A stretch of DNA of 64,000 nt from Lachnospiraceae bacterium JLR.KK002 (GTDB taxonomy: Bacteria; Bacillota; Clostridia; Lachnospirales; Lachnospiraceae): contig JAYMNP010000001.1 of NCBI GenBank assembly GCA_036941025.1, positions 3,432,501-3,496,500 of the forward strand. The letters run 5' to 3'. Below are positions 1-64,000 of the stretch, in pieces (within the stretch, counting starts at the first letter, position 1; each line of letters opens with the position of its first letter). The notes below the pieces were generated by a model. That model searched no databases. It saw only the letters and a program-made list of their open reading frames with translations, and was not told the DNA's origin. The position numbers and the translations under genes were made by a program.

Positions 1-10
1 GAGGTATAAT

Positions 11-207
11 CACTGGAGGCAGGATCATTGACGACACCTCCTTGGGAACCGGCCTTCCGGCTGGTGAAACCTCTTAGAAAGTCTGTCAGTCCATTCGGTG
101 GTGATTTATGTTTTGGCTGGTTGGGAAGCCCCAGGCTATACCTGTATAAACCGCTAGGTTGTGTATCCGCCCTCTGGAAATGGATGCCTGCCAGAAAGGA
201 TAAAACC
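11..207 (+). ncRNA. putative IS110 bridge RNA / structured 5' non-coding end
   Basis: IS110-group elements transcribe a bridge RNA from the non-coding end upstream of the transposase; it pairs with target and donor DNA. This stretch has no convincing ORF of its own. It follows a TATAAT box at 5-10 and contains hairpin-forming segments, for example ACCGGCC/GGCTGGT around 48-65 and the GGTTGGGAAGCCCC region near 120-135. The guide loops were not assigned. Position and family knowledge carry this call; the fold itself was not computed. Confidence 0.45.
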
Positions 208-1542
208 ATGAAATACCCAAAAGTACTTATGATGCTTGAAAGCATCCCTTATCTCTCAGTCGGGCTTGATGTCGGCGCAGACTTCACCTGGATGTCCATC
301 ATGCTGCCCAATGGCATTCTCACCGGGAAACCTTTTAAGATCATTCATTCTGATCCGCAGTCCCGTGAGCTTGCTGTCGCAAAAATAAAGGAAGCACAAG
401 AGATGTATTCCCTCGAAAGCCGCTGCTTCCTTGAGTCCACCGGGATCTACCACATCCCGCTCCTGTACTTCCTTCGTGATAAGGGGTTTGACTGCTCAGT
501 CATTAATCCTATCATCACTAAGAATAGCACAAATATGAACGTAAGGAAACTGCATAATGATAAATTTGATTCAAAAAAAGCTGCCAAAGTCGGCCTGGAT
601 GCTTCCCTTAAGACTTCCATCATACCAGATGATGAGGTCATTGACCTGCGCAACCTGGTACGGGACTACTATTACTTCAAAGACCTGCAGTCCGCTGTCG
701 TCCTGAAGCTCACGGCGGAACTGAAAGTGTCCTTTCCCGCATACCGGAAGGTGTTTAGCACGGTCACTACCCAAACTTCCTTAAATCTTCTGGAAGCTTA
801 CCCCTTTGCCGCAGACATGCTTGCCGCCCCAAAAGACATACTTGTGGAAACCATACGCAAAACCGCACGTTTCGGTGAAAAATATGCCGTTTCCAAATAT
901 GATGCCATACGTGCTGCCGCAAAGGACGCCGCTGTTTTCGGACGTGCGCTTCAAAGCAGTGCACTCCGGATCCGGCTGTATATCAAAACCTACCGGGAAT
1001 ACCAGGAGCATCTGGACAATATACTTGAGGACCTGCATAAGGCTGTTGATAAGCTGGAAGGGACGCCGGTTTATGACCGTATCTTCCTTCTCCAGTCCCT
1101 ACGTGGTGTCGGTTTTCTCAGTGCAGCCGTCCTGATCGCTGAAATGGGCTCCTTTGACCTGTTTTCTTCCCCAAAGAAGCTTTATGCTTACTTCGGCTTG
1201 GATCCTGCCGTGAAGCAATCCGGCAAGTTCAATGGGGATAAAGTCCACATGTCCAAGAGGGGTTCTAGCCTTGCCAGGCGTATCCTGCATATGGTGGCTA
1301 TCAATAATCTTAAGGTGGATAAAGGGACAAAAACACCAGTAAATCCAGTTATCCACGGCTATTATACCGACAAATGCAAAAGCAAGAAGAAAAACGTGGC
1401 TGTCGGGGCTGTCATGCATAAAATCTGCAATATCATTTTTGCCATGCTCCGGGATAATAAACCATTTGAGATCATCACTCCTCAGGAACACTGTGAGCGG
1501 TATCTGGCAGCGCATCCCGACAAGATACAGAACGCAGCCTAA
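208..1542 (+). CDS. IS110-family transposase (DEDD recombinase)
   Basis: A 444-residue IS110 transposase. The N-terminal RuvC-like DEDD domain shows an Asp in VGLDVGAD, a Glu in FLESTGIYH and an Asp pair in NDKFDSKKAA. The C-terminal Transposase_20 domain has LRGVGFLSAA and the catalytic-serine segment KRGSSLARR. The frame is open upstream to base 28, but that part overlaps the non-coding end. I start at ATG 208, which follows AAAGGA at 195-200 and gives the usual family length. The gene appears intact. It acts with the upstream RNA in seamless excision and insertion. Confidence 0.9.
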   Translation: MKYPKVLMMLESIPYLSVGLDVGADFTWMSIMLPNGILTGKPFKIIHSDPQSRELAVAKIKEAQEMYSLESRCFLESTGIYHIPLLYFLRDKGFDCSVINPIITKNSTNMNVRKLHNDKFDSKKAAKVGLDASLKTSIIPDDEVIDLRNLVRDYYYFKDLQSAVVLKLTAELKVSFPAYRKVFSTVTTQTSLNLLEAYPFAADMLAAPKDILVETIRKTARFGEKYAVSKYDAIRAAAKDAAVFGRALQSSALRIRLYIKTYREYQEHLDNILEDLHKAVDKLEGTPVYDRIFLLQSLRGVGFLSAAVLIAEMGSFDLFSSPKKLYAYFGLDPAVKQSGKFNGDKVHMSKRGSSLARRILHMVAINNLKVDKGTKTPVNPVIHGYYTDKCKSKKKNVAVGAVMHKICNIIFAMLRDNKPFEIITPQEHCERYLAAHPDKIQNAA

Positions 1543-1754
1543 CAGGTTTATCATGAATTTTAAAGATTTCCACATGGGTGGGCTTATTAAAGTTACCCTT
1601 TTTTACATCAACTGCTTGAAAAAAACTTTTTTAACATTTTTCACTTTACCTATTGACATTTCTTAGCTGGACTTTCAGGATGCCTGAAACGTTACGGTTG
1701 TGTCTTATTTATTATCGCACACTTTTCGGCAAATTTGGAGGTTTTTTATAATAT
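1543..1754. other. IS110 right end and intergenic spacer
   Basis: There is no gene here. The first ~120 bases are the right end of the IS110 element, including TTGACA at 1653-1658. The rest separates it from the convergent carboxypeptidase gene. No strong stem-loop terminator was recognised by eye. Confidence 0.5.
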
Positions 1755-3125
1755 TTACTTCCGATGTTTCTTTTTCCGGAATTTTATTTCCTTAAAACTC
1801 ATTTTCTGCTGCCTTCTGCATTCCATCTTATATTTAATCAGATAAAAATTATCCACAAAATGATAAATTCCAAATCCGATTCCTGCAAGAAGCAACACTG
1901 CCAGAACGCCCAGCACTATATATTTTACATTTATTTTAAGTACCTTTTTTTCTTTTGCGGCTTTTTCTGTTTCCGGTTCCTTTTGTTTGTGGAAGGTAAA
2001 CTCCGAAACTTTTGCCCCGGTGATTTCAATTTCCGTGCCGCCTACCACGCGTCCTGCATAGGTGTAGCGGATGTTGCCGATTACCTCTTTGGAATCTGTT
2101 ACTTCCTCCACCTCAGGCACCGCATCCGTAAAGGCCGCAGCCTTGGGAAGAACAATACATCCCTCTTTGTTTAATCCCACAAAGGATTCTTCATTTTCAA
2201 ATATTTTATTTTCTTTGATTTCACTGTCATAACTCTTTTCATGTTCCGCCACATTCCATAACTGGAAATTTTCAAAACAGTAATCAAACAATGTTCTGGT
2301 ATCCAGATAATGATTGGGAGCCTGCTCTCTGGTTACCACACAAATCAGCGTCATCCCGTCTTTTTCCGCAAAAGTGGCAAGGGTGCTTCCCGCCACGCTG
2401 GTATATCCTGTTTTTCCGCCGATACAGTAATCATACAGATACCTGCTGTCCCCCTGATAATTAGTAAGCATTTTGTGATGGTTCACCAGATACGTTTCTT
2501 CCTCATGCTTGTTAGTGGGAGGAATGGTATGCCGTTTGGTGTTGACAATCATACGAAAAATATCATTTTTCAAAGCCTCTTTTGATATCATGGCTATGTC
2601 GCAGGCGCTGGTCACATGTTCTTCATCCGGCAGTCCGTGAGGATTATTGAAATGGGTATCACTGCACCCCAGTTCTTTTGCCCTGGTATTCATCATATTG
2701 ATGAAATCCTCGTAATCCTTTCCCACATGCTCCGCAATGGCATAGCCGCATTCATTGGCCGATTCCAGCATCAGACCGTACAGACATTCCTCCATGCTCA
2801 TCACTTCATCCACATCTCTTGCAATCCCGGAGCCTTCTGTTTTGTACACCGCATTTTTGGAAAATACAACTTCTTCATCCAGACTGCTGTTCTCCACTGC
2901 CAGAAGGGCAGTCATAATCTTTGTAATACTTGCAGGATAGGATTGCTGATGGGAATTTTTTTCATACAAAACAGTTCCTGTGGATGCTTCCATTACAATG
3001 GCCGATTCCCCTGCAATCTGAGGGCCCTCCGGCCAGTATTCTTCCGCCTGAACAGGTAACAGATTTATCTGCAGGAGACTTACGATTCCCAGAGCCAGAC
3101 CTGCCCATTTTCTTCTCTTTTTCAT
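1755..3125 (-). CDS. D-alanyl-D-alanine carboxypeptidase (DacF/PBP5 type)
   Basis: A penicillin-binding peptidase (S11 family) that trims the terminal D-Ala of peptidoglycan stem peptides outside the membrane. The 456-residue protein has a signal peptide (about 1-27, ending LLPVQA). The three active-site motifs are SITK (Ser66-Lys69), SAN (122-124) and KTG (238-240). A C-terminal membrane anchor at roughly 398-425 is followed by a very basic tail. That tail is longer than the amphipathic anchor of classic PBP5. The start follows AAGGAG. It is monocistronic and divergent from trmB. Confidence 0.93.
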   Translation of the reverse strand: MKKRRKWAGLALGIVSLLQINLLPVQAEEYWPEGPQIAGESAIVMEASTGTVLYEKNSHQQSYPASITKIMTALLAVENSSLDEEVVFSKNAVYKTEGSGIARDVDEVMSMEECLYGLMLESANECGYAIAEHVGKDYEDFINMMNTRAKELGCSDTHFNNPHGLPDEEHVTSACDIAMISKEALKNDIFRMIVNTKRHTIPPTNKHEEETYLVNHHKMLTNYQGDSRYLYDYCIGGKTGYTSVAGSTLATFAEKDGMTLICVVTREQAPNHYLDTRTLFDYCFENFQLWNVAEHEKSYDSEIKENKIFENEESFVGLNKEGCIVLPKAAAFTDAVPEVEEVTDSKEVIGNIRYTYAGRVVGGTEIEITGAKVSEFTFHKQKEPETEKAAKEKKVLKINVKYIVLGVLAVLLLAGIGFGIYHFVDNFYLIKYKMECRRQQKMSFKEIKFRKKKHRK

Positions 3126-3156
3126 GAAACTTTCTCCTTAAGTACCGTTTTTCATC

Positions 3157-3184
3157 GTAACAGTTCAGCTCACGCAACTGTTAC
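3157..3184. repeat. short inverted repeat (GTAACAGTT...AACTGTTAC)
   Basis: A 9-bp perfect inverted repeat, GTAACAGTT (3157-3165) with AACTGTTAC (3176-3184), lies just upstream of the carboxypeptidase. The same GTAACAGTTCAGC word recurs at 30157-30169 on the opposite strand, so this may be a deleted member of a dispersed palindromic repeat family. Confidence 0.5.
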
Positions 3185-3350
3185 TTTTCATCTTCCAAAA
3201 TATCTCATTTGTTTTACAATTTTATTACAATTCCAGTATAGTATATCATATTGCAAAGTACAGTTCAATTCCGGAAATGCAAAAGTGGCGGTTGTAAATT
3301 CATAAAAATATGATATGATATACTCATTATGACAATTTTCGGAGGTATTT

Positions 3351-3989
3351 ATGAGATTGCGAAATATACCCGGCTCCAGAGAAGCCATTGCGGAAAACCG
3401 CTGGTGCATCCAGGAATCAGAACAGCTTAAGGGAAGCTGGCACCAGGTTTTCGGAAACGACCATCCCGTTCATGTTGAAATCGGTATGGGAAAAGGCAGA
3501 TTCCTTATGGCTCTGGCCAGAGAAAATCCCCGGAACAATTATATCGGAATTGAGAAATATTCCAGTGTTCTGCTGCGGGCCCTTCAGAAAATGGAAGAAG
3601 CACCTCTGGAAAATATTCGTTTTATCCGTATGGACGCCGAAACGGTAAGCAATATTTTTCAAAAAGGAGAAGTAGAAAGGATTTACCTGAATTTCTCCGA
3701 CCCCTGGCCAAAAGACAGACATGCCAGACGCCGGCTGACCTCCCGCCAGTTCTTCGCCCGTTATGATTCCATCCTGAAGCCGGATGGCCATGTGGAATTC
3801 AAAACAGATAACCAGGGCTTATTTGATTTCTCTCTGGAGGAAGTAAAAGAAGCCGGCTGGAAACTGGATGGATGTACCAGAGACCTGCACCATGATGAAA
3901 CCATGAATCAGGGAAACATCATGACAGAATATGAAGAACGTTTTTCCGCCATGGGAAATCCCATTTTTAAACTGATTGCTTCCAGATAA
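3351..3989 (+). CDS. trmB: tRNA (guanine-N7)-methyltransferase
   Basis: TrmB makes m7G46 in tRNA from S-adenosylmethionine. The 212-residue protein has the SAM-binding motif EIGMGKGRF (about 39-47) and the family signature FSDPWPKDRHARRRL (about 112-126). Length is typical. ATG 3351 follows GGAGG at 3341-3345. It stands alone between the divergent carboxypeptidase and a palindromic element. Confidence 0.95.
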   Translation: MRLRNIPGSREAIAENRWCIQESEQLKGSWHQVFGNDHPVHVEIGMGKGRFLMALARENPRNNYIGIEKYSSVLLRALQKMEEAPLENIRFIRMDAETVSNIFQKGEVERIYLNFSDPWPKDRHARRRLTSRQFFARYDSILKPDGHVEFKTDNQGLFDFSLEEVKEAGWKLDGCTRDLHHDETMNQGNIMTEYEERFSAMGNPIFKLIASR

Positions 3990-4017
3990 AAAACAGTGTA
4001 TACTATATGAAAGGTGT

Positions 4018-4268
4018 TTGCGAAACTCAATAATTGTACTAATTTCATGTACAATTTAGAAAAATTTGAGTGCAGATATTTTCTCATACAAAAGGTGAGA
4101 AATGCATTTCAGCACCATGGAAACGAGACTCAAAGAAACATGGAAGCCTTTGCTGAACATGATTCTTTGTATTCAGAGGCTCGTTGGAATGTTTGGTGCG
4201 TCTGGCATTTCGGCCTTTTGTATGAGAAAATATTTAAGAGAAATTTTGATAATTAAATAGTTTCGCAA
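4018..4268. repeat. 250-bp imperfect palindrome (MITE-like or large structured RNA)
   Basis: The outer arms TTGCGAAACT/AGTTTCGCAA (4018-4027 with 4259-4268) pair perfectly. A second perfect 20-bp pair is 4076-4095 with 4214-4233. Inside these, GAAATGC, GCACCA and AACGAG each find complements in the right half. A small side hairpin, AATTGTAC/GTACAATT, sits near 4032-4056. The whole sequence therefore folds on itself. An ORF through it is a by-product. A non-autonomous mobile element is the simplest reading; a structured RNA is possible. Confidence 0.7.
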
Positions 4269-4306
4269 TTGCCTGAATATTATTATGAAACAGAAGGGAG
4301 GAAAAG

Positions 4307-4528
4307 ATGAAAAACTCAAAATTAATCGCACCGATTATTATTACCATTATTCTGGTAATGATTCTGACAGCTCATTTTTTTCTGTGGACTCTTATGCCGG
4401 TTCCCGGCTTTATAAAAGTTCTGATCCTTCTGGCATTACTGGCTCTTATAGGAGTTGCAGTCTGTAACTTAGTGGAAAGAATACAGGAAATAAGGAGTGG
4501 TGAAGAAGATGATCTTGGTAAATACTGA
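4307..4528 (+). CDS. small two-TM membrane protein
   Basis: A 73-residue protein with two hydrophobic helices (about 8-30 and 35-57) and a charged C-terminal tail. No family recognised. ATG 4307 follows GGGAGG. Its 3' end overlaps the start of the YbjQ gene by 20 bp, so the two are probably translated together. The overlap suggests a shared envelope or stress role, but nothing in the sequence shows it. Confidence 0.75.
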   Translation: MKNSKLIAPIIITIILVMILTAHFFLWTLMPVPGFIKVLILLALLALIGVAVCNLVERIQEIRSGEEDDLGKY

Positions 4529-4823
4529 TTATATTTCCGGCAAAGAACTTGAAATGCTCGGTCTGGTGAAAGGAAGCACCATCCAGTCTAAAAACATAGG
4601 AAGGGACATCAGCCAGAGTTTTAAAACCCTCGTAGGCGGCGAGTTAAAAGCCTACAACGACATGATGAATGACGCAAGAGCGCTTGCCACCAAACGTATG
4701 GTAGAAGAAGCGGAAGCACTTGGAGCTGACGCTGTTGTAAATATCCGTTATGCCTCTTCTGCAATTATGCAGGGCGCTGCGGAAGTCATTGCCTACGGCA
4801 CTGCGGTAAGATTTACCAGTTAA
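4509..4823 (+). CDS. YbjQ/DUF74-family heavy-metal-binding-like protein
   Basis: A 104-residue YbjQ (UPF0145/DUF74) protein with the typical segments GLVKGSTIQSKN, LVGGELKAY and EAEALGADAVVNIRY. These proteins form pentamers and their function is unknown. I start at ATG 4509, 11 bases after AAGGAG (4492-4497), and not at the in-frame GTGs that overlap the ribosome binding site. It is coupled to the preceding membrane-protein gene. Confidence 0.9.
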   Translation: MILVNTDYISGKELEMLGLVKGSTIQSKNIGRDISQSFKTLVGGELKAYNDMMNDARALATKRMVEEAEALGADAVVNIRYASSAIMQGAAEVIAYGTAVRFTS

Positions 4824-4830
4824 AACAAAA

Positions 4831-4930
4831 GGAACTGGGGCAAAGTGCCGCTGTATACAGAATATGACATGAAACATAAAACTACATCCATATACTGTAT
4901 ATAAGCTGTATTTTGCCGCAGTTTTGCTCC
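4831..4930. terminator. bidirectional stem-loop between convergent genes
   Basis: A long imperfect inverted repeat joins GGCAAAGTGCCGCTGTATAC (from 4839) with CTGTATTTTGCCGCAGTT (to about 4924). It includes a CTGTATACAGAATATG/CATATACTGTATATAAG core. It lies between the convergent YbjQ and S66 genes, so a two-way terminator is the likely role, although the T-run is weak. Confidence 0.45.
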
Positions 4931-4945
4931 GGTATCATCTGTTCT

Positions 4946-6013
4946 TTACAGAAATACAATTTCCTGCCTGCCGCTGTCCGCCCGCACCCTTGCCCCATAA
5001 GGCAGTATGGCTCTGGGCATGGCATGTCCGAAATTCACATTGTACAGAACCGGAAGATTTCTGCTTCCAAAGATTTCCAGGTAAACTTCTTTATATTCTT
5101 CATAATACTGTTCATCCTGAGGTTTTCCCACAATGATTCCGCTTATTACTTCAAAAGCCCCTGTTTTTTCCACTGTTCGTAATTCTCTGTACAGAAGTTC
5201 CGGTTCCGGTTTTTCCTCACATGTTTCCAGGAACATAATCTTTCCTTTCCATTCTTCCTGTTCCGGAAAGATTCGGTATTTTCGGCATATCTCACTTTCA
5301 TCCGGATACCTTTTCGATACCAGCATATCATAGATACTTTCCAGACAGCCGCCCAGCAGTTCTCCCTCAAAAACCTGTCTGCCGCAGAGCAGTTCATACC
5401 CGTGGATTTCCTCATGGGAAATTCGGTCTGTGCCCATGGCTGCTCTGGAAAAATCCTTTCTTTCTTCATACCACAATGCACTGGGCTTTATGGTCTGAAA
5501 TCCATGAAAACACCCCAGAAATCTTTCTCTGGTATAAGGAAGCATTTCCTCTGCCATTTCAGCAATATCACAGATAAAGCACTGGCCATAGAAAGTCCGG
5601 AGTCCTAACCGATGGAACATCAGGTGGTTTACCGTGGTATCGGAAAAGCCCAGAAACAGTTTCGGAGATTGCCTCACAGCCTGAATAAATACTTCATCTT
5701 CCATCAGATAAGGCAGCAAACGGTAAGTGTCATCTCCGCCGATGGCGCAGATAATCCCCCGGATGGAGTTATCCAGAAAGGCCTGTTTCAAATCTTTTGC
5801 CCGCTGCTGAGGATGCTCTTTTAAAATCTCGATTCCTTTCAGTGAATTTGGCATAAATACAGGCTTCAGGCCAAATTCTTTCAGCCTTTTCGTACCGATT
5901 TCAATATTGTGGCTGCAAAATTCTTCCCCCGGCATCCCGCTGGAAAGGCTTACGACTGCCACAGAATCTCCGGGTCTTAATAACTCAGGTTTTAATAATT
6001 CAGGTTTTATCAC
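4946..6013 (-). CDS. S66 family serine peptidase (LD-carboxypeptidase / MccF-like)
   Basis: A 355-residue S66 peptidase. The nucleophile is Ser124 in GFSDTTVNH. The Glu-containing GGCLESI and His-containing FGHAMPRA segments supply the rest of the triad. Family members cut L,D bonds in muropeptides (LdcA) or inactivate microcin C-type nucleotide peptides (MccF); sequence alone does not separate these. The start is GTG 6013, inside the end of the helicase gene (14-bp overlap), so translation is coupled. The N-terminus carries a tandem KPELL repeat. Confidence 0.88.
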   Translation of the reverse strand: MIKPELLKPELLRPGDSVAVVSLSSGMPGEEFCSHNIEIGTKRLKEFGLKPVFMPNSLKGIEILKEHPQQRAKDLKQAFLDNSIRGIICAIGGDDTYRLLPYLMEDEVFIQAVRQSPKLFLGFSDTTVNHLMFHRLGLRTFYGQCFICDIAEMAEEMLPYTRERFLGCFHGFQTIKPSALWYEERKDFSRAAMGTDRISHEEIHGYELLCGRQVFEGELLGGCLESIYDMLVSKRYPDESEICRKYRIFPEQEEWKGKIMFLETCEEKPEPELLYRELRTVEKTGAFEVISGIIVGKPQDEQYYEEYKEVYLEIFGSRNLPVLYNVNFGHAMPRAILPYGARVRADSGRQEIVFL

Positions 6014-8522
6014 GGTTCGTCTTCCTGTACCTCCTCCGATAATATTCCATTGTCCTGTACTCCAGTATATCTTTCATATGATATTTCAGAGCTTCATCCT
6101 CCAGCCATTCTCTCAGTTCTTCCCGAAGGGCAAGGGCATATCCCTCTTTTTCCATAAAAAATCCCTTTCCGGAAGATTTCAGAAATTTCACAGGCATGGT
6201 TTTCGCCTTGCTTATATGCTGCCTGTCTGTGATTTTTTTATATTCTTCCTGAGATATTCCCGGTGAGAAATCCTTCCAGTTTGTTCCCGTATCAAAAAAT
6301 TCTTTCCAGCTTTCCAGCAGTTCTTCCTCCGTCACTTCCAGACGCAGATTGCCATGGTTATAAAAGCTGTATAAGACAGGCATTTTATATACTTTCTGCA
6401 TGTCCGTAGTTTCAATCAGCGCAAGAAACTCCCGTCCCATACCGGAATACAGCTTTTCTTCTTCCGGAGAAAATTCCTGCAGTTCATGCAGAAATTCCAG
6501 ATACCTGCGGAAAGGATTTTCTTTTGCGTGTCTGATACAATACTGATAAATATCATCATCCATGCAGGTAAACAATTCCATTCTGGAAGGTACCTTCCCG
6601 TCCAGCAATTCCTTCACACGATAAAATTCCTGAATCACACGCTGTCTGGCAGACAGAGACTTTTTCTCCAGTTCCCGGAACAAATCTGTTAAGCGTATGT
6701 CAAAATCCACCATACAGCCATCAGGATATTCCCGGTTATGGAAATCATGCTCTTTCTTTTCACAGAAAAAATCTTCCCCGTTCAGCAGTGACAGAATTTT
6801 TCCCGCTTTTTCATAATTTCCGATAAAATCAAGCACATTCAGGTATTCTTTTCCTTTATATGTACGGAGTCCTCTTCCAAGCTGCTGCAAAAATATAATG
6901 GGAGACTCTGTGGGCCTGAGAAACATGACCATGTCCAGAGACGCAATATCTAATCCCTCATTGAACATATCCACAGAAAAAATTACTTTAATTTCCTGAT
7001 GAAGCAGCCGATTAATGGCAGTATCTCTTTCCTCGGAATATTCCCCGTCTCCGTTACTGTACACTGCGACAGCGGGAACATTCCGTTTACAGAATTCGGC
7101 CGCCATTTCCTCCGCATGTGCCCTGGAACAGCAAAATCCCAGAGCCCTTCGGGATTTATACTTCATATAATATTTGTAGATTAAATCATATCTTCGTATA
7201 TTATTCCGGTAAATCTCCGTCAGTTCCTGCTCTTTATAGCGGCCTTTTACCAGATGAAGGCCGCTATAATCTGTCTCATCATAAACTCCATAATAGTGAA
7301 AGGGCACAAGAACGCCTTTGTTGATGGCTTCTTTCAGTGAAATCTCATAAGGCACATTATAATCACAGATTTCATAAATATTTTTCCCATCCATCCGTTC
7401 CGGCGTTGCGGTAAGCCCCAGTAAAAACTGAGGCTTAAAATAATCCACAATTCTTCTGTACTGTTCGTTTACCGCATGATGAAATTCATCAATTACAATA
7501 TAATCAAAATAATTCGCTGCAAAATATTCATCTCTGAGATATTCCGGTTTACCCAGTGTGGAAACAGACGCAAATATGACAGCTTTGTCCGTATCTTTCT
7601 GTTTACCGTAAAAAAATCCGTAATCGTCTGAATTTCTCACATTCTGAAAAGAAATGGAAGCCTGTTTTAATATTTCTTCCCGATGGGCTACAAACAGTAC
7701 TTTTTCATACCTGGCAGAATCAAAAGCCGCCAGATATGTTTTTCCAACTCCGGTAGCCGCCTGTACAAGCCCTTTCACTGCTCCTTCCGCTCTGCTGTCC
7801 TCCAGAGCATACAGGGCTTCTATCTGCACGCCTCTGGGCTGAAACAATGGGCTGGTTTTCCTGTTTTCTTCCGGAACGTCATACCGTTCCATATCTTTGA
7901 ACACTGCCGGTTTATGCCAGCTTCTGGAATACCGTTTCAGTTCTTCATCATCCACCACAATGGAATGGTGAAAAAACAGTTCTTCAAAAGTCTGAAAGAA
8001 CAACTGAAAATTGTTCTCATCCCTTCTGCTGTGAAATCGGTAATTCCATTCAATTCCGGAGGTCAGCGCACTTTTTGACACATTAGAAGAACCTATGTAA
8101 ATCTCACTTTCCGAATTATAATGAAACATATAGGATTTGGGATGAAAAGATCTTGATTTGTCATTGTACAGCCGCAAATCCAGACAATCCCCCAACTCCT
8201 TTTTCAGCAGATACAAGGCGGAAGGCTGGGTAATTCCAAGATAATTTCCCGTCAGAATCCTGATTTGCACTCCTCTGTTCTGTGCAGATTTCAAATCCTC
8301 CAGAATCAGCTTCACACCGGATTCCATAAGAAAAGATACGATAATATCAATCCTGTCAGCATTCAGAATACTCATTTTAAGCTGACAATACAGATATCGG
8401 TTTACATCTCTGTCCCCGGTCATAACATCCGTTCTCGCGACTTCCTGGTGATACTGAAAACTTCTGGTTTCTTCCCGGCCGTCGGCAGTGATTATTGTTT
8501 CCTCAAAATTATATTGAGCCAT
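6000..8522 (-). CDS. PLD-domain DEAD/DEAH helicase (Res subunit type, DUF3427-like C-terminus)
   Basis: An 840-residue fusion. The N-terminal phospholipase-D-like domain shows one HxK motif (H127-K129, then IGSSNVSKSAL). The superfamily 2 helicase follows, with Walker A GVGKT (about 258-262), DEFHH (345-349), TATPER (371-376) and motif VI QQLGRGLR. The C-terminal ~250 residues resemble DUF3427. Such proteins occur as stand-alone candidates in DNA repair or defence. I start at ATG 8522 after GGGAGG instead of an upstream Met. It overlaps the methyltransferase by 31 bp and the S66 gene by 14 bp. Confidence 0.85.
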   Translation of the reverse strand: MAQYNFEETIITADGREETRSFQYHQEVARTDVMTGDRDVNRYLYCQLKMSILNADRIDIIVSFLMESGVKLILEDLKSAQNRGVQIRILTGNYLGITQPSALYLLKKELGDCLDLRLYNDKSRSFHPKSYMFHYNSESEIYIGSSNVSKSALTSGIEWNYRFHSRRDENNFQLFFQTFEELFFHHSIVVDDEELKRYSRSWHKPAVFKDMERYDVPEENRKTSPLFQPRGVQIEALYALEDSRAEGAVKGLVQAATGVGKTYLAAFDSARYEKVLFVAHREEILKQASISFQNVRNSDDYGFFYGKQKDTDKAVIFASVSTLGKPEYLRDEYFAANYFDYIVIDEFHHAVNEQYRRIVDYFKPQFLLGLTATPERMDGKNIYEICDYNVPYEISLKEAINKGVLVPFHYYGVYDETDYSGLHLVKGRYKEQELTEIYRNNIRRYDLIYKYYMKYKSRRALGFCCSRAHAEEMAAEFCKRNVPAVAVYSNGDGEYSEERDTAINRLLHQEIKVIFSVDMFNEGLDIASLDMVMFLRPTESPIIFLQQLGRGLRTYKGKEYLNVLDFIGNYEKAGKILSLLNGEDFFCEKKEHDFHNREYPDGCMVDFDIRLTDLFRELEKKSLSARQRVIQEFYRVKELLDGKVPSRMELFTCMDDDIYQYCIRHAKENPFRRYLEFLHELQEFSPEEEKLYSGMGREFLALIETTDMQKVYKMPVLYSFYNHGNLRLEVTEEELLESWKEFFDTGTNWKDFSPGISQEEYKKITDRQHISKAKTMPVKFLKSSGKGFFMEKEGYALALREELREWLEDEALKYHMKDILEYRTMEYYRRRYRKTNRDKT

Positions 8523-9088
8523 TTCTCGTCCTCCCGGCCCGGCCTCACATCTGATGTAATCCACTGTTCTTCCTGCACCAGATTCGGAATTTTCTCTGTC
8601 AGTTCTTTCAAAGTATCTTCTGTCATATCTGTAAAATATCTGCCGTTTCGTTCCCCTTCAAAGGTTCCGTACTTAAAGGAAACATAGAGAATCCCGTCTT
8701 TCTTCAAGGCTTTTTCCATTTTCTGGAATACGGAATCCAACTCTGCTCCGGGCACATGAAGGAGAGAGGCACATGCCCATATTCCGTGATATTTTTCTGT
8801 TTCATCCAGTTCCTGAAACAATTGATGTTTCACCTGATTCCCGGTGTATCCGCGGGCAATTTTACAGAGTTCCCCGGAACCGTCAATGGCTTCTGCCTGA
8901 AATCCCCTCTCCATAAAATACTTCGTGTCGCGTCCGGCGCCGCAGCCAAAATCAAGGATACATGCTCCTGCAGGCAGCTTATTCAGGAACAAATCCTGAA
9001 TTTTTCCAAAATCTACATTAAGAGTTCCTGCAGCAAATTTCTCTGCATTCCTGTTATAATAATCTATGGTTTTGTCCATTTCATTCAT
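8492..9088 (-). CDS. class I SAM-dependent methyltransferase
   Basis: A 198-residue Rossmann methyltransferase. The SAM-binding motif ILDFGCGAGRDTKYF (about 44-58) is followed by EAIDGSGELCKIA and a post-II acidic segment. The substrate cannot be told; the family includes small-molecule and tellurite-type enzymes. ATG 9088 lies 13 bp after the pepT stop. An upstream in-frame Met would overlap pepT. It sits between pepT and the helicase gene in one tight minus-strand operon. Confidence 0.85.
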   Translation of the reverse strand: MNEMDKTIDYYNRNAEKFAAGTLNVDFGKIQDLFLNKLPAGACILDFGCGAGRDTKYFMERGFQAEAIDGSGELCKIARGYTGNQVKHQLFQELDETEKYHGIWACASLLHVPGAELDSVFQKMEKALKKDGILYVSFKYGTFEGERNGRYFTDMTEDTLKELTEKIPNLVQEEQWITSDVRPGREDEKWLNIILRKQ

Positions 9089-9101
9089 TTTCTGAATTTC
9101 T

Positions 9102-10328
9102 TTACCTGTCTTTCTCCACCGGACGTTCCACAATTCCCTTAATTACCTTTACCACAGTTTCCATTCCTTCTACTGTAACGTGCTCCTTCGGCCCATGGAA
9201 AGCATAACCTCCGGTTCCAAGATTTGGACAGGGAAGTCCCATAAAGCTCAGTCTTCCTCCGTCTGTGCCGCCCCGGATGGGAAGGGAAACCGGCTCCATT
9301 CCAACTGCCGCAATGGCTTCTTTCGCCTTTTCCACCACAAAGAAATTCTTTTCCATCACTTCCAGCATATTCCGGTAGCCTTCCTTCAGGCTCAGGGAAA
9401 CCGTTCCCGCACCGTATGTTTCATTGATTTTTTTCTCTATATTACGAAGGGTCTGCTGACGCTTTTCAAACAGATCACTGTCATGGTCTCTGACAATATA
9501 ATCCAGATGGGCTTCATTGACGTCCCCTTTCATTTCTTCCAGATGGTAGAATCCTTCCCGGCCTTCGGTATGTTCCGGCGTCTCCTGTTCCGGCAGCATT
9601 CCCTGGATTTCACAGGCAATAGCAGCGGCATTTACCATAATATTTTTTGCAGAACCGGGATGAACGTTCACACCTTTTACCGCAAAATGAGCAGAAACCG
9701 CGTTAAAGTTTTCATATGCCACTTCACCTTCATAATCCCCGTCCACCGTATAAGCGTAATCTGCTTTAAAATAATCCAGATTAAACAAATCAGCTCCGGC
9801 CCCCACTTCCTCATCAGGAGTAAAGCCAATCCAGACGTCTCCATGGGGAATATTTTCTGTTATAATTTCTTCCACAGAAGTCATAATTGCTGCGATTCCG
9901 GCTTTATCATCTGCTCCCAGCAGGGTTGTCCCGTCTGTGGTAATCAGGGTTCTGCCCTTCAGAGAAGCCAGATGAGGAAAATCGCTGACTCTGATTACAT
10001 CTCCGGTCGCCGGCAGCACCACATCTTTCCCGTCATAATCGGGAATTATCCGGGGTTTTACATCTTTTCCTGAAAAAGAAACTGCCGTATCCATATGGGC
10101 AATAAACCCCATGGCTTTCTTATGCTCAAACCCTTCCGTTGCCGGAAGCAGTCCGTACACATAACAGTGCTCGTCTCTGATTACCTTTTCAAGACCAAGG
10201 CCTTTTAATTCTGCCGCCAGTTCATCTGCCAGCAGAAACTGCCTGTCCGTGCTGGGAATCACGTCCTTTCCGTCTTCCGACGTGGTCCAGAAGGATACAT
10301 ATTTTAAAAATCTGTCTGTTATATTCAT
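9102..10328 (-). CDS. pepT: peptidase T (tripeptide aminopeptidase)
   Basis: PepT is a cytosolic dizinc M20B aminopeptidase that releases the N-terminal residue of tripeptides. The 408-residue length is the standard one. Metal and catalytic motifs are visible: AHMDTAVSF (His and catalytic Asp), LGADDKAGIA, FTPDEEVGAG (catalytic Glu-Glu) and AFHGPKEH near the C-terminus. ATG 10328 follows GGAGG with 4-base spacing; an upstream in-frame Met lacks one. Confidence 0.95.
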   Translation of the reverse strand: MNITDRFLKYVSFWTTSEDGKDVIPSTDRQFLLADELAAELKGLGLEKVIRDEHCYVYGLLPATEGFEHKKAMGFIAHMDTAVSFSGKDVKPRIIPDYDGKDVVLPATGDVIRVSDFPHLASLKGRTLITTDGTTLLGADDKAGIAAIMTSVEEIITENIPHGDVWIGFTPDEEVGAGADLFNLDYFKADYAYTVDGDYEGEVAYENFNAVSAHFAVKGVNVHPGSAKNIMVNAAAIACEIQGMLPEQETPEHTEGREGFYHLEEMKGDVNEAHLDYIVRDHDSDLFEKRQQTLRNIEKKINETYGAGTVSLSLKEGYRNMLEVMEKNFFVVEKAKEAIAAVGMEPVSLPIRGGTDGGRLSFMGLPCPNLGTGGYAFHGPKEHVTVEGMETVVKVIKGIVERPVEKDR

Positions 10329-10353
10329 ATTTCCTCCAATCTGAATCACAAAA

Positions 10354-10579
10354 CAGTAACATAGTCTTTCCTATAAGAAAACAAAATGGGCAGCCCTCTT
10401 CAACTCCCCGACCCGCTCAGTCTTGAGGAGATTCCACATTTTGCCGCGCGCGAGCGGATTGCGCAGCAATAAACTTCTTCTCCCCGAGCTGCGCATCCCA
10501 TCCGGAGGGTTTTCTCTTATAGGAAATCTATATACTTTAGTACTTCGCAGTAACATAGTCTTTCCTATAAGAGAACAAA
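10354..10579. repeat. direct/inverted repeat cluster, REP- or MITE-like
   Basis: A 32-bp direct repeat (10354-10385 and 10548-10579, one mismatch) flanks about 160 bp. A third, inverted copy of its core, TTTCCTATAAGA, ends the interior (10510-10526). The interior is GC-rich (CGCGCGCGAGCGG) and contains TTGCGCAGC/GCTGCGCA, unlike the AT-rich neighbours. The right copy overlaps the last codons of the phosphatase gene. It looks like a mobile palindromic repeat with one duplicated end. Confidence 0.6.
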
Positions 10580-11212
10580 CCTGCAGATATCTTCCGGCCG
10601 CTCTGCCAGATAAACGGCCCCGGCCTGCTCCAGTTCTTCTCTGCTTCCATAGCCATACAGAACCCCAATGGTGTCTATCCCAAACCTGGCCGCTCCCAGG
10701 ACGTCATGCTCCCGGTCTCCTACCATGACTGCCTGCTTATAATCCGAAATTCCGCAGGATTCCAGCGCATATGCAATCACTTCATCCTTCCTGGTTCTGG
10801 TTCCGTCCATATTTGCTCCCGCCACAAAGGAAAAATACTCTGCCAGATGGAAACGTTCCAGAATCTGATTTGCAAACAGCTCCGGCTTGGCAGTGGCCAC
10901 CACCAGGTTTTTCCCGGAATTTTTCAGTTTTTTCAGGGTATCTTCCAGTCCGTCATAGACTTTATTTTCAAAAATTCCTGTTTTACTGTAATGCTCCCGA
11001 TAATATTTTACCGCTTCTCCGGCTTTTTCTTCCGGAAACTCATAAAACAATTCGAAGGACTCCTGCAGAGGCGGCCCGATAAATTTGTACAATTCCGTCC
11101 TGTCTGATACCTCGATTCCATATTTTTTCAAAGCATACATAACAGAATTGGTAATTCCCACCCCTGGGTCTGTTAAAGTACCGTCCAAATCAAACAACAC
11201 TGTCTGATACAT
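10565..11212 (-). CDS. HAD-superfamily phosphatase (phosphoglycolate phosphatase-like)
   Basis: A 215-residue HAD hydrolase with motif I FDLDGTLTD (about 7-15), a cap domain, motif II-like VVATAKPE, Lys in TRKDEV and motif IV VMVGDREHDV. It fits the Gph/PgmB-like branch that dephosphorylates small sugar or glycolate phosphates; the substrate is undetermined. The last five codons lie inside a dispersed repeat (10548-10579), so the natural C-terminus may have been replaced. Confidence 0.88.
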   Translation of the reverse strand: MYQTVLFDLDGTLTDPGVGITNSVMYALKKYGIEVSDRTELYKFIGPPLQESFELFYEFPEEKAGEAVKYYREHYSKTGIFENKVYDGLEDTLKKLKNSGKNLVVATAKPELFANQILERFHLAEYFSFVAGANMDGTRTRKDEVIAYALESCGISDYKQAVMVGDREHDVLGAARFGIDTIGVLYGYGSREELEQAGAVYLAERPEDICRFVLL

Positions 11213-11254
11213 TGTTTTCCTCCCTGTTTTCTCTCTGGTTTACTGTTCTTATAC

Positions 11255-12895
11255 TTATTTTTTAATTTCTGTTACCTTTACAGGGTTATCGCCTTCCAGA
11301 TAAGTAATCTGAATGGTATCTCCTTCTTTGTATTTTATAATATCAAGCAAATCAGTATTGGACAAATCCACATCAAATATTTCTTCTTTTCTCTCCAGAG
11401 CCAGATAAATATGTGTGGTTCCTTCTATATTTACCGGCATCAGATTTACAATTTTCCCGGATGTGGATTTTCCTTCCGCACTGGTTCCTGCAGTAATTCC
11501 ATTCGTCTTAAGCAGCTGATTATAGGCTTTTTCACATTCCTTAATGGAATCTCCCGTTGCCACCCACTGATATTTCTGGATATTCACCATGGCATACATT
11601 TTCACCAGACCCGCATCATCCTTTAAAGCCATAAAATAAGTAGGCTCTCCGGAAATATTCAAAAGCAGCGGGAACGTAGCCTGATAACCCAGGTTCTGTA
11701 CCTGTCCCTGTGCAGAAGACATGGCTGACTTCTCTGTTGCTCCTTCAATTTTGTAAAAACGTGTTTCCATGGTACGCTGGTTCATCAGCACAAATCCCAC
11801 GTTGGACTGGTCTCCGCTGACACTGGTTACACCGGAATATACCCATACATCATCTTCCAGTGCAATATAATTATATCCGTCGGTGGTTTCCAGACAATCC
11901 TTCTGTCCCAGCACACTGTTAAAAAATCCATGTTTCAGAGTTCCGTTATAATCGTAAAGTTCCATCAGGAGCTCTGCCTGAAAGACTTTATCCACCCATT
12001 GAGGAACATCTTTAACATTATAATCGGTACATTCTCCAGTAATGGCATTGCAGAGAACCACATTTCCAATGGTTTCCCCGCCAAAAAGCCCGATATTGAA
12101 TTTTTTCACAGGACAAATCCAGAAAGGAGTTCCTTCATCGTCTATTTCAAAGAAAATCTGCTCTCCGAAAATATAAGTGGGATATCGGAACCGCAGATGG
12201 CGGTAGATATTCCGGTTAAAATATTCTGATTTGGAATATTTGATTCCCTCGCTTAATTTCACACACTCCGTATCCTGAGTTGCCATGTCAATTTTAATGT
12301 AAGCGGGAATTCCCTCTTTCTGATTGGTAAACCATTTCACAGGGCTGGCATAAACCAGCGGCGATACGCGGACAGGCTTATTATTTACATTAATCTGACT
12401 GTAATCATTGGAAACCTCAAACTGCGACACCATATCCACCATACTGCCCATTTTCCGGTCACCCAGAAGGGCTGCGGAATCTTTATCCAGAATGGGAATG
12501 GTGTTGTAATCCACCTGACTGATATCTTCCGCAAAATCCCGTTCTTCCACAGTCATCAGCTTCTGATATTTCTTCGCATTGATAATCGGAGAGGAAAGAA
12601 AAGCACCCACTGCCAGAATAATCAGAAGTACCCCTGTAATAAGAAAACCAATCTTTGCTATCCCGGTAGACTTAATATCCACCAGAACAATTCCTTTTCC
12701 GATTTTAACTTTGTTATTGTCCTTCCAGGCTTTTCTGGCAGACAGCAGAAGCGTTATCACAACTGTTCCGCCAATGATAAACCACCAGGTTCCTACAGAA
12801 TGAATGTTAAATGCGGGAATTGTAATATAGTAATACAAAAAAGCTGCGATTAACAGCACAACTACAATCAGCACATTTTTTGTTGCTTTTTTCAT
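11255..12895 (-). CDS. membrane-anchored protein of unknown function
   Basis: A 546-residue protein not assigned to a named family. Two N-terminal membrane helices (about 7-25 and 35-52) and a third near 75-100 are followed by ~440 residues that are probably extracytoplasmic. That part is rich in aromatic and Gly-Glu turns, with a small OB-like C-terminal segment (DTIQITYLEGDNPVKVT). ATG 12895 follows AAGGAG. A GGGCGGTTC/GAACCGCCC stem (12920-12928 with 12968-12976) lies in its leader. Confidence 0.75.
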   Translation of the reverse strand: MKKATKNVLIVVVLLIAAFLYYYITIPAFNIHSVGTWWFIIGGTVVITLLLSARKAWKDNNKVKIGKGIVLVDIKSTGIAKIGFLITGVLLIILAVGAFLSSPIINAKKYQKLMTVEERDFAEDISQVDYNTIPILDKDSAALLGDRKMGSMVDMVSQFEVSNDYSQINVNNKPVRVSPLVYASPVKWFTNQKEGIPAYIKIDMATQDTECVKLSEGIKYSKSEYFNRNIYRHLRFRYPTYIFGEQIFFEIDDEGTPFWICPVKKFNIGLFGGETIGNVVLCNAITGECTDYNVKDVPQWVDKVFQAELLMELYDYNGTLKHGFFNSVLGQKDCLETTDGYNYIALEDDVWVYSGVTSVSGDQSNVGFVLMNQRTMETRFYKIEGATEKSAMSSAQGQVQNLGYQATFPLLLNISGEPTYFMALKDDAGLVKMYAMVNIQKYQWVATGDSIKECEKAYNQLLKTNGITAGTSAEGKSTSGKIVNLMPVNIEGTTHIYLALERKEEIFDVDLSNTDLLDIIKYKEGDTIQITYLEGDNPVKVTEIKK

Positions 12896-13063
12896 ATATT
12901 TTCTCCTTATATTGTGTTGGGGCGGTTCCGGACTGTCTGCTTCCTGTTTTCTTCCGTATAAAGTTCTGAACCGCCCGACTGTATTATCTGATTAGTACAA
13001 TTTTACCCTTTTCCTGTTCTTATGTCAAGATTAGGAAATCTTAAAAAATAATTAAAAAAGTTC
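12896..13063. other. intergenic leader with GC-rich stem
   Basis: No gene seen. It holds a 9-bp perfect inverted repeat, GGGCGGTTC/GAACCGCCC (12920-12928, 12968-12976), in the 5' leader of the minus-strand membrane-protein gene. An AT-rich stretch then leads into the tRNA promoter. Confidence 0.5.
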
Positions 13064-13092
13064 TTGCATTTCTAAATTTTTTATTATATAAT
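13064..13092 (+). promoter_or_regulatory. tRNA-Lys promoter
   Basis: The -35 box TTGCAT (13064-13069) and -10 box TATAAT (13087-13092) are separated by 17 bp and lie 26 bp before the tRNA. Confidence 0.75.
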
Positions 13093-13118
13093 ATATTTCG
13101 TGTTAAAGATATGGATAT

Positions 13119-13191
13119 GCGCTTCTAGCTCAGTTGGAAGAGCACCTGACTCTTAATCAGGGTGTCCAGGGTTCGAGCCCCTGGAGGCGCA
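13119..13191 (+). tRNA. tRNA-Lys(CTT)
   Basis: The acceptor arm GCGCTTC pairs with GAGGCGC (13184-13190; one G-T pair), with discriminator A13191. The anticodon stem CCTGA/TCAGG encloses loop CTCTTAA, giving anticodon CTT. The T arm is CAGGG-TTCGAGC-CCCTG. CCA is not encoded. The 3' half is the integration site of the following element and is duplicated at 21442-21483. Confidence 0.96.
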
Positions 13192-13245
13192 CTGAAAGCA
13201 CTGTTTTTGATGACTGTGAGCATCGGGGACGGTGTTTTTTTTGTG
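13150..13245 (+). repeat. attachment-site direct repeat, left copy
   Basis: 96 bp matching 21442-21537 with one mismatch (C13192 versus T21484). It covers the tRNA from the anticodon loop to its end plus the tRNA terminator. This is the expected footprint of a tyrosine integrase that inserts at a tRNA 3' end and restores the gene. Confidence 0.9.
13199..13242 (+). terminator. tRNA-Lys terminator
   Basis: A 14-bp stem (13199-13212 with 13221-13234, using G-T wobbles) with loop ACTGTGAG is followed by eight T (13235-13242). It is carried in the att repeat, so the duplicate at 21491-21534 keeps it. Confidence 0.8.
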
Positions 13246-13291
13246 GCTTTTTCAGGTAAACGGGTAATCTATATAAGGATAAAATATGTTT

Positions 13292-13331
13292 GGCGCGAAA
13301 TCCGGCGCGAAGTGGTCGCGAATTCGTCGCG
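13292..13331. repeat. iterated GGYGCGAA boxes, putative integrase arm sites (left)
   Basis: Four related boxes (GGCGCGAA, GGCGCGAA, GGTCGCGAA, CGTCGCGG) have CGCG cores at 13294, 13306, 13317 and 13328, about one helical turn apart. Two similar boxes lie near the right end (CGCG at 21337 and 21349). The left end of the decayed second copy has degenerate versions at about 21659-21690. Their placement just inside att fits arm-type binding sites for the integrase. Confidence 0.55.
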
Positions 13332-13417
13332 GATATATAAATAGTATGCCTTATCAAATCTTTACAATTCAATAAATATTAATAGCACAAAAGCAGGGAA
13401 ATCCCTGCCTGCTCTTT

Positions 13418-13795
13418 TTAAATCTTTTTTGTTTTTTCTGGTTCATGCTTCTTTGATACATCACATAATTTCATTACATCTTTAATAACCTGTAAAATTA
13501 TCTGTTTTTCTTCTCTGGTTCTGTCATTTATCTGCGCAATAATCTGCAGAGATAAAGAATCTTCTTCCTGAACAGAAGATACAGAATCTGAAAAAAATTC
13601 ACTCAGACTAATATTTAACTGGTTACATATCTGCTCTATTACTTTTACGGTTGGGTTCTTTAAATTTCTTTCCAGTAAGCCCAGATAGGTTGTTGTAATA
13701 TTTGCACGTAATGCAAGTTTTTCCTGGCTTAATCCGCTGTTTATCCGCAGTTCATGAATTCTCTTACCTATATTAAAATTAGTTTTCATATCCAT
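13418..13795 (-). CDS. XRE-family HTH repressor
   Basis: A 125-residue regulator. The helix-turn-helix is at about 10-65 (RINSGLSQEKLALRA, then TTTYLGLLERN), followed by a short acidic region and a Lys-rich tail. It lies divergent to the element's rightward gene block, with two 11-bp inverted sites in the spacer, so it is likely the element's maintenance repressor. A decayed copy lies at about 21740-22112. No clear ribosome binding site is seen; the second Met is an alternative start. Confidence 0.85.
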   Translation of the reverse strand: MDMKTNFNIGKRIHELRINSGLSQEKLALRANITTTYLGLLERNLKNPTVKVIEQICNQLNISLSEFFSDSVSSVQEEDSLSLQIIAQINDRTREEKQIILQVIKDVMKLCDVSKKHEPEKTKKI

Positions 13796-13868
13796 AATTA
13801 TAGTTTATATTGTTGACAATTATTATACAAACTGATATAGTTATTTATATATAAAGTAACTATAATTA
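13795..13868 (+). promoter_or_regulatory. rightward promoter with putative operators
   Basis: TTGACA (13813-13818), 17 bp, TATAGT (13836-13841). TAATTATAGTT (13795-13805) and its exact reverse complement AACTATAATTA (13858-13868) flank the promoter and are candidate repressor sites. The left one overlaps the repressor start, which fits autoregulation. Confidence 0.6.
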
Positions 13869-13887
13869 CTATCAGGAGGAACACAAT

Positions 13888-14142
13888 ATGATTGTGGTGT
13901 TATCAACAGTAATTGCATGTGTATTAACGGCTTTATTAGCCTGTTTTCTTTATCCTGTAGCAGGATTATTTTGGTTTCTTGGAAAAGTGGGCGATATAGT
14001 CGGTATTATTGGTAATTGGATTTTTACCCATGCAAATGCGGCGATAAAACATTTATGGGCTGACCTCAGGAATTCGTCCAAAGGCACATCCGATAATGGA
14101 AATAATAATGAAAAGCCCGATGCACCTGAAAAATTTCTCTAA
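13888..14142 (+). CDS. small membrane protein, first gene of the rightward block
   Basis: An 84-residue protein with a long hydrophobic N-terminal half (about 1-45) and a hydrophilic, Asn-rich tail. No family recognised. It follows AGGAGG with good spacing and is the first gene under the divergent promoter. Its position suits an early function such as excision, immunity or membrane signalling, but nothing in the sequence specifies it. Confidence 0.65.
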   Translation: MIVVLSTVIACVLTALLACFLYPVAGLFWFLGKVGDIVGIIGNWIFTHANAAIKHLWADLRNSSKGTSDNGNNNEKPDAPEKFL

Positions 14143-14199
14143 ACCATTACATTTATCAAACCTTAAGAACAGGATTTTATTTAGAAGGGAGATTTTAAG

Positions 14200-14328
14200 A
14201 TGAACTGGATTTGCAAAAATTGTGGCAGGACTATGACAACAAATTCACCGTCTGCAAAGCCTACGGGAGGAACCTGCAAAAAAGATAAAAATGGAAAAAT
14301 AAAGCCCCATAACTGGGTGAAGAAATAA
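14200..14328 (+). CDS. 42-residue zinc-ribbon-like small protein
   Basis: Starts at ATG 14200 after AGAAGGGAG. It has three cysteines, a CxxC pair (WICKNCG) and one in GGTCKKD, and a basic C-terminus with His-Asn-Trp. This resembles the short 'KCGKTV'-type proteins common beside mobile-element genes. One half-site appears to be incomplete, so metal binding is only a guess. Confidence 0.6.
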   Translation: MNWICKNCGRTMTTNSPSAKPTGGTCKKDKNGKIKPHNWVKK

Positions 14329-14441
14329 GAGATTCAAATATATATCATTATTATGAAGGTTATCTTCAAAGCAAAAGGAACAGGTTCATACAATCTGTTC
14401 TTTTTTTCGCGCAAATTTCAGGGAAAGGAGGAAAAAACAAA

Positions 14442-14819
14442 GTGAAAGCCATAAAAATCTATACAAAAAGCCAGCTTATACTTTTACGGAATATCAACCC
14501 ATTTTTAAGGCGGTACAGATTACAAAAAAAAGTATTAAAGAGAATAGATTACATACTGGAAGAAGAACATCTTGGAAAACAGGGATTTTTACTCATATTG
14601 CTGGCTCCTGTAAAAGATGACATCCGCGAGATTGAGGACGGTGCAAACGTATACCCATTGAAACTCGAATTTACTGCAGACCTTGAATGTATAAAAGTCA
14701 GAAACATAGAATCTGGAAAAATCAAAAGTAAAGAATGGTTTTTAGTAAAACTTTATATTCCAAAGACTGACAGCTATATTTATGCCATCTATTCTATCCT
14801 GCAGAAATATTTAAAATGA
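14442..14819 (+). CDS. hypothetical protein of the integrative element
   Basis: 125 residues, soluble, GTG start at 14442 after AAAGGAGG. The N-terminal ~40 residues are basic (Lys/Arg-rich) and the rest looks like a small alpha/beta domain. No family recognised. It lies 41 bp before the DUF1643 gene in the rightward block. Confidence 0.65.
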   Translation: MKAIKIYTKSQLILLRNINPFLRRYRLQKKVLKRIDYILEEEHLGKQGFLLILLAPVKDDIREIEDGANVYPLKLEFTADLECIKVRNIESGKIKSKEWFLVKLYIPKTDSYIYAIYSILQKYLK

Positions 14820-14859
14820 ATTTTCCTGTATTTTAACCATCCAAAAAGGAGAACCGTTT

Positions 14860-15486
14860 ATGGAAAAAGCCAAACAGAATGCAGCACCTGAAAAAGAAAT
14901 GCAAACAGTTTCAGAAAAAGAAACGCAAACAGTATTACCGAAAAAAATAAAGCAAACAATACTATTGGAAAAAACAGGAATATTCAGTAAATCTTTAAAC
15001 AGAAGATACGAATATACCATAACATGTAAAGGAGTGGATACCAAAAAAATCCTTGTAATCTGCACAAACCCTGCTTCATCCAATCTTCTGGCAGTTGATA
15101 CAACAACAAACTACCTGATGAACAACCTCTTTGCCATGGGATACAGCACCATTACTTTATGTAACCTGTTTGCAGAAATTACAAATAAGCTAAAACCTGC
15201 AAAAGCAGAAGATAATGCAGATAACATGGAATATTTAAAAGAAATCTTAAAAAGGGATTTTGATGAAATCCTGTTAGGTTTCGGCAATGGATTTACAGGT
15301 AATAAAAGAGTCAAAGCTGAAAAAGAAACGCTTTATAAAATATTGAAACCATATGCTAAAAAATTAGTGGAGTTAGTAGATACAGACGGAACTTATAAAA
15401 ACCTGAAAACCATACATCCGCTATTTGCCGGACAAAGATTTTCAGGGAAATGGATGATAAGAAAATTTAATTTCCCAAAATTGTAA
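14860..15486 (+). CDS. DUF1643 domain protein
   Basis: 208 residues. A Lys/Glu-rich N-terminal segment (about 1-45) precedes a DUF1643 domain with NPASSNLLAVD, TTNYLMNNL, ITLCNLFAEI, LLGFGNGFTG and HPLFAGQ. The domain has no established reaction. It is frequent on phages and mobile elements. ATG 14860 follows AAAGGAG. The next small gene follows 13 bp later. Confidence 0.8.
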   Translation: MEKAKQNAAPEKEMQTVSEKETQTVLPKKIKQTILLEKTGIFSKSLNRRYEYTITCKGVDTKKILVICTNPASSNLLAVDTTTNYLMNNLFAMGYSTITLCNLFAEITNKLKPAKAEDNADNMEYLKEILKRDFDEILLGFGNGFTGNKRVKAEKETLYKILKPYAKKLVELVDTDGTYKNLKTIHPLFAGQRFSGKWMIRKFNFPKL

Positions 15487-15499
15487 GGAGGAGAAATTT

Positions 15500-15583
15500 A
15501 TGGATTACTTTATAGGAATCTGTATCGGGATTGTAGTGATTAATGTAGTGTATCTAAATGTAGTTATCTGGGAAGGAGTGTGA
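15500..15583 (+). CDS. 27-residue hydrophobic peptide
   Basis: A single membrane-spanning peptide (MDYFIGICIGIVVIN..., ending WEGV), with ATG 15500 after AAGGAGGAG. The strong ribosome binding site and the tight spacing to the DUF1643 and next genes suggest it is expressed. Function unknown; small membrane modulators or leader peptides are options. Confidence 0.5.
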   Translation: MDYFIGICIGIVVINVVYLNVVIWEGV

Positions 15584-15589
15584 GAATTT

Positions 15590-15679
15590 ATGGTATCAGG
15601 AGAAATTATTGCAGGAATCACATTAGTCGTAAGTATTCTGAAAATTGTTGTGCAGCATAGAGGAAAGAAAGGACGCTGA
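15590..15679 (+). CDS. 29-residue small membrane peptide with basic tail
   Basis: Starts at ATG 15590, 7 bp after the previous stop; the end of that gene supplies GGAAGGAG. One hydrophobic helix is followed by QHRGKKGR. This is a toxin-like or phospholipid-binding layout, but no family is recognised. Confidence 0.45.
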   Translation: MVSGEIIAGITLVVSILKIVVQHRGKKGR

Positions 15680-15685
15680 ATAAAA

Positions 15686-16051
15686 ATGTACAAAATAATC
15701 CCAAACAAAACCTCCCTGCTGCAATTTGAAAATGAAACAAAAAATACCTTATTCTTATGGAAGAACCGCCCTGCAGTCGATAACATTAAAACCATGGCAG
15801 AACAGTTAGACATTTATTATGGGAAAAACCGGGATATCTTTGCAGATATGGGTGGCTATATTGTAATTATTTATGGGGAAACGACAGAAATAGAAAAAGA
15901 GCATGAAGAAATTCTGAACCGCCATTTTCTGAAAAAAGATTTCTATGAATTTGAAGATATATATGAGCATGAGGGTGAAACCGTAACCGTCAGGCTTTAT
16001 TTATGTTCCTCTGACTATTCTGTGGCTACTGTATCAGTAGTTCATGGATAA
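15686..16051 (+). CDS. hypothetical protein with decayed paralogue downstream
   Basis: 121 residues, soluble and acidic. The C-terminal half is Glu/Tyr-rich (EHEEILNRHFLKKDFYEFED, then VRLYLCSSDYSVATVS). A near-identical C-terminal half survives at 22150-22335 in the second element copy, so the gene belongs to the element backbone. It ends before a terminator hairpin, closing the first rightward transcription block. No domain recognised. Confidence 0.7.
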   Translation: MYKIIPNKTSLLQFENETKNTLFLWKNRPAVDNIKTMAEQLDIYYGKNRDIFADMGGYIVIIYGETTEIEKEHEEILNRHFLKKDFYEFEDIYEHEGETVTVRLYLCSSDYSVATVSVVHG

Positions 16052-16067
16052 GCAGGTGAAAGTATTC

Positions 16068-16130
16068 GGTATGCTGAATCATTGGGTATTCATTTTAGAA
16101 ATCCTTCTTTGGTTCAGCATACCAGTATTT
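16068..16130 (+). terminator. terminator of the first rightward gene block
   Basis: An 11-bp perfect stem, GGTATGCTGAA (16068-16078) with TTCAGCATACC (16113-16123), is followed by AGTATTTTT. The stem sequence is kept in the decayed copy near 22352-22412. Confidence 0.65.
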
Positions 16131-16366
16131 TTACCCACACATTCCAAATTCTTTTATTTTTTTAACTTTCAAAGGAAATAAAATAGATTTAACTTAAATT
16201 TGAAAAAATATTTAGTTTTTTCATTATTTAGTCATTAGTGGTAATTTTTATGCATATTACTAATCTTATACAAGACAATTTTGTCCAAAAAAACTGTCAT
16301 TGCAGGAATGTAATTGGTAATTTATAGCAATTATAAATAATATAAGAGAAAGGACGGATTAGTAAT
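16131..16366. other. AT-rich spacer before the DUF927 gene
   Basis: No gene seen. The region is very AT-rich and probably holds the promoter of the DUF927/integrase pair, but no convincing -35/-10 pair was picked. A ribosome binding site, AGAGAAAGGA, lies at about 16344-16353. Confidence 0.4.
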
Positions 16367-18075
16367 ATGAACCTGACAGTTACTATCAATAAAGCAAGTA
16401 ATAAAAAAAAAATTATTTCACATATGAGAAATATGGCATTGAAAATGGAAATTATGGCATTTTTGAACGAAAAAAAGATTCCACTACTTTTATACCAAAG
16501 GGCTCTGCTATCTATGTAGATAAAATAATTAACCGCATAGACACCGGAGAAAAATTCTTAATGCTGCATTTTTATGATTCTCAGGGCTGTAAAGTGAAAA
16601 CAACATTTCCCAGAAAGGACTTGACCGAAACAGGAATTATGGCTCTGTTGGGATTTGGAGCCCAGATTTTAAAACAGGATGCCAGAGCATTAATTACAAG
16701 CATAATGAATCAGGAACCAAATGCGCCATACCGGTTAGAACATAAAAAACTCGGATTTTCCATATATGATGGTAAAACGGTATTTTTGGCAAGAAATGCT
16801 ATTGGGGCAGATTCAAAGTATGACGGGAAATTAAAAATTGGAAAAACCGGAAAATATAAGAAATGGAATGAAATGATAAAAGAAGAAGTCATTGGCAACA
16901 TTCCACTTGAATTCATACTGGCAGTAGCCGGGAGCGGAATATTTACAGACTATCTCAGGGATAAAGTGCAGGTTGAAAATGTGATTGTCAATCTGGTTGG
17001 AGAAAGCTCTACCGGAAAAAGCACTGCAGGTTTACTTCTGGTAAGCTGCGGGGCTAAACCAACCTTTCAGGGTAACAGCCTTGCACTGAATTTTTCTGAC
17101 ACGCAAAATGCAATTTTAGCAAGTATTCCATCCAGCTACCCGGTTTTGATAGATGAAGGTTCTTTATGCCGATACAATCCCACAAGTTTTTTATACAATA
17201 TATCCAGTGGGAAAGAAAAGGAACGTCTTACAAAAAATCTGGATAAAGCAGACGCATCCTATTTCAGTACAGCAATCGTTACCACAAGTGAAAAAAGCCT
17301 CCTTAGCATGGCAGATGAAAACTCAGGCCTTCTGGTTCGTGTATTGGAGATTGAAAATGTAGTATGGACAAAAAGTGCAGAATCATCCGACAAAATCAAA
17401 AATATTATTTCCAGTAACCATGGGTGGCTGATTCCAAAACTTGCTGAAAAAATTCTGTCTGTAGAAAGAGAACAGGGGCAGGAAGAAATTATTTCCAGAT
17501 ATTATCATTTCCATAAATTACTGGTAGAGAACTCAAAACAGCAGGGACACTATAATAACCTTACAGAACGGGCATGTAAACAGTATGCACTCATCCTGTT
17601 AAGTGCAAGTTTCATCGAAGATGTCATTGGCATCCGCCTGCATATAGATGAACTCATTAATTTTATAGAAACCCACAGCCCGATAAAAGAAGAAAACCGT
17701 GTGGATATTGGCCAGAGGGCTTTATCATATCTTATGCAGTATATTTCAGAACATTACAGCCAATTCTGCATTGAAGGTGATTCAGCCGATTTTGTTCCAA
17801 AAGACTGTGCCGGACGTATTACAAAAGTGTGTCCATCCACCCTAATAGACGGAACGCCATATAGCAAACGTCTCTATATTACAAATATTAAGCTCACATC
17901 TATACTTCATGCAGGCCAATTTCCTGATATAAAAGTTATATTAAAACGCTGGAAAGAAGAAGGAATCTTAAAAAGTGAAAAAGACCGTTACATTTCAGAC
18001 ATTCAGATTGTAAAAGAGATGCCAAAAGTAAAAGGCTACATGATTAATATGCCAGAACAGGAAGGGCATCAATAA
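16367..18075 (+). pseudogene. DUF927-type ATPase, split by a frameshift in an A10 tract (or decoded through it)
   Basis: The likely true start is ATG 16367, after AAAGGA. Reading in that frame reaches a run of ten A (16403-16412) and then stops at 16517. Shifting by -1 at the run gives continuous, sensible coding (YEKYGIENGNYGIFER..., then FIPKGSA) straight into the long frame that ends at 18075. The joined protein is about 569 residues, with Walker A GESSTGKST, a DUF927-type mobile-element helicase/primase-like ATPase. It may be mutated or may use programmed slippage. It is 22 bp upstream of the integrase. Confidence 0.7.
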
Positions 18076-18097
18076 CAGAAAAGGAAGGCGAAACATT

Positions 18098-19288
18098 ATG
18101 AAAAAAAGTTCTATTACGGGGTCAGTGCGACCCCGCCCCTCCAAAGATAATATAAAATATTTTGACATTATACTGGAACTTGGAAAGGAGCCAGGAACGG
18201 GAAAACGTTTAAGGGCAGGTTTCCGATGCGAAACAACAGACAGGCAAAAAGCTGAAGAATTTTTGCTTATGAAAAAAGCAGAGTATCTAAAAGGCGAATT
18301 CCTTATGCCTTCTGATATGACAGTTGCATATTACCTTGATGAATACCTCGAATTCTGTGAAAGCAGTGATTACAGCCCTGCAACCATCAGGGATTACCGG
18401 AATGTAATAGAAAGGTATTTAAAGCCAGTTTTTGGAAAGACAAAATTACAGGAACTACATAAGCTGCAGATACAGCAGGCATACAATAAATGGCGCATAA
18501 AATCCAATGCCAGTGACAACCCCCTAAAAGCTACCACTATCCACCACATTAACCGTGTATTTAAAGCAGCATTAAATGAAGCAGTGGAACGCCAGTATAT
18601 CAGGCAGAACCCTACGCATAAGCTGAAAATCCCAAAAGACCAAAAAACAAATAAACTGGATGTATATACCATTGAGGAAATCAGGGAATTACAAAAAAGC
18701 GTAAAAAATACAGATATGGAACTTCCAGTTGCTTTACTTTTTGACTGTGTCATGCGCCGGGGAGAATTATTAGGCCTGAAATTTTCAGACATTAACTTTG
18801 ATACTTCAACCGTCACTGTCCGCCATTCATTAGTAGAATCTGAGGACAGTAAAATTCCTGTCTTAAAAGACTGTAAAACGGATGAATCCTACCGTGAAAT
18901 TGTTGTCAGCGAATATACTTTAAAACTGCTAAAAAAACAAAAAGTAAAATACAAGGAAAATAAACTGAGATATGGAAAAGAATTCCATAATACTAATTTT
19001 GTTATTTGCCAGGAAAATGGAAAAGCATTCCTTCCGAAAAGTTTTACAAGAAAATGGGCAAGAACTTTAGAAATACATGGACTGCGCCATATCAAACTTC
19101 ATGGTACAAGACACAGTGCAATCTCCCTCTTATTATCGGAAGGAATACCCCTGCATATCGTACAGCAAAGGGCTGGACACAAAGACCCTCAGATTACATT
19201 GGCAGTCTATTCCCATGTTGCAAAAGATAAACAGAATATAGTGGCCGAAAAACTGGATAACCTGATATTTTCAGCAGTCAATGAATAA
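18098..19288 (+). CDS. int: tyrosine integrase of the tRNA-Lys element
   Basis: 396 residues with an N-terminal arm-binding domain (about 1-60), a SAM-like core-binding domain (about 62-150) and the catalytic domain. The RHRHY set is visible: Arg in VMRRGELLG, HGTRHSAIS (His-x-x-Arg), AGHKDPQ and Tyr in LAVYSHV. It would excise and integrate the element using the 96-bp att repeats. It follows the DUF927 gene by 22 bp, probably one transcript. Confidence 0.95.
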   Translation: MKKSSITGSVRPRPSKDNIKYFDIILELGKEPGTGKRLRAGFRCETTDRQKAEEFLLMKKAEYLKGEFLMPSDMTVAYYLDEYLEFCESSDYSPATIRDYRNVIERYLKPVFGKTKLQELHKLQIQQAYNKWRIKSNASDNPLKATTIHHINRVFKAALNEAVERQYIRQNPTHKLKIPKDQKTNKLDVYTIEEIRELQKSVKNTDMELPVALLFDCVMRRGELLGLKFSDINFDTSTVTVRHSLVESEDSKIPVLKDCKTDESYREIVVSEYTLKLLKKQKVKYKENKLRYGKEFHNTNFVICQENGKAFLPKSFTRKWARTLEIHGLRHIKLHGTRHSAISLLLSEGIPLHIVQQRAGHKDPQITLAVYSHVAKDKQNIVAEKLDNLIFSAVNE

Positions 19289-19622
19289 AAACCACCTGAT
19301 TGCCATTCAGATACACAGGCAGCATTATTCTGTAAACAGGAAATGCCCGAAATCCCGTACGGAAAACCATCTATAAAAAATTTCAGGAAAAACTCTGTTT
19401 CTTTTTCTCTGAAAATCAACAGTTCAGACATATACTTTACTGAAAAACAATTATTTCAGAAAGATAAATTTTTATGTGATTAAAATTTTAGCGGGATTTC
19501 GGGCAAAAAGTTTTCAATTTAAAAATGAAATGCTTTTTTTGAAAAGCATAGAAACACATGGCATATTATGTTATAATTTCTGTGTTGCTCACCGATACCC
19601 GGCAACGGGAGGAGGTGATTTC
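19289..19622. other. spacer between integrase and small toxin-like gene
   Basis: No longer gene is convincing here. The 3' part (about 19480-19600) is AT-rich and ends with ACCGATACCCGGCAACGGGAGGAGGTGA, which holds the ribosome binding site of the small hydrophobic peptide. Confidence 0.4.
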
Positions 19623-19721
19623 ATGTCAATACTCATATCATTTTTAGTTACTGTCGCGGCTGGTGTGGCTTGCCACTACATCATCAAATGGTTAGACAGT
19701 AATGATAAGGGCAACAAATAG
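19623..19721 (+). CDS. 32-residue hydrophobic peptide, type I toxin-like
   Basis: ATG 19623 follows a near-perfect GGAGGAGGTGA. The peptide starts MSILISFLVTVAAGVACHYI, spans the membrane once and ends in a charged KWLDSNDKGNK tail, the layout of Fst/TxpA-type type I toxins. A strong stem-loop lies 35 bp downstream (19756-19795) and could be a shared terminator for a convergent antisense RNA. Toxin activity is inferred from layout only. Confidence 0.55.
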   Translation: MSILISFLVTVAAGVACHYIIKWLDSNDKGNK

Positions 19722-19755
19722 CCTACTGGGTTCTTTTCCAGTATAAACAAAAAGA

Positions 19756-19795
19756 AGAATCCCTCAACTATGGTCGCATCACGGTTGAGGGATTC
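19756..19795. terminator. strong stem-loop after the toxin-like gene
   Basis: GAATCCCTCAAC pairs with GTTGAGGGATTC (12 bp), with flanking AAGAA/TTCTT extending the stem. T-rich on the plus side and A-rich on the minus side, so it could end transcripts from both directions. Confidence 0.65.
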
Positions 19796-19881
19796 GTTCT
19801 TTGATTTCATGCTATACTCATATCTTTTTGCCTAGTGGCATTATATCATATGCAGATAATTTCTTCAATATACTTTTTATT

Positions 19882-21304
19882 TTTGAGTTTCCCCATTTTT
19901 AGAATACAAATGCCCCGGTATCCTCTATTTTAAAGTGTTCAAACAGATTCATCTGTTGTGATTTGACTTTTTTCGTAAGAAAGCCCTGTATGCCTGTCCG
20001 GCTCATGCCCAGGACTTGGTTTATTGCATAGCCTAATGCATAAAAAATGAACTTTGGAACCTCATAAATACGTTTGGAACATTCCTTTAATTCTTTCAGG
20101 AATATACTTTCTTTGTGGATGGACGATATAAGGCTAATATACCCTGCCGCAAGGGTGGCAAAAAAATTCAGGCCGCGGATAGACTGCAGGGACATTACCC
20201 GCAGATCCTCAAGTTCAAACTGCTGTTTCCTGAACTTGAAATATTCCTCAATCCGCCACCTGAGCAGATACACTTTGGCGATGATGTGGCACAGCTTTTT
20301 CTTTTCCTGCATTTTCAGATTGGAGAGCAGGAGCATGGGCTCTTCCCCAAAGCCATACACTACGGTCAGAACCAGTTCTTTGTCTGGGAATTCGCAGAGT
20401 CGTACAGGCATGCAGCTCATTTTGCACTGGGCACACTTACCCCTTTTATCTTTAAAATCCATGCGGTAAGCCCCTTTATATTTTAATGCCACATCCATGA
20501 TATTACAGGTCTTCCCGTTATAGATGACATTCCGGTTCTTTTTAGCGCGGATGACAAAACGCTCCCCGCGTTTTAGGAAATAGCGGTAATAATCATTGGT
20601 GTCAAACCCGCGGTCGAGGGTGCGGACACATTTCGTGCTGAAATTTTCAGAAAGTGACTGCAGGCAGCACAGGTTTTCATAGGTTTCACTTACAAATCCT
20701 TTTTCTGCTGCCGAGAATACTTTTTCATAGACTGGAAGGGGCATTTTCCCGGATTCGGACAGCACGGCAGCCTCAATTGTCAGGTAGCCCTGTGTAATTT
20801 CTCCAGTGCTCCCGTCACGGATTTCAGAGAGGGCCTCCAGCTTTCTGCTTGCAGGCTTTGCGATATCTGAATTATCAATGACAATAACCGCATAGTCTTC
20901 TTTGACCTGCTGTTTTACAAGGGAGAGATAATCCTGCATGACGGATTCCTTTTCGTCAAAAGCATTTAAGTTTCTGGAAAGCCGGTCAATGGTCTTTTTG
21001 AGCGTAATGTTTTCTTTCAGGGAGCGGGCGATTTCGCTCAGGTGCAGTTTGTTTCCTGCGAGTATTCCATAAACCATCTGATGGGCAAACTTCTGCTGTG
21101 GGCGTTTTAACTTCTGTGAAATTTTTGACATAAAATTTGTAAAATCCCTTTTAATTTCATACCCTAATCTGTTATAATTAATCATGCAAAAACACTCCTT
21201 TGTTTGGTTATTTGTCGTGATTTAATTATAACATTTAGGACGTGTTTTTGCATTTTTTATTTTTGTGATGAAATCAGATGCCAGAAAAAATGGGGAAACT
21301 CAAA
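19882..21304 (-). mobile_element. IS4-family insertion sequence, 1423 bp
   Basis: Near-perfect 19-bp terminal inverted repeats, TTTGAGTTTCCCCATTTTT, at both ends and a 10-bp target duplication ACTTTTTATT (19872-19881 and 21305-21314). One transposase gene on the minus strand. It inserted into the right end of the integrative element after the small toxin-like gene. Confidence 0.9.
19899..21185 (-). CDS. IS4-family transposase
   Basis: 428 residues with DDE acidic residues in VIVIDNSDIAK and TLDRGFDTNDY and the C-terminal YREK-like WRIEEYFKFRKQQFELED. The 10-bp target duplication also fits IS4. It appears intact. It ends 17 bp from the left terminus of the element, typical of a compact IS. 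Confidence 0.9.
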   Translation of the reverse strand: MINYNRLGYEIKRDFTNFMSKISQKLKRPQQKFAHQMVYGILAGNKLHLSEIARSLKENITLKKTIDRLSRNLNAFDEKESVMQDYLSLVKQQVKEDYAVIVIDNSDIAKPASRKLEALSEIRDGSTGEITQGYLTIEAAVLSESGKMPLPVYEKVFSAAEKGFVSETYENLCCLQSLSENFSTKCVRTLDRGFDTNDYYRYFLKRGERFVIRAKKNRNVIYNGKTCNIMDVALKYKGAYRMDFKDKRGKCAQCKMSCMPVRLCEFPDKELVLTVVYGFGEEPMLLLSNLKMQEKKKLCHIIAKVYLLRWRIEEYFKFRKQQFELEDLRVMSLQSIRGLNFFATLAAGYISLISSIHKESIFLKELKECSKRIYEVPKFIFYALGYAINQVLGMSRTGIQGFLTKKVKSQQMNLFEHFKIEDTGAFVF

Positions 21305-21333
21305 ACTTTTTATTAAATTTTCCTGAACGTATT

Positions 21334-21354
21334 GGGCGCGAATCTGGTCGCGAG
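21334..21354. repeat. GGYGCGAA boxes near the right end of the element
   Basis: GGGCGCGAATCTGGTCGCGA holds two boxes (CGCG at 21337 and 21349), matching the box set just inside the left att. They are candidate arm-type integrase sites. Confidence 0.5.
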
Positions 21355-21441
21355 CCGCTTCTTCTGATTTTCTTTGAAATTACAGATTAGGTGCTTTAAG
21401 ATACCTGATAATTTTTGGCGCAGTTTGTCCCCTTTGAGCGT

Positions 21442-21537
21442 CTCTTAATCAGGGTGTCCAGGGTTCGAGCCCCTGGAGGCGCATTGAAAGCACTGTTTTT
21501 GATGACTGTGAGCATCGGGGACGGTGTTTTTTTTGTG
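21442..21537 (+). repeat. attachment-site direct repeat, right copy
   Basis: The second copy of the 96-bp repeat, with the tRNA-Lys 3' 42 bp plus terminator. The 5' half of the tRNA is absent (the flank reads GGCGCAGTTTGTCCCC), so this is not a functional tRNA. It is the right junction of the intact element and the left junction of the decayed tandem copy. Confidence 0.9.
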
Positions 21538-21739
21538 ATTTTTGATACCTTAAAGTGTAAACGAAGTATCATATCGGAAGGCATGATACCGCCCGGAGCG
21601 AAGCGGAGTGGCATGGATTACCATACCATATCGCAAAGCGATTATGGTATGATAAGTTTGGCGCGAAACCCGGCGCAAATTCGTCGCAATGAAATAAATA
21701 TATAAGGCATATTTTCCCTGCGTATTCTTTTTTATAGTT

Positions 21740-22112
21740 CATCTGATCTTTCTGAAGTATGATTCTTTGATAACTCACAGAATTTTAGCATATCTTTTAT
21801 AACCTGAAGAATTAACTGTTTTTTTCTACAGTTCTATCGCTTATTTGCATAATGATTTGCAAAGATAGAGAGTCATCTGTCCGAACAGGAGGCATGGAAT
21901 CAGCAAAAAATTCACTAAGGCTGATATTTAACTGATCGCATATTTGCTCAATTATTTTTACAGTTGGATTTTTCTGATTTCTTTCTAATAATCCAAGATA
22001 GGCTGTTGTAATGCTTGCACATAACGCAAGTTTTTCCTGAATTAATCCATTTTACAAACGCAGTTCCTGAATTCGTTTTCCTATATTAAAGTTATCCTTT
22101 TTTATCATAAAT
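21740..22112 (-). pseudogene. decayed copy of the element repressor
   Basis: The minus strand closely follows the intact repressor gene (13418-13795), including the segment before the C-terminus, the SLREFFADS-like region and the helix-turn-helix. It carries frameshifts and no open frame survives. Same position relative to att as the functional copy. Confidence 0.7.
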
Positions 22113-22149
22113 ATAGTTTATCTTCTTGATATCTGGTGTTCAATATGAT

Positions 22150-22335
22150 ATCGTTTATTATAAAAATGCAGAAACAGAAAAAGAGCATGAAGAAATTCTG
22201 AACCTCCATCTTCTGAAAAAAGATTTTTATGAATTTGAAGATGTGTATGAACACGAGGATAACACAGTAATCATCAGGCTGTATTTATGTTCTTCCGATT
22301 ATTCTGTAACTACTGTATCAGTACTTCACAGATAA
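22150..22335 (+). pseudogene. 3' fragment of the 15686-type element gene
   Basis: Encodes EKEHEEILNLHLLKKDFYEF and VRLYLCSSDYSV-like sequence, matching the C-terminal half of the 121-residue element protein. The 5' half is deleted and the remnant is joined directly to repressor-upstream sequence. Confidence 0.75.
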
Positions 22336-22510
22336 ACACAGGGCAATCTCCGGTATGCTGAATCATCAGATATTCCTTTTGGATATTTTTCGTTGATTCA
22401 GCATATCGGAATTTTTATTCAAAACTAAATTCATCAAAATAAATATAATTTTGTGATTAATAAAGGTTACTGTGAATACAACTATTAAGTAAGCAGGATA
22501 AAACATGGAT
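22336..22510. other. remnant spacer with conserved hairpin
   Basis: Contains CGGTATGCTGAATCA...TGATTCAGCATATCGG (about 22350-22412), the counterpart of the terminator at 16068-16123, then AT-rich sequence. No gene. Confidence 0.5.
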
Positions 22511-22806
22511 TTATTCCATTACTTTTGTACCAAAGGGTTCTGCTGTCTATGCAGATAAAATAATTAACCGCATAGACACTGGAGAAAAATTCTTAATGCT
22601 GCATTTTTATGATTCACAGGGCTGTAAAGTGAAAACAACATTTCCCAGAAAGGACTTAACCGAAACAGGCATTATGTCCCTGCTGTCTTTTGGTGTTCAG
22701 GTTTTAAAACAGGATGCCAGAGCATTAATTACAAGCATTATGAATCAGGAGCCAAATGCACCATACAGATTAGAGCATAAAAAATCTGGATAAAGCAGAC
22801 GCATCC
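22511..22806 (+). pseudogene. DUF927 gene remnant with internal deletion
   Basis: Matches 16472-16750 of the intact element, then jumps to the equivalent of 17232-17259. The two parts meet in an AAAAAA run present at both points (microhomology deletion of about 480 bp). It ends abruptly in ABC-transporter sequence at 22807. Confidence 0.8.
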
Positions 22807-23541
22807 CTGATAATCAATGGCCATGATATTCGTGAAGAACGCAGTTTAGTGCGCAAAGACATAGGGATTGTTTTTCAGGACTCCACTCTCGATGCTCAAA
22901 TGACAGTGGAAGAAAACCTGAAATACCATTGCAGTTTTTACAGGGTACCAAAAAACAAGGTGCGGGATCGCATCAGCTTCGCCCTTGAGCTTGTGGAACT
23001 TACGGAATGGGGACGGGCGGCAGTAGGCAGTCTGTCCGGCGGTATGAAACGAAGAGCTGAGATTGCCAGAGGGCTGGTACATGACCCCAGAGTTTTATTT
23101 CTGGACGAACCCACCACCGGTCTGGATCCACAGACCAGGGCCAATGTGTGGGAATATATCCAGCGGCTTCAAAAGCAGAAAAATATGACGATCTTCCTTA
23201 CCACCTACTATCTGGACGAGGCGGAGGTCTGCTCAAAAATCGTCATTATGGATCACTGAAAAATCGTTGCCCACGATACGCCGGAGAACTTAAAACACCA
23301 ATATACAGGCACGGAAACTGATGTTGTCTGCACACAGACCGAACCGTTGGAAGCAACATTGCGTAAACGAGAAGTTTCCTATCGAAAAAATGGGAATAAA
23401 CTGATGTTCCATACTAAGAAAGCCCCTGCCGCCCTGGAAATTTTGTCGGCTCACAAGGGCGAATTTACAGATTTTGAAGTAAAAAACGGAACGCTGAACG
23501 AAGTGTTCCTGGCAATTACGGGAAAGGAGATTCGAGAATGA
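22807..23541 (+). pseudogene. ABC transporter ATP-binding protein, 5'-truncated with a nonsense codon
   Basis: Starts mid-domain at LIINGHDIREER with the Walker A region missing. The Q-loop (IGIVFQD), signature LSGGMKRR, Walker B VLFLDEPTTGLD and switch region are present. An in-frame TGA at 23257-23259 replaces what is normally Gly in MDHGKIV; the frame then continues to ITGKEIRE at 23541. It was the ATPase of a drug- or antibiotic-type ABC-2 exporter. It overlaps the permease start by ATGA. Confidence 0.85.
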
Positions 23542-23933
23542 ACCCAATTACAGCTATCGTACAAAGAAATCTGCTAAATTATATCAGAAGCAAAGGACGG
23601 GTGCTGGGCTCGCTCTTTATGTCCATGTTTATGCTGGTGATGTTTTCATTTCTGATGAAATCTACCATGAGCGGCCTTGACGCATCCATGAACTATCTGA
23701 TTTCCAGTATATCGCTTTGGGGGCCCACACGCTGACCACAGAAGAATTGGTTGAACAGGGTATGGCGTTCTCCATTTGCTGATTTATCATCACACCGCTG
23801 ATGGGACTGGCTATTACCGTTTTGATTGGCGCCTTTTTCTTTGTGCTGTGTGTCCGTAAATTTAACAGGGCGGACTTCTCCACCATCAGGGTTGCCGCAG
23901 GTATGCGGGGCGGCGGTGCTCCGGCAAGGAAGT
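23538..23933 (+). pseudogene. ABC-2 permease remnant
   Basis: The first ~50 residues are normal (MNPITAIVQRNLLNYIRSKG, one TM). An internal deletion near 23700 then joins it out of frame to the C-terminal part (ALGAHTLTTEELVEQG..., FNRADFST), which carries a further stop. It is not functional and is the partner of the preceding ATPase. Confidence 0.75.
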
Positions 23934-24351
23934 AAGTTTCGAACCGATATTATCACTTTCCGAACTTGAAAACAAGGTAACGCCCCTGTCTCGTCTGCCG
24001 GCTTGTTTGTTTCTTCTGCCGGCTGCATCGGGCAGGGGTCACTCGATTTTAATATATTCTCCTCTTTGGGAGATAAAACAATCAGCCTGTATTTGATAAA
24101 AGGGGCAAAGCGTGGCAGTAGCGCCGAATACAAAAGCAGTCTGCAATCTCAAATTAAAAAAGACAGGAAACGCTTTGCCGGAATTGAAAAAAAGATTGCG
24201 GCTGCTGAGAACAAAATTGGACAGGCTCACTTCGTCACCCTACATAAATACTTCGTTATCATACCCTGGATAATAGATAGCCCTTTCTTCCTTTGATTTC
24301 ATGCCACACTCATATCTTTTTGTCCGACAGTATTACAGCATATGCAAAAAT
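23934..24351. other. decayed sequence without a clear gene
   Basis: Short open stretches, some Lys-rich coiled-coil-like (KDRKRFAGIEKKIAAAENK on the plus strand at about 24150-24210), suggest a broken gene that I cannot identify. Bases 24287-24350 resemble the right-end sequence of the intact tRNA-Lys element (19801-19860). Confidence 0.4.
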
Positions 24352-24498
24352 TTATTTCCCGTCATTTAAAATTTTGCTTACCTCTTTCATGGATTTTTCC
24401 ATAACCGTTATCTTTTTTGCAAGCTCCGGTTTTTTATAGGCCATTTCTGCTATTTTCTGTTTCATATTTTTTTTTCGTTTCAAAATGGCATACTCCAT
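24352..24498 (-). CDS. possible 48-residue Lys-rich peptide
   Basis: A short minus-strand frame after the kinase stop, rich in Lys, Glu and Met (ending KEVSKILNDGK). No good ribosome binding site. It may be a real small gene, a remnant or chance. Confidence 0.3.
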   Translation of the reverse strand: MEYAILKRKKNMKQKIAEMAYKKPELAKKITVMEKSMKEVSKILNDGK

Positions 24499-24529
24499 TT
24501 TTCTTTTATTATATGCATATATCAGATTA

Positions 24530-25981
24530 TCATTCCGTAAGGGCAGAGGCTTCCGGCAGAGTAAACCAGAATTCCACACCGGACGGAAGATTTTCCACAC
24601 CGTAATTTCCATTGTGCATGGTAACTATGCTCTGCACAATATACAGTCCAAGACCTGCATGGGAAAATCCGTTTTTTTCATACCTGGGTTCCTGCTGATT
24701 TCGGTAAAAACCGCTCCATATTTTTTCCATATCTTCCGCTGGAATCTGGCTTCCTTCATTATAAACACTTACACGTACCGTATGTTCCTGTTTTTTTAAC
24801 GTCATACGGATATTTCCGCCGATATCAGTATGTTCCAGTGCATTTGTCATATAATTATTTACAATCTGCTCAATATATTCCCGGTCCCCTTCCACATAAC
24901 ATGTCTCAGACAAAAAGGTTTCCATACGTATTCTTTTCTTTTTAATCATTCCTTCATATTTTACAATAATGTAATCCATCACTTCTTTCATGTCGAAGGT
25001 TTTCTGAATCATATTTTCCATCTGATGTTCCAGAACAGAATGATTCAGAAGCCGGCTGACCATATCGGACATTTTCGTCACTTCTTCCTGAATAGAAGAA
25101 ATATAATATTCCCGGTCATCCTGCGCATATTCCAGCATTTCTGCCTGACTTGCAATGACTGCCAGAGGAGTCTTCAGTTCATGAGATATATTGGCAATCA
25201 GTTCCTTACGCCTTTTTTCCATCTGATCCTGACGCACATTATGATGAAGCATCTGCTTTTTATTCTCTTCCAGGCGGCCAGTCTGTTCCTGAAGCTGCCG
25301 GGACATTTTATTTACACTGGCAGAAAGACGATTCAGTTCTTCGTACCGCCCCTGTTCCTGTACCTGCCCGGAAAAATTACCATTTGCTGTCTGTTCTGCA
25401 GTAAAAACCAACTGTTCCAGAGGATTTAACCTTCGTTTCCAGAAAAATACCACAAAAATGCTTCCCGGTATCATCAGCAGCAGAAACATTACCAGATAAA
25501 ATTTTTCCGCCATGGTAATACTTTTCCTTCCTGCGGCAATATCTTTGATTACAATATAATAATCTGTTTCATTCTGAGTCATAATTCCCCGATATCTGGC
25601 TGTCTCCAGTAATTTTCCGCTGTTACGGATAATCTCCGGTTCTCTGGAAAAAGAATTTATCTTTCTGGTAATATTTCGATTGATGGCGTTGGCTTCGCTG
25701 TCATTTGATTTCGTAACATAAACAGGTTTCATATTTTCATCTGCAATAAAAAAATTTAAATTTTCATTCTCATAATTTGCAAACATCACATAATCTTTTT
25801 CTTCCAGCTCTGACAAAACCAGTTCTCCAATATCATGATATGCCTGTATAATCTGCCTGTCTTTCACACGCTCATAATAAACAGGCATAAAAATCGTATA
25901 CAGCAGGACGCTGATTCCTGTAACTGCCAGAAGGAACAGGCATTGCAGTAAAAAAATATCTGTATTAAGTTTCCGTTCCAT
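24530..25981 (-). CDS. sensor histidine kinase
   Basis: 483 residues. TM1 is at about 10-32, then an extracytoplasmic sensor region of about 125 residues, TM2 at about 162-185, HAMP, and HisKA with the phospho-acceptor His in NISHELKTPLAV. The ATPase lobe has an N-box (NNYMTNALEH) and GLGLYIVQS. The start is ATG 25981, overlapping the response-regulator stop by 17 bp. The same operon begins with a PP-loop ATPase gene. The signal is unknown. Confidence 0.92.
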   Translation of the reverse strand: MERKLNTDIFLLQCLFLLAVTGISVLLYTIFMPVYYERVKDRQIIQAYHDIGELVLSELEEKDYVMFANYENENLNFFIADENMKPVYVTKSNDSEANAINRNITRKINSFSREPEIIRNSGKLLETARYRGIMTQNETDYYIVIKDIAAGRKSITMAEKFYLVMFLLLMIPGSIFVVFFWKRRLNPLEQLVFTAEQTANGNFSGQVQEQGRYEELNRLSASVNKMSRQLQEQTGRLEENKKQMLHHNVRQDQMEKRRKELIANISHELKTPLAVIASQAEMLEYAQDDREYYISSIQEEVTKMSDMVSRLLNHSVLEHQMENMIQKTFDMKEVMDYIIVKYEGMIKKKRIRMETFLSETCYVEGDREYIEQIVNNYMTNALEHTDIGGNIRMTLKKQEHTVRVSVYNEGSQIPAEDMEKIWSGFYRNQQEPRYEKNGFSHAGLGLYIVQSIVTMHNGNYGVENLPSGVEFWFTLPEASALTE

Positions 25982-26654
25982 TCCCTTTACCCTCAAAGCA
26001 ATATCCCACTCCGTATACGGTTCGGATACAGGATATATTTCCCAGTTTTTTCCGAAGCTGTTTGACAATGGTATCAATGGTTCTGGTATCTCCCACATAA
26101 TGATATCCCCAGATGCTGTCAAGAATATGGTCTCTTGTCAGAACAACTCCTTCATTTTTCATGAAAAACAACATCAGCTCAAATTCTTTCGGTGTTGTTT
26201 CTACGAATATATCATTCACATACAGCTTATGAGCTGCAATTTCTATCCGTATATTTCCTGCTGTCAGAAACTCTTCTTCCTGCCGGAAACGTTTTATCAG
26301 CGCTTCCACATGCATTTTCACCACAGCCAGGGAATATGGTTTTACAATATAATTATCTGCTCCGTGAGAAAGGCTTTCCAGCTGATCTTCCACTTCCTCT
26401 TTGGCAGTCAGCATAATTACCGGAACATTGGAAAATACACGAATCTGCTTTAACACTTCATTGCCGTCCATAAATGGCAGCATAATATCCAGCAGCACAC
26501 AGCTTATTTCCTCACTGTGCACCTTAAACTGCTGTATTCCCTCCAGGCCGTTTTCCGCTGTGTAAACCTGATATTCATGTATGGTGAAAAAATCTGTCAA
26601 TGCCTTTAATAATTTTTTCTCATCCTCAATGACTAAAATACTTGTTTTTTTCAT
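25965..26654 (-). CDS. OmpR-family response regulator
   Basis: 229 residues. The receiver domain has the phospho-Asp in VLLDIMLPFMDG, the Thr in MLTAKEE and Lys in YIVKPYS. The C-terminal winged helix carries LTPKEFELMLF-like sequence and TRTIDTIVKQLRKKLG. It overlaps the PP-loop gene by 4 bp (ATGA) and the kinase gene by 17 bp. Confidence 0.95.
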   Translation of the reverse strand: MKKTSILVIEDEKKLLKALTDFFTIHEYQVYTAENGLEGIQQFKVHSEEISCVLLDIMLPFMDGNEVLKQIRVFSNVPVIMLTAKEEVEDQLESLSHGADNYIVKPYSLAVVKMHVEALIKRFRQEEEFLTAGNIRIEIAAHKLYVNDIFVETTPKEFELMLFFMKNEGVVLTRDHILDSIWGYHYVGDTRTIDTIVKQLRKKLGNISCIRTVYGVGYCFEGKGNGTET

Positions 26655-27655
26655 TTTTCCTTAATCTGTATTCTGTCCTCAAATCTTCGTTTTTCCTGTT
26701 TCGATATGGTTGTATAATGCTTCATGTCACGCTCCAGAATCCTGTCCATTTCTTCCAGAGTCAGCTTTCCTCTCCGTACCTCTACCGAAAGCTCTCCCTG
26801 GCGAATGGGCAGGCCCCGCTTTTTAATACTCATATATTCTGCCATTGCATGAGCAAAACAGTCAGGATGACTGCCTGCTTTCTTTTCCGGTCTTGTCCAT
26901 CCAATGCTTTTTTCCAGTGTGCGTATTACCTCTTCTTCTTTTATATCATGATAAGCGAAATATGACAAGGCTTCCACTTCAATATCATCCAGATAATCTG
27001 TTTTACCGGTTTTCCGAAGTTTTTTTTCCAGCCCATGGAACATCTGATACTCAAAATCCAGAAGGGAATGAGAGGTTTCAAAGGGCTCCAGATGCTTTTT
27101 TTTCAGCGCTGTCTGTAAAATCTGCCCTCTGGTACGTCCGTTTACTATCAGAGGAATTCCATACTGTCCTGCAAGCAGATAGCTGTAATAATGCATATAA
27201 TGAAAACAGACAGAACAGAAATTATGGAGAAATTTTACACAGAGACTGTATGTTTTTCTCAGTTCCTCATCGCCCATGGAAAATGTAATGTGGTCTACCG
27301 GCATTTTCTGCAGGGCATTTTCAATATTCTTTCTTCCGTATTCCGTAGAAAAACCATTTTGAAACGTAAAAGCCAGTACCCGCATACCATATTTTTTCTT
27401 CAACTGGTGAATCACATATGTACTGTCTTTTCCTCCGCTGAATCCTACCAGACAGTCATACTTACTGCCATTTTCTTTTGCCCTCCGTTTTGCATGTTCT
27501 GCTTTTTCACGGAAAATTTCCTCCAGCTTCCTGGAATCTTCCAGAAAATCCCTGTTTTCCTGATAAAAATTACAATAATTGCATACCCCTTTTTCGTCAA
27601 ATTTAATTTTCCTGTAATGTTCCGGAAGTCCGCAAATCACACATCTTTTGTCCAA
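26651..27655 (-). CDS. PP-loop ATPase, N-acetyl sugar amidotransferase (WbpG)-like
   Basis: 334 residues. An N-terminal zinc-ribbon-like segment (CVICGLPE...GVCNYC, four Cys) precedes an adenine-hydrolase PP-loop, GFSGGKDST (about 68-76). A further Cys cluster lies at HNFCSVCFHY. This architecture occurs in WbpG/PseA-like amidotransferases for surface sugars and in tRNA-thiolation-like enzymes. Being first in an operon with a two-component system is unusual for either. Substrate unknown. Confidence 0.7.
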   Translation of the reverse strand: MDKRCVICGLPEHYRKIKFDEKGVCNYCNFYQENRDFLEDSRKLEEIFREKAEHAKRRAKENGSKYDCLVGFSGGKDSTYVIHQLKKKYGMRVLAFTFQNGFSTEYGRKNIENALQKMPVDHITFSMGDEELRKTYSLCVKFLHNFCSVCFHYMHYYSYLLAGQYGIPLIVNGRTRGQILQTALKKKHLEPFETSHSLLDFEYQMFHGLEKKLRKTGKTDYLDDIEVEALSYFAYHDIKEEEVIRTLEKSIGWTRPEKKAGSHPDCFAHAMAEYMSIKKRGLPIRQGELSVEVRRGKLTLEEMDRILERDMKHYTTISKQEKRRFEDRIQIKEK

Positions 27656-27732
27656 TTTCTGTTACCGCCTTTCTATCATCTGATATTGTGTCTCATTATA
27701 ATTATGAAATTTGATAGAAATTTGAGAATAAA

Positions 27733-27763
27733 AAAGAACCTCGTATTTTGAAACGAGGTTCCT
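27733..27763 (-). terminator. terminator of the Pro/Glu repeat protein gene
   Basis: On the minus strand GAACCTCGT and ACGAGGTTC (9 bp) are separated by 8 bases and followed by TTTTTTATT. It lies just after the stop at 27769. Confidence 0.85.
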
Positions 27764-27768
27764 GTTCT

Positions 27769-29925
27769 TTACATATTTGCAATTAATGCTGCAATGTCTT
27801 CCGGACTCATTGCTCTGTTTGGGTCAGATAAATCCGGCAGAGGAGGTTTTATATCCTCCACAATTCCTGCAGTTGTATCCGGCAGTTCTTCTGTTGCGGC
27901 ATTCGCAATCAATGCTGCGATTTCCTCCGGTCTCAGGATACCGGCTGATGCGCCTGGCTCCGGAACTGGTACTATTTTCGGTGCTGTATTCAGTTCCGGC
28001 ATTACCAATGGTTCAATGATTGGCTCCGGAATTGGCTCTGATTCCTCTATGGGTTCTTCATCAGCGCTTGCCAGTAAAGCTGCAATATCTTCCGGCGTCA
28101 TCATATTGCTGATTTCCGGAATCACTATTGGTTCTGGTTCCGGCATGGGTTCTTCCAGTATTACCGGCTCCGGTTCCGGCATTTCAACCGCTTCTTCTAT
28201 CACTGGTTCCGGCTCTGCTACAACCGGTTCAGATTCCACTATTGGTTCTTCCAGTATTACCGGCTCCGGTTCCGGCATTTCAACCGCTTCTTCTATCACT
28301 GGTTCCGGCTCTGCTACAACCGGTTCAGATTCCACTATTGGTTCTTCCAGTATTACCGGCTCCGGTTCCGGCATTTCAACCGCTTCTTCTATCACTGGTT
28401 CCGGCTCTGCTACAACCGGTTCAGATTCCACTATTGGTTCTTCCAGTATTACCGGCTCCGGTTCCGGCATTTCAACCGCTTCTTCTATCACTGGTTCCGG
28501 TTCGGCTGTTTCTGCTATTACAGGCTCCGGTTCCATAACTGGTCCAGATACAGGTTCTTCCAGTATTATTGGTTCCGGTTCTGTCTCCGTTATCAGCGCT
28601 TCCTCTGCTAAAGGCTCCGCTATTAATTCTGACTCCGGCATGGATTCTTCCATTACTGCTGATTCCGGCATTGAAATCAGTTCCGGTTCTGGTTCCGGCA
28701 TGGATTCTTCCAGTATTACCGGCTCCGGTTCCGGCATTTCAACCGCTTCTTCTATCACCGGTTCTTCCACCACAGATTCCGGCTCCGGTATTTCAACCGT
28801 TTCTTCTATCACTGGTTCTTCCACCACAGATTCCGGCTCCGGTATTTCAACCTCTTCTTCTATCACCGGTTCTTCCGCCACTGGTTCCGGCTCTGCTGCA
28901 ACCGGTTCAGATTCCACTATTGGTTCCTCCAGTATTACCGGTTCCGGTGTCGCTTCTTCCAGTATTACTGGTTCCGGTTCTGGCATGGGTTCTTCCAGTA
29001 TTACCGGTTCCGGTTCTGGTATCGCTTCTTCCAATATTGTCGGTTCCGGCTCTGGTTCCGGTATCAGCTCCTCCAGTATTATCGGTTCCGGCTCTGGTTC
29101 CGGTATCGGTACAGCATACGAAGTTTCTTTCAGAGTAGAAACCTGGTCCATCACAGACTGGGGAATCTGGTCAATTTTCTCCGGTATTACATCAATAATA
29201 TCTTTTATAAGACTGGAAGACTGCTGGATTTTTTCTATTAATTCCTTCTGTTCATCATCCATTCTCTGCAGCTTTTTCTGATAAATTTCATCCTGTTTTG
29301 ACAAAGACTCATCCTGTTTCGATAAAGCCTCATCCTGCTTCGATAAAATCGCATCCTGTTTTGACAAAACTTCATCCTGTTTTGACAAAATTGCATCCTG
29401 TCTTGATGAAACTTCATCTTTCATACCATAAATGGACTGTTGAAATTCTTCCATCTGTTTTATCATCTGATCGTTGGAATTCATCAGTGCATTGGCATTT
29501 TCCTTACTGCGGCTGATTGTTATCTTTGCAACTTTTTTCTGGCCGTCCATCAGAGATTCCAGCATATTTGCAATCTTTTTCTGATTTACAGAATTTGCCT
29601 TTTCCAGAGGCATAATTTTCTGACCGATAAAATTCAGTTTTTCATCCAGCTCCTGAAATTTTTTCTGTGAAACCAGATGTGTGGATTTTTCCGCTTTCAT
29701 GATATCCACATACTGTTCTTCCGAGCGCTGACTTTCTTTTTCTCCCAGCTTCAGCCATCTGCTGATTGTCAGGCTGACGCAGATTAAGGTTACGAGAGCA
29801 GCAATTCCAAGAACCTGATAATTATTCTGCATATTAACGATAACATAAATATCAAATAAAAATACAAATAATGTTATAACCGATATGGCCTGTACTTTTA
29901 TCTTTCGTGAGCTGTCATTTTCCAT
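27769..29925 (-). CDS. membrane-anchored Pro/Glu repeat protein with PEDIAALI motifs
   Basis: 718 residues. Two N-terminal TM helices (about 11-30 and 35-53) precede a coiled coil (about 60-270) containing heptad-like SKQDEVLSKQDA repeats. Then come about 370 residues of acidic PEPEPVILEEP repeats. The C-terminus has three copies of a short motif: MTPEDIAALLAS, LRPEEIAALIAN and MSPEDIAALIAN (the last at the extreme end). The motif recalls the FliM/FliN N-terminal peptide LSQxEIDALL. Likely a spacer-tethered scaffold that displays docking peptides in the cytoplasm or at the wall. Family not recognised. Confidence 0.8.
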   Translation of the reverse strand: MENDSSRKIKVQAISVITLFVFLFDIYVIVNMQNNYQVLGIAALVTLICVSLTISRWLKLGEKESQRSEEQYVDIMKAEKSTHLVSQKKFQELDEKLNFIGQKIMPLEKANSVNQKKIANMLESLMDGQKKVAKITISRSKENANALMNSNDQMIKQMEEFQQSIYGMKDEVSSRQDAILSKQDEVLSKQDAILSKQDEALSKQDESLSKQDEIYQKKLQRMDDEQKELIEKIQQSSSLIKDIIDVIPEKIDQIPQSVMDQVSTLKETSYAVPIPEPEPEPIILEELIPEPEPEPTILEEAIPEPEPVILEEPMPEPEPVILEEATPEPVILEEPIVESEPVAAEPEPVAEEPVIEEEVEIPEPESVVEEPVIEETVEIPEPESVVEEPVIEEAVEMPEPEPVILEESMPEPEPELISMPESAVMEESMPESELIAEPLAEEALITETEPEPIILEEPVSGPVMEPEPVIAETAEPEPVIEEAVEMPEPEPVILEEPIVESEPVVAEPEPVIEEAVEMPEPEPVILEEPIVESEPVVAEPEPVIEEAVEMPEPEPVILEEPIVESEPVVAEPEPVIEEAVEMPEPEPVILEEPMPEPEPIVIPEISNMMTPEDIAALLASADEEPIEESEPIPEPIIEPLVMPELNTAPKIVPVPEPGASAGILRPEEIAALIANAATEELPDTTAGIVEDIKPPLPDLSDPNRAMSPEDIAALIANM
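28148..28530 (-). repeat. 96-bp tandem coding repeats
   Basis: Units at 28148, 28244 and 28340 are identical or nearly so, with a fourth partial unit at 28436. Each encodes 32 residues (VESEPVVAEPEPVIEEAVEM plus PEPEPVILEEPI). Flanking units are diverged. The identity suggests recent slippage expansion. Confidence 0.85.
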
Positions 29926-30165
29926 TTATTCTCCTCCGCCGTACAAATGAAATCCCCAAATCACTGACATAGTATGATAAATCGTGCTCATTCGACACGT
30001 GATAATCTTCTGGTATTATAACATACATTTTAATGCTTTGCAAACCTTCTTCCCCATACTTTATCAATTAACGTAACAGTTCGTTACTGTTCAGCCATAG
30101 TCTGTATTCTGTGCGAATCATGCCGGCATGAAAAGGTACCTTTGCAAATGGCGCAAGCTGAACTG
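29926..30165. repeat. intergenic region with GTAACAGTTC-type inverted repeats
   Basis: No gene. GTAACAGT-TC-GTTACTGTTCAGCC (30073-30097) and GCTGAACTGTTAC (30157-30169) form an imperfect inverted repeat around ~60 bp. This is the same word as upstream of the carboxypeptidase at 3157-3184, pointing to a dispersed palindromic repeat family. Confidence 0.5.
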
Positions 30166-30915
30166 TTACCGTCTTTTTCCTGCCAGTCCCCGCATATACC
30201 GTAATATTTTTTCTTTAATTTCTTCGGCTGTATAATAATCCAGAATATGTGTACCGCCGTATATGTTCAGATACTGGCTGGCCTGATAATAAATATCACG
30301 TTTTCTGGCTCCCACCGTAAAATCTTCTTTTTCCAGAGCCATAAGGGCTGAAATAAGCCCTTTTGTAATTTCTCTGTTTCCCATAAAATTACTGGAAAAC
30401 AGAATAAAAAATTTTGTGGAGAAATCCTTTTCCCAGTACCGGGTCAATTCAAAAGGATCTTTTCTTTTTTCATCGTAAGTAAGTCTTCCGAGCCACCACA
30501 GGCGGGATAATGTATTTCCAAATAATGCTCTCCGAACACCGTTTTTTGTATTCAGAAAATAACGTCCCAGAACAATAGATTCCGGATTTGTTCTGATTTT
30601 ATCCTCTTTCCATCGCTCATGCAAAAATTCCCAGAAATCACTATGGCACAGGCCCGCCCACAAGCGTTCGTCAGACGCCTGCGTATCAGTCAGACCCTTC
30701 ATGGCAGTATAAAGGCGGATTGCATTTTCCACATCATTTTTATTATTGCAGAACTGAAAATCAGGCACCTGCAGTTTATATTCAGCAAAAGGATTTTCTC
30801 CGTCAAAATAATCGTAAATCCATCTGTTTGTGGAAAGTTCATATAATTTAATATTCCCTTTTACATTCATTTTTAATGCGGAAAGAGCATCCTCTTTTAT
30901 AAAATGTATTATCAT
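30166..30915 (-). CDS. DUF6339-like protein of the GHKL ATPase operon
   Basis: 249 residues, soluble, rich in Trp, Phe and Arg (LCHSDFWEFLHERWK, FGNTLSRLWWLGRLTYDE, FSSNFMGNREITKGLISAL). Tentatively DUF6339, a family without known activity. ATG 30915 follows GAGGAGGAG; an upstream Met would lie in the previous gene. There is only 1 bp between it and the preceding stop, so it is translationally coupled to the GHKL operon. Confidence 0.7.
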   Translation of the reverse strand: MIIHFIKEDALSALKMNVKGNIKLYELSTNRWIYDYFDGENPFAEYKLQVPDFQFCNNKNDVENAIRLYTAMKGLTDTQASDERLWAGLCHSDFWEFLHERWKEDKIRTNPESIVLGRYFLNTKNGVRRALFGNTLSRLWWLGRLTYDEKRKDPFELTRYWEKDFSTKFFILFSSNFMGNREITKGLISALMALEKEDFTVGARKRDIYYQASQYLNIYGGTHILDYYTAEEIKEKILRYMRGLAGKRR

Positions 30916-30916
30916 C

Positions 30917-31780
30917 CTACTCCTCCTCACTGTCATCCAGCATGGTAATTGCCTGCAATGCTCTGTCTATGGGCAAATCCAGCAATTTCTGCGCCAGAAC
31001 GTAAGATGGAATATCACATAAAGTATCATGATTAAAAAGGATATTGTATTTTGCCAGTGTTTTTCTGACTGCCATGTACCATCTTCTGGTTTCATATTCT
31101 TCTGTCCCTTCCCGCCGCATGGTTTCAAATACGAAGATAAGGGCCGGAACAATAATCATGGCGTGAAATACAGGCAGCAAAGCAGGCATATTTGCCAGCA
31201 TTCTGTAATTTTGAAAGCTGCTGTCTGACAGTGCAATTACTATTTTTTCTCCATCCATGTCAATTTTCATATTCTCATCCGTATCGGCGGCATATTTGCA
31301 TATGGTAAATACAGACGGGATTTTTGCCAGTTCTTCCGTATCTTTTATTACGGTAAAATCATATTGGCCTCCCACGGCCAGAATGCTTCCTCTGTCAATG
31401 GAAAATGTAATACTGCCATAATCCGGATTAAAATCCGCATTGGAATATTCTGAAATATCTTTTCGAGCCACCACAAAAGCACACATGGAAACTTTTCCGT
31501 TCAGAAATTTTTCCTGAATCCTCCTGGTAAATACAGGCTCATCTGCTGTCACAACATTTCGATAGCAGGTCTGGGGACATTCAATATGTATTAAAAATTC
31601 AGCCATTCCTTCTTTTATTTTCTTATTGAGTCCCTCATTACGGAGTTCCATGGTAAAGGTAAATTTCAACTCGCGGATACCCTTTTCCACATCTGCCTGA
31701 AACTGAAACGAACTGTTCAGATAATCGTCGGTACCGGAACTTAAAACAGGATACGGATAAAGTTTATATCTTATATCCAT
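30917..31780 (-). CDS. middle protein of the GHKL ATPase operon, unknown function
   Basis: 287 residues, no family recognised. The N-terminal half looks beta-rich (FQFQADVEKGIRELKFTF, CPQTCYRNVVTADEPVF). The C-terminal half is helical with a conserved-looking FVFETMRREGTEEYETRRWY. It overlaps the ATPase gene by 17 bp and precedes the DUF6339-like gene by 1 bp. The constant tight coupling suggests a complex with the ATPase. Confidence 0.7.
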   Translation of the reverse strand: MDIRYKLYPYPVLSSGTDDYLNSSFQFQADVEKGIRELKFTFTMELRNEGLNKKIKEGMAEFLIHIECPQTCYRNVVTADEPVFTRRIQEKFLNGKVSMCAFVVARKDISEYSNADFNPDYGSITFSIDRGSILAVGGQYDFTVIKDTEELAKIPSVFTICKYAADTDENMKIDMDGEKIVIALSDSSFQNYRMLANMPALLPVFHAMIIVPALIFVFETMRREGTEEYETRRWYMAVRKTLAKYNILFNHDTLCDIPSYVLAQKLLDLPIDRALQAITMLDDSEEE

Positions 31781-33719
31781 ATAAATTTACCTCCATAGAA
31801 CTGTTTTCCCCATAATCTACATTAAATTCAACAGACATTTTATTTTTTGCAACAATATGCTCCAGATAAATCAGATTTCCGGATGTTTTCAGCAAATCTC
31901 CTGTTATCAGATTGGACGCATTACTTACATTCACAATCATGTTGTTCTGTTCTCCGGAAAGTTTAAACTGCAGATACCCTTCTCCGGAAGTTTCTTCCGG
32001 AATGAAAAACAGACAGTAACGGTTATTTTTTCCATCCAGAAGAATTAAACGGACTTCCATGGTTCTGATTTCAAATTTTTTTCTGATTTGCTGAGAAGGT
32101 TTTCCATCAATACCTGTATCATATCGGTTGTTTCCTGTGCGGCTAATTCCCGAATTATTTCCTTCATTCCTTCCAAACCCCGAACCATTTTCTGACTGGC
32201 GGCGCTCATCATTGCCAAAATCCCTGCTGCCCCTGTCGCCAAATCCTTCTTCGTCAGGAATTCCCTGAGCATTTTCCATGTCCGTATCATTTCCATGCAG
32301 TGTTCTCTCTGAACCCTTCTGACATTTTTTTAAATCAGAGATTTCTATTTCAACATTTTTTGTAACGTCGGCAATGCTCTCATACTTATTTTTTTCTTCA
32401 TCATTAATCGCATCATCAGGCAGATATTCGCCCATACCTTCCGCATCCACTTCCGCAACCGTTGTTTTACGTCCAAACGCCAGAATATTTTCTTTGATAT
32501 AACGAAACAGACCCTGCTTCAGCCTTTTCGCCTCTGCCGGTCTTTTATGACGTTCCGGTTCCCATGCATCATGCCGGGGATTTTCCATCTCACGAAAATA
32601 AGAATTGATGGCTACATCTTTCAAAATACATATTCCTGCAAACTGAATGGCACTGGGAAAATTTTTCTGGTCAAACACTTTCATACCGTTCATTCGGCTC
32701 ATCAGTACACGTCTGTGTAATCCGTTCTGAATCAGTATATGTAGTTCCACATCACCCAGTCCTTCATAATTTTCCGTCATAACATGGGCTTCCGGAGAAA
32801 TCAGCGTCTGATAATAATTGTAAGCCTTCACTGCACTTTCTTTATATTCTTCCATAATTTCAGGAAGAGTTGTTCTGGAAATAACCGTATTTTCCACTCT
32901 TACTTCCAGAAAACCCAGATAAACCGATACCAGAAAATCTTCCAGTATGGAAATGATAATTTCAATCTCCCATTCAGGCCTTTCTGTAAATCCTGGTATA
33001 AATACATCTGTGCCAGCTTTTGTTCTGTGAAATGTTTCATCCAAAGACCAGCATTCCCGAATGGCCTGATTCCGCTCTGTCTCACCGTAATATCCAATTC
33101 CCGTACTTATGATTTCCTCACCGTCTCCGGAATCTTCACTGTTTAAAACAAAGGAAACAAGCCTTGCAACGCCCTGGGTAGCTTTCAGACCGTTTTCATC
33201 ATATGTAGAATAAAATACCGTACGCAAATCAGAGCAGGCAAAGGGTGCAGATTTTCCAATACCAAAACTTCCGCCGGAACTCCCGCTTTTATCAGATACA
33301 CCGGAAGCCTTTACCAGATTCTGCCATGGGGTATTATATTCTTTATCGGAACCAGTCAGGCCTGTGGTATTAAAATCACTGATTCTGAGCAGTGGTATCT
33401 GTTTTTGCTCTGAAATTGCGACCGCCTTTTTAAAAAAATCAACTGTTTTCTTATTCTTCTGTTTCTCCCAGAAATTAAAGCATGATTTAACAGCTTCCTT
33501 TAATGTTGAAAAATCCGGAATCAGCTTACTGTCAATCTGCCTGAGAGAAAATTCAATTATTACAGGTTTATCCTGGTATATTCTGGCGTCCAGAGAATTC
33601 TGGCATATTTCCCGCGCCAGAGATTTACAGGGCGTTCCTTTAAATGTTTCAATACCGGCTTCTCCAATGCCATTGATAATTCCAAAATTATTTGCCGGAA
33701 ATTTCCATCCTGCAGACAT
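31764..33719 (-). CDS. GHKL (Hsp90/MutL/MORC-type) ATPase
   Basis: 651 residues. The N-terminal Bergerat-fold ATPase has an N-box (LAREICQNSLDAR, about 33-45), a G1-like LRISDFNTTGL (about 115-125) and G2 GSSGGSFGIGKSAPFA (about 150-165). The middle region is S5/transducer-like. A charged, Gly/Asn-rich linker (about 470-550) leads to a beta-rich C-terminal domain. This is the layout of MORC/MutL-like ATPases found in prokaryotic conflict systems. First gene of a three-gene operon; ATG follows GAGGAG. Confidence 0.8.
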   Translation of the reverse strand: MSAGWKFPANNFGIINGIGEAGIETFKGTPCKSLAREICQNSLDARIYQDKPVIIEFSLRQIDSKLIPDFSTLKEAVKSCFNFWEKQKNKKTVDFFKKAVAISEQKQIPLLRISDFNTTGLTGSDKEYNTPWQNLVKASGVSDKSGSSGGSFGIGKSAPFACSDLRTVFYSTYDENGLKATQGVARLVSFVLNSEDSGDGEEIISTGIGYYGETERNQAIRECWSLDETFHRTKAGTDVFIPGFTERPEWEIEIIISILEDFLVSVYLGFLEVRVENTVISRTTLPEIMEEYKESAVKAYNYYQTLISPEAHVMTENYEGLGDVELHILIQNGLHRRVLMSRMNGMKVFDQKNFPSAIQFAGICILKDVAINSYFREMENPRHDAWEPERHKRPAEAKRLKQGLFRYIKENILAFGRKTTVAEVDAEGMGEYLPDDAINDEEKNKYESIADVTKNVEIEISDLKKCQKGSERTLHGNDTDMENAQGIPDEEGFGDRGSRDFGNDERRQSENGSGFGRNEGNNSGISRTGNNRYDTGIDGKPSQQIRKKFEIRTMEVRLILLDGKNNRYCLFFIPEETSGEGYLQFKLSGEQNNMIVNVSNASNLITGDLLKTSGNLIYLEHIVAKNKMSVEFNVDYGENSSMEVNLYGYKI

Positions 33720-33894
33720 TAAATTTCTCCTCTTGTGTCCTGTTTTCTTTTCTCTGTTTGTTTTCCTATACTGAATCTGTGTAAATTATAACACAATTCA
33801 CCATATTCTGACAGACTTTCTTTTTTCAAAAGTAATTTTAAAATGGTTTACATTGATTACACCACTTTACAACTTTTCCATAAAAAAAATGTCA

Positions 33895-33975
33895 TACAGG
33901 ACTTTCTGATGTATAATAAGTTTGCAAACAAAAAAATACGAAAGAAAGTGATCCTGTACGACAGACTTATTATAC
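33895..33975 (+). other. interleaved inverted repeats in the IS leader
   Basis: Arm A (33895-33907) pairs with A' (33943-33958) and arm B GTATAATAAGT (33911-33921) with B' ACTTATTATAC (33965-33975). The order A-B-A'-B' means the two stems are mutually exclusive or form a pseudoknot. Repeated in copy 2. A control on transposase expression is possible. Confidence 0.5.
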
Positions 33976-34056
33976 AACGAAAAAACTATAATTGGTAGAC
34001 TTTATCATTATTTTTACATTTATTTTGAGGCTTGTTCCATTCCTACAGCCGAGACA

Positions 34057-35310
34057 TTGGTCCTGCTCCTGCTGTCCATACTGACACTGGAGTCAGCGGA
34101 TTCCATCCGTTTCCTTTACAGACATTTCCTGTCAAAGCTAACAGATAAATCCCTGAATGCCTTTTACTATGCCTGCTCCTATGCCAAAGTGGATTATTCC
34201 AGGTTTATGAATGCAACAGCATCTATGGCATTGAAACTAATCCCGAAATCCTTAGAGACGCAGCCCGTTTTTTTATGCATGGATGATACCATTGTTCCCA
34301 AATATGGAAAGAAATTTGAGGATGTCTCAAAACTCTTTGACCATTCCGCGCACAACGGCAGCGGCTACCTGAATGGGCACTGCTTTGTAAGTGTCATGCT
34401 CTGTGTGCCAATGTGGGATAAAGGCAAGATTGTTTACCAGGCGTTTCCGCTTTCCTACCGTATGTGGCAGAAAGAAGAGTCAAAATTAAAGCTGGCTGCT
34501 TCCATGGTACGCCAGGCCATGCCTGAATTACAGGAAAAGGCGAATGTCATTATCCTATGCGACAGCTGGTATACAAAAGGGGATCTGGTTTCTGTCGTGG
34601 ATGAATACCCAAACCTTGGCCTAATCGGAAATGCAAGGTATGACTCTGTCCTTTATGACCTTGCCCCGCAGCCGACCGGAAAAAGGGGCAGGCCTGCAAA
34701 ACATGGGAAACGTCTTTCGGCGGAAAAAGATTTTACACTTTCGGATGAAAAAATAGGCGGTTATTATATTGGGATGCGCCGTGTCCTTACAAATATTTTC
34801 GGCACAAGGGAAGTTTTTGCCTATGTGACAGCCACAGAGAAGGAAGGCGGTTCCAGGCGCCTGTTCTTCAGTACGGTTTTCCCCACACAGCTGCAGATTT
34901 TTTGTGCATGGCAGGAAAAGACCCCCCTGAACCAGACGGGGAGTGCATGGATGGATTACATCCCCTTGTTCCTGTACTCATTCAGATGGAAGATAGAAGT
35001 CAGCTATTACGAACAGAAAACCTTCTGGTCACTATGCAGCTATATGGTGCGCAGCCGGAAAGGGATTGAAATGCTGGTTAATCTGATCAACATAGCTTAT
35101 TGTGCGATGAAACTGCTGCCATATCAGGATGAAGCATTTTCAAAGTACCGTAGGGAAAGCGCACAGGATTTCAGGTTTGTGCTCAGCGAGCGGATCAGGC
35201 AGGAGGTATTTTTTGCCACTTTCGTGAAAAAGAGCGAAAGTATAATAAAATCATCTGCCCTTATGAGAGCCTTAAAATACCTTGTTCAGCAAAAGGAGCG
35301 CTATTTATAA
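34057..35310 (+). CDS. DDE transposase (IS701-like), copy 1
   Basis: At least 417 residues. The catalytic Asp is in CMDDTIVPKYGKKFE, a second Asp in ILCDSWYTKGD, and the Glu-bearing helix is in WKIEVSYYEQKTFWSL. There is no ATG at the start; TTG 34057 is used here, but the frame is open to about 33945 and translation may begin earlier at another non-ATG codon. The protein matches the second copy. Family placement as IS701/DDE_5-like is by motif only. Confidence 0.85.
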   Translation: MVLLLLSILTLESADSIRFLYRHFLSKLTDKSLNAFYYACSYAKVDYSRFMNATASMALKLIPKSLETQPVFLCMDDTIVPKYGKKFEDVSKLFDHSAHNGSGYLNGHCFVSVMLCVPMWDKGKIVYQAFPLSYRMWQKEESKLKLAASMVRQAMPELQEKANVIILCDSWYTKGDLVSVVDEYPNLGLIGNARYDSVLYDLAPQPTGKRGRPAKHGKRLSAEKDFTLSDEKIGGYYIGMRRVLTNIFGTREVFAYVTATEKEGGSRRLFFSTVFPTQLQIFCAWQEKTPLNQTGSAWMDYIPLFLYSFRWKIEVSYYEQKTFWSLCSYMVRSRKGIEMLVNLINIAYCAMKLLPYQDEAFSKYRRESAQDFRFVLSERIRQEVFFATFVKKSESIIKSSALMRALKYLVQQKERYL

Positions 35311-35375
35311 TAGTTGTAAAGTGGTGATTGATTATAAAATTTGTTTTAAAAAAATATCTGTCCGTATTTTTTCTA

Positions 35376-35394
35376 AGGTCACAAATTGTGACCT
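35376..35394. repeat. palindrome AGGTCACAA-A-TTGTGACCT
   Basis: A 19-bp perfect palindrome just after the ORF6N-PLD gene. Related palindromes lie at 36094-36126, 36832-36850, 36885-36903, 39209-39241 and 39541-39571. Confidence 0.8.
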
Positions 35395-35405
35395 CAAAGA
35401 ACTTC

Positions 35406-36371
35406 TCATTCTCCTGTTTCCAAATCCAATCTTTGCAGAATATCTTTGATGATACCTGTATCTTGAATTAAATTAATTCCAAAACATTTTTTTCCTGCAT
35501 CTTTCAAAGACGCCCCCACATGATAGGCTGTCGTTCGGTCAAGAATCAAAAACCTGTCATGAGATATTTTGGTATATTTTATTTTCAATGCCGGGTACTG
35601 TGCATTGAAATTCTTAACATCGGCTTTCATTAGCTTCGTCTGTTTCTGCGTATAAATTGTAACTGCAACATCAGACTTTTTCTTTGAAAGCAGATTCAGT
35701 GTTCCAATATCTACATATCCGTCTATCAGAGTGATTTCTTTCTCTGCTTTTTGAATTAGATTCACTATCAGACTAAACGCATCATAAATTTGTCCGTCAA
35801 AAAATACCTTTTGGCTGGATTCCTCATGTTCGGATATGTACGCAAAAACTCTTTCAAAACGCTCGTCTGTTTCCGCTTGGTAATTTATCTGGCGAACCTC
35901 CATTGCATTTAACCGCTCATACAGTAAAGATGTATTTGCCATATACTTCCGCATCTCCACAAAAGTGTCCATAATCCTAATGCTTACTCAGATAGCAACA
36001 TCACTACGCAAAACAGCAGAAAGCATTGCAATTTCTTGTTCTGTAAAAACAAATGGCAGTTTCCTACGCCCGCCATATCCATTATCATTCTCCAAACTTG
36101 AAATCACAAATTGTGATTTCAAGTTTTCATATTCCTCTTTCGTCAGTTGAAATCGGAATCTTTCTGGAAATCTTGAAATGTTACGCTTTACTGCCTGATT
36201 TAATACTCTCGTTTCTACCTGATACAGCATTGCCAAATCACTGTCTGTCATAACCTGCTGGTTACGGATAACATATGTCATGCTTTTTATATCGGACTCT
36301 GCTGATTCGATGCTTATTTTCTGGATATCATTCTTTGCTTTTATCAGAACTGTTTGTTCTGTATCAGCCAT
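35406..36371 (-). pseudogene. ORF6N-PLD protein gene, copy 1, with a nonsense codon
   Basis: About 321 codons. The N-terminal ORF6N DNA-binding domain shows [23 protein letters not shown] and PFVFTEQ. The C-terminal PLD-like half has HDRFLILD and GASLKDAG. A TGA at 35988-35990 stops it after RSDVAI where copy 2 has CGA (Arg), a single C-to-T change. Copy 2 also has Gly where this copy has Glu in FTEQEIAML. Start at ATG 36371 after AAAGGA. Inactive unless the stop is read through. Confidence 0.85.
36094..36126. repeat. 33-bp palindrome inside the ORF6N coding region
   Basis: AAACTTGAAATCACAA and its exact complement flank one central base. It encodes the LKSQFVISS segment of the ORF6N domain. 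The identical palindrome occurs in copy 2 at 39209-39241. Confidence 0.85.
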
Positions 36372-36490
36372 CTTTATCATCCTTTCTATTTTGAAATGCC
36401 AGATTGGAATCTCAAAACTATGAGTATATTCTATGTTTTTGAAAAATTAGCAGAAACACTATTCTGACTGGTAACTTAGACAGATAAGAA

Positions 36491-36524
36491 TACCGAAAAC
36501 TCTGGAATCCCAGTGCTTTCGGTA
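36491..36524 (-). terminator. stem-loop after the tRNA-like fragment
   Basis: ACCGAAAACTCTGG (36492-36505) and CCAGTGCTTTCGGT (36510-36523) pair with two mismatches around AATC. On the minus strand it follows the tRNA-like fragment, as a tRNA terminator would; the T-run is weak. Confidence 0.45.
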
Positions 36525-36534
36525 TTTCTCAAGA

Positions 36535-36590
36535 CGTCGCTAAGAGGATTTGAACCTCCGGCCTACCGCTTAGGAGTAGAACCATTCGCT
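36535..36590 (-). pseudogene. tRNA 3' fragment (tRNA-Arg(CCT)-like), possible att remnant
   Basis: The minus strand shows an anticodon arm CTAC-TCCTAAGCG-GTAG, a T arm CGGAGGTTCAAATCCTC (36544-36560) and an acceptor 3' strand TAGCGACG. The matching 5' acceptor (GTCGCTA) and a D arm are not found upstream. A half tRNA next to mobile genes is the usual trace of integration or excision at a tRNA gene. Confidence 0.5.
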
Positions 36591-36914
36591 AGTAGGCAGC
36601 TCCCTCTTAGTGTTATCTAATCCCTTTATTTCCTTGCTTATCACGGATTCAAAATGTTATCTCGTACCTCCATGTGACTGCTAATTTTAAGGCGTTTTAG
36701 ATGCTCCTTTTAGCAGGCGATTAGCAAGGGGCTTGAATTTAGGGAAATGTTACGCTGTAAAACCTTTCCCGATTGATACCTGCATTTCACAACTAATCCC
36801 AGAATAGTTTAAGCTGTTTGCATTTTTTCTAAGGTCGCAAATTGCGACCTCAAAGAGTTTATCATTCCTCTTTGCTTTTTTCTAAGGTCACAAATTGTGA
36901 CCTCAAAGAACTTC
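36591..36914. other. non-coding stretch with two palindromes
   Basis: No gene. It contains AGGTCGCAA-A-TTGCGACCT (36832-36850) and AGGTCACAA-A-TTGTGACCT (36885-36903). These differ at paired positions, so the symmetry is kept. Confidence 0.6.
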
Positions 36915-37125
36915 TTATTTCTCCGTTTCCAGTTCCAACCTTTGCAGGATGTCTTTGATGATGCCTGCATCTTGAATTAGATTGATTCCAAAACACTTTT
37001 TTCCCGCATCTTTCAAAGACGCTCCTACATGATAGGCTATTGTTCGGTCAAGAATCAAAAATCTGTCATGGAATACTTTGGTATATTTTATCTTCAATGT
37101 CGGGTACTGTGCATTGAAATACTTA

Positions 37126-38725
37126 GTGTCTGCTGATTAAGCAAATATTTGCAACTTCCAACTCTTACATCTGCTCCAGTTACACCAAAATCGGATCAGA
37201 TACAAAAGAGCATAAAGTATTCGCCTCTGAATCTTGAATAGATTCATCACAAATACAGATAATGCGACAGAAGTTAACTGCGTTTCCTCCAGCTTGGTGG
37301 TAATACAGTCCATGCCATAGCAGCGTTTGCTTAAGCTAAAAGTACGTTCCACTTCGATTCTGTCAGTATTATCCTGATACTCTTGTTTTTTATCAACTTT
37401 TACTGCAGCACTTGGTCTGCCCAGTTTTGGTCCTGACAGACGGATCCCATGCTCTTTGCAATAACTCCTGTTTTCTCTGGTCCGGTATATCTGATCTGCC
37501 AGCACACGTTTCGGATAATAACCGGTGCGTTCCTTGAAGCGTTCTACCGCTTCAATCAGGCAGGTGCTCTCGTTATATGCTTCAAACGATATTTTTTCGA
37601 TGCGTCCGTATCCTTCACTGTCAAGGCTTAGATCAAACTTTGCACCAAATTCAACTGGGGCTTTTACTTTCCCCCTGACAATAGGACGAAGCCATGGCTG
37701 CGAGATGCTTACGATACGATGTTCCACTGAGTGTACTTTGTTATCGTACATGTACTTCTGCTGCTCGTACAGCGTGATGATAGTCAGATACAAACTAATT
37801 TCTTTATCTGTCATCGCATATCCGTCGCTCATGAACTTTTCCAGATATCCGATGTCTCTTGCAACGTAACCAAGCTGTTTGCGCAGTGCCTTCCTGATTT
37901 TCTTTGCACTATGTTTTTTACTTTTGGCAAATGAAAGATAATCTTTTCTGGCACGTCTTCTATAGCGTCTTGGCAGTGGAAGACCATAGGATTTGCAAAA
38001 ACGGTAAATGATGGTTTCCAGTTTCTCCCTTGCTTCGTTCAGGAGTGAAATATCCTGGGGATAACGGATGTCTGCCGGTGCACAGGTTGCGTCCAGTGTC
38101 AGTGTTCCTTTGTTTGTGTCTTCTTTCAAAGCGTCATTATCGCCGGAGTTTCCGGAAGATGGTGGTGTATTGTTGTCATCATCTTTGTGAGCAAGAAGAT
38201 ACTCATTTACTTCCATCAGCATTTCAGCAGAAATGCGTTTGCGAAAAAGAACCAGTGTGCTTGCATCAAACGGAGCTTCTTCCTGATAGCCGGGAAGTCC
38301 GATAAAGTACTGCAGATATGGATTCTCTGTGATCTGTTCCACGAGTTCACGATCAGAATACTGGAACTTGGTCTGGATGATCAGGGCTCCTAACGCCATC
38401 CGAAATGGCTTGGCAACATTACCCGTACCACTCGGGAACAGTCTGGCATATTTTACTTCAAATTCATCCCATGGGATTCGGTCAGCCAGTTTGATCCAGC
38501 GGTTATCCGAGTTCATGTGGAGTCCCATAGGCTGGTTGAAATCGAGAAACGAGTGGTGTAACTTGTTAATAGGTTTGTACATTGATTTAGCCCCTTTATA
38601 CATAAAATATGCAGAATAACTGCAAGAAAAACGGTTTGATTTTATCAAAATCCTTGCAGGTATTATACCATAAAATGCGGTAAAAGTCGGTAAAATCAAG
38701 TGTTTTAAACCTAATCAGCAGACAC
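37126..38725 (-). mobile_element. 1600-bp insertion sequence (IS1182/IS5-like, DUF772)
   Basis: 14-bp terminal inverted repeats GTGTCTGCTGATTA (37126-37139 and 38712-38725) and a 6-bp target duplication TACTTA (37120-37125, 38726-38731). One transposase gene. Inserted in the ORF6N-PLD gene. Confidence 0.9.
37137..38582 (-). CDS. DDE transposase with DUF772 domain (IS1182/IS5 group)
   Basis: 481 residues. The N-terminal DUF772 region reads ALGALIIQTKFQYSDRELVE and YLQYFIGLPGY. A catalytic Asp lies in TLDATCAPADI, others in KRVLADQIYRTRENR and the Glu-bearing RIEVERTFSLSKRCYG. The start is ATG 38582 after AAAGGGG; upstream in-frame Mets are ignored. It appears intact, and its stop is in the terminal repeat. 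Confidence 0.88.
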   Translation of the reverse strand: MYKPINKLHHSFLDFNQPMGLHMNSDNRWIKLADRIPWDEFEVKYARLFPSGTGNVAKPFRMALGALIIQTKFQYSDRELVEQITENPYLQYFIGLPGYQEEAPFDASTLVLFRKRISAEMLMEVNEYLLAHKDDDNNTPPSSGNSGDNDALKEDTNKGTLTLDATCAPADIRYPQDISLLNEAREKLETIIYRFCKSYGLPLPRRYRRRARKDYLSFAKSKKHSAKKIRKALRKQLGYVARDIGYLEKFMSDGYAMTDKEISLYLTIITLYEQQKYMYDNKVHSVEHRIVSISQPWLRPIVRGKVKAPVEFGAKFDLSLDSEGYGRIEKISFEAYNESTCLIEAVERFKERTGYYPKRVLADQIYRTRENRSYCKEHGIRLSGPKLGRPSAAVKVDKKQEYQDNTDRIEVERTFSLSKRCYGMDCITTKLEETQLTSVALSVFVMNLFKIQRRILYALLYLIRFWCNWSRCKSWKLQIFA

Positions 38726-39507
38726 TACTTAACATCGGCTTTCGTTAGCTTCGTCTGTTTCTGTGTATAAATAGTTACTGCAACATCAGACTTTTTCTTT
38801 GAAAGCAAATTCAATGTCCCAACATCCACATATCCGTCTATCAGAGTGATTTCTTTCTCTGCTTTTTGAATTAGATTTACTATCAGACTGAACGCATCGT
38901 AAATCTGTCCGTCAAAAAATACCTTTTGACTGGATTCCTCATGCTCGGATATGTACTCAAAAACTCTCTCAAAACGCTCATCTGTTTCCGCTTGGTAATT
39001 TATCTGGCGAACCTCCATTGCATTTAACCGCTCATACAGCAAAGAGGTATTTGCCATATACTTCCGCATCTCCACAAAAGTGTCCATAATCCTAATGCTT
39101 ACTCGGATAGCAACATCACTACGCAAAACAGCAGAAAGCATTGCAATCCCTTGTTCTGTGAATACAAATGGCAATTTCCTACGTCCGCCATATCCATTAT
39201 CATCCTCCAAACTTGAAATCACAAATTGTGATTTCAAGTTTTCATATTCCTCTTTCGTCAGTTGAAATCGGAATCTTTCTGGAAATCTTGAAATGTTACG
39301 CTTTACTGCCTGATTTAATACTCTCGTTTCTACTTGATACAGCATCGCTAAATCACTGTCTATCATAACCTGCTGGTTACGGATAACATATATCATGTTT
39401 TTTATATCGGACTCTGCTGATTCAATGCTTATTTCTTGGGTATCATTATTTGCCTTTGTCAGAGCTGTTTGTTCTGTATCAGCCATCTTTATCGCCCTTT
39501 CTATTTT

Positions 39508-39620
39508 GAAATGCCAGATTGGAACTTCAAAACTATGAGTAACTTGAAATCACAATTTGCGACTTCAAGTTCTGCTGCTTCATATATCCTTAAACTTGAA
39601 ATTCTAAATCGGAATACCAA
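39508..39620. repeat. cluster of degenerate palindromes upstream of ORF6N copy 2
   Basis: Three successive imperfect palindromes: TTGAAATGCCAGATTGGAAC... (39512-39536), CTTGAAATCACAATTTGCGA... (39543-39569) and CTTGAAATTCTAAATCGG... (39594-39620). They resemble the palindrome inside the ORF6N gene. The first is also present upstream of copy 1 (36391-36415). Confidence 0.6.
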
Positions 39621-39705
39621 GTTTTATGTACGCTTATTGTTTACTTTTACAGTATATCACACGTTTTTCTATGGGAATAGCTTTAATCTCATCTTTCCTG
39701 TATTT

Positions 39706-40296
39706 TTATGCGGTCAAAATACTAATGAATATCGCTACAATCGAAATGATAACGGTAAGTATCATAAGCCTCTGATTATTTTTCGTATAATTTATTTCAG
39801 ACAATACTTTTAGATAGGAAAAATTATTTTCATAAATTTTCTTATACTTGGCTATATCGTTCTCATGATACTTTTTCAAGTCCTGCTTTTTTCCAAAACT
39901 ATAAAAATCCCATGCTTCATTAAACGCTGTATAGATGTCTTTTTCTTTTCTGCTTTCTACCTCTGAAACACTTTGTAATTTATTAAGCAGCTTTTTAAAT
40001 TCCCTGTTATAAGCAATGCTTTTTCTCCCTGTCGAAAATTTTGAAAATTCTCTTTCAAAAAGTTTCAATTCTCTATATCCGAAGAAACAATAAAAAAACT
40101 CATTTCTATAGGTTGCAATATACTCACATATATTAAACTGTGGAAAGCGGTTGTTTCCTGTAAGCATACAGTAATTGGGCTTGTCATAATCGGAACAAAT
40201 AACATAGTTCGATTTTTTATTATAATAGGCTATTACAATTCCTTTGAGATATAGTCTATCAATATCTATCGGAGCTTTCCTTATCCTATATTCCAT
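39706..40296 (-). pseudogene. 3' part of an IS-split gene for a tail-anchored protein
   Basis: About 196 codons, with a C-terminal TM (LMILTVIISIVAIFISIL) and a charged helical middle. It begins 2 bp inside the IS boundary and has no ribosome binding site, so it is probably the 3' piece of a gene whose start (ATG 41826, after GGAGG) lies beyond the IS. Joining 41765-41826 to 40297 gives one frame (SDKY then MEYRIRK). Function unknown. Confidence 0.65.
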
Positions 40297-40297
40297 A

Positions 40298-41764
40298 CAC
40301 CACTTTACAACTATTATAAATAGCGCTCCTTTTGCTGAACAAGGTATTTTAAGGCTCTCATAAGGGCAGATGATTTTATTATACTTTCGCTCTTTTTCAC
40401 GAAAGTGGCAAAAAATACCTCCTGCCTGATCCGCTCGCTGAGCACAAACCTGAAATCCTGTGCGCTTTCCCTACGGTACTTTGAAAATGCTTCATCCTGA
40501 TATGGCAGCAGTTTCATCGCACAATAAGCTATGTTGATCAGATTAACCAGCATTTCAATCCCTTTCCGGCTGCGCACCATATAGCTGCATAGTGACCAGA
40601 AGGTTTTCTGTTCGTAATAGCTGACTTCTATCTTCCATCTGAATGAGTACAGGAACAAGGGGATGTAATCCATCCATGCACTCCCCGTCTGGTTCAGGGG
40701 GGTCTTTTCCTGCCATGCACAAAAAATCTGCAGCTGTGTGGGGAAAACCGTACTGAAGAACAGGCGCCTGGAACCGCCTTCCTTCTCTGTGGCTGTCACA
40801 TAGGCAAAAACTTCCCTTGTGCCGAAAATATTTGTAAGGACACGGCGCATCCCAATATAATAACCGCCTATTTTTTCATCCGAAAGTGTAAAATCTTTTT
40901 CCGCCGAAAGACGTTTCCCATGTTTTGCAGGCCTGCCCCTTTTTCCGGTCGGCTGCGGGGCAAGGTCATAAAGGACAGAGTCATACCTTGCATTTCCGAT
41001 TAGGCCAAGGTTTGGGTATTCATCCACGACAGAAACCAGATCCCCTTTTGTATACCAGCTGTCGCATAGGATAATGACATTCGCCTTTTCCTGTAATTCA
41101 GGCATGGCCTGGCGTACCATGGAAGCAGCCAGCTTTAATTTTGACTCTTCTTTCTGCCACATACGGTAGGAAAGCGGAAACGCCTGGTAAACAATCTTGC
41201 CTTTATCCCACATTGGCACACAGAGCATGACACTTACAAAGCAGTGCCCATTCAGGTAGCCGCTGCCGTTGTGCGCGGAATGGTCAAAGAGTTTTGAGAC
41301 ATCCTCAAATTTCTTTCCATATTTGGGAACAATGGTATCATCCATGCATAAAAAAACGGGCTGCGTCTCTAAGGATTTCGGGATTAGTTTCAATGCCATA
41401 GATGCTGTTGCATTCATAAACCTGGAATAATCCACTTTGGCATAGGAGCAGGCATAGTAAAAGGCATTCAGGGATTTATCTGTTAGCTTTGACAGGAAAT
41501 GTCTGTAAAGGAAACGGATGGAATCCGCTGACTCCAGTGTCAGTATGGACAGCAGGAGCAGGACCAATGTCTCGGCTGTAGGAATGGAACAAGCCTCAAA
41601 ATAAATGTAAAAATAATGATAAAGTCTACCAATTATAGTTTTTTCGTTGTATAATAAGTCTGTCGTACAGGATCACTTTCTTTCGTATTTTTTTGTTTGC
41701 AAACTTATTATACATCAGAAAGTCCTGTATGACATTTTTTTTATGGAAAAGTTGTAAAGTGGTG
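40298..41764 (-). mobile_element. 1467-bp DDE insertion sequence (IS701-like), copy 2
   Basis: The same length and termini as 33860-35326, in the opposite orientation. Unlike copy 1 it has no target duplication (flanks ATTCCATA and TATTTATC). It splits a reading frame cleanly. Confidence 0.9.
40314..41567 (-). CDS. DDE transposase (IS701-like), copy 2
   Basis: 417 residues, the same as copy 1 at every position compared by eye, with TTG as the apparent start. The identity implies recent transposition or gene conversion. The two copies are about 5 kb apart in opposite orientation, so recombination could invert the segment between them. Confidence 0.85.
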   Translation of the reverse strand: MVLLLLSILTLESADSIRFLYRHFLSKLTDKSLNAFYYACSYAKVDYSRFMNATASMALKLIPKSLETQPVFLCMDDTIVPKYGKKFEDVSKLFDHSAHNGSGYLNGHCFVSVMLCVPMWDKGKIVYQAFPLSYRMWQKEESKLKLAASMVRQAMPELQEKANVIILCDSWYTKGDLVSVVDEYPNLGLIGNARYDSVLYDLAPQPTGKRGRPAKHGKRLSAEKDFTLSDEKIGGYYIGMRRVLTNIFGTREVFAYVTATEKEGGSRRLFFSTVFPTQLQIFCAWQEKTPLNQTGSAWMDYIPLFLYSFRWKIEVSYYEQKTFWSLCSYMVRSRKGIEMLVNLINIAYCAMKLLPYQDEAFSKYRRESAQDFRFVLSERIRQEVFFATFVKKSESIIKSSALMRALKYLVQQKERYL

Positions 41765-41826
41765 TATTTATCAGAATTTACATAATTCCAGTAGTATTCA
41801 ATCCATTTTCTAGCCCCTTTTTGCAT
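41765..41826 (-). pseudogene. 5' fragment of the IS-split gene
   Basis: ATG 41826 follows GGAGGAACATA and encodes 20 residues (MQKGARKWIEYYWNYVNSDK) before the IS boundary. The remaining frame continues at 40297 on the other side of the IS. Confidence 0.6.
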
Positions 41827-42031
41827 TATGTTCCTCCATCAGATTCTAATTAATTTCAATCTTAGTGTAACATATATCAACAAATTTTTCCATAAATGCA
41901 AGGGACATAACTGCTTTCGCCAGTAAAAAGGGTTAGAAAAAACTTACCAGAAAGATTGGTATTTGTAACCTCTTGTCTAAAGGAAAAGACTTATCACTTC
42001 AATTTAATTCGCTGAAAAACCAATCAATAAA

Positions 42032-42057
42032 AGGCAACCTATAAAAAGATTGCCTTT
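42032..42057 (-). terminator. terminator after the truncated integrase
   Basis: AAGGCAA/TTGCCTT stem with a 12-base loop; A/T-rich flanks on both sides. Immediately downstream of the integrase stop at 42065. Confidence 0.65.
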
Positions 42058-42064
42058 CTATGCC

Positions 42065-42986
42065 TTATAAATTTTTTGCAAGCGATTTCAGCAACGCCGC
42101 CATCTCTGGATTGGCAAGCAGTTTCAGAAGCATTTCTTGGTCTGTCTGCGATACTGTTTCAACCTTTATTTCTTTCTGCACTTCCTCCGTAGCGGGGGCG
42201 GCTTTGCTTTGATAAAACTGTTCTTCAAACCTCTGTGCATTTATCCGTCTGTCGTCGTCTATGATATGCGAGTACACATCTGCTACCATCTTGACCTGTG
42301 CATGTCCAGAATCGCCCTGCACGGATTTCATGTCGCCGCCATTGAGCTTCAGCTTATAAGTGATGCTTGAATGGCGGAAGCTGTGAAAGACGACTGGCGG
42401 CAAATCATTATCCTTAATGAGTTTTCCCAATGCCCGATTGATAACCTGCCCCTCGATGGGTCTGCCGCAGGAAGAAGCAAATACAAGGTTGAAGTCCATA
42501 TATTCCTCCCCGAACAGCTCTTTGAGGTTTTCTATGTCCTTATGCCTTTGCACAAGCATTTCCGCAACCGTCTTAGGCAGGAAAATCTTTCGGATGCTGG
42601 TCTTTGTCTTTGGCTCTTTCAGTACCAGAGCGGTATGGGTGCTTGCCACCGCAGGCGGGAACTTGAACATTACGCCCTTTTCGCCTAACTGCTCCAGAGC
42701 ATTGCGGTTGACACGTTGCAGCTCCTTATTCACAAAGATATAAGCACAATCATTCTTAATGCTCCGTTCAGAAATATCAATGCAGTCCCAAGTCAGACCG
42801 AGCATCTCGCCCATACGCAGGGAACAGGAAAAAGCAAGGTTTAACGCCAGTGACAGGTTATCGTCATCGCAGACCTCCAATGCCTTAAATAAGGTTTCGA
42901 CTGTCCAGATGTCACGCTCCTTGTGTTCTTCTTTCGGGAGAGTGGCGTTTTGTACGGGATTCCTTGACTGATATGGTATAAAAAAA
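42065..42986 (-). pseudogene. tyrosine integrase, 5'-truncated by an IS3 element
   Basis: The catalytic domain is present: Arg in SLRMGEMLGL, HSFRHSSIT, GDSGHAQ and Tyr in VYSHIID. Native sequence starts about NPVQNATLP; the N-terminal arm- and core-binding parts are missing and are not found on the other side of the IS3. The frame reads on into the IS but that part is not native. It was the integrase of a conjugative or mobilisable element. Confidence 0.85.
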
Positions 42987-43045
42987 GTTGACAGCCCATT
43001 CTCAAGGATTTGAGATATAATCAAGAGAATAAGGAGTGAACAAAA

Positions 43046-43384
43046 ATGGCAGAAAACAGGCAATACGACCATGAATACAAAGTACAGGCAGTGAAACTCG
43101 CAAAGGAAATCGGACAAGCAAAAGCCGCCAAAGAACTGGGGGTACCAAAGAATACTATGTATGGCTGGGTACGGGCCAACCGCCCTGGCAGCCTCGACCT
43201 TGGGGCAGGTTCACAGACCCCGCAAAGCGCCATGACGCTTAATGAGGAACTCTTAAAGCTCCGACAGCAGGTTAAGGAACAGGAAAAAGAAATCCGCCGT
43301 TTGAAAAAGGAAAATGACTTTCTTGAGGAAGCCAGCGCTTTTTTCGCCGCGAGCCGTCTGAGGTCAGCAAAAACGAAAGAATGA
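43046..43384 (+). CDS. IS3 transposase OrfA (HTH)
   Basis: 112 residues. An N-terminal helix-turn-helix (VKLAKEIGQAKAAKELGVPK, about 16-35) is followed by a leucine-zipper-like coiled coil (LLKLRQQVKEQEKEIRRLKK). It overlaps OrfB by 4 bp (ATGA). In IS3 elements the two frames are often joined by -1 frameshifting; the overlap here would also allow re-initiation. Confidence 0.92.
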   Translation: MAENRQYDHEYKVQAVKLAKEIGQAKAAKELGVPKNTMYGWVRANRPGSLDLGAGSQTPQSAMTLNEELLKLRQQVKEQEKEIRRLKKENDFLEEASAFFAASRLRSAKTKE

Positions 43385-44289
43385 AGTTTATTGCGTTTAA
43401 AACCAAAGACGGCGAATTAAAAGGAAATCTTTCTTTTTACTGCAGAGCCCTTCGTGTCAGCAGGCAGGGATTTTACCGGTACCTTGCAAATAAAGACCGC
43501 CCATGGAAGTACCAGGCTCTGGCAGATGCCATGATGGAGATCCTTGAGGAAGACGATTGTAATGACACCTACGGCCGGATCCGCATGTATCAGGCATTAA
43601 TGTTAAAACAGCCTGAAAATGTGGATATTCCCAGCGAACGTACTGTTTACCGTGTCATGGAGGATATTGGAATCAGCCATCATCCCAGGCGTAAACCAAA
43701 CGGAATCACGAAAGCAGACCGGGAAGCCCGGAAATCAGAAGATCTGTTAAAACGTGATTTCAAGTCAGAGGAACCGCTGTCCAAGTGCGTAACAGACATA
43801 ACAGAGATCAAAGCCAGCGATGGAAAGCTGTATGTTTCCGCTGTTTTCGACTGCTTCGATTCCAGCGTGGTTGGCCTGGCAATGGATACAAACATGAAAG
43901 CTCCGTTATGTGTGCGGACATTGAAAAACGCGGCGGAAGCGTATCCAGGCATCCGCGGAGCAATTATCCACAGTGACAGGGGAAGCCAGTACACCAGCCG
44001 GCTTTATCGGGACGCAATCAATCAATATGGCATCCGACAAAGCATGAACAGCGCGGGTGGAAGATGCCATGATAATGCCCGCTGTGAAAGCATGTGGGCC
44101 AGAATGAAATCAGAACTGTTATATGACCGCTATGATACTGAGAAGATGAGCACAGATGAACTGAAAACCCTGATCTGGAGATATTTCATCAGCTATTGGA
44201 ATAACCGGAGGATCTGTTCTGCTAATGGAGGGCTTCCTCCCATCATCAAACGACAGCGATACTATGATTCTCTGGAAGAAGCAGCATAG
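43381..44289 (+). CDS. IS3 transposase OrfB (DDE integrase core)
   Basis: 302 residues. An HTH_21-like N-terminus is followed by an rve core with DDE residues in VTDITEIKASDGK, IHSDRGSQYTS and the Glu in NARCESMWARMKSEL. Intact length for the family. Confidence 0.93.
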   Translation: MKFIAFKTKDGELKGNLSFYCRALRVSRQGFYRYLANKDRPWKYQALADAMMEILEEDDCNDTYGRIRMYQALMLKQPENVDIPSERTVYRVMEDIGISHHPRRKPNGITKADREARKSEDLLKRDFKSEEPLSKCVTDITEIKASDGKLYVSAVFDCFDSSVVGLAMDTNMKAPLCVRTLKNAAEAYPGIRGAIIHSDRGSQYTSRLYRDAINQYGIRQSMNSAGGRCHDNARCESMWARMKSELLYDRYDTEKMSTDELKTLIWRYFISYWNNRRICSANGGLPPIIKRQRYYDSLEEAA

Positions 44290-44329
44290 AATACAAAACC
44301 CTTGAGAAAAATGTGTCAACTAATCTTGA

Positions 44330-44854
44330 CAAAATCAACAGTACAAAAACGCATGGAAACCACACCAGAAAAGCACGGGAATCTTAGCGTTGTATTACTA
44401 CTGGTGCTATCAGTTAGGGATATTCCCCAAAGGCACGGACTACAAGCCGACAAGCCCGTTGATGAAAGAGGAGCTTCGGAAACTGGACGAGATTACCGCA
44501 CAGGTACGGTATATGTCAAAGCATAATATCTCTACACTCTCCGACTTACACGCCGACAGGGAGCAAAACCAGAGTGAAATGAATAAACTGATTGACTACC
44601 GCCAGCACTTGCGGAATAAAGTACGCCGTGCCACACCAGCCGAAAAAGAAACACTCCGAGCCGAAAAACAGGGCGTGACGGAGCAGATAACGGAGCTTAG
44701 GAAACGTCTGAAATATGCAGACGGGATTGAAAAACGCTCCGCCCATATCGACAACTGCTTAGACCAAATCCACGACACGATGGAAAACCAGCGGTCAAAT
44801 ACAAATGCCAGAACAGGCAGGGCAGACCGCAGGAGGGAGGAACCATTGCGATGA
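44330..44854 (+). pseudogene. relaxase/mobilisation protein, C-terminal fragment
   Basis: The frame runs from an in-frame stop at 44327 to 44854. The C-terminal relaxase region is recognised from KPHQKSTGILALYYYW, FPKGTDYKPTSPLMKEELRK and a coiled coil. The nuclease domain with its His triad and Tyr is gone, removed with the IS3-associated deletion. It overlaps the next gene by 4 bp. Confidence 0.7.
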
Positions 44855-45114
44855 ATGAGCCTTTTAGCGACACAGAAAAAGAAGAATTTTCAGAAGAAAC
44901 TGCCATCCGCCAGATGATTGATGGGATTACGGACTGCCTTGCATCCATGACAAAAGAAGAACGGTTGGCATGGTTCCGCAGGTCGCAATATCCCCATCCA
45001 CTTAATTTCCAGAAAGAAATAGACGGCACGGTTTACACAGTCAATGCCCATTTTAACGCTTCCGCATCTGAAAGCATAGAGGAAAAGACCAAGCGTATTC
45101 TCCTAAACGCATAA
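44851..45114 (+). CDS. TnpW-like transposon protein
   Basis: 87 residues. The C-terminal part (KEIDGTVYTVNAHFNASASE, then EEKTKRILLN) resembles the TnpW-type small proteins encoded beside recombinases and relaxases on Clostridiales transposons; the N-terminal half is acidic. Overlaps the relaxase fragment by 4 bp and lies upstream of the serine recombinase. Function unknown. Confidence 0.65.
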   Translation: MNEPFSDTEKEEFSEETAIRQMIDGITDCLASMTKEERLAWFRRSQYPHPLNFQKEIDGTVYTVNAHFNASASESIEEKTKRILLNA

Positions 45115-45154
45115 ACAGGATTTGAATTAAGGCTTTAAAGCGTTGAAGTATTCT

Positions 45155-46895
<1,741 letters not shown>

Positions 46896-47152
46896 CCGCA
46901 AGGCTACACTGTCTACATAGCAGCATATCACAATATTTCGGTCTTTAGGGCAACTTCCTTACGGAACACCATCCAAATCGCCGTTTTTTTATTTGGTGGA
47001 GACGAGTTTGTCATGTAAAAAACAAATTATGATTGCTCACACGTTCATTGGCTCTGCATCTAAAGTGTCTGGCTCTTTGATGACTGGTACTTGTATGTTT
47101 TTTGACTCAATCAAAACTTTTTGCTTGCACTTCCGATAGTAGGAGGGAGATA
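46896..47152. other. spacer between recombinase and cargo cluster
   Basis: No gene seen. GCCGCAAGGCTAC and similar short inverted words follow the recombinase stop, but no clear terminator was identified. This is the junction between backbone and cargo. Confidence 0.4.
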
Positions 47153-47317
47153 CTAAAGCCTTTTAACATTAATTTTTCTTTGCTCAATATTTTTTTCGTA
47201 TTGACGAATAATAGAGTCATTTAGTTCTTGGCTGGGTTTTTGTTTTATTCTAAGCGCTTTTCTCAATAACAGTTCTATCTCGTTTTTATTGTTATTGCCT
47301 TTTGAATGATTCTTCAT
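47153..47317 (-). CDS. 54-residue basic protein coupled to the amidase
   Basis: Starts at ATG 47317, which overlaps the amidase stop (ATGA), with AAAGGAG 10 bp upstream. It is Lys/Asn-rich, begins MKNHSKGNNNKNEIELL and is soluble. Not recognised; the coupling and codon pattern make it likely real. Confidence 0.6.
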   Translation of the reverse strand: MKNHSKGNNNKNEIELLLRKALRIKQKPSQELNDSIIRQYEKNIEQRKINVKRL

Positions 47318-48126
47318 AAGTTTTCATCTCCTTTTATCTTGTTAAAAATTCCCTCTGCCATTCTCTGCGCCAAGATTTCCTGATAGTCGTCATTTAACAG
47401 CTTTTGACTCTCAGAATAATTTGAAAGAAATCCCATTTCCACCAAAACAGCAGGTATTTGAGTATTCCGCAAAACATAATAGTTTTCGGTTTTTGCATCC
47501 CTCGTTTTCACGTCATTGTTTAGCGAAACTGCATGGATTATGCTTTCTGCATATGCTTTGCTTTCCGTTGCGTCTGGACTATTGTAATAACATTCCAAAC
47601 CTGCTATCTGCGCATCATCTTCATAATAGTTGCAATGAAGGCTGATAAAAAAATCTGCATTGGAGTCGTTTGCAACAGAAGTCCGCTGTGCAAGGCTCAT
47701 CTTCTCATCGGAGTTTCTGGTCAGAATAACTTCAATATTGTTATCCTCCAGAATCGTTTTTAACTTCAATGCAACCGAAAGGTTAATATCCTTTTCTATA
47801 ATTTTTCCACTGACAGTCCCACCGTCACTTCCGCCATGTCCTGCATCTATGATGACGCAAAATTTTGAAACGTAGTCAGCTGTTGAAGTAATAGGAGCAG
47901 CGCCATTGCCAGCGTTCGTATCTGTATATGTATTGGTATATATATCTGTTTTTTTATCTTCCTTTGTAAACTTTTCGCATATGTAAAGACAGCCGCAAAC
48001 CATAAGTATTATCATTATTACTGGTATCAGTATAACGACTGCTCTGAGCAGATAAGCTATCACAAGCCGTTTGACTTTTTTTCTCTTCTTGAGTTTTTTT
48101 CTCTTTCTGTGTTGTTTTTTATCCAT
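47314..48126 (-). CDS. N-acetylmuramoyl-L-alanine amidase (Amidase_3)
   Basis: 270 residues. A very basic cytoplasmic start and a TM (about 24-48) are followed by a linker and the Amidase_3 domain with zinc ligands in DAGHGGSDGG, the Glu in IIEKDINLS, SLHCNYY and the catalytic Glu in VEMGFLSN. It cleaves the MurNAc to L-Ala bond of peptidoglycan. Its own promoter region carries the TTGACC-N5-TTGACT repeat (48178-48194), so it is probably controlled by the cluster's response regulator. Confidence 0.9.
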   Translation of the reverse strand: MDKKQHRKRKKLKKRKKVKRLVIAYLLRAVVILIPVIMIILMVCGCLYICEKFTKEDKKTDIYTNTYTDTNAGNGAAPITSTADYVSKFCVIIDAGHGGSDGGTVSGKIIEKDINLSVALKLKTILEDNNIEVILTRNSDEKMSLAQRTSVANDSNADFFISLHCNYYEDDAQIAGLECYYNSPDATESKAYAESIIHAVSLNNDVKTRDAKTENYYVLRNTQIPAVLVEMGFLSNYSESQKLLNDDYQEILAQRMAEGIFNKIKGDENL

Positions 48127-48177
48127 TGCCGCATTTGTTCCTCATTCCTTTTTCCAAAATATATTGTTTCATAGGAA

Positions 48178-48194
48178 AGTCAAAAACTGGTCAA
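48178..48194 (-). promoter_or_regulatory. regulator box upstream of the amidase
   Basis: The minus strand reads TTGACCAGTTTTTGACT, two TTGAC half-sites 11 bp apart. Shared with 55231-55247 and 59388-59404. Confidence 0.65.
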
Positions 48195-48208
48195 GAATTA
48201 GGCACTAT

Positions 48209-50218
48209 TCAACGACTTTTTGATAAAACGATGTTCTCCCCACTTTCTTTTGCTAATATATAAATGTTGCCAGTATCACAAGTAACCGACATTGCGGGCG
48301 TATCGCTCATCAATCTTTTGTTGTTCCCATCCTTATTGCAGGAATATACACGACTTCCGTCTGTTCTGGATACATAATAAATCGACTGCTCATCAATGCA
48401 GAAATCATACGCAACTACTTTTTCATAAGTAAAAGTTTCGCCGCTTAGAACATGATACCTTGTTAAAACCGATTGCTCGTTTTTGTAAAAAATGTTTTCT
48501 CCATCGAATGAGATATTTCCACTTGTAGGGATGTCAAGTTTTGTAATGCCTTTCGTGAAACGGTTTACTACTGTTATACCATCATTGCTAATGAAAAATA
48601 TGCTGTCATTATTTATGAAAAAATCGTGATGGAACTCTAAAAACTTCCATTTATCACCCGTCTCATAATCAATGTCAAAGAGGGAACGACCAGAATTTGT
48701 AATCTGTTCAAAAACGATATTTTCCTCAAAGGTATCTAAATTAAGTTCTACCACCGACACCTTTGTTATGCTGCTGTTATAGTTTCCGACACGGTTCACA
48801 TAGCTTTCCGTAACCGATGTCGTATAATATAGATATGGTGAACATACACAAAACGCACATACCTTTTCTTCATCAGAAAACACCCCAAACATAGGTGAGC
48901 GTACTAAATGAAGCATTTCTTCCGTAGAAACATTTTTAAGATAATAGTCAAAAGTTTCTGTGTCCTGTGTTATTTCATAGCCCATACAATCATATTCCAC
49001 CGATGAATTATAAACAAAATTCTGGCTTTTTCCGTTATCTGAACATCCTGTCATTGTCAATACGAAACTAAGTATGATAGCAAGAGTCGGTACATTTCGC
49101 ATTTTCCTTGTTTTCATTTGCCATTTGTTAGAATTGCTCCGTAAAATCCAAGCGGCAGCCAAAATACATAAGAATACGGATACTGAAAACAAAATCAGCA
49201 GTGTAATAGTATGAATCTCTGCAAAAATAATTTTCTCATCACCTGTAAAAGCATCACTTGAAACAATATCTCCTGCAAAAAAGTCTGTTCCGAGCAGAAA
49301 TGGCAAAGGCAAAGGCAGCCGGTAAATAATTGTTTTGGATAGACCTACATAGGGAATAATGACCGATACTGCACCTGCAAGCAGGGTCACCGCATACTTT
49401 TTCGCCAAAACAGAAATAAACATAAGAAGTATTGTTAAAAACACGCTGCCAAAAAGACGGAGCAATCCTATATATACATATCCCTCGAATAAAGTTATGC
49501 TTTTGTTGCTGCCTGCAAAGTAACTAAGGCTTTGGATGGGATAATTTCCATTAGGCAGTCCATATTTGAGGCTGTAAAATCCGTATTCAATGAGCGATAT
49601 GCTTACGCACATCAAGAGGACGCCCGAAATAATAATGAGCAGCTTATGCAAAGAGCTTTTTCGTCCCTCTTTGGAGGTCAAAATCAAAGCATCCATCTGG
49701 CAGCTATACTCGGAACAGAATACGGGCGTAACCAAAAGCAAAATGCCAAGGAACAGGACAAAATTAAGCGTACCTCTGCCAAGAAGCCCCGTCCATCCGT
49801 TCGTTTGAAGAAAATAGCGGTTTTTGGCATTTTCGCAGGTGTAGAGATATTGCTGATAAACGACCTCAAATCCGTTCTGATGTTCCAGAACCTTTTCAAT
49901 TTCTTGGCTCTCCTTCTTATATTCGCTTTCACTGATTTTGCCATCATAGTAGCTTTGCAAAAGATAATTTTGTTTCTCCTTGGCGTCTGCAATTCTCTCT
50001 GCTTCCTGTTCCAGATAAAGAGAAGATTCATCGGTACAGTATCCATTTACCTTATCAAGATACCATTCATATTCACTTTTGTACTGTTCCATTGCACTAT
50101 TATAAGGATTGTCTGATGCAACGAGCCATACAGTTCCAAACAATAGGACAATGACGATATAGAGCATCCCCTTTTGGTGGAGCATTATCTTTTTTATTTC
50201 GTACATGAATCCAGACAT
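48209..50218 (-). CDS. ABC-2 type permease fused to a lipoprotein-like sensor domain
   Basis: 669 residues. The N-terminal half is an ABC-2 membrane subunit: TM near 18-35, a long extracytoplasmic loop, then five TM segments to about 365. Without any stop the frame continues into a second module that begins like a lipoprotein precursor (MRNVPTLAIIL..., MTGCSDNG). It goes on as a beta-propeller-like domain with FFISNDGITV, IFYKNEQSVL and IYYVSRTDGS blades. Internal ATGs at 49117 and 49102, with an AAGGAAA-like site, could give a separate lipoprotein. Starts at 50218 after AGGAGG and overlaps the previous gene by 25 bp. Confidence 0.8.
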   Translation of the reverse strand: MSGFMYEIKKIMLHQKGMLYIVIVLLFGTVWLVASDNPYNSAMEQYKSEYEWYLDKVNGYCTDESSLYLEQEAERIADAKEKQNYLLQSYYDGKISESEYKKESQEIEKVLEHQNGFEVVYQQYLYTCENAKNRYFLQTNGWTGLLGRGTLNFVLFLGILLLVTPVFCSEYSCQMDALILTSKEGRKSSLHKLLIIISGVLLMCVSISLIEYGFYSLKYGLPNGNYPIQSLSYFAGSNKSITLFEGYVYIGLLRLFGSVFLTILLMFISVLAKKYAVTLLAGAVSVIIPYVGLSKTIIYRLPLPLPFLLGTDFFAGDIVSSDAFTGDEKIIFAEIHTITLLILFSVSVFLCILAAAWILRSNSNKWQMKTRKMRNVPTLAIILSFVLTMTGCSDNGKSQNFVYNSSVEYDCMGYEITQDTETFDYYLKNVSTEEMLHLVRSPMFGVFSDEEKVCAFCVCSPYLYYTTSVTESYVNRVGNYNSSITKVSVVELNLDTFEENIVFEQITNSGRSLFDIDYETGDKWKFLEFHHDFFINNDSIFFISNDGITVVNRFTKGITKLDIPTSGNISFDGENIFYKNEQSVLTRYHVLSGETFTYEKVVAYDFCIDEQSIYYVSRTDGSRVYSCNKDGNNKRLMSDTPAMSVTCDTGNIYILAKESGENIVLSKSR

Positions 50219-51435
50219 TTTATCCTCCTGTCCCGGCAATGGCAGTTCTTTTTAGAAAGTATAACCATTACCGTTATTACAACCATTCCCACTATTACGG
50301 CAAAAATAATAGCTGCTAAAAAACTTTGTATTGGATAGCCCGCAAAATCGATAAATTCCGTCTTGCCGAACAGAATGCGGTTAGTGAGCAGCGAGTATGG
50401 GTTTATTATCTTTAGCCAAATATTGCTTGAGTAACTCTGCGACGCACCTGTAATAATCAAACATAAGGCTGCTCCAAAATCAGCGACAAATGGGATAAGA
50501 GCATTACGCCAAAACATGGAAATCAGTAGGAATACCATACTCATAGTCCATATGCCGATTGCTTTTGTAATTGCGGATAGAACTACGTATTGCCACAAAT
50601 TGCAGTTTACCGCAGCCGTACTGAAATTGCTGATGGCATACAGAGGAAGATTATATCCTTCCATTGTTCCAAATGAAAAGGAAAAGCCAAGATAATCCAG
50701 AACGGAAAACCATATTACAACACTTATTACAAATAAAGTAACTGCAACAATTTTAGCTAATACGGTTTTTTTACCGCCATTAGGGTTCGTCAGTAACAGC
50801 ATATCCATCTGCGTTTCCTTTTCATAGACGAAAGTGCTGATAATCCCATATAAACAAAGTAACAAAACCAATATATTTGAAAAATCATAGTTCAAATAAT
50901 AGTTATACATTTCCTGATAGGCAAAAGCTGGTATATTCCGTCCAGAATAAAGATTGTAAATAACACTGTTTTTACGCACTTCAAAGTTAAGTCCTTGTTC
51001 CTTGTAAAATGCAGCATTTTCTTTTGCCTTTTTTGCCACTTCCGAAGCATAAGTCCGATAATTATAAAAATATTCCATAGGCTCTACATAGTATTTTTCT
51101 AAGATGTTTTCGTCACTATAAATATTTCCCGTCATCGTATTCGGGTCATCTGTGTCTGTGCTTGCCGTCATATCAGCCGTAGCATCTTCTAACGGCTGAT
51201 ATAGGTCAAGAAGATTGTTGATTTTATCGGTAGTTATCTCTCCACGATATTTCTCATAGAGCTGCCAATACACGCTGTTCCAACTGCGGCTGTCATTCCC
51301 GTCTGCCAAGTAGGAATAGGAATGAAATTCATTATTTATTTTGAACAGGTTTATTACGCTGAACAGAATAAGTACAACAAGTATTGACCGCTTGCAAAAT
51401 AATTTATAAAATTCATATCTGATTAAGCGTGTCAT
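50194..51435 (-). CDS. ABC-2 type permease
   Basis: 413 residues, six to seven TM segments with a large extracytoplasmic loop after the first (about 35-185), as in bacteriocin or peptide exporters and immunity permeases. I start at ATG 51435 (MTRLIRYEFYKLF) after GGAGAG; an upstream Met overlaps the ATPase stop and reads through a repeated segment. Works with the ATPase encoded just upstream. Confidence 0.85.
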   Translation of the reverse strand: MTRLIRYEFYKLFCKRSILVVLILFSVINLFKINNEFHSYSYLADGNDSRSWNSVYWQLYEKYRGEITTDKINNLLDLYQPLEDATADMTASTDTDDPNTMTGNIYSDENILEKYYVEPMEYFYNYRTYASEVAKKAKENAAFYKEQGLNFEVRKNSVIYNLYSGRNIPAFAYQEMYNYYLNYDFSNILVLLLCLYGIISTFVYEKETQMDMLLLTNPNGGKKTVLAKIVAVTLFVISVVIWFSVLDYLGFSFSFGTMEGYNLPLYAISNFSTAAVNCNLWQYVVLSAITKAIGIWTMSMVFLLISMFWRNALIPFVADFGAALCLIITGASQSYSSNIWLKIINPYSLLTNRILFGKTEFIDFAGYPIQSFLAAIIFAVIVGMVVITVMVILSKKNCHCRDRRIKCLDSCTK

Positions 51436-51503
51436 TTTTTCTCTCCAATGTCTTTCGACTCTCGCGGCATTCGTCAAATGCTCGTGCAAGCACGGCGCTT
51501 GAC

Positions 51504-52367
51504 TCATTGCCCGCGGAAATAATATAAAAATACATCTTCCAAGTTAGGGGAAGCTTTTACTGCGTTTGTTGCGGGCGAACTATCGCTTACAATCTTTACT
51601 GAAAAATTTTCGCCCTGCTGTTTCATATTACTGACATAATATTTGTTACTAAGGCAGGCAGCCTCTTTGGCGTTTGTTGTCACTTCCCACACTTTACCAT
51701 AGATACTCTGTTCTAATACGTCGGTAGTTCCTTGCGTAATCAAAGCGCCTTCTTTGAGAATGATAATCTCTTTTGCAATACACTCGACATCGGAAACGAT
51801 ATGGGTAGCCAGCAAAATCGTCCGTCCCTGTGCAAACTGTGAAATCAAATTGCGAAAGCGGATGCGTTCACTTGGGTCAAGCCCTGCTGTAGGCTCGTCT
51901 AAAATAAGGATTTTAGGGTCGCCTAACATTGCCTGGACAATGCCGACTCTCTGCCGCATACCACCAGAAAGTGCGCCAATTTTTTTATCTTTCGCATCTA
52001 AAAGGTTGACAATGCCCAGAAGCTCCAAAGCCCGTTCTTTTCCTTGTTCCGCAGGGATTCCTTTTAACGCACACATATATAACAGGAAATCCATTACCGT
52101 AAAATCCCGATAGAAGATAGGGTATTGCGGCATATATCCGATTTTTGATAAAAAGTCTTTGCCCATTTTTTTTGCATCTTGACCGTCTATCAAAACAGTT
52201 CCATTATCGCTGCCTAAAATGCCGACAAATATATTTATCAGCGTTGTTTTTCCTGCGCCGTTAGCCCCTAAAAGTCCATAGATGCCCTCCGAGAGTTCAG
52301 TGGTAAAATTCTTTAAGGCATATTTACCTTTATACTGTTTTGAAATATTCTGAAATGATACTTTCAT
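51504..52367 (-). CDS. ABC transporter ATP-binding protein
   Basis: 287 residues. Walker A GANGAGKTT (about 35-43), Q-loop IGYMPQYP, signature LSGGMRQR, Walker B ILILDEPTAGLD and H-loop LLATHIVSD are all intact. The C-terminal extension is typical of ABC-2 drug or lantibiotic transporters. Starts 6 bp after the lipoprotein stop. Energises the two permeases that follow. Confidence 0.93.
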   Translation of the reverse strand: MKVSFQNISKQYKGKYALKNFTTELSEGIYGLLGANGAGKTTLINIFVGILGSDNGTVLIDGQDAKKMGKDFLSKIGYMPQYPIFYRDFTVMDFLLYMCALKGIPAEQGKERALELLGIVNLLDAKDKKIGALSGGMRQRVGIVQAMLGDPKILILDEPTAGLDPSERIRFRNLISQFAQGRTILLATHIVSDVECIAKEIIILKEGALITQGTTDVLEQSIYGKVWEVTTNAKEAACLSNKYYVSNMKQQGENFSVKIVSDSSPATNAVKASPNLEDVFLYYFRGQ

Positions 52368-52373
52368 AGATAA

Positions 52374-53630
52374 TTACCCCTTAAAGCCAAATGTTGTTAT
52401 TAAGGTGCTTACCTCGCCAATACCTCGCCCAAGCACAACGATACAGGCGCCGGATTCATCCAAAATTAAAACCTGCGGGACACGCTGGAAATAAGTACTG
52501 TTGTTGTCCTTGACCGTTTCGGTATGGATAACCTTTCCCGATGCTGTATCATAAATATTTATTGTTACGCTGGCTTCTCCCAAAATGGAAGTAGCAACAT
52601 ATTTCCCTTGCTCAGAGCAGAAAACCCCGTCCTTTCCTTCGCTGCTGCCTGAGAATGTAATCTTTTTTTCTGTATTAGATGCAGTATCAAGCATTAGCAG
52701 CGTTCCATTATTTTTGTTAAAGCTCTGGGGCATTACAAGTAAGTTCCCGCCCTTTTGCACTTCTTCAACATCCACTTCATAGTCGGCTTTTGGGGTGATA
52801 CTAAGACTTGCATTGTCTATGGATACTGTTCCATAAACAGAGACTCCATCCCCGCCATTAGAGCTTATTCCCATGCCTACATAAGTTAAAGTTTTATCTC
52901 CCGTAAATGCAAGACTATCCATCGTTACAATCTCCATATTATTTGCCCTGCCATTTTCGGAATAGTTCAGAATGGCATGTACCTTTTGGGAAGAAGTATC
53001 ATAGAGATAAAGTCCTTGTAATCCGCCGAAAGCGATTTGTTTTCCGTCCTGTGAAATGGTGACACTCGCCATTTGGAGGACAGAATCATCATTTAGCAGC
53101 CCACGAAAGGAAATTGTATTCTCAACAACAAAATCCTTATTCAATAGGTATCCTTTTACTCCATTACTGCTTTGTGCCGTTGCAAATGAGTCCGTGCTGC
53201 CGCTATTTTCTTCACCGACAATGAAATACCCGTCCGAATAAGGCTGCACACATAACTCATTCAAAAAAATATCCGCACTTGCTATAATCTCGCTTTTCCC
53301 AGTATCATAAAGATAGAGCTTATCTGCTGCAACAATAATCCGATTGCCATCAGCGTAATAACAGCCGCTGACCTTTCCAGAGAAAGCCGAGCCATTCACT
53401 GTGCCAACATCCATAGTATTTTTATCTGCATCACTATTCTGTGGGTTGGACTTATTATTGTCGCTGCTTCCGCTTCCTGTTTTTTCCGATGTGTTATCTT
53501 CTTCGGATTGTGGCGCATCTATGGAGCTTCCGTTTTCAGAACGATTCACATTTTCCTGACTGTTACCACAAGCTGACAGATTAAGAGCAAAAGCAAGTAT
53601 AAGCATAATGCACATGAATTTCATTTTCAT
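52374..53630 (-). CDS. lipoprotein with beta-propeller-like repeats
   Basis: 418 residues. Signal with lipobox LSAC (Cys21), a low-complexity Ser/Asn/Asp linker (about 25-75), then WD/PQQ-like repeats (IIVAADKLYLYDTGKSEI, IAFGGLQGLYLYDTSSQKV, VTINIYDTASGKV). Faces the outside of the membrane. Probable sensor, substrate-binding or decoy partner of the exporter; AAGGAGG before the start. Confidence 0.8.
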   Translation of the reverse strand: MKMKFMCIMLILAFALNLSACGNSQENVNRSENGSSIDAPQSEEDNTSEKTGSGSSDNNKSNPQNSDADKNTMDVGTVNGSAFSGKVSGCYYADGNRIIVAADKLYLYDTGKSEIIASADIFLNELCVQPYSDGYFIVGEENSGSTDSFATAQSSNGVKGYLLNKDFVVENTISFRGLLNDDSVLQMASVTISQDGKQIAFGGLQGLYLYDTSSQKVHAILNYSENGRANNMEIVTMDSLAFTGDKTLTYVGMGISSNGGDGVSVYGTVSIDNASLSITPKADYEVDVEEVQKGGNLLVMPQSFNKNNGTLLMLDTASNTEKKITFSGSSEGKDGVFCSEQGKYVATSILGEASVTINIYDTASGKVIHTETVKDNNSTYFQRVPQVLILDESGACIVVLGRGIGEVSTLITTFGFKG

Positions 53631-53643
53631 TTTTCAGTCCTCC

Positions 53644-54141
53644 TTATTTAGATAAAATAGTTTCGTTTTTACTTTCAGTCATTTGAGTATTAGATTTTTC
53701 ATTTTCCCCACCATTTGCATTAAGATTACCGCTTCCTTTTTGGGGCGTTGCAGAGCTGTCAAATATTTCAACAGTTACGGATTGCTGACCGTTATCTTTA
53801 GACTTTTTGGAACTGTTATCTGCATTATTCTCGAATGGAATTGCATTATTGACCTTTTTATCCGTATCTGATTCCGTGCTGCTTTTTTCCTTAGTGCCAT
53901 CCTGTGGTTTAGCGGCATCTTTATCATTATCGTTTGGCTCTGTGGGTCTGGTGTCTCTGCCGACATTCTCTGGCTTTATAATATTATTGTCGATATTATC
54001 AGCAGGAATGCTGTTATTGGGCTGTGTCGTTATTATATCATTTTGGGATTTCTCTGTATTATCATCTTGACCGCCGCTACATGCTGACAGGGCAAAGGTC
54101 AAAACAAGCATAAACAACATACATATCAATTTTGTTTTCAT
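53644..54141 (-). CDS. low-complexity lipoprotein
   Basis: 165 residues. Signal with lipobox LSAC (Cys21), then an almost wholly Asn/Asp/Lys/Ser-rich disordered region without an evident fold. Lies 13 bp before the propeller lipoprotein and 3 bp after the next lipoprotein gene. A flexible cell-surface spacer or decoy is possible. Not a recognised family. Confidence 0.75.
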   Translation of the reverse strand: MKTKLICMLFMLVLTFALSACSGGQDDNTEKSQNDIITTQPNNSIPADNIDNNIIKPENVGRDTRPTEPNDNDKDAAKPQDGTKEKSSTESDTDKKVNNAIPFENNADNSSKKSKDNGQQSVTVEIFDSSATPQKGSGNLNANGGENEKSNTQMTESKNETILSK

Positions 54142-54144
54142 TTT

Positions 54145-55182
54145 TCAGCCCTCCTTATAAAGCAGAATTGAGCCTGTCTTATTTGTAGAACAATCATTGC
54201 TTGCAGCAACAGCTACCGCATAGAAAGTATTGAAGTCATCTAATTTAGAGGTGTCTATGATGGCTTCAATTATCCACACATTTCCTTTGCTTAATGTTGC
54301 ATCGTATGAAATCACTTTATCAAACGATATAGGCTTATGATTTAAGAAGAATGATATGCCATACCTTGTACCCGGCGTTCCGCAAATCGTGTAACGCACT
54401 GTAAGTGTATCTTTATTGGTAAGATTGATATTGTCATACACTAATTCGCCATCATAGGAAATAGTCGAATAAACGCCGCTATCCAATGTATCCATAGTAA
54501 TTCCATCCCAACCGTTTTTCACAAGCTCATTCTCAATAAAAGAGGAAGTGATTTTTTCTTCTGCAACGCTGACATCACGAAAAATATTTTCACTTTCTCC
54601 ATAAAAGATATCGCTGTCTGGAGCATCCTCATTAAAATGCAGTTTCAGCACTCTTTCAAGGTGTTGGTGATACCAGCCGTAACTTGATGTTTCTTTCATA
54701 TCGGGTTGGAAAGCGGGATTGGTAATGCTCATGATTGTAATATTTAAAGTATCACCTTTTTTCCCCGTGTTCGGTGTAAACACAAACGAAAATTTTTCTT
54801 CGTGTTTTTCTGATGTTTGGAAACAATGGAGATACTCATATTCCGCCCCCGTATCATTTACCTTGTATGCCTGTGGCTTTCCGTCCAAAAAGAGCAGGAA
54901 GCCTATGTTATCCAATTTTCCCTCTGATACAAACTGATAGTCCAAGGTAAATTCTCCGCCGTTATACTCATACGGTAAAACACTCTGGTCATCAGCTCTG
55001 GCGGGACTCGCTTCCTCGTGGCTGAGAAAACCTAAAGAGCCATCTTCCTCTGATTTTGTGAATGGATTTTCTTCCGTGTTTTGCGGGGGAGCTTTTCCGT
55101 CCTCTATGTTATAATTTCCGCAAGCTGTCATAGTGAATAGCAAGCCGCAAATCATAACTAATGATAATATTCGTTTTCGCAT
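54145..55182 (-). CDS. lipoprotein, first gene of the exporter operon
   Basis: 345 residues. Signal with MTAC lipobox (Cys21), a short linker, then two beta-rich modules (about 70-180 and 215-345; GISFFLNHKPISF echoes GFLLFLDGKPQAY), suggesting an internal duplication. ATG 55182 follows CAGGAGG. Preceded by the TTGACC-N5-TTGACA box at 55231-55247, so the operon running to 48209 starts here. Ligand unknown. Confidence 0.8.
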   Translation of the reverse strand: MRKRILSLVMICGLLFTMTACGNYNIEDGKAPPQNTEENPFTKSEEDGSLGFLSHEEASPARADDQSVLPYEYNGGEFTLDYQFVSEGKLDNIGFLLFLDGKPQAYKVNDTGAEYEYLHCFQTSEKHEEKFSFVFTPNTGKKGDTLNITIMSITNPAFQPDMKETSSYGWYHQHLERVLKLHFNEDAPDSDIFYGESENIFRDVSVAEEKITSSFIENELVKNGWDGITMDTLDSGVYSTISYDGELVYDNINLTNKDTLTVRYTICGTPGTRYGISFFLNHKPISFDKVISYDATLSKGNVWIIEAIIDTSKLDDFNTFYAVAVAASNDCSTNKTGSILLYKEG

Positions 55183-55230
55183 TGTTTATCCTCCTGTCAT
55201 GTTTGATGTATTTCAATTATAAAAGCCAAA

Positions 55231-55247
55231 TGTCAAAATGCGGTCAA
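55231..55247 (-). promoter_or_regulatory. regulator box upstream of the lipoprotein/ABC operon
   Basis: The minus strand reads TTGACCGCATTTTGACA, followed after 9 bp by TATAAT. The same box-to-minus-10 spacing occurs upstream of the response regulator (9 bp to TAAAAT). Confidence 0.7.
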
Positions 55248-55374
55248 GGAATAGAAAATTACATAAGAAAAACCAACAAACTGTGATTTCTCACAAGTCT
55301 GCTGGTTCTACGTCTTATGTGTCTTACTCTTTATGTATTTATGTTGCTCGATAAATGGGAATTTTTAAATATTT

Positions 55375-55806
55375 TCAGTGCTTTTTTGAAGAAACGGCGG
55401 CGCAAACTACAAGCAAAATTAAGTCAATCCAGTATCCAATACAAATGTACCCAACAATCGGATGGATCAATTTTATTTCATTCGTCAAAACAACAGCAAG
55501 CAGAAGACCTATCAAAAGAAGGACAATGCCGATACCTGCCGAAAAGCGAACAATCTTGTCCATCTGTGCAAAAGAACCGATACACAGTATGATAGCGGAA
55601 ATCCATACAGCCAGATGAAATACAACACCAAGATAATTAAATGCTCCTACCCCCTCTTGAAAAAGTATTTTAAAAGTTTCAGTAAAAAACCATGAATCCT
55701 GATTGACTATCAGCCCATTAGGAAAAATATTATACATTGGTACAGCAAAACTGCATAACAATAGAACAACTGAAACTGTTTTCAAAATTTTATTTTTTCG
55801 TTCCAT
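55375..55806 (-). CDS. four-TM membrane protein
   Basis: 143 residues with four predicted TM segments (about 9-27, 62-80, 85-105, 112-132). Not recognised; reminiscent of small immunity- or DUF-type membrane proteins. ATG 55806 after GGAGG. Sits between the exporter operon and a regulatory module, transcribed the same way. Confidence 0.7.
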   Translation of the reverse strand: MERKNKILKTVSVVLLLCSFAVPMYNIFPNGLIVNQDSWFFTETFKILFQEGVGAFNYLGVVFHLAVWISAIILCIGSFAQMDKIVRFSAGIGIVLLLIGLLLAVVLTNEIKLIHPIVGYICIGYWIDLILLVVCAAVSSKKH

Positions 55807-56043
55807 CTACGTTTCCTCCGTAAAATAAATAATCTCAGTACACCTTATTAAGATTAAGGCAAAGGTATCATATTTTGATTTTCCAATGTGTCAAATGGGA
55901 AGTTGTCATCTCACAAATTCTTTGAAAGATACAAGACCAAATCGTCATCATTTTTGCATTCCTCATATGGTTTATCTCATCCATCAATCCCGAATTTGCG
56001 ACGAGGGAAACACTTTCATCAGCGTTTTCCTAAATGGAACATA
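55807..56043. other. spacer
   Basis: No gene or clear signal recognised. Moderately AT-rich, without good ribosome binding sites in any frame. Confidence 0.4.
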
Positions 56044-56772
56044 TTACTTGGTGTCAGCTTCCTCATTGAGGGGCTTATAGTTGCTGTCCATGTAGTTCTT
56101 TTTCCCGAAGGGAACGTAATTTTCATCCAATAAAATCAAATTTCCGTTTCCCAAATCAGGGAACTGCCGCGCAACCTCCTTGAGCACTTCCCATTCATCT
56201 CTGGTATTTTCTTTGTTGTCTTCCTCCACCTGTCTTAGTGCTTCTTGAACAGACTGTTGATCTGCCGTTCCCCAATAGAGAGGATGGGGTTGGAAGGAAG
56301 AATGGTAATCGCCGCCCTCATAGCAGAAAAAACAGGAGCAGGGGATTTTTTCAAATAGAATTTTTTGCGCCCCGTCAAGCTCCTTTACCTCCAGACAGTA
56401 TCACCCATTTACGGTTGCCGCACCATCCCGCGCGGTCATGTTTGCGATTGCCATGATAGTAAGGGGTTCCGTTTTCACGATCATGCCGGGAACCAAAAGC
56501 CCCTCCTCGTACATTTCCCGTAAATACTCGTCAGAAAATTTTCCGACAGCCCGCCATAGGAAAAACAATGCAAGAAGGAAACAGATAACGGCGGGAATCC
56601 AGCTTTTAAACAAAGAAATTCCTGACATACATAGGAAGCACACGCAGATTATCGCGGAGCTTCTCCGCTTTTTGACGACGGCTTTTATTATTTCATCCTT
56701 TTGCCGTATCCGGCTCACATCTGCATGGATGCCGGATTTTACACTTGCCTCAAATTGTGAATAATCGACCAT
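56044..56772 (-). pseudogene. membrane protein gene with an in-frame TGA
   Basis: The first 123 codons (56772 to 56404) encode a protein with two TM helices and a domain starting GLLVPGMIVKTEPLTIMAIANM. After a TGA at 56401-56403 the same frame stays open for a further 118 codons (YCLEVKELDGAQKILFEK, later WEVLKEVARQFPDLGNGN and KKNYMDSNYKPL). The continuation is sensible protein sequence and has no start codon of its own until 56229. One nonsense-mutated gene is the best reading; a recoded Trp is less likely. Resembles DUF3239-like proteins, not certain. Confidence 0.65.
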
Positions 56773-56805
56773 TTTTTCCTCCGTTTCTTACGTTTCTGTA
56801 GATTG

Positions 56806-57255
56806 CTAATATTTTTTATAGATATATTCAGTAAAAATCCGATAAAAACAATATACAATCCAGACCACCCAGGTTATTTCCCACTTGTGTGATATTACAG
56901 AAATCATCAAATAAAGAACAGCAACAGTAATAGCAATCATCCAATTCGTTATTTTTTTCTTCCTGGTTATTTCATTGGCTGATACTTTTACAACATCTGA
57001 CAACAGACTTTCATATTCGTTATCAACGTTGTTTTCTGTTCTTTCACCCTTGAATAATTCTGCTATGGAAATCCCCAGGGATGCAGCTAATGGTTCAATA
57101 AGAGATACATCTGGAAATCCGATACCTCGTTCCCATTTTGAAACAGCTGCACTTGATACTCCCAATTCATTCGCTAAATCCTGCTGCGTGCGATTTTGTT
57201 CTTTCCTGATAGCGGCAATCAGACTGCCTGTTTTTTGAACGTTCAATATTTTCAC
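56806..57255 (-). CDS. XRE-family HTH regulator with membrane helices
   Basis: 149 residues. HTH at about 12-66 (TQQDLANELGVSSAAVSKWE), then two TM helices near the C-terminus (about 105-125 and 128-145). Membrane-bound XRE regulators of this kind often sit with a small membrane partner. Next to the broken membrane-protein gene at 56044-56772, which may have been that partner. ATG follows AAGGTG. Confidence 0.85.
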   Translation of the reverse strand: MKILNVQKTGSLIAAIRKEQNRTQQDLANELGVSSAAVSKWERGIGFPDVSLIEPLAASLGISIAELFKGERTENNVDNEYESLLSDVVKVSANEITRKKKITNWMIAITVAVLYLMISVISHKWEITWVVWIVYCFYRIFTEYIYKKY

Positions 57256-57402
57256 CTTCTTTCCGATTTCATAATATCACAAGAAACACCATATTCAAGA
57301 AACGCTCCGTTGAAATGTTAAACGCTGCATTGGATTTATGCAAATCCTCCTTGGTTGGCTTTAAGCACGGCACTTGACTCATTGCTCGCAGAAATAAAAA
57401 TA
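57256..57402. repeat. spacer with a segment duplicated from the exporter region
   Basis: ATGAGTCAAGTGCCGTGCTT (minus strand, ending near 57363) together with the preceding ~15 bases closely matches 51484-51531, the end of the ABC ATPase gene and the following spacer. It looks like the scar of an ABC gene once located directly after the kinase. Confidence 0.5.
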
Positions 57403-58686
57403 TCAACTCATTTTGTGGACTGCAATTTTAATTGTTACAGAAGCTCCACTCGGAGTAACATTTGAAAGTTCTAAACATCCGCCGTGTTTCTGGCTAAGGA
57501 CACGGCTTGTAGCCAATCCCAGTCCCATATGTTCACCCGTTTTATCCTCAGAATAAAGAAAGGTATTCTTATTGCGGAGCATTGCCTTTGAAAATCCTTT
57601 GCCGTCGTCTGTAATGGTTATAGTAAGTGCATCATCAATAAATGTGTATAGGAAACTCACTTTGCTATTAGCATACCGAATGGCATTAGAAAAGATATTC
57701 TCAACAATACGGTAAAATATTTGCTCATCTAATTTTACTTGACATTCGGATACTGTAGAATGATATTCAATCTCCAGGCTATGCTGTCCTGCAATAAGTG
57801 AAAGGCTTTCTGTAGCATTTTTCAAAAAATCTGGTAACTGAACGACAGAATACTTTGTTTCGGTTTCTTCAATGGTATTCAAATCACGAATATAATCTGT
57901 ATAACGCTCAAGTCGTTTTGAGGTTATCGCAAGGTTGGATAGTGTATGCTGCAATTTCTCATCATTCAGACTTCCATTTGTAAAGCATTGCTGCATATAT
58001 TCGACATAGCCCTCTATAATCGCAATCGGATTTCTGAGGTCATGTGCCACTGATGCCTGTAAAATTCTCCGCTGCTCAATCATATTCCATAGCTGTCGAT
58101 TGTTATCATACAAAGCTTGCCGCATTTCTTCAAAAGCTGTGCAGAGCCTGCCTAATTCATCGTTACTGTTATAAGCAACTGTAAAATCAAGGTCTTGCCC
58201 CTTTATGTGCTTTGTTGCATCTGCAAGAATCTGAATTGGCGGCGATAGCTTTTTCCTATAAAACCACCATGCACATAACATGATTCCTATAACTGAATAG
58301 ATAAAAGGAAGCCCTGCCATAAAAATGCTTATTGCTCTATATAGTAACTGTTGTTTTGGGCGGAGTGTGGAGAAGCTGGATTCTATTCTCTCTATTGTAA
58401 ATTCTGTATCCCCCAACTTTTCTTCTTCCGATTTAGCGGGGGTAAGTATAGACATTTTAGAAGGTTCATCAAGTATCAATCTTTGCTTTGCCTCAGATAC
58501 CGTCCCATCTGCCATAATAGTCTGTGTATGCAGCCAAATTTCCTGTGAGTCGGGGAGGATATTCTTCTGCACACGGTAACAGATATAAATTGTCAAAGCA
58601 GAGGATGTAAAAACAATTATCATTGTAATGGCAACCGTCCAGATAAATGCACTTTTAATAGATTTTACTTTCTTCATTTTTTCCAT
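57403..58686 (-). CDS. sensor histidine kinase (VanS-like)
   Basis: 427 residues. TM1 at about 12-32, an extracytoplasmic loop of ~80 residues, TM2 at about 118-140, HAMP (FYRKKLSPPIQILADATK), and HisKA with the His in ASVAHDLRNPIAI. N-box (VENIFSNAIRYA) and GLGLATSRVL. The second Met (58677) overlaps the regulator stop as ATGA and is an equally good start. Partner of the regulator encoded just upstream. Confidence 0.92.
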   Translation of the reverse strand: MEKMKKVKSIKSAFIWTVAITMIIVFTSSALTIYICYRVQKNILPDSQEIWLHTQTIMADGTVSEAKQRLILDEPSKMSILTPAKSEEEKLGDTEFTIERIESSFSTLRPKQQLLYRAISIFMAGLPFIYSVIGIMLCAWWFYRKKLSPPIQILADATKHIKGQDLDFTVAYNSNDELGRLCTAFEEMRQALYDNNRQLWNMIEQRRILQASVAHDLRNPIAIIEGYVEYMQQCFTNGSLNDEKLQHTLSNLAITSKRLERYTDYIRDLNTIEETETKYSVVQLPDFLKNATESLSLIAGQHSLEIEYHSTVSECQVKLDEQIFYRIVENIFSNAIRYANSKVSFLYTFIDDALTITITDDGKGFSKAMLRNKNTFLYSEDKTGEHMGLGLATSRVLSQKHGGCLELSNVTPSGASVTIKIAVHKMS

Positions 58687-59348
58687 CTATAGCCCATCCC
58701 CCAAACTGTTTCTATATATTCCTTGCCCGTAGCTTCAGTCAGTTTATTTCTGATTTTTCGGATATGCTCTTTAATAACATTGCTGTCGCCCTCAGCATTA
58801 AAGCCCCATACGGCTTCGTATATCCGTTCTTTATCAAATATCTGGTTAGCGTTACTCATCAGAAACTCGACAATATCAAATTCACGATTTGATAAGTTCA
58901 GCGACCTTTCTCCATAAAAAATTTTGCGTTCAGCAAGATTTACAATTAAGCCTTGTGAAGATACGATTTTAGGAGTACGCTTGCTTCTCTCGTCCCTCCG
59001 CAGGTGAGCCGCCACCCTTGCGGTCAATTCTTGTAAACTAAAAGGCTTGGTTATATAGTCATCGCCGCCGACCTGCAAACCGTTTACCTTGTCCTGTTCT
59101 GTAATCCGAGCAGTCAAAAACAAAATAGGGCAGGTGACATTATTACGGATAATCTTGCATAGCTCCAATCCGTCCATTTCGGGCATGTTGATGTCAAGCA
59201 AAATTAAATCTGGATATGTATTCAGCATTGATATTGCCTTCTCCGCATCTTCCGCTGCAAAAGTCTCATATCCGCAATCCTGCAAGTGGCTTGATAATAA
59301 TTCGGTCAGCATTTTTTCATCATCAACAATGAGTATCTTATATGCCAT
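58674..59348 (-). CDS. OmpR-family response regulator (VanR-like)
   Basis: 224 residues. The receiver has phospho-Asp in LILLDINMPEMDG, Thr in FLTARITEQD and Lys in YITKPFSLQE. The winged helix carries LNLSNREFDIVEFLM and SNVIKEHIRKIRNKL. The promoter region carries TTGACC-N5-TTGACT (59388-59404), as do two other promoters in the cluster, so it is probably autoregulated and controls the exporter and amidase. Confidence 0.95.
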   Translation of the reverse strand: MAYKILIVDDEKMLTELLSSHLQDCGYETFAAEDAEKAISMLNTYPDLILLDINMPEMDGLELCKIIRNNVTCPILFLTARITEQDKVNGLQVGGDDYITKPFSLQELTARVAAHLRRDERSKRTPKIVSSQGLIVNLAERKIFYGERSLNLSNREFDIVEFLMSNANQIFDKERIYEAVWGFNAEGDSNVIKEHIRKIRNKLTEATGKEYIETVWGMGYRWKK

Positions 59349-59387
59349 AGTAAAAACCTCCTAATCTAAAATATTTTAAAGCTTAAA

Positions 59388-59404
59388 AGTCAAAAAGTGG
59401 TCAA
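59388..59404 (-). promoter_or_regulatory. regulator box upstream of the response regulator gene
   Basis: The minus strand reads TTGACCACTTTTTGACT, then 9 bp, then TAAAAT. Direct half-sites 11 bp apart suit an OmpR-type dimer. Confidence 0.7.
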
Positions 59405-59819
59405 GTTCCTACTTTTTTTCGATTATCAACAGGCTTTTGTGCATCTTTCAGAATGAGCCATATCCGATAGATGTTTATTGCGCCCTCAATCTGATTTTTT
59501 TAGATATCCGCCGTACCCACCGAAGTGATACGTTCTATTTTTTCGCTTTCCTGTGCTGCCATATATTCAAATATATCTGACTGCCCAACATACCATAATA
59601 TTATATCCATCAATAAGAACTATAACAAGTCTGCAACCGTAAATGTTCACTACAACATTATATCGCATGAACTTTGGCAAGAAAAATAATCTTACGCAGT
59701 CAATTGAATGATTTTTTGATGAGGCGGAACTGACTATCATAGCAGGGACGGCGCAGGAGATATGTAAGGCAAAAGAGCAGCCAGAGGATTGACCTCTGGT
59801 TTCCTTTTACCCTGTTGAA
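59405..59819. other. degraded backbone sequence
   Basis: No intact gene. The minus strand holds coding-like scraps separated by stops (DIFEYMAAQESEKIERITS near 59540-59600; GAINIYRIWLILKDAQKP near 59430-59490), probably a decayed conjugative-element gene. A CCAGAGG-TCAAT-CCTCTGG hairpin (59774-59792) follows the hydrolase gene on the minus strand and may terminate it. Confidence 0.45.
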
Positions 59820-60825
59820 TTAATAGTTTGGACATCCGTAGCCGTATATTGAGTTGCTTCCGACTGGATAGCTCTGCTGTTTGCAGGCATCCCCAGAGTT
59901 GCCCTCCACGGTGTAGACCGTTCCATTCTCGCATTTTTCTACAATGCCCACATGGTCGATTGAGCCGTTGCTCCCCCAATCAAAGAAAATGAGGTCGCCT
60001 GCCTGCGGCTCATAGTTCTTATCCTGCCATTGTCCTTTGCCCTTGAACCAGTTCACGCCGTCCGAGCAGAGGGAAAATTTCGGGATGATGCTGCTTTCCA
60101 GATAGCCACACTGGTCGGCACACCACGATGCGAAACATGCACACCATTCCACACGCCCCTCAAAGCCGTACCAGCTCCAATAAGGCTGACCGCCCTCGTT
60201 GCCGAGCTGTGTCAGAGCCACTTCCACAATGGCTTGATTGCCGCCGCTCGTGAACGCCCGTCCGTATGGGTAGTATCGTAACACATGGGCGGGGTACTGC
60301 GTGTCGCCGTACTTCTCCCAACCGAGCCGCTATGCCTGCATAGCGGAAAACTCCACCGCATTTGCATAGGAATAGCCGCCGTAGTTGGTCTTTGCCCATG
60401 AGATATACCCGTTGCCGAAGTTGTATCCCTGCAGGGCGAGCTTGATACGCTCCATGTCAATCGGGCTTTCCACTTCGGCTGATGTGAGGGCTGCTTTTAA
60501 TTCCTGCACACCACACTCAATGGAATATTCTGGGTCTTTGATGCCGTTCGGCTCATGTGGATACTTTTTATTAAAGCTCCCCTCCGCAGCCTGCATCGGG
60601 TCGCTGCCTTTTCCCCCAGATTCCTGCATCATCACCGCTTTTATCAGTTCCACATATTCGGGGATGCCGTACTGCTTCGCATACTTCTGTATCAGCGGCG
60701 TATAGGCTTCCACCTCCGCACTGACAGAGGTATAGGAAGTGCTTTCGCTGCCTCCCCCGAACAGGGAAACGGCACACCCAAGCAGGACAACGATAAGGAT
60801 TATCACAATGGCAACCCAGGGAATA
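59820..60825 (-). pseudogene. CwlT-type bifunctional cell-wall hydrolase, truncated and with an amber codon
   Basis: TM near the beginning (IPWVAIVIILIVVLLG), then a lysozyme-like domain with Glu in KAVMMQESGGKGSD, and, after a TAG at 60330-60332, a CHAP domain (WCACFASWC, DHVGIVEK, VEGNSG). Conjugative elements use such enzymes to open the wall for the transfer channel. The 5' end is lost where a deletion joins it to the adhesin gene. Two faults make it very likely inactive. Confidence 0.85.
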
Positions 60826-61888
60826 AGCCCTCCACCGTGATGTTTCCGTCTTTATCGGTTTTCACGATCTTATTGAACCCATCGCCTTTGATGGTAAAGG
60901 AAAGCCCCGCAACAACGCCGTCCTCGGAAGTCTTTTTCAGTGCGACCGTGCCTGTCGGCGTTTCCACGTTGATATACGCCGTCATGGTATCTACGTTTTC
61001 CACACCCGTAATGACATCCTGCAAGTTGGGGTCGCCGTAAGCAATCATCATCGCCCCGCTGCTGACCGTCGGCGTGTTATTCCTTGTCGCCGTAATCCTC
61101 GCCTTGCCGTCAATCGCCTTTTTTGACGTGATGGTGAGCTTGTTTCCAGACTTTGACACCTTTACATTGCTGTCGGAGCTGGTAAAGGAATACTCGGAAA
61201 GGGAATTGTTCTTATCCGTCAGCGTTAAGCTGTACTTCCCGTCCTTATAGGCAAGCTCCTTTGTAATGTCTTTCTTCCCTGCCGACATGAATCTCGGAAT
61301 CGTGCTGTGCCTTGTCATCAGCGACACAATCTGGTCGTAAACCGCCCTTGCCCCGCTGTTCGCATAGTTCGAGCCAAAGTGCAGGCTGTAAACGGTCGTG
61401 CTTGTCTGGCTGTACGGACTTGTGGAATTGCGGCATCCCGTGACGAACTCCCACACAAGGGTCTGGGTGGCAAGCCACTTCTCATCGTCGCTCCCAGACA
61501 GATTCCCGCTGTTGCCCTGATACCCATAGAGCAGGGCAAGCCCCACCGCCTTCCTCTGTTCTGTGGAGAGGGCGTTCCAAGCGTTGGAAGAAGCCTTTGC
61601 CAATGTGTTCCCCGTTTTCAGTGGCACGCCTGGCTGAAGGCAGAACGCCGTTTCCCTGTCCACATACATACGGTATTTGTATTCGCCTGTCCCTCCTGCA
61701 GTATGACCTCCAATGTTGGCACTGGAATTATACCTCATGGCGTTCCCTGCACCGTCGTAGGTGTGGGTAAAGCTAATCGTTCCGATGTCGCCCGCCGCAA
61801 ACGCTGTCGTGGCAGGGACGGCGGACAATGCCGTGACCGCAGCCAGAGCAAACGCCGCAGCCCTTTTGAATATTTTACGAATCTTCAT
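60803..61888 (-). CDS. surface adhesin, N-terminal part (thioester/Cna-type), truncated
   Basis: 361 residues. Signal peptide (about 1-32, ending TTAFA). A thioester-domain-like region has Cys in ETAFCLQPG and Gln in LATQTLVWEF. An Ig-like region follows, then the start of a SpaA/Cna-type domain (VALKKTSEDGVVAGLSFTI). It breaks off at NITVEGL, where the frame enters hydrolase sequence and stops. The missing part would contain further isopeptide domains and an anchor. ATG 61888 follows AAGAGGT. Confidence 0.8.
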   Translation of the reverse strand: MKIRKIFKRAAAFALAAVTALSAVPATTAFAAGDIGTISFTHTYDGAGNAMRYNSSANIGGHTAGGTGEYKYRMYVDRETAFCLQPGVPLKTGNTLAKASSNAWNALSTEQRKAVGLALLYGYQGNSGNLSGSDDEKWLATQTLVWEFVTGCRNSTSPYSQTSTTVYSLHFGSNYANSGARAVYDQIVSLMTRHSTIPRFMSAGKKDITKELAYKDGKYSLTLTDKNNSLSEYSFTSSDSNVKVSKSGNKLTITSKKAIDGKARITATRNNTPTVSSGAMMIAYGDPNLQDVITGVENVDTMTAYINVETPTGTVALKKTSEDGVVAGLSFTIKGDGFNKIVKTDKDGNITVEGLFPGLPL

Positions 61889-62095
61889 CGTTACCTCTTG
61901 TTCGTTCTCGTGTTGATAGTTACCGTCAAAAAAAGCCGCCCATGTGGACAGCTCTAATAATTCTTTTCTCGGATAGTTACTGGCAGTATCAAGGGGGAGA
62001 GGTGTGGAGAGGGGGAAGTTCAAAAAAATTTGCTGTCCCCCAAAGGGCAGACTTCTCCCTCGGCGTCCCGTGCCAAAATCCCCATTTTTCCTGTT
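61889..62095. other. spacer between adhesin and parB
   Basis: No gene recognised. Contains the adhesin ribosome binding site and a purine-rich stretch GGGGGAGAGGTGTGGAGAGG on the plus strand near 61992-62011. Confidence 0.4.
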
Positions 62096-63031
62096 CTACC
62101 TCTCGTGGGCTTTGTTCCGCTGCAAGTATCGGTTATAAAACTCCAACGCCTTTACGACAAAATCCGTTTCCTGCCCTTTGGGGATGGATTTCGGTATGAG
62201 CTTGGTTATCCGCTCGTCCTTAAAGGCAGGCTTCTCTTTCTGGTTTGGCTTATCCTCCTGCATGATGGACTGGATAACCTCGTCCGTGAGTTTTCCCTCC
62301 TGCATAAACTTTTTCATCTTGATAGCCTGTGCAAGTGAGGGAGTGGCATCGTTGTAGCCCATCGCTTCAAGCAGGGTGTACTGCTGTTCCTCGGAAAGAT
62401 AGGAGATTTCCACCGCAGGACGGAAAGCAATCTGGCGTTCATCTACCATTTGCAGAATTTCGGGTACAAGCTCGGTCAAACGAATATACCTCTGAATTTG
62501 ATTACGGCTTTCTCCAACCTTTTCAGCAAGCTCGGCATCGCTTCGTAACTTTGTCCCCAATGGGGACGAAGTCAAATCACTCCTTTCTCCCTGCCGCTTC
62601 ATGGCTTCTAACCGCATCTTATACGCAAAGGCTTTCTCACTTGGCAAGATAACAGAGTGTTGGAGATTACTTTCAACCATGGCAATAATCGCTTCATCAT
62701 GGGCCAGCTCCTTAACCTCACATTTTAGCGTTTCAAGCCCTGCAAGTTCACAAGCCTTTTTCCGCCTGTGACCGCTGATAAGCTCGTACCGTCCGTCCTC
62801 TTTTTGCCGAACTGTCGCAGGGGTCATTACGCCGCTCCGACTGACACTTTCCACAAGCTGTTCCATATCCTCATTCATCAAAACCTTGAATGGGTGGTCT
62901 GGGAACTCATCAATTTCGGAAATGGGTATCTCCCTTATCTTGCTTAGATTCGCTTCTGCTCGGCTCTCGTCCGTTTCAAAGAGGTCATCGTATGCGGTCA
63001 GCTCGATTTCTGTTCTTTTGTTTCTCGCCAA
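62096..63031 (-). CDS. parB: ParB/Spo0J-like partition protein
   Basis: 311 residues. The ParB/sulfiredoxin-like nuclease-fold domain shows IPISEIDEFPDHPF and ELISGHRRKKACELAG with the GHRR box, and an HTH follows (LAEKVGESRNQIQRYIRL). TTG 63031 follows GGAAAGGAGG by 9 bp and is a better start than ATG 63061, which lies upstream of that site. It overlaps parA by 47 bp. Maintains the excised element. Confidence 0.88.
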   Translation of the reverse strand: MARNKRTEIELTAYDDLFETDESRAEANLSKIREIPISEIDEFPDHPFKVLMNEDMEQLVESVSRSGVMTPATVRQKEDGRYELISGHRRKKACELAGLETLKCEVKELAHDEAIIAMVESNLQHSVILPSEKAFAYKMRLEAMKRQGERSDLTSSPLGTKLRSDAELAEKVGESRNQIQRYIRLTELVPEILQMVDERQIAFRPAVEISYLSEEQQYTLLEAMGYNDATPSLAQAIKMKKFMQEGKLTDEVIQSIMQEDKPNQKEKPAFKDERITKLIPKSIPKGQETDFVVKALEFYNRYLQRNKAHER

Positions 63032-63812
63032 TCTCTGCCACCTCCTTTCCGAATTGCTCATAAGATGCGGCTACCTTGCCGCCTTTGTCGTAGGCAAAAA
63101 TGCTTTTTCCCTCTGCGGTGGCTTCTACTGCACGGATGGAATGGGGTATCTGGGTATCAAACACCTTGATTCTCTGCCCATATGCACTTTTCACCGTAGC
63201 GGTGATTTCCTTAGAAATATTTGTGCGTGGCATTACCATCGTCATTAAGATACCGTCAATCCGCAGATGGGGATTGATTTGCCGTTTGACCTTAGAAACG
63301 GAGCGAAGCAACAGCTCTAAGCCTTTGGCAGAAAGATAGTGGGGCTGTGTCGGGATAACCACGCTGTCAGCCGCCGCAAGAGCATTGATTGTCAGCATAC
63401 CCAAACTCGGCATACAGTCAATAAGGACAGTATCGTAATTCTTTTTTACTTCATTGATGCAGGTTTTCAGCACGCTTTCACGGCTTATGGCATTGATGAG
63501 CCTTACTTCCAGTCCCGACAGTTCAATGTTGGACGGGAGCAGGTCAACGCCCTCGTCATGGTGCAGGATGCTTTTGGAAACATCGACGGATTTATCATCA
63601 ATAATATCCTGCATAATGGTTGAGAGTGTATTGGGTAAATCGTCTGGTCGGCTGTAACCGAGCGACATAGTTAAATTTTCCTGTGCATCGGCATCAATCA
63701 TCAGGACTTTTTTACCCTGCTGTGCCAGACTAACACCCAAATTTACCGCCGTGGTGGTCTTTCCGACACCGCCTTTCTGGTTCGTCAGAGCGATTACTTT
63801 GCAATTTGACAT
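62985..63812 (-). CDS. parA: ParA-family partition ATPase
   Basis: 275 residues. Deviant Walker A QKGGVGKTTT (about 11-20), Walker A' MIDADAQENLT and switch LIDCMPSLG. ATG 63812 follows AAAGGAGG; two upstream in-frame Mets lack one. Works with ParB in segregation of the element's circular form. Confidence 0.93.
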   Translation of the reverse strand: MSNCKVIALTNQKGGVGKTTTAVNLGVSLAQQGKKVLMIDADAQENLTMSLGYSRPDDLPNTLSTIMQDIIDDKSVDVSKSILHHDEGVDLLPSNIELSGLEVRLINAISRESVLKTCINEVKKNYDTVLIDCMPSLGMLTINALAAADSVVIPTQPHYLSAKGLELLLRSVSKVKRQINPHLRIDGILMTMVMPRTNISKEITATVKSAYGQRIKVFDTQIPHSIRAVEATAEGKSIFAYDKGGKVAASYEQFGKEVAEIGEKQKNRNRADRIR

Positions 63813-64000
63813 AGGTGCGTCCTCCTTTCGCATAAATTTAGCCACTTTGTCAGAGTGGCTATGTAAAGGATTCATGGCAATAAAAAAAGCCGACTGGCTG
63901 TTTTTTAACTACACCAATCGGCTATGTAAAATTTATTCTGCTTTTATTATCTGTCTTATCTGCACTGTCGTGATAAGGCTTCTCTTATTCTCTCTGTATC
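63813..64000 (-). promoter_or_regulatory. leader of the par operon with stem-loops
   Basis: AGCCACTT-TGTC-AGAGTGGCT (63840-63861) and AGCCGA...TCGGCT (63889-63924) form stems; on the minus strand the inner TAAAAAACAG and pyrimidine runs follow them. An attenuator- or terminator-like leader is possible. The upstream promoter is probably outside the window. Confidence 0.4.

Follow-up and report, generated by a model that had tools for sequence, protein, structure and literature searches.

The window analysed here (64,000 nucleotides of the genome of Lachnospiraceae bacterium JLR.KK002) carries on its minus strand, from 59.4 to 47.1 kb, a regulator, a kinase, a three-ORF insert, three lipoproteins, an ATPase, two permeases, an Amidase_3 protein and a 54-aa ORF. 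The features are:

59388..59404, minus strand: box 1, TTGACCACTTTTTGACT, regulator promoter
59373..59378, minus strand: -10-like TAAAAT, 9 bp past box 1
58674..59348, minus strand: response regulator, OmpR/PhoB class (Response_reg and Trans_reg_C)
57403..58686, minus strand: sensor histidine kinase (HAMP, HisKA, HATPase), about 80 residues between two predicted membrane helices
55375..57255, minus strand: variable insert, outside the core, with varied contents across loci
56806..57255, minus strand: XRE regulator in the insert
56401..56772, minus strand: 123-aa ORF in the insert
55375..55806, minus strand: membrane protein in the insert
55231..55247, minus strand: box 2, TTGACCGCATTTTGACA, exporter promoter
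55216..55221, minus strand: -10 TATAAT, 9 bp past box 2
54145..55182, minus strand: lipoprotein 1, two Ig-like beta-sandwich domains in a structure model
53644..54141, minus strand: lipoprotein 2, accessory
52374..53630, minus strand: lipoprotein 3
51504..52367, minus strand: ABC transporter ATPase, DrrA/GldA-like
50194..51507, minus strand: ABC-2-like permease 1, start probably at 51435
48209..50239, minus strand: ABC-2-like permease 2 with a C-terminal beta-propeller fusion, start probably at 50218
49043..49117, minus strand: internal lipoprotein signal and lipobox inside permease 2, MKTRKMRNVPTLAIILSFVLTMTGC, residues 375-399
48178..48194, minus strand: box 3, TTGACCAGTTTTTGACT, amidase promoter, lineage-specific
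48163..48168, minus strand: poor -10 AACAAT, 9 bp past box 3
47314..48126, minus strand: membrane-anchored Amidase_3, catalytic motifs present
47153..47317, minus strand: small ORF of 54 aa, with a 4-bp overlap at the amidase stop; it has relatives

The kinase gene overlaps the regulator gene, and catalytic or phosphorylation motifs are present in kinase, regulator, ATPase and amidase. The regulator has a receiver and a winged-helix C-terminal domain (Response_reg 105.4 bits, Trans_reg_C 84.3 bits); with the best NCBIfam VanR model it reaches 186.8 bits, below the cut-off of 350, and was not retained as VanR. The Amidase_3 domain (188.6 bits) identifies an N-acetylmuramoyl-L-alanine amidase with the motifs DAGHGG, IEKDINLS, SLHCN and LVEMGF, which we take to be catalytic; assignment to CwlD was rejected (137 bits for a cut-off of 221.55).

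The tandem box in the genome and in related loci

A sequence-only reading of this DNA had proposed that one two-component system controls three promoters through a shared box. The three 17-mers lie exactly where it placed them on the minus strand, each upstream of a transcription unit; from box end to ATG there are 39 bp for the regulator (59348), 48 bp for lipoprotein 1 (55182) and 51 bp for the amidase (48126). The -10 elements claimed at 9 bp from the first two boxes are there as well (TAAAAT and TATAAT). The genome scan that it suggested gave 3 exact matches to TTGACC-N5-TTGAC in 4,276,026 bases, all in the cluster (backward control, 1). The box is therefore almost absent outside the cluster in the source genome, and the many unrelated promoters that would have spoken against the proposal were not found. 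For TTGAC-N6-TTGAC there are 4 matches genome-wide, 3 of them in the cluster (backward control, 13), and the box combined with the -10 and consensus flanks, at up to 3 mismatches, matched the same three sites alone (control, 5). Allowing up to 2 mismatches in the box gave no excess over shuffles in the window (15 against a mean of 18.9); the signal resides in exact matches, position and conservation, not in loose matches.

The neighbourhood search for the same gene set, also suggested beforehand, found related loci in dozens of other bacteria. An alignment scan with lipoprotein 1, keeping one genome per species, yielded 77 loci, the titles of which name Lachnospiraceae, Oscillospiraceae, other Clostridia or simply a "bacterium"; the bacteria that carry them probably live in the gut, judging from names such as muris or intestinalis. 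Because they were recruited via lipoprotein 1 these loci are related to each other, and the counts below are not independent. Plus-strand matches to TTGAC-N6-TTGAC at most 150 bp upstream of a gene start were counted. Of the 77 relatives, 74 have the box before lipoprotein 1. It stands before the regulator in 53 of 59, after exclusion of one match below 60% identity, and before the amidase in 11 of the 34 loci where this gene could be detected (partial matches included; 21 cover 80% or more). Altogether 149 boxes occur across 1.35 Mb of loci, for 2.6 expected with uniform bases. Homologous clusters without the box, which would have been damaging for the sequence-only reading, are thus the exception at regulator and exporter promoters, while the amidase box is missing outside the closest clade.

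The spacing to the -10 is also conserved. TANNNT stands exactly 9 bp past the box at 74/74 lipoprotein 1 promoters, where every other spacing occurs in at most 6/74, and at 51/53 regulator promoters, where it is also found at 14 bp (32/53) and 2 bp (16/53); the rule is cleaner at the exporter promoter than at the regulator promoter. In diverged promoters, with the half-sites at 2.0 bits per position in both sets by construction, the -10 and the 6-bp spacer (1.25 and 1.05 bits for 14 regulator promoters; 1.71 and 1.53 for 8 lipoprotein promoters) exceed the 40 bp upstream (0.32 and 0.71) and the 28 bp downstream (0.72 and 0.63).

The exact box is absent within 150 bp at 6/59 regulator and 3/77 lipoprotein starts. 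Among these exceptions the regulator box is displaced further upstream in L049, L070 and L072, L088 has a box with one mismatch, and L050, L051, L086, L112 and L118 have no box at the start concerned. Conversely, eleven of the 149 boxes fall outside the regulator, lipoprotein and amidase upstream regions: three follow permease 2 in loci without a detected amidase start (L048, L052, L057), three are the displaced regulator boxes just mentioned, and four, all minus-strand, accompany additional copies or remnants. The latter comprise, in L112, one box before a regulator-kinase pair and one about 0.6 kb after that pair and, in L109, one before the start of a second lipoprotein 1 gene and one about 1 kb upstream of it. 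A single box, in L098, is unexplained.

Not all parts of the cluster are equally constant. Three lipoproteins had been counted as its members; this has to be amended for the second, an accessory one for which 2/77 relatives give a match covering at least 80% of the length. In 42 of 61 loci more than 300 bp, and up to 6.9 kb, of varied contents separate the kinase gene from the lipoprotein genes, and every one of these 42 retains an intact box 2. Genes are thus, on sequence comparison, often inserted between kinase and box 2 in relatives, and the placement of this box implies that the exporter would stay under the regulator whatever gets inserted.

The JLR.KK002 cluster is flanked on one side by genes for a serine recombinase and a TnpW-like protein and on the opposite side by CHAP, lysozyme-like, thioester-domain and ParB-like genes; the cluster appears to be surrounded by mobile-element genes in this genome. 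Of the 77 related loci, 16 have at least one of eight such context proteins (E 1e-10, half coverage) in flanks of at most 10 kb that contig ends often cut short, which only suggests that the conserved unit is the cluster rather than its surroundings.

The regulator and its promoters

In the recognition-helix region of the regulator (residues 189-203), nine relatives chosen from 61 aligned sequences share 80-100% identity with the window. Among them is G133, with only 45% identity over the DNA-binding domain. Such conservation fits one regulator subfamily with one site.

The box followed by TATNNT was used as a blind test on 200 family genomes. It gave 19 matches in 15 genomes (backward control, 11). 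Nine of the matches lie in regulator-kinase-exporter clusters: the own genome contributes one, and G013, G152, G133 and G056 contribute two apiece. The number of matches outside such clusters is close to that of the control. The clusters of G133 and G056 were newly found via the box, the permease 2 search having matched other contigs of both genomes. Their regulators are 50% and 70% identical respectively to that of the window, and in each cluster another box lies where the kinase gene ends, ahead of the exporter genes. Since no lipoprotein gene was recognised in the G133 cluster, regulator, kinase, two boxes and ABC exporter form the common core. Besides the own genome, 3 of the 200 have strong permease 2 matches: the island is patchy.

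The third promoter behaves differently. A box is present at most 300 bp after permease 2 in 14/18 loci whose permease 2 is at least 90% identical, and in 0/47 more distant loci with that region covered. The -10 position of box 3 reads AACAAT in 13 of the 14 loci and AACATA in the remaining one. Distant loci, read directly, have an amidase or a remnant of it within about 130 bp of the permease and no box, suggesting that the amidase was first read from the exporter promoter. An 11-bp direct repeat in place of the -35, with the -10 about 10 bp on, as in OmpR/PhoB-class promoters, is found at the regulator and exporter promoters and only partly at the amidase (AACAAT). Thus, of the control by one two-component system proposed for three promoters, the regulator and exporter parts are well supported by conservation, the regulator subfamily link and rarity, and the amidase part is weaker. 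Very probably, a PhoB/CiaR-type regulator activates its own and the exporter promoter.

The direct repeat of CiaR in streptococci is TTTAAG-N5-TTTAAG with a -10 about 10 bp downstream, and CiaR controls 15 promoters in S. pneumoniae (PMC3091779). As in CiaRH, the island combines a response regulator, a hexamer-N5-hexamer repeat and a -10 about 10 bp on. It differs from what this source describes by its TTGACC half-site, its other recognition helix and an exact box limited to one cluster; with NVIKEHIRKIRNKL and TTGACC in the window instead of the recognition helix VVEVYVSKVRKKL and TTTAAG of CiaR (PMC3091779), the regulator was not identified as CiaR. The repeat of WalR is given as TGTWAH-N5-TGTWAH (PMC4168254), and the targets of WalRK, described as essential and present in all Firmicutes, as envelope remodelling (PMC9210968). 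The island resembles WalRK/VicRK in its hexamer-N5-hexamer direct repeat (PMC4168254) and envelope-remodelling targets (PMC9210968), but, unlike the WalRK of that account, is patchy among 200 family genomes.

An internal lipoprotein signal in permease 2

Unexpectedly, the permease part of permease 2 is joined to its beta-propeller via an internal lipoprotein signal, the Gly-Cys of which is invariant in 117/117 aligned sequences. It is quite possible, if slightly on the doubtful side, that permease 2 is a polyprotein: the seventh helix of this ABC-2 permease would serve as a functional lipoprotein signal peptide, the invariant cysteine would receive a lipid from Lgt at the outer face, and Lsp would cut there, so that one gene would yield the permease and, in fixed proportion to it, a beta-propeller anchored by a lipid. 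If so, the surface partner of the exporter is made by signal-peptide processing of the permease itself. We found no paper describing an internal lipobox of this kind in one open-access library. A permease with an invariant internal lipobox would provide a test of whether lipoprotein maturation works inside a multi-span membrane protein.

Proposed mechanism and role of the island

The box, its spacing, its conservation, its rarity and the gene set are seen directly; binding, activation, signal and substrate are what we infer. The likely reading is a self-contained two-component/ABC-exporter island in which the regulator acts via the tandem box and the products protect against an envelope-active compound. 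The kinase would sense a signal outside the membrane and phosphorylate the regulator, two molecules of which would occupy the TTGAC half-sites in head-to-tail orientation, one turn of the helix from each other. Standing in for a -35 element, the bound regulator would bring RNA polymerase to the -10 that lies nine bp further on; this step is proposed by analogy with CiaR and WalR, which work on similar repeats. Regulator and kinase would thereby be raised (positive autoregulation), likewise the lipoprotein-exporter operon, an extra box having been added before the amidase in one lineage. ATPase, two permeases, surface lipoproteins and wall amidase would remove or block the compound, most likely a peptide antibiotic, and the wall would be remodelled by cluster products.

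A regulation as proposed, with an exporter that secretes or assembles a surface product instead of protecting, is unlikely, though with an appreciable chance. The Ig-like and propeller surface domains and the amidase would suit it too, and the cluster adjoins CHAP, lysozyme-like, thioester-domain and ParB-like genes in the window, but no candidate secreted substrate was recognised among the cluster genes, and a regulator-kinase with an ABC exporter is typical of peptide-antibiotic responses. Much less probable is the binding of the boxes by a different, global regulator, e.g. a WalR relative, even though WalR-type regulators are described as using hexamer-N5-hexamer repeats (PMC4168254). Many sites would then be expected, yet outside the cluster the own genome has 0 exact TTGACC-N5-TTGAC and one TTGAC-N6-TTGAC, and the box travels with the regulator gene of the cluster down to 50% identity. 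That the repeats are merely -35 hexamers of ordinary sigma-70 promoters is hardly credible: all three sites do precede genes and the consensus -35 is TTGACA, but the first and second hexamers are 20 and 9 bp from the -10, neither near 17, both half-sites are kept at the 11-bp period in most relatives, and the genome has only 4 such repeats.

The gene set recalls two known arrangements. Lantibiotic immunity systems of the LanRK-LanFEG/LanI type comprise a two-component system, an ABC ATPase with two permeases, and lipoproteins, all of which the island has; it adds the amidase and the propeller fusion. Unlike at lantibiotic loci, no biosynthesis genes were recognised among the neighbours examined. 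The ATPase was rejected as a member of the lantibiotic-immunity family TIGR03740 (164.4 bits for a cut-off of 309.75). In BceRS-BceAB a regulator-kinase adjoins an ABC transporter, and the island regulator-kinase is likewise accompanied by one, but with two ABC-2-like permeases, and its kinase is set apart by the roughly 80 residues between two predicted membrane helices. A BceAB-type transporter was not retained, no FtsX family being found for either permease (Pfam, E 0.01).

By analogy with such systems the island most likely responds to envelope-active peptides and protects against them; the peptide-antibiotic part of this role we infer from gene content. No paper describing the gene set as a whole was found in one open-access library; the island is real and, apparently, a so far undescribed member of a familiar type of stress-response module. 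The specificity of its box predicts the candidate site of the regulator, and probably its whole regulon, from sequence, and the island offers a self-contained, testable control circuit from poorly studied Clostridia.

The internal lipoprotein signal of permease 2

The second permease of the cluster is ABC-2-like and is joined to a propeller via an internal lipoprotein signal:

48209-50239, minus strand: permease 2; signal at residues 375-399

The Gly-Cys of this signal is invariant, being present in all of the aligned proteins (117/117).

The interval between the kinase and lipoprotein 1

The interval directly upstream of box 2, the predicted regulator site at the exporter promoter, is an insertion hot spot, with inserts reaching 6.9 kb and a very varied gene content. 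Examples lie between the kinase and lipoprotein 1 at 55375-57255 in the window and in the related loci L044, L061, L077, L107 and L113. Two related loci have boxed genes on the opposite strand: in L112 these are a regulator-kinase pair, lying opposite to lipoprotein 1, and in L109 a second lipoprotein-1 gene, of which the start is present.

Other features of the window

34057-35310, plus strand, and 40314-41567, minus strand: two ORFs of 417 aa, identical at the DNA level, in opposite orientation
27769-29925, minus strand: 718-aa protein with long Pro-Glu repeats
22849-26654: further two-component system adjoining an ABC ATPase stretch

The identical ORFs enclose about 5 kb. The box is absent at the further two-component system and its ABC ATPase stretch.

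Altered copies in relatives

In genome G152 (L036, 4637-5035) a short stretch of different sequence takes the place of the Amidase_3 domain behind the amidase-like membrane anchor. In genome G013 (L034 and L035) about 23 kb separate the two pieces of the permease-2 gene, and a stop lies inside the permease-1 translation: this is a decaying copy.
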